The notes beneath the pieces are model-generated. The model did not search any database. It saw only the letters and a list, made by a program, of their open reading frames with translations, and had not been told where the DNA came from. 64,000 nucleotides of DNA, from the NCBI GenBank assembly GCA_963921795.1, contig OY997642.1, positions 4,795,944 to 4,859,943 of the forward strand, in the 5' to 3' direction. Shown here piece by piece: positions 1 through 64,000 of this stretch. The translations under genes were made by a program, and so were the position numbers. Position 1 is the stretch's first letter. Each line of letters begins with the position of its first letter. Origin of the DNA: Nannobrachium achirus (taxonomy: Eukaryota; Chordata; Actinopteri; Myctophiformes; Myctophidae).

Positions 1-1158
1 AAAGTTATCGAAAAAACACGGCCTGCTCACGTATTAGGAGGGTAGTATGAGTCACCAGAAAAAATAATGGGTGTTTTTAATGAATCTATCATGGTTAAAA
101 TGAAGTTTGAAGTTACAATGGGTGTGTGTGGGGAGAGGCCCTGGGCCTGGAGGGCCTGGTAACATTTACATAAAATATCTAAATATTGAATCAAGCAAAT
201 TAAAAACTGTTCAGGGTGTTCATAAAAGCCTGATTAGACAATAAAATGACCAAAAGTTTATTTGAAAGTGAAATATCCCTTTAAAAACAGGTCATCATCA
301 ACATCAGCTTATTTCACATGAGAGAACCACTGACTTAGAGATGTTTACCTTTCAAACATGATTGGGCTCATTTTAACATCTGCTCTAGCTTTCTTTTGTG
401 ATGCTTTGTTTGTTGCTTGATTCAATATTTAGATATTTAATGATCGTTTGATTAGATGCACCATGTTTTTTTTAATTACTTTTTCAACAACTTTTTCAAC
501 AACAACAAAAAACATTAAAATAAATTAAAACATTAATTTAAAAAACGGAGGCCACCTCATTACATGGACACATTCAGTCACCAGGATCAGGGACGTGTGT
601 TTTCCATGAGTCAAACATTTTAGATACTTATATACAAAAAATGACATTAACCACTTCAGCCCTGTATACATTTCGGCCATTAGAAAATAGCCGATCTACA
701 AGTTTTATAGGCCAACCAGAAACAGCAGAAACGCTACCAGTCACATACTACTGGGAACAGGGCACAGCACAGGTCCCGCTTTGCGTTTCAAGTCAAAGTA
801 GCTTACACGCCCATTTCCTACAGAACCCTGATCTACAAGCCCTACGTGGCGTGGCAGGACACGTTGTGGTCTTGGAGATCTATATTTTTATGCGCACTTC
901 AGTCACACGACTAATCATAAATTAATCATGAGAGGCAAGACGCAGCAGCAGAGTAGGCTACAGTTTAACAGATCCATGGATAGACATGAAACGTCAAAGT
1001 GAGCTCATATCAGGTTGGGGACACACATATTGGAGGGTTGTTTTCCCCCGTTGTGCGATGGTGTTGAGTGGATATCATTAATGTGTTTGTGCGTGCGTGT
1101 GTGAGCAGTCTGCCTATATATCATCTGGACCTTAAACTGCCCTTCCACTGCCCTTCAG
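1..1158. other. Intron-like sequence at the left edge, 5' side of C1q-like gene A
   Basis: No coding exon is visible. Bases about 345-480 match 24,837-24,985, which lies in intron 1 of gene B, so this stretch is probably intron 1 of gene A and the signal-peptide exon lies just left of the window. Bases 205-283 are repeated almost exactly at 5,800-5,884, so part of the intron is duplicated. Degenerate pieces of the GATCTACAAG hairpin repeat occur near 690-720 and 830-880. The open frame at 641-925 has no family features. Confidence 0.6.
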
Positions 1159-1272
1159 AAATGTCTGCCAAGCTCAGTGCCAGTGAGACCCAGGTGGACA
1201 TCCTCAGAAACGGACTGCGCAGCAGTGACAACCAGGTCCAACTCCTTCAAAACAGACTGAGAGAGAGTGAAG
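1159..1272 (+). CDS. Gene A coiled-coil exon, 38 codons (type EMSAKL)
   Basis: Phase 1 to phase 1 exon between a CAG acceptor and a GTAATC donor. It reads [20 protein letters not shown] and continues to a second leucine-rich half, QVQLLQNRL. The spacing of leucine and valine fits a coiled coil. It is the same length as the exon at 25916-26029 of gene B and differs at about seven residues. A LINE 3'-end fragment follows within 160 bp, as it does after every exon of this type in the window. Confidence 0.8.
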
Positions 1273-1827
1273 GTAATCAGATTGAATGCAGACAGCTAGG
1301 GCAGTGACAAAGACTTCATTTAGTTTGAATTAATTTTAATAAGTGAACAGATACTGTGTTGTTATTGTAATTCATATTAATACTGTTTGCACCCCCTGCT
1401 GTTGTAACCTCACCTTATGTGCAATTTATAATGTAAGCATTGATCAGACACTTACAGTAAGCAAGACCAGGAAGATGCTCTAAGGGCGAGAAGTGACCTC
1501 GCCATAAATGGCGAGGTCGTGCATATGGGCGCGTGCCCACTGCTGGGCATGGGATCAACTGGAAAAAATACAAAAGAAAATCTGCTTTAAGTAGCATGTG
1601 AGGAGTCAAACTATGCGTTTTTCATGATTCTGAATCCATTGCATTTAATTTGTTTTTCACAAAAAAATAATCCTTGGGCTAAAAACGGACCCACAAATAA
1701 ATGGTTTGTGATGACCTGGAAAAGTTGATATGGCTGTCTCAGACTGGAGCTATACCAGGCTGAGGCAATGCTATTATGTATTATGTGATATTATTCAATG
1801 CGAATCACACACGCACACACGCACACA

Positions 1828-1871
<44 letters not shown>

Positions 1872-4800
1872 TGCTTTTTGCAAAACACATGATTGATTGC
1901 GACCGTAGGTCACAGTTTACTATCAGAACCAACACAGCTTGTCCTTCCGGACGTGTACACTTTTGTAAGGTCTATGAGTTTGCCGCTCTGACATCACCGT
2001 GAGATCATGCTCTGACTTCACTGTGATGTCAGGGGAACCACACTAACAGAATCCCATGTCATCAATATTAAGCCCATATCTAATGGGACTTCATATGGGA
2101 ATGCCCATATATGGAGGCCACATGTGATTTTATTAATGTATGTATTAATGCTAATAATGTTGTGATTTCAGGTCAGCTGTCCAGCGTAGAAACAAAGCTA
2201 ACTGCTAGTGCCAAGCAAGTGGATCATCTGGAGAGACAGAATGAAGGTGGTATAGATATTATTTATTAATACTAAATTGTATCTTTTTAAGACTGTAAAT
2301 TGTTCACTCAAAGACCTGGACCCTGAATGCTAACAGGCCCCCAAGATACCCAAGTTTTAGACCTTCCCCTTCAAGATGTTGTAAATGTACAATTTGAAAT
2401 GCGTTTACTGTAACACGTTTCATAGTTTAACTACAGTATACTGTATATATAGCTGTGTAAACTTCACAGATCCTGCCATTGGTAAGACAGAGATATCCAG
2501 TGGATCTGCAGAACATTGAGCTTGTAGATCAGCTATTTTTGCTATTTTTATGACCTTCTCTGACTCCGAAGTTTGAATCTACCTTTGAGGGTGGATTCAG
2601 CTTTGGGAATGGAGTGGTTTCTTGCCATTTGCGGATTCCTAAAGAACTACGCTCCATTCTCCATAAAAGTTGGAAAGACAAAACAGGAAAAGAAACATTT
2701 GTTTAGGAAAAGAGCAGTTGAAATGGCACATCTATATTTATATACCGCTATCTCTCTCTCTCTCTCTCTCCAAATATTTCAGATCGGCCTGTTGTAGCGC
2801 CATCAGGAGGCAGCTCTTTTCATAACACATTATTGCTATTAGTTCTACAGATTTCGTCCAAATGTCACGCAAATCGGTACTCAGCATCTCTATAGTCATT
2901 TCATATTCCATCCAGATAGGCTAACATTGGTTTCCAACGTTTGCAGGATTTGATTGATTGATTGAAGACTTTATTAGAAGTTTGCATAGGAAAAAGTACA
3001 GTTTCATGACGGTACAGTTCACTGGTACAAGGTCTACTAAAAGGAGATGCTAGAAAAGACTAAGCTTATTTCCATAGGAAACCATTGAAGTATCTCATAT
3101 AACATTGAATGACAGACGGATAGAACACACTACTATGCAGTAGATATAGTCAGGAAAAAAAGGGGAAAACTTAAGGGGTTAGGTGGTCTTGCTCATGGAC
3201 ACTTCCTGGAGCTGGAATCGAACCTGGGACCTCCAGAGTCCAAGGCAGGCTCACTAACCATTCAGCTACGGCCACCCACCCCAAGATTTGCAACCTCCAA
3301 TTGGGACTGAGTATCCACTCAAATGAAGGAGCATGTGATTGTATTGATGTAATGTATTAATCCTAATGTTGTGGTGATTTCAGCTCAGCTGTCCAACGTA
3401 GAAACAAGGCTAACTGCTAGTGTGGAGCAACTAACAATATTGTACTTTTTACTCCACTACAATTATTTGAAAACTATTCAGATACTACAGTAGTTACTTT
3501 GTAGATTTAGATTATTACTACAAAGCCTGCATTAACTACTTCAGCCCTGTATACATTTCGGCCATTATAATATAGACGATCGATGTGTCACATTGTGGGT
3601 TTGTAGATCTGCTGATTTTATTTTTTTGCGACCATAGGTCGCAGTTAACTATGAAAACCGGCACAGCCTGTCAGTACGTCTGTCCTTCAGTAACGTTGTG
3701 ACATCACCTTTTGTGACATCACCTTTTGTGACATCACCTGTTGTGACAAAATGTTCAGAAGAACCCCAATCCAACCGATATGCCCATAAAAGGGGACAAG
3801 GACTGAGAGACAGTTACTGACACGCACAGACGCATGTCTGGGGTCTCACAGCACATGGTGGGTTTACAGACTCCAAATGGATAGCAACATTTTTTGAGCG
3901 GTGCAAACCGCTCCTTTTGTTTCAGCCTTGTGTTAACCATGACGTCAGCACGGACCAATCAAAAGCTGTTCTGATCATGATGTCATGTGTTAGGTGTTAA
4001 GCAAACAGAACAGATCAATCAAACCCCAGTTTGACCATAACTGCCGCACAGATTGCTCGCTACCAAATTTTGTAATTGATGTTATCCTAGGTAAAGTAGC
4101 CTACTATGTTCTATCCATCTGTCTTTCAATGTTATTTGAGATACATAAAGTGGTTCCTGTGCAAATAAGCCGTAAAGCTTACTAGGAAATCCTTTTAATT
4201 GATCTTGTACCAGTGATTTGTGCTGTCATGAAACTGTAATTTTTTCTATTGCAAACTGCTAATAAACTCTTCAATCTTCAATCAATCAATAGCAAGAGAC
4301 ATGACAAAAGACTGAAAGCTAAATGTTTTTACCACTGAAGCAGAACTCTAATTTTCTCTGTTATGTTTTTAAGAAATGTCTGCCAAGCTCAGTGCCAGTG
4401 AGACCCAGGCGGAAATCCTCAAAGACCAGGCCCAACTCCTTGAAAACAGACTGAAAGACGTTGAAGGTAAATCATTTCAGAATAGATACTGTATGCATTT
4501 ATCAGACACTTAGCGTAAAGGTAAACACATCAAATGCAGAGAGACAGTGCAGTGCCTCAGTAAAGGATCATAGGTAAACCAGGAGCGTTGTCCAGGGTGT
4601 TTTAGGGAAGGGAGAAGAGTCTGGGACGCGTGGAGCGTTGTCCAGGGTGTTTTAGGGAGGGGAGAAGAGTCTGGGACGCGTGGAGCGTCTTCCAGGGTGT
4701 TTTAGGGAAGGGAGAAGAGTCTGGGACGCGTGGAGCGTCGTCCTGGGTGTTTTAGGGAAGGGAGAAGAGTCTGGGACGCGTGGAGCGTCTTCCAGGGTGT

Positions 4801-7392
4801 TTTAGGGAAGGGAGAAGAGTCTGGGACGCGTGGAGCGTCGTCCAGGGTGTTTTAGGGAGGGGAGAAGAGTCTGGGACGTGTGGAGCGTCGTCCAGGGTGT
4901 TTTAAGGAAGGGAGAAGAGTCTGGGACGCGTGGAGCGTCGTCCAGGGTGTTTTAGGGAAGGGAGAAGAGTCTGGGACGCGTGGAGCGTCTTCCAGGGTGT
5001 TTTAGGGAAGGGAGAAGAGTCTGGGACGCGTGGAGCGTCGTCCAGGGTGTTTTAGGGAAGGGAGAAGAGTCTGGGACGCGTGGAGCGTCGTCCAGGGTGT
5101 TTTAGGGAAGGGAGAAGAGTCTGGGACGCGTGGAGCGTCGTCCTGGGTGTTTTAGGGAGGGGAGAAGAGTCTGGGACGCGTGGAGCGTCGTCCAGGGTGT
5201 TTTAGCAAAGGGAGAAGAGTCTGGGACGCGTGGAGCGTTGTCCAGGGTGTTTTAGGGAAGGGAGAAGAGTCTGGGACGCGTGGAGCGTCGTCCAGGGTGT
5301 TTTAGGGAGGGGAGAAGAGTCTGGGACGCGTGGAGCGTCTTCCAGGGTGTTTTAGGGAGGGGAGAAGAGTCTGGGACGTGTGGAGCGTTGTCCAGGGTGT
5401 TTTAGGGAAGGGAGAAGAGTCTGGGACGCGTGGAGCGTTGTCCAGGGTGTTTTAGGGAGGGGAGAAGAGTCTGGGACGTGTGGAGCGTTGTCCAGGGTGT
5501 TTTAGGGAAGGGAGAAGAGTCTTGTTGTCCAGGGTGTTTTAGGGAAGGTAGAAGAGTCTTGTTGTCCAGGGTGTTTTAGGGAAGGTAGAAGAGTCTTGTT
5601 GTCCAGGGTGTTTTAGGGAGGGGAGAAAAGTCTGGGTTTGTTTGTCCAGTTGTTTGAGCGTTGAATGTTTAATGGATCACAATGGAAACAAGCCTTTGGC
5701 CTTTTTGTGTCTCATCCATTTGGTGTGTTTAGTCAGGGAATGTTTTTACAATCTGGGAATAAATTCCTTACCATTACATTTCTTCACCACTGTGTTTGTA
5801 AATTAAAAACTGTTCAGGGTGTTCATAAAAGCCTGATTAGACGATAAAATGACCAAAAGTTTTTTTTGAAAGTGAAATATCCCTGAAAGTGCAGATTGTC
5901 GGTTCCAAACAAACCTCCTTAACAAACACACTGATGCACCCGGATCTAGGCTGTACGCAGGCTTAAGCACACAATGTCCACAAAGCGACTTGATGTTTTG
6001 GTTGCAGGTTTAATTCTCAAAATAAAGTAATACAATCATTTCTCCATGGCATAGTTCTAAGGCTCTTCACTGTGGCTCTGGCACTGGTCAAAAAAACATT
6101 TGTCCACCAGGTGCATGCCTCCCCTCATTACCCAGGCCTACTTAAGCCTTTGCTGTGCCTGCCAATCAGTTAGGCCTGGGAGAGGTGTGCCTCTAGTGAC
6201 CAAATCATCTAATTAATCAATCAATTAACTAACAAACTATGAACTAACACAACTAATAATGCCAAATAATACTGAATAATTATGAATATAATAATGCAAA
6301 TAATAACAATAATCGAACAAAGAAAAGCAGTGCAGTGGCTTTTACAATCCCTTTAATCGGACGTACCGTGTTTTTTAATACTTTTAATTGGCTCAATATG
6401 TTCTAACCAACACACAGATTAGAGCTTAGAATTTCATCCCGGGCCCGACGGGATCCGACAGGTCGGTGCGGGCAGGGCCGGGCTGGGCCCCGGCTGGTCC
6501 GAGCTCAACTGGTCACGTATGACAGGCTTTGGGTTATAGGGTGGGGCTTTTTTAATCTGGTAGGCAAGCGCAGCGCAGTATCATGATGTCTCTGGCTGCA
6601 CCGCTGCGCTGTTGTACGTATGAATCAATGTTGAACGTATGAATGTATTACTATGATAACTATAATACACTATAATAGATTATAATAGTGGTTATAACAC
6701 AATATAATCTATTATCATTTATTACAACTATATCCTGGTGGTCTAAATGAAAAGTCAGTGAGTGATCATTATGAAGTGTTTGGCCCTGTTTGGCCTAGCT
6801 CAAACCTACTCTAGATTGAATACTTTTTCGTACCACGTTTAGTACCACTTTCACACCACTCTACCCAGGTCCTTGTAGTGGAAAACCTGTCACAAGTGGG
6901 CGGTGTGGTGTGGAGTGGTGTGGTGTGGTGTGGTGTTGTGTTGGGCCAGTGGAAAAACATACCTGACCAGTGACCATCACCACCATGCAGACCTGTACCA
7001 TTTACCTGTACTCATTTCCTCTGTTGTATTTTTCAGAAATGGCTGCCAACCTCACTGCCAGCGAGTCCCAGGTCCAACTCCTTGAAAACAGACTGAAAGA
7101 CATTGAAGGTAATTAGAACACAATGATAGTCAGTGAATCAGACAGGAGAGGACAGTGATGGAAACATGACTTAATTTAGTTTTAATTAATTTTAATAATT
7201 TGAAATGAGTGCCAATAAATTGAGGATAGATACTGTGTTGATATTGTAGTGTAGGCCTACTGTATGCATTCATCAGACACTTATAGTAAGCAAGATAAAC
7301 ACACATCAAATGCAGAGAGATAGTGCAGTGCCTCAGTAAAGGATCACAGCTAAACCTAGGATAAAATCAAACCCAAGTTTGAAGTGAGCGGT

Positions 7393-7474
<82 letters not shown>

Positions 7475-9773
7475 CGTGCGTGGGGGGGGGGGGGGGGGGG
7501 GGGGGGCGTGCACCCGTGTGTGTGAGAGTGTGAGCCATACTTGCTCACTCAGGCCAACACTATATTGCAGTTGATGCTCAGGGCAGACTAGACTCAACAG
7601 CACCTCTCTGGTCACACAGGGTACTCAGGCTACATACACCAGAGGCTACATACAGACAGACAGACAGACACACACACAGACAGACAGACAGACACACACG
7701 GATACACACACGGCCACGCTATGGAGACGGTGTGACCACCGCTCAAAAAGGAAGGATACTGCAGAAGGGGTGTGTATCAAAAATTGTGGGGGTATTGCAC
7801 ATGCACAGTGTAACTGGAGCTGCCATGGTGGAGTGTTCCAGTAGAGGCGCTAGATAAAAAAGATCATGATCCGTTCTCAGTAGAGCGAGGTGTGTGTTTG
7901 TTTTGTTCTCTCCTGGTTCTCTCTCCTCTCACCTAAACAGCTGCAGGTTTGTAATTCTCATCCACAACACAGACTAATTGTTGTTTTTAAACAATCACAC
8001 TGCATATAAAACAATAAACTATAACTTTGGGCTAATTCAGGAATATGCAACACATAGTTGTGCCTATTAGAGCACCAAATAGGCCTATGCCTACTTGTTT
8101 TGTGGCATAAGAACATAATTATGAACAAATAAAGACCAAGTCCCCAGCAGGCAATTAAAGTGGTTTACTGGTTAAGTGCCAATCCAGGCCGTGGTGTGCT
8201 GATCCCGAAGAAAAGTTCGGGATTTTCGTTTTATATTATATAACATTAGCGAGCAGTCAAAGGGGCTCGCATGGTGAATACTCACTGTAGGCCTACAGTG
8301 ATCCATTGGGCGATGATGTAATCCGGAACCGTGTAATCTCCATAGGCTTCTATTCATTGCGCTGCAAAGAAACAACTTTATCTCGGAATCTACTTCCAAA
8401 AACGCTTTGATCGCCGAGACACACTGGGCCGCGACGGTCGGCCGCTGTTACAATTTCTCTTCTGCGTGTAAACGTAAACAATCTGGTCAACATCTGGGGA
8501 TTAGTGGATTTCCACAACATGGAGTGCAGTGAATGGGAAAATGGTGGCACACTACGTTATCTGTACTTTGAAGCTATTGGGTTTAACAAACTGTTTATAA
8601 CCTCACCTCATTTACAAATTACAATGTAGGCATTTATCAGAGGATCTTTATCCAGAGTGACTTTTTAATTTAAAAAAGCCCTCCAGTCCGGTAACAGACT
8701 GATGGCTGGACCCTCTTTTTCAGCAGTGCCAATATTATAACAATAGTACACACTAAAACAACAATATGCAAAAACAGAGCACATACAAAACTAGAATACA
8801 TGATATTACTTACAGTAATCACATGCATAGAGACAGCTAGTGTGGTGCCTCAGTAAAGGATCACAGGTAAACAACATTTGTCTAAAGTAAACATATCGAA
8901 AATATAGACAATAATCTATTCTGTACATTGAACATGTGGAGCGTTGTCAAGGGTGTTTTAGGGAAGGGAGAAGAGTCCGGGATGTGTGGAGCGTCGTCCA
9001 GGGTGTTTTAAGGAAGGGAGAAGAGTCTGGGACGGGTGGAGCGTCGTCCAGGGTGTTTTATAGAAGGGAGAAGAGTCTGGGACGCGTGGAGCGTCGTCCA
9101 GGGTGTTTTATAGAAGGGAGAAGAGTCTGGGACGCGTGGAGCGTCGTCCAGGGTGTTTTATAGAAGGGAGAAGAGTCTTGTTGTCCAGGGTGTTTCAGGG
9201 AAGGGAGAAGAGTCTAGGCTTTTGTTGCACTGTATTGTCCAGTTGTTTGAGCGTTGAATGTTTAATGGATCACAATGGAAACAAGCCTTTGGCCTTTTTG
9301 TGTCCCATTAATTTGGTGTGTTCAGTCAGGGGATGTTATTACAATCTGTGAATATATTCCTTACCAATACATTTCTTCACCACTGTGTTTGTAAAGGTGT
9401 CTAGTACAGGGGTTCCCAAACCTTTTGGCTCAGGGCACCCCTATAAATATTTCTTTCCTCCGAGGCACCCCTACATTATATTCATAATTTTCACTCCCAG
9501 CTTTGTGTTTAATTGAGTAAATCAGAATTGCGTTGTACAGTCAAATAAGTCACCTCCATATAAGGGGAAACAATAGCAGATAATTGCCATGTTGGTTAGA
9601 ACTGAAAATAACTTAATGTACTTAAAATGATACAAAAAAATGAAATATTATCAAATTATCTTGTGGCAAACCCTGCACTGCCCTCACGGCACCCCAGGGT
9701 GCCCTGTCACCCACTTTGAAAACCCTATATAGGCCTATCTAGTAACACATTAAAAAACGTTTGAAATTCAATT

Positions 9774-9846
<73 letters not shown>

Positions 9847-10739
9847 TGCGTGCGTGCGCGTGCGTGCGCGCGTGTGTGTGCGTGTGTTAAAACATTTGAT
9901 TGGTTTAAGAGTATAACATAAGCTTTTATAACAAACATTGTGTTAATGCTCCTGTGTTGACAGACAAACCAAAGGTGGCCTTCTCTGCTGGTCTGGGTGT
10001 AGGGTGGTTTGGACCATATACTACTGTAACCACTCTGGTCTACTCTAGAGTTCACACTAACATCGGCAACGCATACAATCCATCTACAGGTAAGAGGGGA
10101 TTATGACAGGTTAATTCAATTATCAATTATCTCTCATTAACTAATTACACAACCACTATCTGACACATTGAAATGTGGACTACTGTCCAGATGTGTGTCC
10201 AGTGAAACTCACTGTCACAGATCAATATAAGAAAGCAAAATAAGTTCCAACACACTGAGAATACATCAGAACATATGTTGTGGTTGAAACCATCATCTTC
10301 TTGTCCAAAATTATGGTAAGATGATGTATTCACACACCTGTACTAATAGTGTGTGTGCGTGCGTGCGTGCGTGCGTGCGCGTGTGTGTGTGTTTGCGTGT
10401 GCGTGTGCATGTACATGTACATGTCCTCTCATAGGCATTTTTTCAGCACCATTCAAAGGAGTCTATAACTTCAGGTTTACAGCAGCTTGTGGCGGTTCAG
10501 CACCACACTCAGTGTGCATCAAGCTGTTTAAAAATGGACAGAGTCTCATGTGGAACTGTGGATACAATAGTCATCCTAACAAGTTTGAATATGTATCTAA
10601 TGGCATGGTGGTGGAGCTGGAGAGAGGAGACACAGTTGACATGCGTTTACCTCGTACTACTACTAAGAACACATACAGGCTCCATGACGATAACGACAAC
10701 CAGAACACATTCTCTGGGTTTCTGCTCTACACTCTGTAA
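1159..10739 (+). CDS. C1q-like gene A (spliced; signal-peptide exon outside the window)
   Basis: Gene for a secreted coiled-coil plus C1q-domain protein. Supported exons are 1159-1272, 2172-2246, 4374-4466, 7037-7108, 9964-10089 and 10435-10739, ending in TAA. All exon borders are AG/GT and phase 1, and the joined exons plus the one base carried from the missing first exon give 262 codons including the stop, with no internal stop. The first four exons encode a heptad-rich stalk; the last two encode one C1q domain of about 140 residues ending FSGFLLYTL. In the family the C1q domain is a ten-strand jelly roll that trimerises, and fish use many such proteins in innate defence. No collagen Gly-X-Y exon is present. 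The signal-peptide exon was not found and is presumed to lie upstream. Which stalk exons are used together in mRNA cannot be told from DNA. Confidence 0.8.
1425..1720. repeat. LINE 3'-UTR fragment and a short interspersed block
   Basis: Bases about 1430-1470 carry the 'ATCAGACACTTACAGTAAGCA' type sequence that follows each coiled-coil exon and resembles the 3'-UTR of fish LINEs. Bases about 1565-1715 match 62,635-62,785 downstream of gene C almost base for base, so this block is repeated within the locus. The open frame on the - strand here is not a gene. Confidence 0.5.
1806..1871. repeat. Microsatellite (CACG)n / (AC)n
   Basis: Simple CA then CACG/GCAC tetranucleotide repeat, about 65 bp. 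Confidence 0.95.
1899..2030 (+). mobile_element. 5' end fragment of a Helentron-like (HINE) element
   Basis: Starts with GCGACCGTAGGTC, the terminal inverted repeat of the complete copies at 19,920 and 60,599, and follows them for a few tens of bases before diverging. Truncated copy. Confidence 0.55.
2172..2246 (+). CDS. Gene A coiled-coil exon, 25 codons (type AQLSSVE)
   Basis: Phase 1-1 exon with TTTCAG acceptor and GGTGGT donor. Reads [20 protein letters not shown] then ERQNEG. Sister exons are 26267-26320 (gene B, shortened) and 53840-53914 (gene C, same length). The first codon is GGT here instead of GCT. The upstream 40 bp, with repeated 'ATTAATG' words, are conserved at all sister exons, so exon and intron were duplicated together. 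Confidence 0.78.
2790..2950. repeat. Interspersed repeat core (GCGCCA...AATCGGTAC)
   Basis: Contains 'TGTAGCGCCATCAGGAGGC' and 'CACGCAAATCGGTAC', shared with 20,409-20,690, 23,020-23,215, 52,160-52,660 and 63,050-63,535. In the 19.9-kb copy this core lies inside a Helentron-like element, so I take these as fragments of that family. Confidence 0.5.
2951..3290 (-). mobile_element. tRNA-derived SINE
   Basis: On the - strand the 5' end is tRNA-like: an A-box region (GTAGCTGAATGGTTAG) is followed about 40 bp later by a B box GGTTCGATTCC (complement at 3214-3224). The element ends in a (TCAA)n-type tail next to the GATTGATT repeat near 2951. 3'-end fragments of the same family occur at 4195-4290 (+) and 54,828-54,950 (-). 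No RNA gene function is implied. Confidence 0.75.
3384..3433 (+). pseudogene. Truncated copy of the AQLSSVE coiled-coil exon
   Basis: After a normal TTTCAG acceptor the sequence reads [14 protein letters not shown], matching the exon at 2172, then breaks off into hAT-MITE sequence (TTGTACTTTTTACTCC). The donor half is lost, so it is a dead exon copy. Confidence 0.75.
3434..3627 (+). mobile_element. Fragment of the CAGTGGTGTAAAG hAT MITE family
   Basis: Matches the interior of the complete 58,568-59,074 element, including 'CACTACAATTATTTGAAAA' and 'CTTCAGCCCTGTATACATTT'. It ends with a worn half of the hairpin core (GTAGATCTGCT). The same block lies at 54,500-54,600 in gene C, so it was present before duplication. 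Confidence 0.6.
3628..3750 (+). repeat. Helentron-like 5' fragment plus three copies of a TGACATCACC unit
   Basis: GCGACCATAGGTCGC begins a truncated Helentron-like copy, followed by three copies of a 15-bp unit containing TGACATCAC (about 3700-3746). The equivalent array in gene C (55,908-56,155) has expanded to about 17 copies. Confidence 0.7.
3751..4373. other. Intron of gene A holding empty target sites for gene C insertions
   Basis: Bases 3751-4035 match 56,155-56,399, 58,532-58,567 and 59,075-59,110 of gene C. They show the uninterrupted target for two gene-C insertions: TTA at 3990-3992 (foldback element) and about 4016-4024 (hAT MITE). A SINE 3' fragment lies at about 4195-4290. No gene is seen. 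Confidence 0.7.
4374..4466 (+). CDS. Gene A coiled-coil exon, 31 codons (shortened EMSAKL type)
   Basis: Phase 1-1 exon with an AAG acceptor and GTAAAT donor. Reads [20 protein letters not shown] then [12 protein letters not shown]. Against the 38-codon version it lacks seven codons in the middle (the SNSDNQV-type joint), exactly 21 bases, so the frame is kept. The acceptor is weaker than the CAG used by sister exons. Confidence 0.72.
4490..4580 (-). mobile_element. LINE 3'-UTR fragment next to the minisatellite
   Basis: Contains 'ATTTATCAGACACTTAGCG' and 'CTCAGTAAAGGATCA', also seen after exons at 1272, 7108, 26,683 and 60,410 and beside every minisatellite array. It resembles the 3'-UTR of fish LINEs, here read on the - strand. 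Confidence 0.55.
4581..5640. repeat. Minisatellite: about 19 x 50-bp units then 3 x 37-bp units
   Basis: Near-perfect 50-bp tandem repeat (core GTCCAGGGTGTTTTAGGGA) from 4581 to about 5520, followed by a 37-bp short form that lacks 13 bp. Related arrays: 8937-9222, 27,290-27,885, 61,498-62,010. On the - strand the unit reads [18 protein letters not shown], close to the C-terminus of a LINE polyprotein still recognisable at 45,347-45,538. Frames running through the array are not genes. Confidence 0.95.
5641..7036. other. Gene A intron: conserved post-array segment, then unrecognised DNA
   Basis: Bases 5641-5800 (TTGAATGTTTAATGGATCAC onward) match the sequence after the arrays at 9240, 27,905 and 62,045. 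From 5885 to about 6250 the sequence is specific to this copy; it has a polyadenylation-like AATAAAG on the + strand and could be a solo LTR-like insertion, but I see no proof. Bases 6436-6500 are a GC-rich fragment. A TGGTG repeat lies at 6899-6942. No exon is found. Confidence 0.5.
7037..7108 (+). CDS. Gene A coiled-coil exon, 24 codons (short EMAANL type)
   Basis: Phase 1-1 exon with TTTCAG acceptor and GTAATT donor. Reads [20 protein letters not shown] then KDIEG. It is a shortened relative of the EMSAKL exon, joining the first nine or so codons directly to the QVQLLENRL half. It has the same length as the gene C exon at 60339-60410, but there the deletion falls elsewhere. Confidence 0.74.
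7250..7520. repeat. LINE 3' fragment, (GT)n tract and a 24-base G run
   Basis: LINE 3'-UTR-like block at about 7263-7350, then (GT)n at 7393-7475, CGTG repeats, and an unbroken run of G from about 7483 to 7506. Histidine-rich - strand frames here come from the repeat and are not genes. Confidence 0.9.
7521..8936. other. Gene A intron without recognised gene; LINE 3'-end fragment at about 8664-8760
   Basis: A (CAGA)n tract lies near 7652-7692. Bases about 8664-8760 (GGTAACAGACTGATGGCTGG, CTCTTTTTCAGCAGTGCC) match the extreme 3' end of the full-length LINE at 38,655-38,760, in the same orientation (LINE on - strand). The second fish-LINE 3'-UTR motif flanks it on both sides (8625 and 8820). 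Nothing else is recognised. Confidence 0.6.
8937..9222. repeat. Minisatellite, five 50-bp units and two 37-bp units
   Basis: Same unit family as 4581-5640. As there, long units come first and short units last. The overlapping + strand open frames have a 50-bp periodicity and are artefacts. Confidence 0.93.
9407..9736 (+). mobile_element. hAT MITE, family CAGGGGTTCCCAAAC (copy A)
   Basis: Begins CAGGGGTTCCCAAAC and ends in an inverted relative (CACTTTGAAAACCCT). An 8-bp target (GTCTAGTA at 9399-9406) is echoed after it (ATCTAGTA at 9737-9744). Identical placement in B (28,078-28,418) and C (62,205-62,533) shows it inserted before the gene duplicated. Confidence 0.85.
9775..9888. repeat. (TG)n microsatellite before C1q exon 1 of gene A
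   Basis: About 113 bp of TG then GCGTGC variants, ending about 75 bp before the C1q exon. The same position in gene B holds 28,461-28,540. Confidence 0.95.
9964..10089 (+). CDS. Gene A C1q-domain exon 1 (42 codons)
   Basis: First half of the C1q domain. Acceptor GACAG, donor GTAAG, phase 1-1. Reads [20 protein letters not shown], then [23 protein letters not shown], the hydrophobic VYSRV strand and N[10 protein letters not shown] are hallmarks of the C1q/TNF-fold N-terminal half. Compared with gene B it differs by only a few residues ([11 protein letters not shown] versus GAFGPYTTETT), so purifying selection or recent duplication is likely. Confidence 0.93.
10348..10420. repeat. (TG)n/(CGTG)n tract close to the C1q exon 2 acceptor
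   Basis: Degenerate TG repeat ending about 15-30 bp before the acceptor at 10433-10434. The only pyrimidine tract is the short TCCTCTCATAG. Gene B has the same arrangement with a longer tract. Confidence 0.9.
10435..10739 (+). CDS. Gene A C1q-domain exon 2 (terminal exon)
   Basis: Completes the C1q domain: [20 protein letters not shown], then a strand with [36 protein letters not shown] and the family-typical end [11 protein letters not shown] followed by TAA. The two internal cysteines flanking the KNGQ loop are kept. In gene B the region before the last strand has three more residues (GSGTTADGTQ), a loop-length difference. The 3' flank GGATAAACT is conserved between A and B. Confidence 0.94.
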
Positions 10740-10838
10740 GGATAAACTCTAGCAAATACTCAAGTATTCAAAAGTACAAATTACAAAGTGCATTTTCTTT
10801 TTGATATCATTGCATTGCTCAATTGAAATTCAGAACAA

Positions 10839-10890
10839 AAGCAGATCTACAAATTCACGACAGTTGTGAGCATGTAGATTGGCTATTTTC
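10839..10890. repeat. Hairpin core repeat (degenerate)
   Basis: GCAGATCTACAAATTCACGA faces GTTGTGAGCATGTAGATTGG. Same location in the gene B flank is 29,661-29,702, so it predates duplication. Confidence 0.7.
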
Positions 10891-10906
10891 ACTATAGTTG
10901 AATTAA

Positions 10907-11154
10907 AGGAGCTATAGTCAACTTTTTCATTGTAGGACCGACACTTTGTTTACATCCTAGTCTAGACACTAGAATGTAAACAAAGTGCCGGTCTGACAAT
11001 GGCCAAAATGATTATTTTATCATTATTTTACGCTTTTTGTGGTCATTTTTGAATAGGAACACATATATGAAGCTTATTATTTTTATAAAATATTTTCGAA
11101 ACATTATTTTTATTTTAGCATCCGTTTTTCAAGAAAAGGTTGACTATAGCTCCT
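10907..11154. mobile_element. MITE with TTAA target duplication (family AGGAGCTATAGTCAAC)
   Basis: Terminal inverted repeats AGGAGCTATAGTCAAC / GTTGACTATAGCTCCT flanked by TTAA (10903-10906, 11155-11158). An inner palindrome holds ACTTTGTTTACAT. The B copy at about 29,714-29,725 has the empty site. TTAA targets are used by piggyBac and Kolobok transposons; the AGG termini favour Kolobok-like (inference). Confidence 0.85.
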
Positions 11155-11289
11155 TTAATTAATAATCTATATTTTTCAAAGTTTGGGTCTCAAGGGTGGA
11201 AATGTAATGGAGAGAATATTATGTGCTTGCAAAAATAATGAATAATTATAAAATAATTGTAAAATGATGACTCAGTGGTTTTCTGCTCT

Positions 11290-11473
11290 ATACTATGTAA
11301 CGGTGGTTCTCAAAGTGGGGTCTAGGGACCGTCCCCAGCAAATGGAATTAATATTGCATAAACAATCTGTTTAATCACTTCAACCGTACACACATCGGCT
11401 ATCTGAAAATAGCTGATCTACAAGCTCACAACGTGTAGCAATTCTATCCATTGTGAGCTCACAGATCTGCTTT
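11290..11473. repeat. hAT-type fragment and hairpin core copy
   Basis: Bases 11,286-11,330 (GGTGGTTCTCAAAGTGGGG) are the end of a hAT-like element. Hairpin core at 11,411-11,473: GCTGATCTACAAGCTCACAA facing TTGTGAGCTCACAGATC. In the B copy the same hairpin is split by the SINE at 30,672. Confidence 0.65.
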
Positions 11474-12310
11474 AAAAATAAAAAGATTCAGGATATTTTT
11501 GACTTTTAACATTTTAACAACTGTTTTTTGTTTTATTTTTATTTGTTTTCTCTATAATTTTTATCCCACAATTTTGTAACCCATTTTTTCACCCAGTGCT
11601 AATTGCCTATGTAATCCTGGGCTCTGCTCTCCCTCTGTCGCGCCAAGGGAGACAACGGACTGACCTCATGCTTCCTTCTATGCATGAGGAGTCCAAGTTG
11701 CTTCTTTTCACCTGACAGTGGAGATTTCCCTGGTTTGGACGTAGCGCGTGGAAGGAACACGTTATTCCAACCAGTTCCTTTCCCCTCCATCAGGCGCCCT
11801 GGCTGGCCAGGGGGAGGCATTATTGAGACCAGGATTACGTGCATGTTTTTGTGAGGGTATCAACCCTAGGAGACACGGGGAGAACATGCAAACTCCACAC
11901 AGAAAGGCCCTATCGCCAACCCCACCTAGGGTGTGGGCGCCTGTTTTTTGTTTTATAATGGCCTGCATAACTTCCGTGGCTGTTATCAAGGTGAACATTT
12001 GACAAATAATTATAGTTGCAGTTAGAATGATGATTTGGGAATGATGGCCAATTAGCCTACAAAGAGAAATGTTAATTATTTTAAATGGTATTTTCACTAT
12101 TTTTTTAAGTTTGGGTCCCAGGAGTTTCTTCCTAGAAATATCAAAAGTACTTTTTACTCTATAGCAATTAGTTGAAAGCTTTAGATACTTTGTTGCTGCT
12201 TGTTTTATACTTTCAATATTCCTAATCAAACGTTTATCCTGTACAGTAGACCTGCAATTTATTAAAACACTTTGAGAAATGTCTACATTGTGCTGTTACT
12301 ACTTTTACTC
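11474..12310. other. 3' flank of gene A, no gene recognised
   Basis: Bases 12,160-12,310 match 36,080-36,245 in the B flank; the last part (TACTTTTACTCAAGTA) resembles the end of a hAT MITE. The frames at 11,599-12,229 lack family features and are not supported. Confidence 0.6.
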
Positions 12311-12450
12311 AAGTAATCAATGTGAGTATTTCTACCAGCACTACTGGTAATCAATGTGAGTATTTCTACCAGCACTACTGGTAATCAATGTGAGTATTTC
12401 TACCAGCACTACTGGTAATCAATGTGAGTATTTCTACCACACTACTGGTA
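12311..12450. repeat. Small 33-35-bp satellite array (about 4 units)
   Basis: Units contain AATCAATGTGAGTATTTCTA and CACTACTGGT. The same array in the B flank (36,240-38,575) has grown to about 40 units. The unit looks like the terminus of the MITE just upstream. Confidence 0.93.
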
Positions 12451-12577
12451 CCATATACTTTAAAGAGCTTCCATAATGCTCATATTCATCTGTCAATAAA
12501 TAAAAACATATTCAAAAGCACTGTGTCTATTGTATGTTTGACTGATTATGTTTAACACTGTATTGATACATCTAGAA

Positions 12578-12950
12578 CTGTGGTTCTCAACCAGTGGTCC
12601 GGGGACCACCATTGGTCCTGGAGGGGGTTCCAGGTGGTCCCCAGCTAAATGATGGAGAGTTGGTAACCAAATGGACCCTCATAGACCTTTAACTCTTGAC
12701 AGTGTAAATGAAACCAGATGGACCCCTACGGGTCCATTTGGTTTCATTTTACGCTCTCAAGAGTTAAATTATTGTTAAACATCTGCATATTCTTAATTTA
12801 CAAGACGTCTACACCATTACAGAATGTAGAATAATTATTATTGTGATGGTTTTCCTGTTATCTCTCCTATGACACCACATCAATACAGTATGAATTGTGG
12901 ACTAAATCCTATCCAACAATAACTTTGTAAGTGTTGAGTGTGAGAGGCTA
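12578..12950. mobile_element. hAT MITE fragment (GTGGTTCTCAACCAGTGG) with inner hairpin
   Basis: Left part of the element that is complete at 44,003-44,459. An internal hairpin (12,688-12,770) pairs TTAACTCTTGACAGTGTAAA with its near-complement. The right end is cut off at the MITE that starts near 12,950. Confidence 0.75.
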
Positions 12951-13401
12951 TAGAGCATCGCAGTTGAAGCCCCACCCCGTCTTCACTCTGAGGTTGGAAG
13001 CGTTTTCCCCATTCATTTCTTCCATAGACATTTCATAAAGTATTTATTTTCACGTTTTTAAGCCTCGGACAAAGGATTTCTGCTGAAGTGCAATAATCTG
13101 CCGGGCAGTAGCTATTTTCGCGGCAACCGCAAGATTTACAAAAGAAGAAGAATCTCCACCAATCACAGACGTCGATTTCACCGGATGTACAGTTTTAGCA
13201 GTATGGGTATGTTTTTACTAAAACTAGAGTGATTGCATACATACTCGGGAGTTCTACAGGAGCATATAGAACCATTTTACAACCACCAGCCTAGTGGTAA
13301 GTGTACATTGAATTGCTACGACTTTGTGGCTGATAATGAAAAACCCTATGGTGAAAATGAATGGGCAGTTTACTTTCTGACACCTCACTGCGATGCTCTA
13401 T
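12951..13401. mobile_element. MITE with TAGAGCATCGCAG termini
   Basis: TAGAGCATCGCAG at the left and CTGCGATGCTCTA at the right, each flanked by TA. This fits a Tc1/mariner-like non-autonomous element, about 450 bp. No coding frame. Confidence 0.65.
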
Positions 13402-13403
13402 AG

Positions 13404-15885
13404 AGTAGACCTTATTCACACTGCGGCCATCTTGGATCACATCACTTCCTGGGATAGCAGCCTGCATTACAAACCATTGTGAACAATGGAGATCAATTCA
13501 CCTTTTATTTGCCGAGCTGCATATTCGGTACCATTTAAACCCTCTATAAATGGTAAAAGGTAGACCTACTTAAAATATCTGCGATGCAACGCGTTGTGAG
13601 CTTGTAGATCAGCTATTTTTTGGCAAATGTTCTGCCCCAAGATAATGGATTTTGATAATATTGTAAATCGCCATTTCTTTTGTCACAATAGAGGGTATGT
13701 GCATGCTTAAAGTGAATGGCAAATCGAGTGGCAAAGTGAGTTTAACGTCATTTAACATTGTTTAATTCAATCAGAAAGGACTTTTCTGTTTGGATGTATG
13801 AGCCGTTAAGGCCAAAAAGTAGTTTTTTTGCCACTCAGTAGGCTTTCCCGCATAACTTCCTGGTATGATGATGATGTCACACGCATACCCTCTATAATCG
13901 TGATGTTCATATCGTCCCATCCCTACACGCAAGTAAAGGGTGCTGCACCCTACAGGTGTCACCTGATACAAGGAGCAAGTTGCCACCTCCACAGAGTGTA
14001 GTCTAATTTCTAGCGCAAAGCACATGGGTGTCATTTTGTTCGTTTCTTGATAGTCATGTTAAATTATGACACCACATAAAAATGTAATATTTCCAACAGA
14101 TTGTGATCGTCCATATAATAATGTCAGAACAGTGTAATTATCGTTAGACTCCAATAACCCCCATGTATCTCCCACATTCCCTCCGCAGTCACAGTTTTTG
14201 TATGAATGTAGAATCATGTGTAGGATGCAGTTTGCATTCAGAGTGATGTGAGGAGATTTAAAGTCCTGTCTCTACATTCATGCCAGTGTCGTTAATTCTG
14301 TCCAAAGTTCTTCAGTCGTGCAGGGAAAAGATGAGTCGAGAAGTGGCTAGTTGTAGGCAGTCAACAAACTTTATTTTCTTCACAGAATGCAGAATATGAG
14401 CATAGCTTCGCCTCTCGCATCTGGATTGGAACTAAAACCTGACGGCGGATTCACACTGCAATCCGTTTGATTAGAACTGATTCTGAAAACGGTTGCTGGT
14501 TCACGCTGGCCAGCATTCACATTGGCATGCCTTCTGGCCTCCCTGGAGATCACTAGCACTATACGTCCCGATCCTATAGGTGGCGGTATGCACATAGTGC
14601 CTCGCTGTTGAATACAGACGTCATCAACTATGCGACATTGCTGATTCTGGTCGCCAAGAAATTCAGGCACGAAAGTTGATGTAACAATCCAATGACGCGC
14701 GACAGCGCAGTGTGGAACAGTGTTGCAGTGATCCCCGACGACCAAACCTTTTCTGAGTCGGGGTCTCGCACCCCCCGAAGTTCACACCTCGAGAACTGTT
14801 TAACAAAGAAACAAGCCTATTTGCATATCAATAGACCTGTATAGTAGGCGTCGAGTGACGTTCACTGATCTACCAGCTCACAATGCCTCGCATCCGCGAC
14901 GCGTTGTGAGCTTGTAGATCTGCTATTTTCCAGGCGCAGAAATGAATGAATGATGATGAGCGAGTCACTGTGTCAGACTTCCAGCGCAGCGCACGTTATT
15001 ATTTTTATTATTTAATAATCAACATAGCCTACAATTGAAACGCTTTCACAAGCCACAGTGTGGCTTAATTAATGTTCACATTAAGGGTAACAAGCACGTC
15101 AAGCAGGCACACTGCATGCACTGCACATTACATTAGAACAAGTGTGCTAGTGAGTGCAAATCAGTGGCTTCCTCAAAGAAAAAGAAACGAGGCGAAAAAG
15201 CGTTGGTACACTAGTATTAACGCTACGACACCAAAACGGGACATGCCCGTGCTGTCTTCGGCTGGAGAGTGGAGTCGGAGATGCTACTGGTGCTGCTGAT
15301 GATGATGATGATGATGATGAAGAGAAGTTGGCGGTGTTGACGGACTCGGATTTATTGGACGGGTGATGGGTTGTGATTCTAGGTCTAGGATGTCAGGGTT
15401 AAATAAATGTATCTTTTTCATCTGTGGAGCTGCCAGTTTTTAGCAGAGCATCCTTAACTTTATGATAGTGTAGTTTGAGCCACTTGACTTTAGCACGGCA
15501 TTGTTCTATTGTTCTGTTAAATCCACGCTCACGCATATAGGCCTACTCACTGATTACCGAAAATATGTCTGCATTTTTGTGGGTATTGTCTAATTGCGTT
15601 TGGATGTCAGCGTCTGCGCAAATCTCCAGCAAGCAAGCAATCTAACGCGTCGCTGATCTTATGGCCATGTCGACAACTGTTACCTAGTGTTTATTTGTGG
15701 CGACGCCTGACTCGTCGAATTTATATGAGGTCACGTTCAACATCAAAACCGGTTTTGTGGACGGTTGCTTCACACTGCAGCTCACCATTCACAAGGTCGC
15801 ATCAAGCAGCCTCGAGACTACCTCTTGAGGTGGTTTCGAGGCTATCCGGTTCTGAGGAAAACCGCAGGCTTCACACTGTCAAAAC
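13404..15885. other. Gene-free, transposon-rich stretch
   Basis: No exon or long frame with family features. Half hairpin core at 13,588-13,622; full core at 14,865-14,930 with a GC-rich tip; (GAT)n at 15,296-15,322. Short words (TTCACACTGCA, AAAACCGGT) recur in both orientations between 14,440 and 17,470 and probably belong to a larger worn DNA element into which the next hAT element inserted. Confidence 0.5.
14865..14930. repeat. Hairpin core repeat
   Basis: CTGATCTACCAGCTCACAA faces TTGTGAGCTTGTAGATC with a CG-rich loop. Confidence 0.85.
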
Positions 15886-17429
15886 CAGAGTTGGGTGTAA
15901 CGCGTTACAAAGTAACGCGTTACTGTAATAATACTACTTTTTTCGGTAACGAGTAGTGTAACGGTACTACTCCTCCGAAATAATAATAACACTACAAATA
16001 CTGCCTGGTCGCGTTACTCGCTACTCGCTACTTTCGTGCCTGCAGTTTCTGCTTCTGCCTTCAGCAGGAACCGATTGTAAACATCATCACTTGTCTTTTA
16101 AAACATTGGAACTGCCATTTATCTAAAATAACTAACCAAAGAAGAGGTAATCAAACACATTTGATAACACATTTGATTGTCAGCGCAGCAGCAGGTCACG
16201 GTGACACTGTGGCAATCAAGCCAGCAGCCACCCGACATTTGATAACCATCGCATATAGATTAATACAAGGGACTAAAAACAGCAAACCCCCCAAATACGG
16301 ATATTTATAATATCAAGCAAAGAAATGAGTTACCTTTTGCCCATGAGAGAAAGGGAGAGAGAGAGAGAAAAGAGAAAAAAAGAGTGGCACGGCAGCGCAT
16401 CACGAGGTGCGCAAAGCCGACGTTTGAATCACAGCCTAGATTAATATCCTACACGTGACAAGATACATTAAAACCCCCAAATAGTGAGTATTAAATATCC
16501 AGCGAGCCACAAGAATGAATTAGCCTACTGGAAATGTACGGTAGGCTGAGAGAGAGAGGGAAAAAGAGCACCTCACCTTTGCTCTGAGACTCTGACATGA
16601 GCTGATGATGACGGACAATTAATAATTCCTTATGCAAAACCATCGCTGCATGTTGCTTTTTTAAGCAAATGGGAAGTTTTCCGCTGCTAGAATTAGTTTG
16701 ACATTGTTTTAGTGCTTCTGCTGCACACGGAGTCATCTCATTGTAGTTCCATCACTTTCGCCTGCTACAGTAGGGTAGAGTGGGGGAATAGGCCCCCCCT
16801 GGGGTAATAAGCCCCCCAGCTGTATTTGACTACAGAACTACCTACTTTATAATAATTACTATATGACCTGCTGCGCTCTGTGGGGGGAGAATCTCCGCCA
16901 GGTCATGTCCACCCCTGGACTGGAAAATTCATAGGAGCCAAATGGAATGAAATCTGCTTAAACTGACTGACATATGGATACAGAACTATAGGCTATAATG
17001 TCAGGTGGAAACCATGTATGTCCATAAATAAATGAATAAACTCATATGTGAGCTAAATAAGGCCACAGGGGCTCAGAAATAATTTAATTATTATAATTTT
17101 GATTAATTATTATAACTTCGTATTATTAATATTATTATTATTATTAGACTCATTCAAATGACCACCAGTGAGCCCTGCTCACTTCATTGAACAACATAAC
17201 TGTATTGTATTAGATATTATAATAATATATAATAAATATTTAATACATCTAATATATGTTGGCAATGCATCTCAGGCTTTTTTATGGAGTAACGCAAAAG
17301 TAGTGTAACGAGTAGTGTAACGAGTTACTTTCTCCAGGAAGTAATGAAGTAGTGTAAGGCACTACTTTTTTCAGAGGTAATATGTAATATGTAGTGCACT
17401 ACTTTTTGGAGTAACGGATCCCAACTCTG
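15886..17429. mobile_element. Non-autonomous hAT element, 1.54 kb
   Basis: Ends CAGAGTTGGG / CCCAACTCTG are flanked by an exact 8-bp duplication GTCAAAAC (15,878-15,885 and 17,430-17,437). Subterminal repeats of GTAACG and AGTAGTGTAACG lie at both ends. I recognise no transposase domain; the - strand frame at 16,491-16,736 is unassigned. Terminal sequence and 8-bp duplication are the hAT signature. Confidence 0.9.
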
Positions 17430-18934
17430 GTCAAAACCGGTCTAAACATCTGCCAAGTAGCCTCGAGACCGGTCCCGAGACCGCAGCGTGGCTAGCGACA
17501 GGTTTCTGAACCCAGAACTCACGCTCTGCCCCAACTTAAATAATCAACACTTCAAAGCCTTTTTGAATAGAGGCATGCCGTACCCACATGGCCTTTGGCT
17601 AATCAATACTGGGTGCGCCAAAAGAGGGGAGGGGCTGCAGTCAGCACAGACTGCACACTTAATACAGGTTATACAATATGCTCCAACACAAAGCTACAAT
17701 ATGATGAATCATTTTACAATCAATATTTCACTCATAACTCAAACAATCATACTCATACAGACAATTCCTGTTGAAAATGGTTAAGCAGAAGTTACTTTTA
17801 CCCAAAGATCAATAATTAAAACGTCTCTTTCTGAGCAGGGAGGAAAACAGAGGATTCCCTGAGAAGTCTTCACGTCCTATACTGGTTAATCATGAATATA
17901 TGTTTCTGCTTGCCACATTTCTCATCAACGGCCTATTAATGGCAAATCCTGGCAATATAAAAACATATATTCATAACCTTTAATTCCAAGGGATCAATAA
18001 TTTGTTTTCTTATGTGGTCATGTGTCTTGAGTCTTACACAAGTTTAGAGCCCAAACCATTTGCTTTATCCCATATTAGAATGTATGTCTACTTGTTGTCA
18101 CATCCCTCATTAAAAGGCCTTTTAATGAGAGATTCTGACAATCCCGACACACACTCCAATTATGAATATTTGTCCTTGGGACGTTTAAGCCCCGTGCACA
18201 CTGGGCAGATCCCGGGGCCGATTCATCCCGATCAGATTTCGGGATGACCCCCCGGGAAAATCGTTCGGTCGGCCCCGGACTCGGTCTTGGGTTTGAACGG
18301 TACCCCGACACGATTGGATTATGTTAATGGACTTTTTATGGCCTCGGTAGCTCTTCCGAGAATATCAAACTTGCTTGATATTCTCGGGCCATCGGGTAGA
18401 AACCCTTTACAATTATTGTCGTCTGAATGAGCTACCGGGTTAACTTCAGATTATATCCAAGCCAGCTCCTCCTCCTTTTTTTTTGGTATGCGAGGCACCC
18501 GTGTATTAAGGGCTCTAAATTGACCTAGTGCAACTTGACAGTGTAATGGAACCAAATGAACCCTACAGGTAAATGTTCCTTTTTGGACAGTTGGTTGAAG
18601 GCTTGGATGAGGCAATGGATTTTATTAAATCAATGATATTGGAGATGCGACACTCTCAGCCGTGTCTTGCTGGATGCGCATCACATTGCACACTGCGAAA
18701 GTTTGGGTACAAACCGCAACATTCCAGAAGAGCGGCAGTGATGATGGAGACTGTAATCTTTTAAAATATGTATAGTGAATGAAATCATACTGGACGACTG
18801 CATTATTATGCCCTTCTTAACTATGCGTAAAAGGTATACAATTTACACCTATCCAGAGGAGCGAGACGCGCGCTGGGATCCTTTCCGCTTTATCACAGAT
18901 GCAATATCTGTTCTTATTTTTATAGTTAACTTAA
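17430..18934. other. Gene-free stretch with inverted repeats
   Basis: A perfect 11-bp-stem hairpin (GAGAATATCAA / TTGATATTCTC) lies at 18,358-18,385, and a GC-rich worn repeat (CACTGGGCAGATCCCGGGG) at about 18,195-18,300. No exon seen. Confidence 0.5.
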
Positions 18935-19851
18935 AGGGGGCGTGACACGGCCAAAACAGCTAATTATGGCTATCAAATTAGCCAATTTTTTTAATGATGT
19001 CATGTACCCCCATGTTAAATTATCCAATCAAATTAATTTATTGTAGTTACTGTACTGAAAGTAGTACTTTCTGTACAGTAACGGCAATACATTAATTTGA
19101 TTGGGCTAATATGGGGGGAGGGGCGGAGACTCGCGGAGTCGAGTATCCATATCATTATCTTTTGAAACTGCCCCAAAAAAAGCTGACCGAGGTGTGTTTC
19201 CGACTTTCTAAACCAACTTTAAAACTATCAGTTCTAGGGGTAAAAATTATATAGCATTCGCTATAAAATCAATGGTTAGACCGATAAAAAAGTACATGTC
19301 TTCTTCAAAAAAAGGTGTCAAAAAAGGTGTACGAGGGTCAACACGCTTCTCCCCGTCTATGAGACGGTTTTGTCGGCCATACCCTGCTGTCTCTTTCCCT
19401 AACCTGACTGGAGCACCAGAGTAGACCGACCGGAGCAAGCCATGTCCTGCTGTCTCACCGGAGCACAGCGAGCAGCCGGACTGAGGTCCGTGCTCCGTGG
19501 CTCATACACTCTGTGTGTGTGTAGCCTGTGTGTGTGTGTGCTTTAGCGCGCGCGCGCGTGTGTGTGTGTGTGTGTGTGTGTGTGTCACAATAGCTCTCGC
19601 AAACATCTATGCTCGCAAATAGCCGTGCGGTGCAGCGTTAGCCGGGCTACACGCTAACAACAAGCCAAGCCATCACGTTGTGCGCGGCACCGCACGACGG
19701 ACGAAGTATACATTGCGCGGCACCGCACGACGGACGAAGTATACATTCACTACTAACTGATACGGCCCCGCCTCCTTTTCAGACTGTTTGAAGAAACACC
19801 ACGTGACCTACTGTATCATAATGTTAATTTTCGGCCGGTGTCGCCACTCCT
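18935..19851. mobile_element. TTAA-target MITE, about 0.92 kb
   Basis: Inverted ends AGGGGGCGTGACACGGCC and GGCCGGTGTCGCCACTCCT are flanked by TTAA (18,931-18,934; 19,852-19,855). It contains an imperfect hairpin at 19,025-19,106 around CTGTACTGAAAG, a (TG)n tract, and a 33-bp direct duplication at 19,681-19,745. Kolobok- or piggyBac-like by target site. Confidence 0.8.
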
Positions 19852-19919
19852 TTAATATCTAGTAGTCATGCAGAGCCAGATGTCTCGCTTGCCAAAAAAT
19901 AACTGAATATATAATTATT

Positions 19920-20750
19920 GCGACCGTAGGTCGCATTTACTATCAAACCCTGCACAAAGTGTAAGTCCGTCAGTCAGTCAGTCAGTCAGTCAGTCAGTCA
20001 GTCAGTGTGTCTGTCACACCTCACACGTCACACTCTTGCCCTGCTCATATCTCCGCAACCGTTGCCCCGATCCATGCCAAATTTTGCACACACACCCCCG
20101 GAGCTCCAGGGACCCCCAGGTCCCTGGGGGACCCCCAGATGTAAAAAATGACCAAATGTGCTAAACTGACCAAATGACCACCCCAACGGGGCTGCTCACG
20201 GGGAATTCCCGGGGACCACCGACTCCTGGTGCTCCAGAACGGATGCAAAAGTGGTGGCGCCCCCAGTGGAGGACCCCCTACACTGCAGCTCACATAAAAT
20301 GCCGTAACTCCGGCTAGGAGCGACCGGGACAGCCGGGGCCGGTACCTATTCGTCCGCCATGCCGGCGCGGAGACCCCACCCCTCATTTCTCACATGGCCC
20401 TCTTCTAGCGCCACCATGAGGCCGATTCTTGCAAAACACATTTTTGGACACTGCTCCTACAATTTTTGCCCTAAAATCACGCAAATCGGTACACAGTATG
20501 TCTACACTCATCCCATCAACATGAATCTCTCCCATATAGCGCCACCTCCAGGCCGATTTTTAAAAACACATTTTTGGACACTGCTCCTACAGATTTTGCC
20601 CTAAAATCACGAAAATCACTACACAGTATGTCTACACTCATGTCATCAACATGGATCAGGAAGATTTTGGCAAAACACATTTTTGCCCTATTTGTGGAGA
20701 TAAGTGACCTACGGTCGCTTATCTCCCGATTAGGGAGTCTTACTGGTAAT
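19920..20750 (+). mobile_element. Helentron-like (HINE/DINE-type) element, long copy
   Basis: Starts GCGACCGTAGGTCGC; has a (GTCA)n tract at about 19,970-20,006; carries the inverted terminal repeat GACCTACGGTCGC at 20,706-20,718 close to, but not at, the 3' end; then a stem-loop CTCCC-GATTA-GGGAG (20,723-20,737) and a short tail. This order (5' terminal repeat, GTCN microsatellite, internal 3' copy of the repeat, 3' hairpin) is the known plan of Helentron-associated elements. Between 20,409 and 20,690 a duplicated GCGCCA core is present that the 60.6-kb copy lacks. Confidence 0.75.
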
Positions 20751-21465
20751 ATCTATAAAGTGGGCAGCGGCAGTGTGCGCACAGTACCTAGAAGACAAAA
20801 GGCATATAGGCTAGGTTTTGGGTTTTACCAACCTACCTTTGTTTTTATAATGTTTTGTCATGATGGCGCAGTTATCACTTGTGTGCAAAGGACGATGATA
20901 CACGAAAGAAGAAGAATGTAACACCAGCTTCTACCAATTAATACATTGCTGTGACAGACAGGCTGAGACAGCCAACGTGCTTCCTTGTAGACTACATAAT
21001 CCACTGGGTCCAGCTTGGTTCAGATCAATCATATCAACATAACAGTAATAACACCAACCAAAGTCTAAAACACAGTGCCGTACCGTAGGCAGCTCAGCAG
21101 CTGTGTTGTGTGAGTGACAAGACTGATTTGCGCTTCGCCGTATCAGCGACCACCACCTGGAACTGATGCGCTAATTATTGATCTGACCTAGTTTCTCGCA
21201 ATGATGTAATGATTAATTTGAGCAAGATATAACATTTTAAAAGGCTTTTATAGGCCTAGGTCTACTCTTAAACTCTCTCATGCTCACAAGATGCTCACAC
21301 AACACAATTTCCTATATTGATCAGATACACATACACACCTGAAAGCATTCACGGCACGCTGATGAACAGTTAATTTGAGCAGTGATGGAAAAAGTACTCC
21401 CATTCTTTACTTAAGTAAAAGTATTAATACTGCATTATTAGCTACACATATGGCACAGACAGAGA

Positions 21466-21499
<34 letters not shown>

Positions 21500-23990
21500 C
21501 TTTATTATAGACTATAGCGAATATATTTGTTTAATTTCGCTGTTTTAATATTTAATTAGTAGCACTGATGAAAGCACCATGCATGCCTTAATTGTTAAGA
21601 GGCTGCGCAAAAAAAGAAAAGGAAAAAAAAGCAGCGCTCGACGGCACTGTCATTTGATGCACATTTTCCAGTACTTTATGTCGCCCATCCCCGCAGATAA
21701 TGTGATACACGCTCCATATAAATGACGTTCCAACCTGCATCTTCGAGGTGGCTTTTGATGGCGTTTCACCTCGCTAAAAAACCTCCATGATTTTCACCTT
21801 CAACAGATTGGCAGCACTGCGGGACTCATTGCATATGCAAACAGAAGGTAATAAAATGGATTTGGGAGCATAGCCTAATTACAATGCATGTCTCATAAAA
21901 AACAATATATATTTTATAGTTGAAGGGCAAATACACGTTATACACAGTAGTATGGTCGGCAATGTGCGAGCCCATGGCACCTTCCGCGACCCCAAGTTGG
22001 GTCGGGACACATAGTTTGAGAACCGCTGCCACTTTGTCTTTCCGTGGAGGCTGGAGCCTTGTTTCTTTATTCAATCAACTGCCAGAAAAAATAAAATAAA
22101 ACTTTTTCCCCACTCAACTCTGGCCCGAGATCGCTAGGGGTGGTCATCCAGGATATCTGGCTTGATTGAAAAGCTATCAGATATTTCACTGGCACAGCGG
22201 GATATACCGGGCCCGAATTCAAGACAGAGGATCGCTGTCGTTTGAAATGATCACCGATCAACCCCCGGCCCCGAGTTCTGATCTCATGCAATCTCGCATT
22301 TCGTCTGTGGGGCCTCTTAGGGACAGTTTAAGGAATGGATTACACTCAAACTATATGCCTATGCGGGTGACATGACAACTGCCTGGCCAAAAGGAAACTT
22401 CCCTAACAATACATTTGGCTTGTAGATATCCTGCTGAGTAGAGTGGGCTTGAGGGGTTTTCTCCTGGCTATATTTAAACATGCTAATTTACAATGCCCCA
22501 GACCATGGTGGCTGTGACCACAGCGCAGAGATAATCCCATGCAGTTATAATTCCTTATCAAATGTGTGTACATCTCCCATTTTCACATTCCCCACCGGGA
22601 GGCGTCCCAACCGGTGTACAGAATGTCAAAATACAGAAAGCCCACTTTAATCTTAATAACTTAATAATCAACAGTCTATTTGACAAGATAGTTGAATCAG
22701 GTTGGGGAACTGGAGGCGTGAGACCTTCCCAGACGATCAAATCAACATACTCTAGAGTCTATTGTCTTCAACCGAGCCTCACAGAAGATTCCCTGTGGAG
22801 CTTGACACCTTAAAACTTGAATGCATAATTAAGCCAGGCCTATGTAAATATCAGCATTTGTTGCCAGTGAAACAGCTCTGTTGTCTGTGAACTGTGGAAT
22901 TTACCATTCACTCAGATTACCTTGATTCACTCAAATCTCGGTGCTTTCCCGTCTAGCCCCTTGTCCTCTGCTTTCATGACCTGTACTTTATGAATATGAT
23001 CCCAAAATATACCACACCAGTGTGCCAGTGGACACCTTCCGCTGTGCCACCAGGAGGCCGACTCATGTAAAACACAGTTTTTGATATTACTCCTATAGAC
23101 TTGTTCCAAAAGATCAGGCAAATCAGTACAGAGTAGCCTATCTCTATAGTCAAGAGATCAAGACTGATCTCTCCCATATTATTTCATATACCTTCCTAGT
23201 TGGCTTCCAAAGTTTGTAGGATTGGTCCGTTCACCCTCAAATATGTCTCTTTTACTCCTCTGCAATTAAAGGAAAACTTTAGTTACTTTTTAGATTTAGA
23301 TTATTTTCACAAAACACACATTGATCACTTCAGCCCTATGACTAAATATATATATATACATACTTATTTGGCTATATTTGAAAATAGCAATGCTGAGCTT
23401 GTAGATCTGCTATTTTCTTAAGCATTGTGAAGGCTTGTGAAATGGGACATTCTGAGCCCACTGTAGACATTCTACTGGATATGGTACGTCATGGCCTAAT
23501 ATGAGCCAATAGGGGAAGAGGATTAATGTCATGTGATTCATTGTTTGGCCCGGGCAAAAACTGTGATGTGTGTCTCAAAGAATCAACAGACCCTCACCTC
23601 TGTGAAGACAACCAACGAGAGAAGACTGCTGTCTTTGTCATTGCTGTTATTCTACATTCTTCACAATTACGTGTGATTTCTCAAGATGTTCATCTCAGCT
23701 TGTAGACAATATGTAGACACATTTCCACATTGTGGACAATAAACAAAACTAACTAACTAACTAACTATGGGATGTTTTCCAATTAACCAAAATAGAAAAT
23801 AGATTTGAATGTGTTTAAATCGTTTTGCTGTGGGAACCTCCTCACGGACCCCTGGGGGTCCCCAGACCCCACTTTGAGAACCACTAGCTGCTCTTCTCAG
23901 GAACACAGCTTAACTCCACCTCCCCTGAAAGCATGTGTTCCATTCTCCACGCCTCCATCCAATGAGAAAGAGGAATACGATATATCTGTC
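20751..23990. other. Gene-free stretch between genes A and B
   Basis: Contains the start of a hAT-like MITE (AGTGATGGAAAAAGTACTCC, 21,382), a (GA)n tract at 21,462-21,496, a worn hAT end (GGTCGGGACACATAGTTTGA) at about 22,000, the GCGCCA-type repeat core at 23,020-23,215, hAT-MITE internal sequence with a half hairpin at 23,240-23,420, an (AACT)n tract near 23,745-23,768, and another hAT end near 23,835-23,886. None of the short frames is supported as a gene. Confidence 0.55.
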
Positions 23991-24006
23991 CCTCCCCCCC
24001 TGAAGG

Positions 24007-24050
24007 AACCAATCAGTGTTAGGGTCTGAGCATCCAGTAAATAAATACAG
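24007..24050 (+). promoter_or_regulatory. Putative core promoter of C1q-like gene B
   Basis: AACCAATCAGTGTTAGGGTC (a CCAAT-containing block) lies about 60-80 bp before the ATG and is followed by an AT-rich TATA-like TAAATAAATACA at about 24,038-24,049. The block recurs before gene C at 51,103-51,124 (AACCAATCAATGTTAGGTC), the only strong match in the upstream regions, suggesting a shared promoter element. Confidence 0.55.
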
Positions 24051-24088
24051 GGTGTTGAGAGTGTTCTGTTCACAATCTGGACTTCACC

Positions 24089-29519
<5,431 letters not shown>

Positions 29520-29607
29520 GGATAAACTCAAGCAAATACTCAAGTATTCAGAGGTACAAATTACATTACATTGCATTGTTCTGTTGAAATTCAGAACATT
29601 TCCCAAA

Positions 29608-29618
29608 AATAAAATAAA
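29608..29618 (+). terminator. Polyadenylation signals of gene B
   Basis: Two overlapping AATAAA hexamers about 90-100 bp after the stop codon. The gene A flank lacks them at the matching place. Confidence 0.6.
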
Positions 29619-29660
29619 GTAAATGTATGATAATACACAAACGAATGTGTAGTTGTGAAA

Positions 29661-29702
29661 AAAGCAGATCTACAAACTTGTGAGCACGTAGATCGTCTAT
29701 TT
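29661..29702. repeat. Hairpin core repeat (short)
   Basis: GCAGATCTACAAACTTGTGA facing GAGCACGTAGATCGTC; partner of 10,839-10,890. Confidence 0.75.
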
Positions 29703-29920
29703 TCACTAATAGTTGAATTAATTATTAATAAGGAATACAAAAAAGTAAAATATTTCTATTGGAAATGTAGAGGAGAGAATATTATGTGCTCGCTAAAATA
29801 ATGGTAATAAAATAATTATAAAGTAATTGCAAAATGATGACTCATGATGACTCAGTGGTTTTCAAAGTGAGGTCCAGGGACCCCCAGGGGTTCCAGGGGG
29901 TCCCCAGTAATATGAGTTAA

Positions 29921-30593
29921 AGGACAACTCTGCCCTAAATCACTTCTAGGCTCATTTTCCTACTTATATGGATCCAAAAAGACTGTCCATGTGGTCTATT
30001 AGGCACAAATGCCCCTGTTGTCTAGTTTCCCCAGCAGAACCCTGCAGCTCTCATAGCATAGAGTGGAGCCTATAAGCCTATCGCTTTTACACTATTTGTT
30101 GTGGTTAAAAGTTTTTATTTTTCATGAATGTGTTACTAGTTGTCATTACAAACACATCCATGCTATCGTTGTCCCACAAAAGTCATGACACTCTGCTAAA
30201 CAGATGTTATGCTTTTATGTGTTTTGCCAAGTCCCGGAAAAGACACACTGTGATTGGCCAATACAGTCACTTTGATTGGCAGTTGTGCCGAATGCTCACC
30301 CCAAAACATGTTTTTTGCCATTGTGGTGGCTTGTGTGGTGCAATCAAGGCATGGATGTGTTTGTAATGACAACTAGTAACACAGTCACTTTTTAATAAAT
30401 CACTTTTGACCGCAACAAATAGTGTAAAAGCGATAGGCTTATAAGCTCCACTCTATGCTATGAGAGCTGCTTGGTTCTGCAGGGGAAAATGGACAACAGG
30501 GGCATTTGTGCCTAATAGACCCCATGGACAGTCTTTTTGGATCAATATAAGTAGGAAAATGAGCCTAGAAGTGATTTAGGGCGGAGTTGTCCT
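29921..30593. mobile_element. Foldback MITE with TTAA target (family AGGACAACTCTGCCC)
   Basis: Inverted arms of about 220-250 bp: AGGACAACTCTGCCCTAAAT at the left, its complement at the right, flanked by TTAA (29,917-29,920; 30,594-30,597). Gene A flank at about 11,347-11,352 keeps the single TTAA empty site. Related worn fragment: 46,700-47,010. Spurious frames inside are ignored. Confidence 0.88.
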
Positions 30594-33500
30594 TTAATAT
30601 TGCATAAACAATTCTGTTTAAACACTTCAACCGTACACACATCGGGTATCTGAAAATAGCTGATCTACAAGGGGCGGCTGTAGCTCAAGAGGTTGTGCCC
30701 AGTGGGAAATGATGTTCTCATTCGACAGTCTAATTCAGAGTCCAAATGGAGAGCCACCCCATTGGTCAGTGCTTTGGAGTGATGCAAGGCGGTCGTGTCG
30801 CCCCATTGGCCGGCCCGCCTGTCAGTCAACCCCCCTCTCTCTGGCTTTCAGAACACTGAGAGCGGCCATGTTGTATTTTCCACTGGAGTTCATGTTAATT
30901 TAATTCATAATAAATCACAGAGCACCTCCTAAAATATAGCTGTTAAATATTGTATCTGCCAAGGCCTGATAAACCCACGTTTTGTTACCTGGCAGCTCTT
31001 GCTGCATTTTTGAAAGAGTAATCTTGTTATCTGTTCTAGTGCTAGTGTCTGCTGACTCTGCTCTGCAGTGCAGTAGAGATGGGATTTATGGCTCTTTAAA
31101 GTGAGCCGGATCTCTGGGATTCGTTCATTTCAAAGAGCCGTTCAAAAGACTGGCCCATTCAGTTACTATGCGAACCGGATCCCATTGTTCATTTCAAAGA
31201 ACTGTTCAAAAGACTTGATTCGTTTGCAAACGTCCCATCTCTAACACAGAGCTAACAGGAGGAACTAGCTGCATTATTGTATTCACAGTAAATCGTGGAG
31301 GGCAGCAACAAAAATCTAAGTCTACATTTTCTAATTAAATTAGCAAGGCCTAGATGAATCCGCTCCAGGTTATTTTAAACATTTTCGTGCATTGGACTCA
31401 TGGACCTCTGAGTGTTCCTGCCCTGTGCTAACCGATTAGCCACTTCCAAGAGCATATAACCACAGCATTAAGAGGTAAGTGCACATTATAGTCTAATGAT
31501 TAGAATTTGCAACGAAAAACAGGTCCAACATTGTGTGATTAATAGGCAGGTTTGAATTTGTCCATATGATTAAATAAAAGGCTACAGTAGCCTGCTGACT
31601 GTTAGCCTCGCCTTTTTCAACATGGAATTAAATGACATGTTGCTGCTATCAAAGTCAAAATTCTGACAGGACAATGCCTTAATTAGACTCGGGGATGTTT
31701 GGCTTATTAAGCATCATGTGGTGACGTTTTGTGTCCATTTGGAGATGGGAAACTAGTCCAGATGTACAGTAGGAGTTGGCTTTATTCTGCAGTGTTTACA
31801 ATTGTACAGCCATGGCTCAATCTGACTATAATCTGTTCAGAGATATGACAATGCAACGTTTTTGCTCATCTATATCAGGCTGTTTTAATGATCAGGGCAA
31901 TGGGTGTTTTATTTGGTCCATCTGGGGTGTGCCATGACAATGTAGTGGATACTGAATGGAAGCTAACAGTGCTAATGACAGCGATTTTCCCCCCATTGTG
32001 TTTATCATGGAAGGTGTGAATATGTGGCCAATATCAACAGATCTTACACAATTTAAATGCAAATATTCGAAGCTTAAGAAGGTGACGGTCTTTCACACGT
32101 AATTATTGGCGTGAATGGGCCGTTATTCTTTGTAGATATAATGTAAATAAATTAATTATCCCATATTAATTCAATATAACCACGTAGCCATATAAAGCAG
32201 GGGTTCTCAAAGTGGGACTGAAATGTGGGTTCCTTTAGGGGATCTAAATTGACCCATACAGGTCTAACTTTGACAGAAATGGAACCAAATGAACCTGTAA
32301 AGGAACATTTCCACTTGTACACTGTCAGAGTTACAAACTTGGGTCTATTTGTTTTAATATCAATCATTATGATGGGAACCAAGTGGAACCCCTCACCAGA
32401 GGACCCCTGGGGGTCTCTGAAATCCACTTTGAGAACCACTGTCAGTGTGCAGGAAGAGTCATTCTTTAATTCACTATTGCAGTCATTTAAATTATTCAAA
32501 TCCTTCAGTAATAATTTTATCTATCAGCTACTTAATGCTATCAAACTCCTAAAGGTGAACCACTGTCAGTGTTATTTCTGTAAGGGGGTCTCCGTGTCTC
32601 CTGTGCTCGAGTAAACAGAAGATACATTTTCAAGTGGATTACTTGCCATTTGTTTTACATCCAATTTATTTTTTATCTTTCAGAGACATGATCAGCTGTT
32701 CTACCTCCTTTTGGAATCCGGGTCCTTCCACCCATCGACGCTTACTTTCTACTGCAGGGGTCTTCAACGTGTTCAGGCCAAGGACCCCTTAGCTGAGACA
32801 GCTCAAGCAGGGACCACTACATATTGCATAAAATTGTTGCAGATTAAACCTTTTCATAGATTGCTCCATTTATCATCCGTGTTGTGTAAATGGTTGTTTG
32901 TTTCATACATTTAACCACTTAAAACGCCCAATAGACAATGCTTGGCTCCTCTTCCACTCACAACCTCTTTGCAGAAAATAGCCGATCTACAAGCTCACAA
33001 CAAACTTGTGACTTGCTATTTTTGGCTTATGTTCCGCAGAAGAGAGAAGTGCTTAATAAAAATAAGCAGCCCACCTTGTAGTAACACTTTGGCTATCTCA
33101 GTCACATTGCTCATTCAACATAACCATATGAACCCTAGCATGAACATTTGGTGAAAATACCAGTATCTACAAGCTCACAAGTCACAAGGGATCACATTGA
33201 TAGCTAGTAGATCTGCTATTTCGGCAAAGACATTTGGTGTACAGAGAAATATTGGAAATATTATAGTATTGCATAACTGGACAAACATTGTTGTTGAAAC
33301 AAGTTTTATTAAAAACTCCCATTGCATCATGGTTTCAAGTTGTACAACTTTTGTATTTATTATTGCAGTAACATGACCATCTTTCTTTCCCCAATACATA
33401 CATTTAAGTCACACCCTTTAACCACTGGTAAAATGTGATCAGGTCTTAAGTGGGGACATTCCCATGGTTAAGGCCTGCGTAGGCCTGCATAGTCGATGAA

Positions 33501-34578
33501 AGTGATGTATGCCTCTTCAACCTTCCCAGAAGTCCAGGATCTGCAAGCGCCTAGAAGATTCTGCTTCTGTAAGACAGAATTGAGTGATGTCAATTTGTCA
33601 TTTGCTATACTTATTGCTGCAAGTGAGATTTATTTGTGAAAATAAGAATTTAAATGGCTCTGTATTCCCAATCCCATCTCTCTCAATGTCCCTCTCAATG
33701 TGTTAAAAGAAATGTCCATGAATGAGCTGATCTTTGTGGGGCTCTTGGATTAAATTTGTAACCCAATTTATAATGTATGTGGGTCTGAGGACCCCCACGG
33801 TGGTCCCCATTATATTGATTGATATTAAAACAAATGGGCACACGTTTGTAACTCTGACAGTGTATAAGTGTAACCAAATGAACCCTTACAGGTGTGGTTC
33901 CATGTAGACAATGTCAAAGTTATGGGGTGTCCTTGAAATTAAAAACGATGGACCACTGCTCTAGCAGCAATGATTACTATCAGAATGCAAGCTCACAATT
34001 GAGCTTGTAGATCAATCAATTTGTGACAATGCACCATGCCATGTTGTGAGCTTGCAAATCATCTATTTCTGGCTAATGTTCCCCCCCAGAATATGCATGC
34101 TGGGGTTCAAGTTATGCACTGGCAGCACCTTTAGGAGTTTGATAACATAAGTAGCTGATAGATACAATTATTACTGAATGATTTGAGTAGTTTAAGAAGT
34201 ATGACTTTTCCTGCACACTGCTTGTTTTTATTGGAAACTGTCAGACATAACTTAATGACATGAGTACAGGTAATATAATGCATCAAGTGATCAAAAACAG
34301 CAGTAGAATTGAAGATTAGAGTTAAACTGACTCACCGTAGCATTTACTCAATGAGTAAAGGCTGGGAACGAGGCGATCTTCAGATTAACAGCTAGCTTGC
34401 TGGTTAATTCACAGTACTAAGTTGTTTACAGCAGTGATTCTCAACCTGTGGGTCGGGACCCCCAGAGGGGTCCCTAAATTATTGTGAGGGGTCCCCAGAT
34501 GATTAACTTAATGTGCAACATTGTTTTCTCACTCAACAGTAAAAAAAAAAAAACAACATAAAGTCAAAGTGTATAGAG

Positions 34579-35037
34579 CAGCTGTCTTCAACAGGAGGTC
34601 CGGGACCCCTAGGGGGTCCTCAGAGCTACAACAGGGGGTCCTCCAAATCTTTGTGTGATTTTTTATATTAACCACTTGAACCCTGGCGTCCATATTCTGA
34701 TATCTTTAGCCAAAAATAGCCGATCTACAAGCTCACAAGGCGTGAGCTTGTAGATCGGCTATTTTCAGCTAAAGAGATTTGGTGTAGAGGGGAAAAAGAG
34801 CAGACTAAGTACAGAATGAAAGGTAAAGTTTATTAAGTATTGATGGTTCAAGTGGTTAAATATCTGAAAACACAAATTGACATGAATCAATTTGTGTTTG
34901 TGACATGAAAAAAAAAATACACAGATTATTATGCTATCAAATGATGAAACTATATGGTATCTATGGGTTGTGGGGGTCCCTGCTTCATCTCTTTCTTGAC
35001 TAAGGGGTCCTTGGCCTGAAAAGGTTGAAGACCCCTG
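34579..35037 (-). mobile_element. hAT MITE, family CAGGGGTCTTCAAC, second complete copy
   Basis: Opposite orientation to 25,282-25,705, with exact 8-bp duplication GTATAGAG (34,571-34,578; 35,038-35,045). The matching empty site is seen near 44,582-44,589. It carries a hairpin core at 34,712-34,766. Confidence 0.9.
34712..34766. repeat. Hairpin core repeat inside a hAT MITE
   Basis: AGCCGATCTACAAGCTCACA facing TGAGCTTGTAGATCGGCT with a very short loop. Confidence 0.92.
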
Positions 35038-35189
35038 GTATAGAGGGTATCTGCACATTTCACAGTGTGTAGCCACTGCACCTGTAAACAGAACTAAACA
35101 CATTTTAAATGTATTTTTTTTTATAGTTATTAAAATCACTTTCAGGAAAAATGCTGCATTGGTAATAGCATACTATAAACCTAATTTAC

Positions 35190-35475
35190 AAGGGGCCAAG
35201 CCATGCCCATCCACACGCCCACCACAGGCGAGGAGGCGGGTCATGCCGGAAATGAAACGCAGCGGCCAGATTTGAAACGACGGGCCTCGGCGTTTCAATA
35301 TCCGGGGGCCGAGGCCGTTCGCGGGCACACCGGGCCACGCCGGCGCGCCCCGGGCGCTTTTCTCGGGCCTGGGGCGGCACTGGCCCGGGGCTGTGGCAAA
35401 AGCGGGCGCCCCGGAGGCCCCCGGGGGGGCCAAGCGGGGGCAGGGGTCGAAAACCCGTAGAATGAGCAGGGTCCT
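35190..35475. other. Isolated GC-rich block
   Basis: About 285 bp rich in GGCC, CGGCGCGCC and GGGGG words in an otherwise AT-rich region, dense in CpG, with a hairpin GGCCTCGG...CCGAGGCC at about 35,284-35,317. Frames run through on both strands but show no domain. Origin unknown. Confidence 0.7.
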
Positions 35476-35765
35476 TTGTGCGGGTTGGACAACGATCCAT
35501 GGGTCGGCGGTTCAAATCCCAGCTTCTCCTGTCTACATGTCGAAGTGTCCTTGGGCAAGACTCTGAACCCCGAGTTGCTCCCGGTGAGCTGATTGGTGCC
35601 TTGCATGGTTTCCACCGCCACCGGTGTATGAATGTGTGTGTGTGTGAATGGGTGAATGTAATGCCCATTGTAAAGCGCTATATAAATGCACCATTTACCA
35701 TTTACAAGATCACAACGTGTAGCAATTCTATTCGCTGTGAGCTCATACTGTAGATCTGCTTTAAA

Positions 35766-36240
35766 AATAAAACCATTCTGGATATTTTGTAAACATTTTA
35801 ACAACACAAATCTTGGATGGGGGTCCATGGGGGTCCACGGGGGTCCAAACAGCCTCATTTGGGGGTCCTTGAGGTGAAAAGGTTTGAGGACCACTGCTGT
35901 GTAACCCTGCCACTGGCAGTGGGGGAAATGGAAAGTACATTTACTCAAGTAGTATTTGATTACTATTTACAGATACTTTTACTTACTTTTTATATTTACA
36001 TTTTTCAATACAGTATAACTTTTTTTTGTATTTTTTTTAAGTGGCCTGCCCAACATCCGTGGCCATTATCAAGAAGAATATTTCTATAGCAATTAGTTGA
36101 AAGCTTTAGTTACTTTGTTGCTGCTTGTTTTATACTTTCAATATTCCTAATCAAACGTTTATCCTGTACAGTAGACCTGCAATTTATTAAAACACTTTGA
36201 GAAATGTCTACATTGTGCTGTTACTACTTTTACTCAAGTA
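35766..36240. other. 3' flank of gene B, duplicated from the gene A flank
   Basis: Bases 36,080-36,240 equal 12,160-12,310 closely. A hAT end lies near 35,810-35,900 (GGGGGTCC repeats). No gene. Confidence 0.65.
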
Positions 36241-38575
36241 ATCAATGTGAGTATTTCTACCAGCACTACTGGTAATCAATGTGAGTATTTCTACCACAGA
36301 GCTGCCAACCCTCACGCAATGAGCGTGAGACTCACGCAAATGACCCTCTTCTCACGCTCTCACGCCACACATCGTATTTCTCACGCCGTCATATCACCAG
36401 CCGTCACAAAGTGGAAAACTGCGTCAACTAAGTGTCACTGAGACATCCACTTCGGCCGCGATTTGAGCAATTAAGGGCTTAAAATACTGTATCTGATTCT
36501 GAAGTAATGTTTAGATGCGTCGCTGTGTGTGCGTGAGCGTCTGGTGTGAGGAACGCTGCGGGCACGTTCATGCGCACATCAAGACATCATTCTCTACAGT
36601 AAGATCGACAGGCGACAGGAGGATCTACACACAACATTAATTCAACACGTCCAAAATGCCCATTGCTTACTAGCAGGCAGTTTAAATGAGGAGGGACTTT
36701 TGGATGGATGCGTGTGCAAAAAGAACAGATCTTCAATCAAAAGACGTGTTACTTGCAGCTTAATGTAAACATTTATCCATAATTTTCTCATCCTAGTAAC
36801 GCCAGATAAAAGTATCAAACTCCCTGTAAAATGCAACAGAATACAGGAAATAACATCTACTCTTTTAATTTTTTTCTGGGGGAGGACCCCCAGACCCCCC
36901 ACCAAAATTATCCACAGTAGGCTAAAGGCTATTAACTACGTTTCTGCCTCAAAATTACATGTTCATTATTGAGGGCTAGATTTGGAGAATTAAATAACAC
37001 CCACCCAGTGTGATACTGTACCTGGTTGGTGTAATAGTGACTCCAAGGATCGATACAATTATAATAATAATCAAAATGATTGTAATATTTGTTGAAGATA
37101 TAGGGCCTATATGTCATTTTTTATATTTCTTTTGCGCCCCCCCCCCCCCCCCCCCCTCGCAAAAAAAGAAAAATCTCACTCTTAGGTTTCCCTGAAAGTT
37201 GGCAGCCCTGTTCTACCAGCACTACTGGTAATCAATGTGAGTATTTCTACCACACTACTGGTAATCAATGTGAGTATTTCTACCAGCACTACTGGTAATC
37301 AATGTGAGTATTTCTACCACACTACTGGTAATCAATGTGAGTATTTCTACCACACTACTGGTAATCAATGTGAGTATTTCTACCACACTACTGGTAATCA
37401 ATGTGAGTATTTCTACCACACTACTGGTAATCAATGTGAGTATTTCTACCAGCACTACTGGTAATCAATGTGAGTATCTCTACCACACTACTGGTAATCA
37501 ATAATCAATGTGAGTATTTCTACCAGCACTACTGGTAATCAATGTGAGTATTTCTACCACACTACTGGTAATCAATGTGAGTATTTCTACCACACTACTG
37601 GTAATCAATGTGAGTATTTCTACCACACTACTGGTAATCAATGTGAGTACAGTATTTCTACCACACTACTGGTAATCAATGTGAGTATTTCTACCACACT
37701 ACTGGTAATCAATGTGAGTATTTCTACCAGCACTACTGGTAATCAATGTGAGTATTTCTACCACACTACTGGTAATCAATGTGAGTATTTCTACCACACT
37801 ACTGGTAATCAATGTGAGTATTTCTACCACACTACTGGTAATCAATGTGAGTATTTCTACCACACAACTGGTAATCAATGTGAGTATTTCTACCACACAA
37901 CTGGTAATCAATGTGAGTATTTCTACCACACTACTGGTAATCAATGTGAGTATTTCTACCACACTACTGGTAATCAATGTGAGTATTTCTACCACACTAC
38001 TGGTAATCAATGTGAGTATTTCTACCACACTACTGGTAATCAATGTGAGTATTTCTACCACACAACTGGTAATCAATGTGAGTATTTCTACCACACAACT
38101 GGTAATCAATGTGAGTATTTCTACCACACTACTGGTAATCAATGTGAGTATTTCTACCACACTACTGGTAATCAATGTGAGTACAGTATTTCTACCACAC
38201 TACTGGTAATCAATGTGAGTATTTCTACCACACTACTGGTAATCAATGTGAGTATTTCTACCACACTACTGGTAATCAATGTGAGTATTTCTACCACACT
38301 ACTGGTAATCAATGTGAGTATTTCTACCAGCACTACTGGTAATCAATGTGAGTATTTCTACCACACTACTGGTAATCAATGTGAGTATTTCTACCACACT
38401 ACTGGTAATCAATGTGAGTATTTCTACCACACTACTGGTAATCAATGTGAGTACAGTATTTCTACCACACTACTGGTAATCAATGTGAGTATTTCTACCA
38501 CACTACTGGTAATCAATGTGAGTATTTCTACCAGCACTACTGGTAATCAATGTGAGTATTTCTACCACACTACTG
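36240..38575. repeat. 33-bp satellite, about 40 units, interrupted by a hAT element
   Basis: Units (AATCAATGTGAGTATTTCTA plus CCACACTACTGGT) run 36,240-36,296 and 37,211-38,575. Variants CACACAACTGG and a GTACAGTATTT insertion recur in blocks, a sign of unequal exchange. Long frames (for example 37,510-38,604) are repeat artefacts. The array has about 4 units in the gene A flank. Confidence 0.97.
36297..37210. mobile_element. hAT element inserted in the satellite, 0.91 kb
   Basis: Ends CAGAGCTGCCAAC / GTTGGCAGCCCTG with exact 8-bp duplication TTCTACCA (36,289-36,296; 37,211-37,218), which is satellite sequence. Left part has repeated CTCACGC words. No transposase domain recognised. Confidence 0.9.
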
Positions 38576-38821
38576 GTACCATATACTTTAAAGAGCTTCC
38601 ATAATGCTCATATTCATCTGTCAATAAATAAAAACATATTTCATTTCATTTCATTTCAACCTTTATTTAATTCTCGGTAACAGACTGAGGGCTGGTACCC
38701 TCTTTTTCAGCAGTGCCGAGATTACAATACATTTACAGATTACAATGCATTTACAGATTACAATACATTTCACAAAATTATCAAAATAATTCCATCCCAT
38801 ACATTTCTGTAATTTTCAACC

Positions 38822-41800
38822 TCAGGAAAAACAATTACAATTTAGATTGACCAAGGTTGATATGTCTGATTTAAAACGGCTTAGTGGAACAAGGGATTTA
38901 TATTTAAGTGAAACCTGTAAGGTATTCCATGAATGTGAAGCACAAAATTTGAAAGCTGTCTTTCCAAACTCAGTCGAGGGATGTGAAGGCTCAAGCATCA
39001 AATAATCCTGCGATCGTGTTTGGTGGCTAATAATTCTCCACTGCAAAAGAGAATTTAAATAAGAAGGTAAACTCCCAAGTAGGGCTTTATAAATAAATAA
39101 AAACCAATGCTGATCCCTCCTGGTCGCAAGTGAGGGCCAGCCTACCTTATTGTACAGTATGCAGTGGTGAGTATTATAGCTATCACCTGTTATAAATCTG
39201 AGTGAAGAGTGATAAACTGATGCATTTCGATATACTATGTCTCCATAATCCAGAGCAGAGAGGAACAATGCCTCAATAAGCCTCTTTCTGGTCGGCCATG
39301 GAAAACATGATCTATTTCGATAGAAAAAGCCAAGCTTCATTCTTAGATTCTTTGTTAAGAACTCAATGTGTGTGTTAAAAGTAAGTTTTTCGTCCAACCA
39401 AATCCCTAGATATTTGTAGTGGGGGACTCGTTCAATAGAGGTGCCATTAGTGGTGAAAAGGTGAGGATCATTTTCATTAAAAGCTCTCCCCTTTGTGAAC
39501 AACATAAATTTGGTCTTATCAGCATTTAAAACTAATTTTAGATCCAGCAGTGATTTCTGGAAAACATCAAAGGCAAGTTGTAGCATATAAACAGCTTTCT
39601 GAACGGAGTCTGAAAAACAATATAAAATCGTGTCATCTGCATATAAATGTATATTACAGGTCTGTAATGTGTTTACAACATTATTAATATAAATAATAAA
39701 TAGTATGGGACCCAAAATTGAGCCTTGGGGAACGCCTTTAGAGATGTGAAGAAACTCAGATTTTACAGGTCCAACTTTGACACATTGATGTCTGTCAGAC
39801 AGATAATTCTCAAACCATTTACACGCAATAGGATTAAAACCAATATAAGATAATCTTTGTAAAAGTAATATGTGATCCACCGTATCGAAAGCCTTAGATA
39901 AATCAATAAAAAGTGCAGCACAAAATAGCTTGTTATCCAGGGCAGAAATAATATTATTTAAAACTAACGAGGTAGCAGATATTGTACTGTGCTTGGCCCG
40001 AAAACCAGACTGATGAGGACTTAAAACAGAGTAACTATTTAAAAATACTTTTAGCTGGTTATTCACAAGTGATTCAAGAATTTTTGCAAGACATGATAAC
40101 TTGGATATTGGACGGTAATTATTTGGGTCTTTTTTATCGTGTCCTTTATGCAAAGGTACAACGTGAGCAGTTTTCCAAACTTGGGGTATGATACCAGTTG
40201 AGATAGATAGATTAAAAATATAACAGATGGATTCTGTGATTAAAGGAGTAGAAACCTTCAAAAGGAAAGGATCCAAGTTATCCTCCCCGACTGATTTTTT
40301 GGGGTCTATGGTGGATAAAGCCTGGAATACCTCATTTGCATTAAAAGGCTTGAAAGAAAAAAGGGTTTCTGAGGTTCTAACAGAGGGTTCTTCACTAGTA
40401 GTGACATCAGCATTGTCTATGTGCAAATTATTTGTAGCAGCAGCATTGTTTATGTGCAAGTTGTCAAAGACGTGGCCTGCAGCAGCAAAATGGTTGTTAA
40501 AAGCTGAACATATTTCCTTTTCATCAGTTAAAACATTATTCCCGAGATTAAGGTGAGTGGGGACAGTACTGGAATTTTGCTTTCTAGTGGAGTTTATAAC
40601 CTTCCAGAACTTATTAGGGTTAGAGTAAGTACAGCTGTCTCCAAGTAAATGTACATAATAATTTGATTTTGCTTTTCTTACAAGCTCAGTGCATTTGTTG
40701 CGTAGCTGTCTAAAGGTTAGCCAGTGAGAGGGGTCATCTGAGCGTCTGGCTAGGGCCCAGGCTTTGTTTCTTGAATGAAATAATGATGATAATTCATCCG
40801 TAAACCATTTGTTAGATCTGTCTTTTATTCTAAATTTTTTAAATGGGGCATGTTTATCCACTAAAGAATTGAAACAATTAATAAAGAAATTAAGTGCCGA
40901 TTCAGCATTTGTTATGTGGAAAATATTGGACAGGTAACTACAGTGAAGATCATCTAAAAATGCTTGTGCATTAAAATTTCGAAGATTTCGCCTTACTAAA
41001 ATTTTGGGATCAGATTTCTGTAGCCTATCATTTCTGACACAGGCAACAGGACAATGGTCACTAACGCCAAGCGGAAACACACCACTGGAGGTGTATTTAT
41101 CTGGTCTATTTGTAAAAATAAGGTCAATAAGAGTGGAGTTTCTGGGGTTTTTTAAGTTTGGTCTGGTTGGCTCAGAGATCAGTTGTGTTAATTTTAAGTC
41201 CATACTGATGTCCTTTAAGTTTTGTGATACATCAGATAGATAATTTAAATTTAGATCTCCTGTAATTAAAATTTCTGAGTTTAAATAGGGGGAGAGAAGT
41301 TCAGTCAATAGGTGTAGTGAGTCTGGGGGGGCAGCAGGGGGCATATATAGGCCTATCCCCACAACTATTACAGAAAACCCAGTTTGACCCAGATCCAGTT
41401 TTAATGCAATAAATTCAAAATGTTTGGGGATTGAAACAGATTTAAGCAGAGAAACAGCAAACCTGGTTTTTACATAGATGGCTACACCACCCGCCCTACC
41501 AGCTCTGTCAGTTCTATATATACTATACCCATTTAAAGCAATGTCAGAATCAGGGATATATTGTTTAAGCCATGTTTCAGTGAGGACAAAAATGTCAGGA
41601 TCAGCCTGAGATGCTAATATTTTTATATGATCAAGTTTCCCGGTCTTGCATAAACTTCTAATATTATAATGTAGTAAGCCCAAACCTTTCCTTAATTTAA
41701 AAGTTGCAGGGTTGCAAGTGGAGACAGGATTTATAATGTGATTTTGTTGAACAGCACGGATTGGATTTGTAATCTGCACTTTAATGAGATTCCTATAAAC

Positions 41801-41986
41801 TATGCTTGCTGTGCTAGATGGTAATTTTCTCAGAGGTCTATGATTAAATACCACTGGAATACAGGATGGACATTTGATGAATCCATCTGGCCATAAGAGG
41901 GAGCTAGCGTGATTATGGGTGAGACGGGAGAGACGTGTTGGTTGCTGTGACCCGGAAGTATTTTGCAGAGGACCGGAAATAATCAA
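38822..41986 (-). CDS. LINE ORF2: endonuclease plus reverse transcriptase (1054 aa)
   Basis: Nicks target DNA and copies the LINE RNA. An APE-type endonuclease occupies about residues 104-312: HYNIRSL (Asn), LTETWL (Glu), ITGDLNLN (catalytic Asp/Asn), LIDLIFTN and SDHCPV. Reverse transcriptase about 590-900: NNYRPISKLS, SGFRAKHST, FIDLSKAFDTVDH, GVPQGSILGPILF and the catalytic LYADDTIL near residue 782, then LNADKTKFML and YKYLGIWLDE. The C-terminus has LPSYLNSLL and a W-NTLQ motif usual for this clade. All catalytic residues are present and there is no stop. The family is CR1/L2-like by domain order and by its partner ORF1. Confidence 0.96.
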   Translation of the reverse strand: MIISGPLQNTSGSQQPTRLSRLTHNHASSLLWPDGFIKCPSCIPVVFNHRPLRKLPSSTASIVYRNLIKVQITNPIRAVQQNHIINPVSTCNPATFKLRKGLGLLHYNIRSLCKTGKLDHIKILASQADPDIFVLTETWLKQYIPDSDIALNGYSIYRTDRAGRAGGVAIYVKTRFAVSLLKSVSIPKHFEFIALKLDLGQTGFSVIVVGIGLYMPPAAPPDSLHLLTELLSPYLNSEILITGDLNLNYLSDVSQNLKDISMDLKLTQLISEPTRPNLKNPRNSTLIDLIFTNRPDKYTSSGVFPLGVSDHCPVACVRNDRLQKSDPKILVRRNLRNFNAQAFLDDLHCSYLSNIFHITNAESALNFFINCFNSLVDKHAPFKKFRIKDRSNKWFTDELSSLFHSRNKAWALARRSDDPSHWLTFRQLRNKCTELVRKAKSNYYVHLLGDSCTYSNPNKFWKVINSTRKQNSSTVPTHLNLGNNVLTDEKEICSAFNNHFAAAGHVFDNLHINNAAATNNLHIDNADVTTSEEPSVRTSETLFSFKPFNANEVFQALSTIDPKKSVGEDNLDPFLLKVSTPLITESICYIFNLSISTGIIPQVWKTAHVVPLHKGHDKKDPNNYRPISKLSCLAKILESLVNNQLKVFLNSYSVLSPHQSGFRAKHSTISATSLVLNNIISALDNKLFCAALFIDLSKAFDTVDHILLLQRLSYIGFNPIACKWFENYLSDRHQCVKVGPVKSEFLHISKGVPQGSILGPILFIIYINNVVNTLQTCNIHLYADDTILYCFSDSVQKAVYMLQLAFDVFQKSLLDLKLVLNADKTKFMLFTKGRAFNENDPHLFTTNGTSIERVPHYKYLGIWLDEKLTFNTHIEFLTKNLRMKLGFFYRNRSCFPWPTRKRLIEALFLSALDYGDIVYRNASVYHSSLRFITGDSYNTHHCILYNKVGWPSLATRRDQHWFLFIYKALLGSLPSYLNSLLQWRIISHQTRSQDYLMLEPSHPSTEFGKTAFKFCASHSWNTLQVSLKYKSLVPLSRFKSDISTLVNLNCNCFS

Positions 41987-42025
41987 ATCTGCAGTGTAAA
42001 CAGACTTGTCTAGTGGAGTAAGCAG

Positions 42026-43360
42026 TCAATGTAGTGGTCGCGACTGTACAGTAACAGAGCGATGCATATTGAGTGAAAGCATTTGGGATCCAGTTATACT
42101 TGGGTGCAGGCCATCTGACATATAATAAGAGGAGCGGTCCCAAAATAAAAAGAAATTTGAGACGTAGCTTATGTTATGGGACTGACTGTGGCATGTAGAT
42201 TGTAACCAGTAGTGTAGTGATAATAGCCGACTAAAACGTACATTTCCATGGTATGGCATGGTAGGCAGGGGACCAGAGATGTAAATGGTTTTCCCACAGC
42301 TACTGAGCAAGTCAAAAATACTTTTAAAGCTCGACCTTGCTATTTCGGAGTACTTATCATTTGCTCCTGAATGTAAAACAATTTTAGTGATGGACGGTGG
42401 GAGAGAACTTATAATTTCGGGCATCTTTTCAAGAAGTTTGGCTGTGGTTATTCCAGGAAAACAATGGACTACTGCATTGGCGAATTTGACCCTTTTTATA
42501 ATTGAATCGCCGATAACTGCCGTGGATGGAGCGATCAATGGAGTGGACATGTATGGGGGGGTTCGCTTCAGGAGTGGAGGATGAGAGATGGGACTCGCCG
42601 ATCGGCGTTGGACAGCCAGTTTTAAAAGTTTGTGGCGGTCGTTTCCCTGTCTGGAGGAGGCAGCTAGCCTGGATTTCCCAGCGATCGGAGCCGGGCCACT
42701 ACGCGCTGCGCCAGGATCCTCTCGGGGGGTGCGATGTATAATAGCTTGGGGGGGTTCGTTTACCCGGGGGGGTGGGGGTGACGAAGCACCACCAAGCAGC
42801 AATGGAGGGATATTATGAGGATTCAGTGGGGGGTAATCCGAATTGTTTAAAGCAGTGAATGTATTGCTTGTAATGAGCGGGGGGGCTTTGTATATCTTAG
42901 ATGTTTTGTGTTTTTTGGCGTATTTTTTGCCGTGTTTGTGCCGAACAACTTCTGTCCAGGGAGTGGAACTAGACCTCGGCTCCAGCCTAGGTCTAGCACC
43001 CTCCTTTTCCCACCGGCTAGAGACATCCAGTAGCGGGGGATTCGGAGCCAACCTGTCCATCACAGCGGGGACAGTATCGTCCAGGTCGCGCCTCGCGACA
43101 GGAGGAGCCAGGGCCGTCCTCTTCACCACGGCAGGGACAGTATCGTCCAGATTACCTGCCGTAGCAAGGCCAACGTGAGGATCCATGGAGGTCTCAGCGT
43201 CGGGTGATTCGGGTTGGAGCATTGAAGCGGCGGCGAGATCATCGAGGAACGTCTCGCCGTCCTTAATCTGGTACAGCATGGAGATCCTTCCTTCCAGTTC
43301 GAGCACTTTCTGGGTGAGATGATGACAGCTATCGCAGCTTGATGTGAAGGTAAGTGACAT
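42026..43360 (-). CDS. LINE ORF1 with SGNH esterase domain (about 444 aa)
   Basis: I choose the ATG at 43,358-43,360 (MSLTFTSSCDSCHHL); the frame stays open to an ATG at 43,564, giving 512 residues. N-terminus: CDSCHH possible metal site and a short leucine-rich helix (QKVLELEGRISMLYQI). Middle: low-complexity, Pro/Arg-rich with a basic KKYAKKHK stretch, likely RNA binding. C-terminus: an SGNH hydrolase with TAVIGDSIIKRV (Ser block), LHSGANDKY (Gly/Asn block) and DGLHPSITG (Asp-His pair). An esterase in ORF1 is known for the CR1/L2 group. The stop is 39 bases before the ORF2 start. Confidence 0.9.
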   Translation of the reverse strand: MSLTFTSSCDSCHHLTQKVLELEGRISMLYQIKDGETFLDDLAAASMLQPESPDAETSMDPHVGLATAGNLDDTVPAVVKRTALAPPVARRDLDDTVPAVMDRLAPNPPLLDVSSRWEKEGARPRLEPRSSSTPWTEVVRHKHGKKYAKKHKTSKIYKAPPLITSNTFTALNNSDYPPLNPHNIPPLLLGGASSPPPPRVNEPPQAIIHRTPREDPGAARSGPAPIAGKSRLAASSRQGNDRHKLLKLAVQRRSASPISHPPLLKRTPPYMSTPLIAPSTAVIGDSIIKRVKFANAVVHCFPGITTAKLLEKMPEIISSLPPSITKIVLHSGANDKYSEIARSSFKSIFDLLSSCGKTIYISGPLPTMPYHGNVRFSRLLSLHYWLQSTCHSQSHNISYVSNFFLFWDRSSYYMSDGLHPSITGSQMLSLNMHRSVTVQSRPLH

Positions 43361-43939
43361 GATGGTGGTAGCTGAGGGAAGAAAAAGAAGACTTTGGCCA
43401 GTAAAAGTGTATTGTGATGGGGAGAGTTTGGCAGGTTTGTAGCAGCAATGTTGTTGTAGTAGGTCTACAGACTGGTAGTAGTAGTGACTGTGACAGGACA
43501 ATACATACAAGCGAGGGCACCTCAACGGTGCCCACGGAGTAGAGTAGATAGACCTTAGCGTCACAACCAGAGTAGAATTTTGGCGCCAACACTAGAACAC
43601 GGTACACACTGAAAGTCCAGCTAAAAACGGGACTTACCAGCAAAGGCCCAAAGACTGGGCCTATTGCGGTGGAAAGGCGTTCAGTATGCCCGGTAGAGAT
43701 GATGTGTCATCCTGGGTTGATGTTCTTCAATAGCCCTGTGGACTAGGGCTGCTGTGTTGTTTCTCATATACCGTATGAGAAAAATAAAACTGGTCGGATT
43801 AAAAAATATATTTAAAATAATAAAACACTAAGAACCAGAGCAGTCTTTTTAAAAGCCAGTCATTTAAAAGCCAGTTGTTTAGGCGGTTTGGCTAGCGCTG
43901 CTCTGCTGCTGCTCTGCTGCTGCTCTGCTGCTGCTCTCC

Positions 43940-44002
43940 AAAGCACTGTGTCTATTGTATGTTTCACTGATTATGTTTAACACTGTATTGATACATCTAG
44001 AA
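43940..44002. other. Right flank of the LINE; continues the 38,640 flank
   Basis: AAAGCACTGTGTCTATTGTA continues the sequence broken at 38,640, matching 12,514-12,577 in the gene A flank. Confidence 0.85.
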
Positions 44003-44459
44003 CAGTGGTTCTCAACCAGTGGTCCGGGGACCACCAGTGGTCCTGGAGCGGGTTCCAGGTGGTCCCCAGCTAAATGATGGAGAGTTGGTAACCAAATGGA
44101 CCCTCATAGATCTTTAACTCTTGACAGTGTAAATGAAACCAAATGGACCCCTACGGGTCCACTTGGTTTCATTTTACACTCATAAGAGTTAAGTTATTGT
44201 TAAACATTTGCATATTCTTAATTTACAAGACGTCTACAGGATTACAGAATGTAGAATAATTGTTATTGTGATGGTTTTCCTGTTATCTCTTCTATGACAC
44301 CACATCAATACAGTATGAATTGTGGACTAAATCCTATCCAACAATAACTAAATATTCTAAGTGTTGAGTGTGAGAGGCTGTAGGCCTGCATCTCATTAAA
44401 TGGTGGATCGTTGCTCAAATGCCAAATGAATAAATAATGAAAAAGGTTGAAAACCACAG
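44003..44459. mobile_element. hAT MITE, family CAGTGGTTCTCAACC, with inner hairpin
   Basis: Ends CAGTGGTTCTCAACC / GGTTGAAAACCACAG with 8-bp duplication ATCTAGAA (43,995-44,002; 44,460-44,467). Inner hairpin about 44,108-44,192. A further related element end begins right after, at 44,468. Confidence 0.88.
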
Positions 44460-45100
44460 ATCTAGAACAGTGGTTCTCAACCTGTGGGTTGGGACCACCC
44501 AGGGGGCGTCCCCAGATGATTAACTTAATGTGCAACATTGTTTTCTCACTCAACAGTAAACAAACTAACATGAAGTTTAAGTGTATAGAGGGTATCTGCA
44601 CATTTCTAAAGTGACAATTTAAGGACTTTTTAATACTAAAATGACAAATTAAACATTGGCCAAATTGTCAAATATAAGAGGCAGAAATTGTGAAAATATT
44701 TTCACAATAGAACCATCGGGTCGGGTCGAGGCCCGGCACTGCACTCTGTGCCGCAGCGGGAAACGCGTGTGCCGAATCTGAAGCCGGTGGGACGAACGGT
44801 TCTCGAGATACATACATACATACTCAGAGATTTCTCGCATTTATAGTATGATTATTATTGCTATAAACTGCTGCTCTTCGTGAGCTTGTATCGTCTATTT
44901 TATAGAATATGTTGAAACTCATATAGGGGTTCATCATGTCACAACCAGTGTTTAGATGGGGGCCCCTGGTCCACCACACAATACTTCATCAAGTTGCAGA
45001 GAACCCCTGATCTGGAGTTCTAGACCAGACTTCTCATTGTGCCTTTAATGTGCAACACAAAACAGGACCCATGCTGCCCCCGTGTGGTTAGTCTGGGTCA
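44460..45100. other. hAT-derived and unassigned repeats
   Basis: Begins a second CAGTGGTTCTCAACC end that contains the empty site GTATAGAG (44,582-44,589) for the 34,579 element. A GC-rich block GGGTCGGGTCGAGGCCCGGC lies at about 44,716. No gene. Confidence 0.6.
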
Positions 45101-45109
45101 GTGTGATGC

Positions 45110-45540
45110 TCTTAATCAAGAGTGATTCACAATAACAAGGTAATGAATACATCAGTATATCAACATCAATACATCAAATGCATAGACATATTAGGCTATA
45201 TCTAAAAAAAAGTACATAGGTAGACCAAGCACTTATTCAGTAAAAACAACTTCATAAAAGATAAACATGCTATCTAAATTACATGTATGGTCATTGAGAG
45301 TTACAGTAGTGGTATGGGTTTAGGTGGAGTCTGAAAAGGTGAGTCTTCAGTCCACGGTGGAAGCTATAGGGAGCGAATCTGTTGTTCTAACTGCAACTGG
45401 GAGTTTATTCCACAGTTTGGGGGCCAGGAGGGCGAAAAGTCTTGGACGAGTGGATCGTTGTCCTGGGGTTTTTAACGAGGGTTCTGTCAGCTTCCCTGCA
45501 GTGTCAGCTGATCTGCGAGAACGGGATAATCTCAACACAT
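45110..45540 (-). mobile_element. LINE 3'-terminal fragment, the relative of the minisatellite unit
   Basis: The - strand frame at 45,347-45,538 reads [37 protein letters not shown], the usual C-terminus of fish LINE polyproteins; the 3'-UTR-like part with AAATGCATAGACATATT lies to the left (45,110-45,330). This matches, in order and strand, the composition found beside the C1q minisatellites. Confidence 0.8.
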
Positions 45541-46301
45541 TCTCAATTTCAACACTTTGCTATTTCTTCCTGGTGTGAAGAGGCCAGGAGCTGATCATTA
45601 TTGTTTCCAACAAATATGAAATGTAATTAAAAGCAAACAGTTATTTAGGCTACTACACTGTATTATCCTCAAAATGAACTCACAGAATGAACTCAAATGA
45701 AACCACTTACGGGTCCATTTGGTTACATTTAGTGTGAAATCCCAGAGCCGTCACTGATTGATACGATAACACTTTACTTAAAGGTCCAGTCTATCATGCT
45801 GCATTAGAATCACATTTATGATGCATTATAACACTTGTTAATGTTTGTAATCACGCATGGCAACGTTTATATCGTATTATAACAGCATTGTGAAGCTTGT
45901 AGATCTGCTATTTTCAGAAGAACTTTACAAATGTGAAAACCTGAAACAGGACATTCTGCAGGCTAGTATTTATTTTTAGTTTAGTATTTTTACTTTTGGT
46001 TCTTTAAGTACATTTTTATGCCAATACTTTTTGTACTCGTGTAAATTTTTACTCCTAATCAAAGCTGTTTATTTCTTTAACATAAAATGAGTGGGAACAA
46101 TAATAAGGTTCATCTCCTAGCATCACTTTGTGCCGTGCTATGAGTTTATGGAGTCTGAGTTTGATGGTTTAATGGTCCTCTTTAACAATGCACAGGTTCA
46201 TGTAACTAAGAATAAGGCATGGAAATTAACTAAAAAGGCGTTTTATTCTTTTGCCTTCTGTACAATTGTTTTTAACCACTTGTTGCTTTATTCCACTTTA
46301 A
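45541..46301. other. Unassigned repeats
   Basis: Half hairpin core at 45,889-45,915 within worn hAT-MITE sequence (TACTTTTGGTTCTTTAAGTA near 45,990). No gene. Confidence 0.5.
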
Positions 46302-46570
46302 AGGAGTAGTTCACCCCCAAAAATGACTTTTTTTTCTATCGAGTACTCACCCCATGGAGACTTGAGTTCAGTAATACCTTTTTGTAACCAATAATTTGAT
46401 TATAAGAAATTTACCCCAATGTTTCATCCAGAATCAATAGGCCTACAAAGAGTCTCCTCAAAGTATTGGCTTCGGAATGCAACAAAAACAAAAAGATATT
46501 ATTGAACTCAAGTCTCCGTGGGGTGTGTAATCAATAGGAAAAATGACATTTTGGGGGTGAACTACTCCTT
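46302..46570. mobile_element. TTAA-target MITE (family AGGAGTAGTTCACCCCC), copy 1
   Basis: Inverted ends AGGAGTAGTTCACCCCCAA / TTGGGGGTGAACTACTCCT; TTAA on both sides (46,298-46,301; 46,571-46,574). Other copies: 51,551-51,671 and 53,184-53,494. Confidence 0.88.
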
Positions 46571-47326
46571 TTAAAAGCACATCTACAAGATCTCAACTCA
46601 CATAATCATGTGATGTGTTGTCAGCTCGTAGAGCTGCTTTTTTAAACAAAAATTCAGAAAACAAAATGTATGTACTTTTTTTCTCCAAAAAATAATGTTT
46701 TTAACAACTACCTCAATTGGACAGTACAGTCAATTTGATTGGCAGTTGTGTTGAATGCTCACCCCAAAACATGATTTACCAGACTGTGACGGCTCGAAGG
46801 CATGGATGAGTGTACGAATTGTACATACATCCATGGTTGACAACTAATAACAGATTCATTAAAAAATAAAAATAAATAATAATAAAAAAAATGGACCGCA
46901 ACAAAATAGTGTAGCAATATGCTTTTGGGCTCCACTCTATGCTATGAGGGCTGCTGGCTTCTGCTTCGGAAACTGGACAACAGGGGCATTTCTGCCTAAC
47001 AGACTCCATGGCCCATACATGGGGAACAGGCGGCCTGGGGGCCACACACAGCCCCCACCTTCACTTAAAGAGTCATGAAACATAAATCTATAAATATATA
47101 TTATACCAAAGAGTCACTTATTGTGATAGGGAGCGATGATATGTTTCAATTGGCCCATATGCTTGTGGTTTGTCTCTGTAGCTATTTCTGTGAACTTCCA
47201 GTTTCTGTGTAGAAAATAAATCTTTGGCGCCACTCATTAAATATTAGCTCATTCTGTTTTATTTCTGTGACGTGACGTAGGCATATCTAATAAATATTAA
47301 CGTTTGTTTTATATAGAGTCGTATCA
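46571..47326. other. Hairpin core copy and fragment of the AGGACAACTC MITE
   Basis: Worn hairpin at 46,585-46,640 (CATCTACAAGATCTCAACTC). Bases about 46,725-47,000 match 30,240-30,540 in the foldback MITE. No gene. Confidence 0.5.
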
Positions 47327-47592
47327 AGGGGGAACACTCTATTAACTAGTGCTATCAGAACATAACACTCTAGTAACTAGTACTATCAGCACATAAAACT
47401 CTATTAACTAGTGCTATCAGAACATAACACTCTATAGTAACTAGTGCTATCAGAACATAACACTCTATAGTAACTAGTGCTATCAGAACATAACACTCTA
47501 TAGTAACTAGTGCTATCAGAACATAACACTCTATAGTAACTAGTGCTATCAGAACATAACACTCTATAGTAACTAGTACTATCAGAACATAT
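47327..47592. repeat. 33-bp tandem repeat, about 8 units
   Basis: Unit around ACTCTATAGTAACTAGTGCT and ATCAGAACATAAC; middle copies are identical. Confidence 0.95.
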
Positions 47593-47658
47593 ACACATTT
47601 TGTTATTATTTGAATTAAACTAAATAACTTATCCTATAACTGGAGTCATTTCAAATAT

Positions 47659-47774
47659 CTCTCTCTCTCTCTCTCTCTGTCTGTCTGTCTGTCTAAACCA
47701 GAACAGACTGGATCATACCAGACTGAGGCCTTTTGGAAGGCAGTGCTTGCATTATGTGATTTGATGCCAATCAT

Positions 47775-47829
<55 letters not shown>

Positions 47830-47830
47830 C

Positions 47831-47886
<56 letters not shown>
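47659..47886. repeat. Microsatellites (CT)n, (CTGT)n, (CACG)n and (CA)n
   Basis: CT/CTGT at 47,659-47,693, and GCAC then CA repeats at 47,773-47,886. Confidence 0.95.
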
Positions 47887-47888
<2 letters not shown>

Positions 47889-48230
47889 CTGGTAATGTGT
47901 GAGTGCCTTGCTGGTCCTAGAAAACTGAATGCAGGTTATTGAAGAAAGACGCTGAATGTTCAGAAGACATTGCAAAACACTGGCCAGGCTTGGGATGTTT
48001 CAACAGAGCTGTTTGGCAAAGGCAAGGAGTCTGTTTCCAAATCAACATGGAGGACATTCCATGTGAGGGAGACTCTGGGTCCTGCTAGGACACGGCTTGT
48101 TTATCAGAGTTCATCAGACTTTCCATATCATCGTTGTCGGGTGGAAACCTTGTATCTCCAAGTTTCAAATGTGCACGTTCTTTCGCAAAGTAAAGCACTG
48201 CTTCATCAGACAAGGCCATCGCACAAAGGT
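47887..48230. other. Unassigned sequence
   Basis: No family features in any frame; the two overlapping short frames are not supported. Confidence 0.4.
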
Positions 48231-48309
48231 AGTGAAAACAGCTGATCTACAAGCAACGCAACGCCTCGCGTTGCGAGGCGCTGTGTGCTTGTAGATCGGC
48301 TGTTTTCAC
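48231..48309. repeat. Hairpin core repeat, 79 bp almost perfect
   Basis: AGTGAAAACAGCTGATCTAC pairs with GTAGATCGGCTGTTTTCACT; the tip is CG-rich (AACGCCTCGCGTTGCGAGGC). No MITE end is apparent nearby. Confidence 0.92.
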
Positions 48310-49397
48310 TAGTTTAAATCATTTTTGAAATGATAAATGGGTGGGTGACGTGACGTAACGTTTTCGCTGTCCTCGGTGTCAAACATGTATAAATAAAAAA
48401 TATATTTGTCAAAAACCTTCTGAATATTGTGCAGGACATTAAGCTTTATGTGAACTTACTCAAGATTCAAACATTTCATTCCTCATTTCTTCAGAATCTT
48501 CAACCAAACATGGCAAAACTCATATGGTGTGACTGTCCTGACCTTGTTTCTCAAAGTGGGAACTTGAATAAAACTAAGAAAAAGAATTGCTAAAAATCAT
48601 TTGAAAATGAATTTAGGCTAAAAAAAATGTCTATTTTGAGCCTATATCTTTTCAAAGTCAAAGCATAATGTTTTCAGTCATTTCTGATCAAAAACATTTT
48701 GTCCCCCAACCCAAAATCATTTGGTGTGACACTAGTTTGGAAAAATTAAACAGGCAATTATTTGGACACCTATTGGCTAGAGAGGTCCTTCTTCTGTAAG
48801 GCTATTCAGCACTCCCAGCACAACTGCAAGACAGGTGTCTGAGGTGAGTTATGATTTTAACATTTTCATGAAATGCCATCTTGTTGAAACGTTGACAAAC
48901 TCACCATTCTGGATGTCTTTTGGTGTGACACCTTTTCTTAAAAAAAAGCTTAAGTTATTTGAAGTTTTGGTCATATTTCCATGTAGATCTAGGCTGCTTT
49001 GTTATAGCTAGCATGCTGTTAGCATGCTAATGTGTACATAGTAGCCTCAAGGTAAACCTAAATGGAGAAAACAGTAATATGGTGTGACACTTAATCATAT
49101 GGTGTGACATGTCTGCTTGTCACACCATATGACTTGACTGTCACACCATATGATTTATACTGTATTTAACTACAGATATAACAACAAATAACAAAGTTCC
49201 ATGTTTCTTTTGTACATTTAAACATTTGTTTTAAACATTTTTACATAAAATGTAATTTAGCTTCATTCAGTGATACTTCAAATTCATCAGACAGAGCAGA
49301 AACCCCTTCACAGAAACCTTAACATATTGTTTCAATCTAAACAATATTTTCTCTTTGTCTTAAACTATACATTCCATTTTCTTTTGTCAGCTGGAAA

Positions 49398-49592
49398 ATG
49401 ACAAGTGCTGAGAGAACGAGAAAGTACAGGGAGAAACTAAACAATGACCCAGCAAGGAGAGAGGAGCCAAAGGGGCGAGACTGCATTTTCTACGAAGAGC
49501 AGGAGGTTGTCTGTGGCATAGCAGAACCGCAACAAGGCAGCCGGTTTGCTACCCTCACCAAATACGACTGGCTGATGTACAATACAGTCTAA
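49398..49592 (+). CDS. Short transposon-associated ORF (64 aa), probably internally deleted
   Basis: Reads MTSAERTRKYREKLNNDPAR, then REEPKGRDCIFYEEQEVVCG, and ends RFATLTKYDWLMYNTV. The basic N-terminus (SAERTRKYREKLNNDPARREE) resembles the start of a common fish family of transposon-encoded or uncharacterised long proteins with a SAERxRxYRxRL pattern; the C-terminus resembles the end of a longer protein. I infer that the middle has been lost in frame. A TTTTGTCAG acceptor-like site precedes the ATG. It may be spurious; no function is assigned. Confidence 0.4.
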   Translation: MTSAERTRKYREKLNNDPARREEPKGRDCIFYEEQEVVCGIAEPQQGSRFATLTKYDWLMYNTV

Positions 49593-49685
49593 ATGTATAA
49601 TCTAATCTGATCTAATACTTTTGTACTTTGACTCACTGGACTGGACAGTGGACAGTGTTAAGGTAGGACCCGAGACAAAACTAGC

Positions 49686-49750
49686 GAAAATAGCTGATCT
49701 ACAAGCTCTCAACACGTTGTGCTGCGAGAGCTTGTAGATCAGCTATTTTC
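49686..49750. repeat. Hairpin core repeat, perfect arms
   Basis: GAAAATAGCTGATCTACAAG pairs exactly with CTTGTAGATCAGCTATTTTC; arms extend to CTCTC/GAGAG. Confidence 0.95.
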
Positions 49751-50882
49751 AGAGTTGCGCAACCCAGCACTCTTTAGCTAGTGGAGATGTGGTGTAATGT
49801 CATGATTCCTAATTACATTTGTTCAACACAAAATGCTGTGTTCAAGTTCAGGAGACTTCGGAAAAAAGCAATTTACCTGAATGCTGAGTTCTGTTTCCAC
49901 TAATTGGTGTTAATAAAATGTTGCCTTCAATGCCTTGGCTCCAAGTGTGGCTATGCGCCTTATTGTCCCTTTAGGATCCTTCTGCCGTGGGCCGGCAGAA
50001 GACTTAGGTGTGCGTAGCATTCCTGTGCACATCCTCATCATCCATCTACTACTACAATTCTTTCTTATCCCATGTTAAAGCCCTACAATAATATCCTGTT
50101 CAGAAATATTAAGGCCATGTTATCCTGGGTAATTGTTTAATCAATCAGTAAAGTTCAGTACTCACTAATAGGTAGGTTAAAACACAGTTTGCTTTGACAC
50201 ATGAAGATATGATCATACGGTGTGACACTAAATCATTTGGTGTGACATTCCAAATAGTGAGAAATCATACCTTTATTAATGATTAAACCAAAAAAATGTT
50301 TATGGATTACATAGAGAATATTATCAGGAAGAGTCACAAATATTTGTGTAATTTTAGAGAAAGTTTTGACAGAATACATTTAAAATATGTTGTAAGATCA
50401 TGAACATGGGCCTCACACAGAGTGTCGATTATGAAAAAAATATACAGATATAATTAATTTTCAAAAAACTATAGTGGATCACTGGTTAGTTATGATAAAG
50501 GACTTTGATAAAGTGAGTAACTTAAGAAAGATGTACTCCATTTTATGAACAATTATTTTCATGTCACACCATATGACGATTTTAGGCACAAGTACAACAA
50601 ACTGCTGAATAAAGTCTGATTCCAATAAAATATCTAAAAACAAAATGTATTTCCATAAGGTTGAGAGTGAGTAGAACAAAAGTAAATAACTTTTATGCCT
50701 GCAATTTAAAGTTTTTTTAAAAACACATTTTTTGGGGCGTCACGTCACTGACCCAAATGCAAAACAAACTGTTTTGGACATAAAAGGTTTTCACCCGAAG
50801 ACGACGATATCCTGGTTACTGTGGTTTCCATTGTCTTGCCTGTGGACATGGCACATCCTTGCATTATGTGATTTGATGACAA

Positions 50883-50950
50883 ATGCACACACGCACACGC
50901 ACGCACGCACGCATGCACTCACTCACACACACACTCTCTCTCTGTCTGTG

Positions 50951-51028
<78 letters not shown>
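50883..51028. repeat. Microsatellites (CACG)n, (CA)n and (CT)n
   Basis: About 145 bp of simple repeat starting roughly 280 bp upstream of the first ATG of gene C. Confidence 0.95.
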
Positions 51029-51029
<1 letters not shown>

Positions 51030-51102
51030 GGGGAAAAACGCATGAAGCACTACTGTATGTGTCTTCCAAAAACAATAAAAACTCATTCCTGCCCCTCCTG
51101 AT

Positions 51103-51290
51103 CCAACCAATCAATGTTAGGTCTCTAAACACATTTCTCCACTCCTCCCTCCAGTGAAAACAATACAAAATACCAGGACAACTAAACTACACTACACAGT
51201 TGAGTTTCTTCTCTGTTTCTGTCTGTTGTCTGTCTGTCTACTGTACCTACCTACCTACATACCTACCTACCTACCTACCTACCTACCTAC
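51103..51290 (+). promoter_or_regulatory. Putative promoter and 5' leader of gene C
   Basis: AACCAATCAATGTTAGGTCT (51,105-51,124) matches the block before gene B. It is farther from the ATG (about 184 bp versus 62 bp), with a (CTAC)n repeat at 51,246-51,290 between. No clear TATA box; ACAATACAAAATACC near 51,161 is a weak candidate. Confidence 0.5.
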
Positions 51291-51307
51291 AGTGTGTGGG
51301 TCTCATC

Positions 51308-60410
<9,103 letters not shown>

Positions 60411-60429
60411 GTAAATCATTTCAGAATAG

Positions 60430-60598
60430 ATACTGTATGCATTTATCATTATGTAAGGTAAACACATCGAATGCAGAGAGACAGTGCAGGACCTCAGTAA
60501 AGGATCACAGGTAAACCAGGAAGCTACTGTAGCTTCTGTCTAAGCAATATAATATCAAACACATAATAATCTGTACACCATAGGGTGCCTGGTTAATT
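60430..60598 (-). mobile_element. LINE 3'-UTR fragment
   Basis: GAATGCAGAGAGACAGTGCA and CTCAGTAAAGGATCACAGGT, as after the other coiled-coil exons; interrupted by the Helentron-like element and continued at 61,150-61,500. Confidence 0.5.
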
Positions 60599-61144
60599 GC
60601 GACCGTAGGTCGCACTTACTACAGAAAGCTCCACCAGGTGTCCGTGCGTCAGTCAGTCAGTCCGTCCGTCACACGTCAGACGTCACACTTTTGCCCTGCT
60701 CATATCTCCGCAACCGTTGCCCCGATCCATGCCAGATTTTGCACACACACTCCTTACCTGCCAAACTACAACCTCCAAGGACCCCCGGAGTTCCAGGGAC
60801 CCCCAGGTCCCTGGGGGACCCCCAGGTGTAAAAAAAATACCAAATGTGCAAAAATCACCAAATGACCACCCCCACGGGGCTGCTCACGGGGAATTCCCGG
60901 GGACCACCCACTCCTGCTACTCCAGAACGGATGCAAAAGTGGTGGCGCCCCCAGTGGAGGACCCCCTCCACTGAGGCTCACATAAAATGCCCTAACTCGG
61001 CCTAGGAGCGTCCGGGAGAGCCGGGGCCGGTACCTATTCGTCCGCCAAGGCAACGCGGAGACCCCACCCCTCATTTCTCACATGGCCCTCTTCTAGCGAG
61101 ACCTACGGTCGCTTATCTCCCGATTAGGGAGTCTTACTGGTAAT
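60599..61144 (+). mobile_element. Helentron-like (HINE/DINE-type) element, compact complete copy
   Basis: GCGACCGTAGGTCGC start, (GTCAGTCC)-type tract at 60,645-60,670, internal inverted GACCTACGGTCGC at 61,100-61,112, stem-loop CTCCC-GATTA-GGGAG at 61,117-61,131, tail TCTTACTGGTAATA. Inserted between T residues (AATT / AATT context). Non-coding; short frames in it are ignored. Confidence 0.78.
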
Positions 61145-61497
61145 AATTAATCTAGCATATGTACTGCACCTGCTGCTGTTAATGAGTGACTTTCAATAAG
61201 CAAGGTAAAACACAAGGTAACACATCACATGCATAGAGACACAGTACAACATCTGTCTTTTTTCTTTAAACATCTGTTTATTAGAGTTTTCATTTTCATG
61301 TATATCGTCCATAACAAGTAATATTGCAGTAGTTGACAGATACAATGTGGACCATATGACATAAAAGTTGAAAAAAAACACCAATACAACAGTACATTTG
61401 AAAATACAAATAACTTAAAACATAACATCTGTCTAAAGTAAACAATACAATATCAAAATATATATAGCCTATCTGTACATTGAACATGTGGAAAATT

Positions 61498-62010
61498 GCC
61501 CAGGAAGAGTCTAGGATCTGCGGAGCGTTGTCCAGGGTGTTTTAGGGAAGGGAGAAGAGTCTGGGACGCGTGGAGCGTCGTCCAGGGTGTTTTAGGGAAG
61601 GGAGAAGAGTCTGGGACGCGTGGAGCGTCGTCCAGGGTGTTTTAGGGAAGGGAGAAGAGTCTGGGACGCGTGGAGCGTCGTCCAGGGTGTTTTAGGGAAG
61701 GGAGAAGAGTCTGGGACGCGTGGAGCGTCGTCCAGGGCGTTTTAGGGAAGGGAGAAGAGTCTGGGACGCGTGGAGTGTTGTCCAGGGTGTTTTAGGGAAG
61801 GGAGAAGAGTCTAGGATCTGTGGAGCGTTGTCCAGGGTGTTTTAGCGAAGGGAAAAGAGTCTGGGACATTTTAGGGAAGGGAGAAGAGTCCAAGACATGT
61901 GGAGCAGTGTCCAGCATGTTTTAGGGAAGGGAGAAGAGTCTTGTTGTCCAGGGTGTTTTAGGGAAGGGAGAAGAGTCTTGTTGTCCAGGGTGTTTTAGGG
62001 AAGGGAGAAG
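61498..62010. repeat. Minisatellite, 50-bp units then 37-bp units (gene C)
   Basis: Seven or so 50-bp units, some irregular ones near 61,860-61,920, then two or three short units. Same family as the arrays in A and B. Confidence 0.94.
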
Positions 62011-62204
62011 ATTCTAGGCTTTTGTTGCACTGTATTGTCCAGTTGTTTGAGGGTTGAATGTTTAATGGATCACAATGGAAACAAGCTTTTGGCCTTTTTG
62101 TGTCCCATTCATTTGGTGTGTTTAGTCAGGGGATGTTATTACAATCTGTGAATAAATTCCTTACCAATACATTACTTCTCCACTGTGTTTGTAAAGGTCT
62201 AGTA
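62011..62204. other. Conserved post-array intron segment
   Basis: TTGAATGTTTAATGGATCAC onward matches 9,245-9,398 and 27,910-28,069. Confidence 0.85.
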
Positions 62205-62533
62205 CAGGGGTTCACAAACTCTTTTTGGCTCAGGGCACCCCTATAAATATTTCTTTCCTCCGAGGCACCCCTACATTATATTCATAATTTTCACTCCCAG
62301 CTTTGCATTTAATTGAGTAAATCAGAATTGCGTTGTACAATCAAATTAATTCACCTAAGGGGAAACATTAGATAATAGCCATTTTGGTTAGAACTGAAAT
62401 TAACTTTGTACTTAAAATTATACAAAATATTATTTATAAGTGTTCAAATTAATTTGAAATATTATCTCATGGTACCCCTGGACTGCCGTCATGGCACCCC
62501 AGGGTGCCCTGTCACCCACTTTGAAAAGCCCAT
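62205..62533 (+). mobile_element. hAT MITE, family CAGGGGTTCCCAAAC (copy C)
   Basis: Exact duplication GTCTAGTA (62,197-62,204; 62,534-62,541), orthologous to copies A and B. Confidence 0.88.
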
Positions 62534-62572
62534 GTCTAGTAACACATCGAATAAAGTTTGAAATTCAATTTC

Positions 62573-63540
62573 CCAGGGGGAATTGTTGAGAGCTGCTGAA
62601 AGTTTGGGTCCTTATATATAGCCTATAGAAGAAAAAAATACAAAAAGAAAATGTGCTTTAAGTAGCATGTGAGGGATCAAACTATGTTTTTTTTCATGAT
62701 TCTGAATCCATTGCATTTCATTTGTTTTGCAAGAAAAACACTCCTTGGGCTAAAAACGGGCCCAGAAAAAAATGGTTTGTTTTAGAGATGTCACGATTCG
62801 ATAAAGGGATCGGGGATCGGGTCCGATTTCGTTGTTTTCAAAAGATCAGAGATCGGGGGGATTTTTTTTTTTTTTTTTAAGAAGGGTACCCCTGGAGAAA
62901 AATAGTTGAGTGTCATGCCTTTCTAATTTTAGTCCAAGGGAGGATCAGCAAATTTTTTTTTCGAGTCCAAGGGGAGGGTCATACCAGTTTTTATTAATAA
63001 CATAGTCTGTTTTTATCTGCAGACACAGGTCTCCACTAGGTCAGGAAGGTTATTGTGGCCTCCTGGTGGCGTTATAGGCCATTGTGAAAATTGTGCGAGG
63101 TCTTCTTCAGCCTTTCATGGCATGATTTTGTTCCAAAAAACTGTTTCGCAGAAGTCGACCTGATGGTGGCGCTATAACAGGACAATGTCAAAAGGGTGGC
63201 ATTTGTTCCTTGACCTAGTGGGAATGTGTGTGCAAAGTTTCACGGAAAGCGCAAGCTGCATTCATGATTTGAGGCATTTTGTTTACAACGGACGAATCCT
63301 GGCATCTTTGGAAGGCAATGTTAACCAATCAGGATGGAATATGAAATATCAGACAGATCCGTCTTGATCACATGACAATAGAGATACTGTGTACAGATTT
63401 GTGTGATTTTTTGGATAAAATCTGAAGGAGTAATATCCAAAAATGTGTTTTACATAAGTCGGCCTCCTGGTGGCGCTATAAAAGGCAGTTGTGAAAAATG
63501 CAGGGCAAAGGTTTTTCCTTGGCCTCTAGTTTGCATACTG
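62573..63540. other. Repeat-derived sequence where C1q exon 1 would be expected
   Basis: After TTTGAAATTCAATT the text stops matching genes A and B. It holds the block shared with 1565-1715, a hAT-like fragment (TAGAGATGTCACGATTCG at 62,784) and repeat cores with TGGCGCTATAACAGG and CTCCTGGTGGCGCTATA at 63,055-63,535. No C1q coding sequence is seen in any frame. Confidence 0.65.
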
Positions 63541-64000
63541 TGACGGTCGCCGCGGCGATCGTTATATTATTATTACTATTATTATTCGTCTCGTAATTAA
63601 CATCCCAATGCAGTCGGAGAGTGGTCTGGCTGAGGGGGGGCCCGTCCAGCCCAGTCACAGAGCAGCAGGAGTCGGACGACGCCCCGCTGTGCGGAAATAA
63701 AAGCCGTCCATGCCATGCCGCTCGTCGAGACATCTCCCCACTGACCCGGCTGTGTTGTTGTTTTTGCTTTGTTTGGTGTTTTAGTTTCAGTCCTTCGGAA
63801 AGGCTGCCTTCTGGTTACGTTTGTTAAATCTCCTTATTTATTATTACCCTAGTGTTGTTTCGTTCTGTTGTGTTAAGCCTTTTATTTCGTTATCTGTTGT
63901 TTATTTATTTGGTTATTAGTGTCAACTCTAGACCGAACAGCGGCCCTCGCGCCGCTGTTCTCCTCCTCAACTCTTAGAGCTCGTCAGCCATTTGGCTACA
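63541..64000 (+). mobile_element. Possible LTR of a retrotransposon, at the window edge
   Basis: Begins TGTGACGG and has an AATAAAAG signal near 63,698 followed by a T-rich downstream part, a layout like a vertebrate LTR. It runs to the window edge, so its end, partner LTR and any internal region are not visible. Solo LTR, 5' LTR or another element are all possible. Age cannot be judged. Confidence 0.35.

Follow-up and report, generated by a model that had tools for sequence, protein, structure and literature searches.

A 50-bp minisatellite of Nannobrachium achirus originated from the coding end of a LINE

C1q genes of Nannobrachium achirus carry in their introns a tandemly repeated 50-bp unit that resembles LINE coding sequence, which raises the question of how such a repeat was born and how it reached these genes. 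We analysed a window of 64,000 nucleotides (GenBank assembly GCA_963921795.1, contig OY997642.1, positions 4,795,944 to 4,859,943) and searched the genome with sequences related to the repeat. Within the window, Tandem Repeats Finder reported a period of 50 with 18.8 copies at 4582-5522 on the plus strand (LINE sense being the minus strand), and then a period of 37 with 4.0 copies at 5487-5633, also on the plus strand, forming the right end of this first array. The original prediction had named three arrays besides the one at 4581-5640, and all three were found by the same program near 8936, 27,294 and 61,504. The second lies in the intron of a paralogous C1q gene at 8936-9218 (Tandem Repeats Finder, 8936-9178), the third consists chiefly of 37-bp units at 27292-27889 (27,294-27,883), and the fourth mixes 50- and 37-bp units at 61504-62018 (61,504-62,015), each on the plus strand. 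With at most 3 mismatches allowed, the window contains 53 occurrences of the pattern CCAGGGTGTTTTAGGGAAGG, against a chance mean of 0.01. With units in head-to-tail tandem and a unit length within 10-100 bp, the array has the form of a minisatellite. Its reading frame is broken, since 50 is not divisible by 3 and the array contains stops, and an Rfam search gave 0 matches at gathering scores. The array is probably variable non-coding DNA, for which we propose no function.

The unit had been predicted to resemble the coding end of a LINE represented by a 3'-end fragment in the same window (coding end and 3' UTR, 45105-45525, minus strand). Counted residue by residue, 14 of 17 agree between the minus-strand peptide of the unit and that of 45,341-45,540 (minus strand), about the agreement claimed. 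The nucleotide alignment points the same way: 37 of 45 bases agree with the unit-like stretch at 45,429-45,472, with a local score of 48, compared to 25 for the best of 300 shuffles. This fragment belongs to a large family (41 rows from the 40 scored among 3856 candidates in the genome search), and the consensus of 29 copies runs through the end of the reading frame, the stop and the 3' UTR to a short-repeat tail. Features of the coding end and of the tail at the 3' end lead us to take the source LINE to be L2-type; a Pfam search with the 108-aa coding end gave no family at E 0.1. The 45-kb fragment was rejected as the direct source and is better described as a distant relative: the best unit match among the fragment and its 29 fetched relatives is 42/50 (L012), and the fragment itself reaches 37/45 (82%) compared to 51/55 (93%) for the LINE copy L072 described below.

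The window also holds a LINE with two long open frames at 38822-43591 (minus strand), one of them with endonuclease and reverse transcriptase domains (RVT_1, E 4.7e-38), and the 3' end of this LINE adjoins a 33-bp array. A second minisatellite, with a 33/34-bp unit, is found at 12313-12512 and 37211-38640. Because the same right flank follows at both sites (97% identity over 205 bp, array end included), this minisatellite likewise seems to travel together with an element beside it.

LINE copies that had not expanded were sought genome-wide with a query made of the LINE flank of array L042 plus one unit, and 40 of 3099 candidates were scored. We fetched six such copies (L070-L075), whose 3' side reaches the LINE coding end and takes in little of the 3' UTR. 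The results revealed that in three of the six a single unit lies between two stretches of LINE sequence, at 89-93% identity (L071, 47/53; L072, 51/55; L074, 49/53), whereas L070 and L075 break off within the unit and L073 just past it. These three copies show that the minisatellite was made from the LINE coding end, as had been proposed, and contradict the opposite outcome, namely that no genomic LINE holds the unit. The proposal had further expected unexpanded copies to continue from the single unit into the 3' UTR. The single unit was found in L071, L072 and L074, the 3' UTR lying barely within the fetched stretches, and in some unfetched copies the match begins in the 3' UTR and extends across the unit (G000:C9:34205912, for instance, at 72% over query 67-461). 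In L073 (G000:C5:33170914-33171360), the unit is directly adjoined by an inverted copy of itself.

We then compared the sequences beside the arrays with the LINE. A LINE 3'-UTR-like piece had been predicted to border each window array, and this held for three of the four (8.9, 27.3 and 61.5 kb) and was not confirmed for the first. To the left of the third array, a 3' UTR remnant on the minus strand (27058-27291) begins at the LINE 3' end and aligns in the expected order and strand, with a score of 116 compared to at most 66 in 100 shuffles. The same alignment gave 71 versus 79 (shuffled) for the flank of the 8.9-kb array and 69 versus 67 for that of the 61.5-kb array, and a LINE profile matched the left flanks of both (E 1.2e-5 and 6.1e-6, respectively). 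The left flank of the first array scored 48 against a shuffled maximum of 44 and had no match in the LINE flank comparisons. This flank (4470-4581, no strand assigned) is an intron piece common to the paralogues, homologous to 7258-7361, 26748-26871 and 60431-60521, and its paralogous counterparts lie upstream of the array. The other upstream intron pieces scored 57 versus 51, 49 versus 55 and 55 versus 65 (shuffled) against the LINE 3' UTR.

Across the genome, 46 array rows (L001-L008, L039-L068 and the four window arrays, L001 repeating the first of these) were merged by common flanks into 31 independent groups. Of 92 flanks, 15 matched the LINE profile, without exception on the expected strand and in 14 cases on the expected side; the flanks searched kept 25 array bases, so that short matches were helped (L008, L049, L051, L061), and the one wrong-side match, L048 right, belongs to a distinct LINE piece some 310 bases off. 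Control stretches 0.7-1.4 kb from the arrays matched the profile in 7 of 83 cases, five being neighbouring arrays and two LINE pieces. A stricter comparison, against the flanks of other groups and the LINE consensus with array bases cut to 3, gave matches for 17 of the 92 flanks, compared to 0 in every one of three shuffles; in three of the 17 (L039, L048, L058 left), the side or strand was wrong. The match of L058 right lies some 230 bases from the array and is doubtful; it was left out of the passing groups. Nine of the 31 groups passed strictly (the C1q locus, L042/L056, L005, L006, L045, L054, L055, L061 and L062), and three more passed weakly (L008, L049, L051), giving 12. A LINE flank was absent from 22 of the 31 groups by the strict comparison, or from 19 when the weak ones are counted, and evidence of carriage by a LINE is therefore limited to a minority of arrays. 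The flanks are in register with the LINE: left flanks end, and right flanks resume, at opposite sides of the unit.

To describe the spread of the repeat, we searched the genome for arrays and scored 40 of 547 candidates, a sample that is consequently biased towards arrays like the query. An exact search for a 35-base array junction gave 532 occurrences genome-wide, compared to 0 for a reversed-pattern control. The 50-bp repeat is not specific to C1q introns; a C1q-specific repeat is ruled out by these junctions and by the same units at many unrelated loci. Arrays in introns of immune genes thus need not be gene-specific. Among 29 merged array loci, a set that favours long arrays, 17 are at most 5 Mb from a chromosome end, compared to 7 of 35 LINE loci (Fisher P = 0.002); left out of this test were 11 of 51 array rows, each a second piece of an array already counted, and 3 of 41 LINE rows (one second piece, two on contigs of unavailable length). 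On contigs C1-C4, which are completely covered because the junction matches listed run on into C5, 10 of 14 exact-pattern loci are equally close to an end, with 12% expected (P = 5e-7). In human, the minisatellites CEB1 and CEB25 are also described as subtelomeric in the text cited (PMC3486850). On contig C23, arrays L041, L046, L052 and L067, about 3 Mb from either end, have common non-LINE flanks near both ends and possibly form a subtelomeric duplication family.

The original prediction placed the birth of the repeat in the ancestral C1q intron, by expansion of a truncated LINE inserted there. This part found no support, as the same units stand at many unrelated loci and the base states of the arrays are absent from the readable unexpanded LINEs. 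One diagnostic base was read in 578 units outside the C1q locus as A in 507, G in 61, T in 10 and C in 0, compared to C in the unexpanded copies L071-L075 and T in more distant copies such as the 45-kb LINE. The 532 exact copies of the 35-base junction are of the A type, and the C type has 0. The modal unit was found in 19 of the 31 groups. Since the arrays have in common base states missing from all five unexpanded LINEs that could be read, these results favour a single origin within one LINE lineage with later dispersal, and we infer that the array was born once. An unexpanded group of A-type LINEs may exist, the A/C base being readable in five copies only.

Each array could instead have arisen in its own LINE copy, from the same short repeats 50 bp apart, so that no dispersal would be needed. 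Such recurrent births would explain why register and period are dictated by the LINE and why different arrays meet rather different LINE right flanks. Compared like for like, moreover, single units from different loci are 0.924-0.933 alike and thus differ about as much as the same stretch in four unexpanded LINE copies (0.88-0.94). However, independent births fit poorly with a C state in none of the 578 array units and with 0 C-type compared to 532 A-type junctions, and the last unit beside the LINE flank also carries A where it was read (L005, L045, L049, L051, L061). We therefore regard independent births as unlikely.

A less probable alternative, which we hold to be quite improbable, is that recombination, through gene conversion or circles, moved ready-made arrays into LINE copies already present and into other sites. 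The 19 to 22 of 31 groups without detectable LINE flanks speak for it, as does the finding that in 16 locus pairs the unit consensuses are 0.966 alike and the flanks 0.822. However, the contrast narrows to 0.924 versus 0.822 when single units are compared, and the same comparison weakens the idea that the arrays are much younger than their LINE flanks. The search also favoured query-like arrays, and unit types with several variants that were common to loci numbered 15, against a null mean of 13.5 and a maximum of 22, an absence of excess that lends no support to interlocus exchange. That the resemblance between a GC-rich minisatellite and a LINE arose by chance is negligibly probable: the shortness of the unit is all that speaks for it, against a score nearly double the shuffled best (48 versus 25), array flanks in register with the LINE, and whole units in three LINE copies, which we consider to have refuted the idea already.

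The four window arrays trace to one event at the C1q locus. Pairwise comparison showed that all four sit in duplicated gene units, and their right flanks are 93.8-97.4% identical over 161-253 bases; one further right-flank pair, array sequence included, is 89% identical. The near-identical flanks and the duplicated units indicate one inherited insertion, in agreement with the common descent that had been claimed. C1q-domain exons (Pfam PF00386) follow on the plus strand downstream of the second array (10434-10739, E 1.5e-14) and of the third (29127-29519, E 4.9e-15); inspection by eye of open frames of at least 55 residues revealed no C1q exon after the first array (5640-7010) or the fourth (62,020-64,000). 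Spacing 37 was recorded, among the 46 array rows, only in the C1q-cluster arrays on C5 (L001, L002, L057 and the window), and sequence comparison shows the 37-bp form to be 13 bases shorter than the 50-bp unit. It thus looks like a local derivative, consistent with its predicted later origin. The first array (4581-5640) recurs at G000:C5:4880030-4881089, about 79.5 kb away on the same contig, at a rounded identity of 100%, which suggests either that a large tandem duplication took place recently or that the assembly contains a duplicate.

The LINE itself offers a candidate starting point for the birth. In L072, two GAAGG words exactly 50 bp apart bracket the unit, and the array junctions read TTTTAGGGAAGG joined directly to GAGAAGAG, as expected from a duplication between two GAAGG words. 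The present case fits models in which a minisatellite is born from a pair of short direct repeats, as reportedly put forward by Haber and Louis (1998) and by Taylor and Breden (2000). The exact pair is present in one of the four unexpanded copies with a whole unit (L071-L074); L071, L073 and L074 retain the second word only, so that the slippage step is proposed rather than read directly. Of the truncated copies, L070 has the first word only and L075 neither.

We propose that a LINE (L2-type as read) bore a 50-bp stretch near its coding end that ended in GAAGG, and that replication slippage or repair between short direct repeats would have duplicated this stretch once, in one LINE lineage. The tandem array would then have grown, and array-bearing LINE 3' ends would have dispersed genome-wide, probably by the LINE machinery, given that the LINE 3' end is kept. 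Flanking LINE sequence may subsequently have decayed or been deleted, long arrays persisting or growing preferentially near chromosome ends. One insertion would have entered an intron of the ancestral C1q gene before the gene was duplicated, and a loss of 13 bp there would have given the 37-bp form. We consider this course of events, taken as a whole, likely. Beyond it, we suggest more tentatively, and with less than even confidence, that a LINE lineage with a self-made minisatellite seeded length-variable arrays whose survival or growth was favoured at chromosome ends, the retrotransposon acting as a delivery vehicle. The likely ancestor (a LINE with one unit), the intermediate (a LINE-flanked array) and the products (an array without detectable LINE, and the 37-bp derivative) all occur in one genome, and the birth, spread and local evolution of a minisatellite are therefore datable and testable here.

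Among the literature titles listed, none describes this 50-bp repeat; subscription journals are thinly covered there, and the repeat may nevertheless have been published. LINE-derived tandem repeats are already known as a kind, of which the present case is unusually clear. In soybean, the Gmr9/GmOgre minisatellites likewise reside in a retrotransposon and occur apart from it as well, but the element there has long terminal repeats, the repeated stretch follows the coding region, and 90% are still associated with the element, according to the text cited (PMC3305785). The human genome is reported to hold 7,276 minisatellites derived from transposable elements, 23% of its minisatellites and satellites (PMC3389668); these too were born inside transposable elements, whereas here one unit type recurs at many loci. 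PROsat of Phodopus and Pvc 20 of the harbour seal, both from LINE-1 ORF2, have a LINE coding source in common with the present repeat, and differ in that this source is LINE-1 and in being classed among satellite DNAs (PMC9659126). The chicken HinfI (SCR1) repeat, described as the 3' UTR plus partial ORF2 of CR1, is alike in being a tandem repeat from the 3' part of a LINE that includes coding sequence; it is termed a satellite DNA, whereas the present repeat is a 50-bp minisatellite in dispersed short arrays (PMC9659126).
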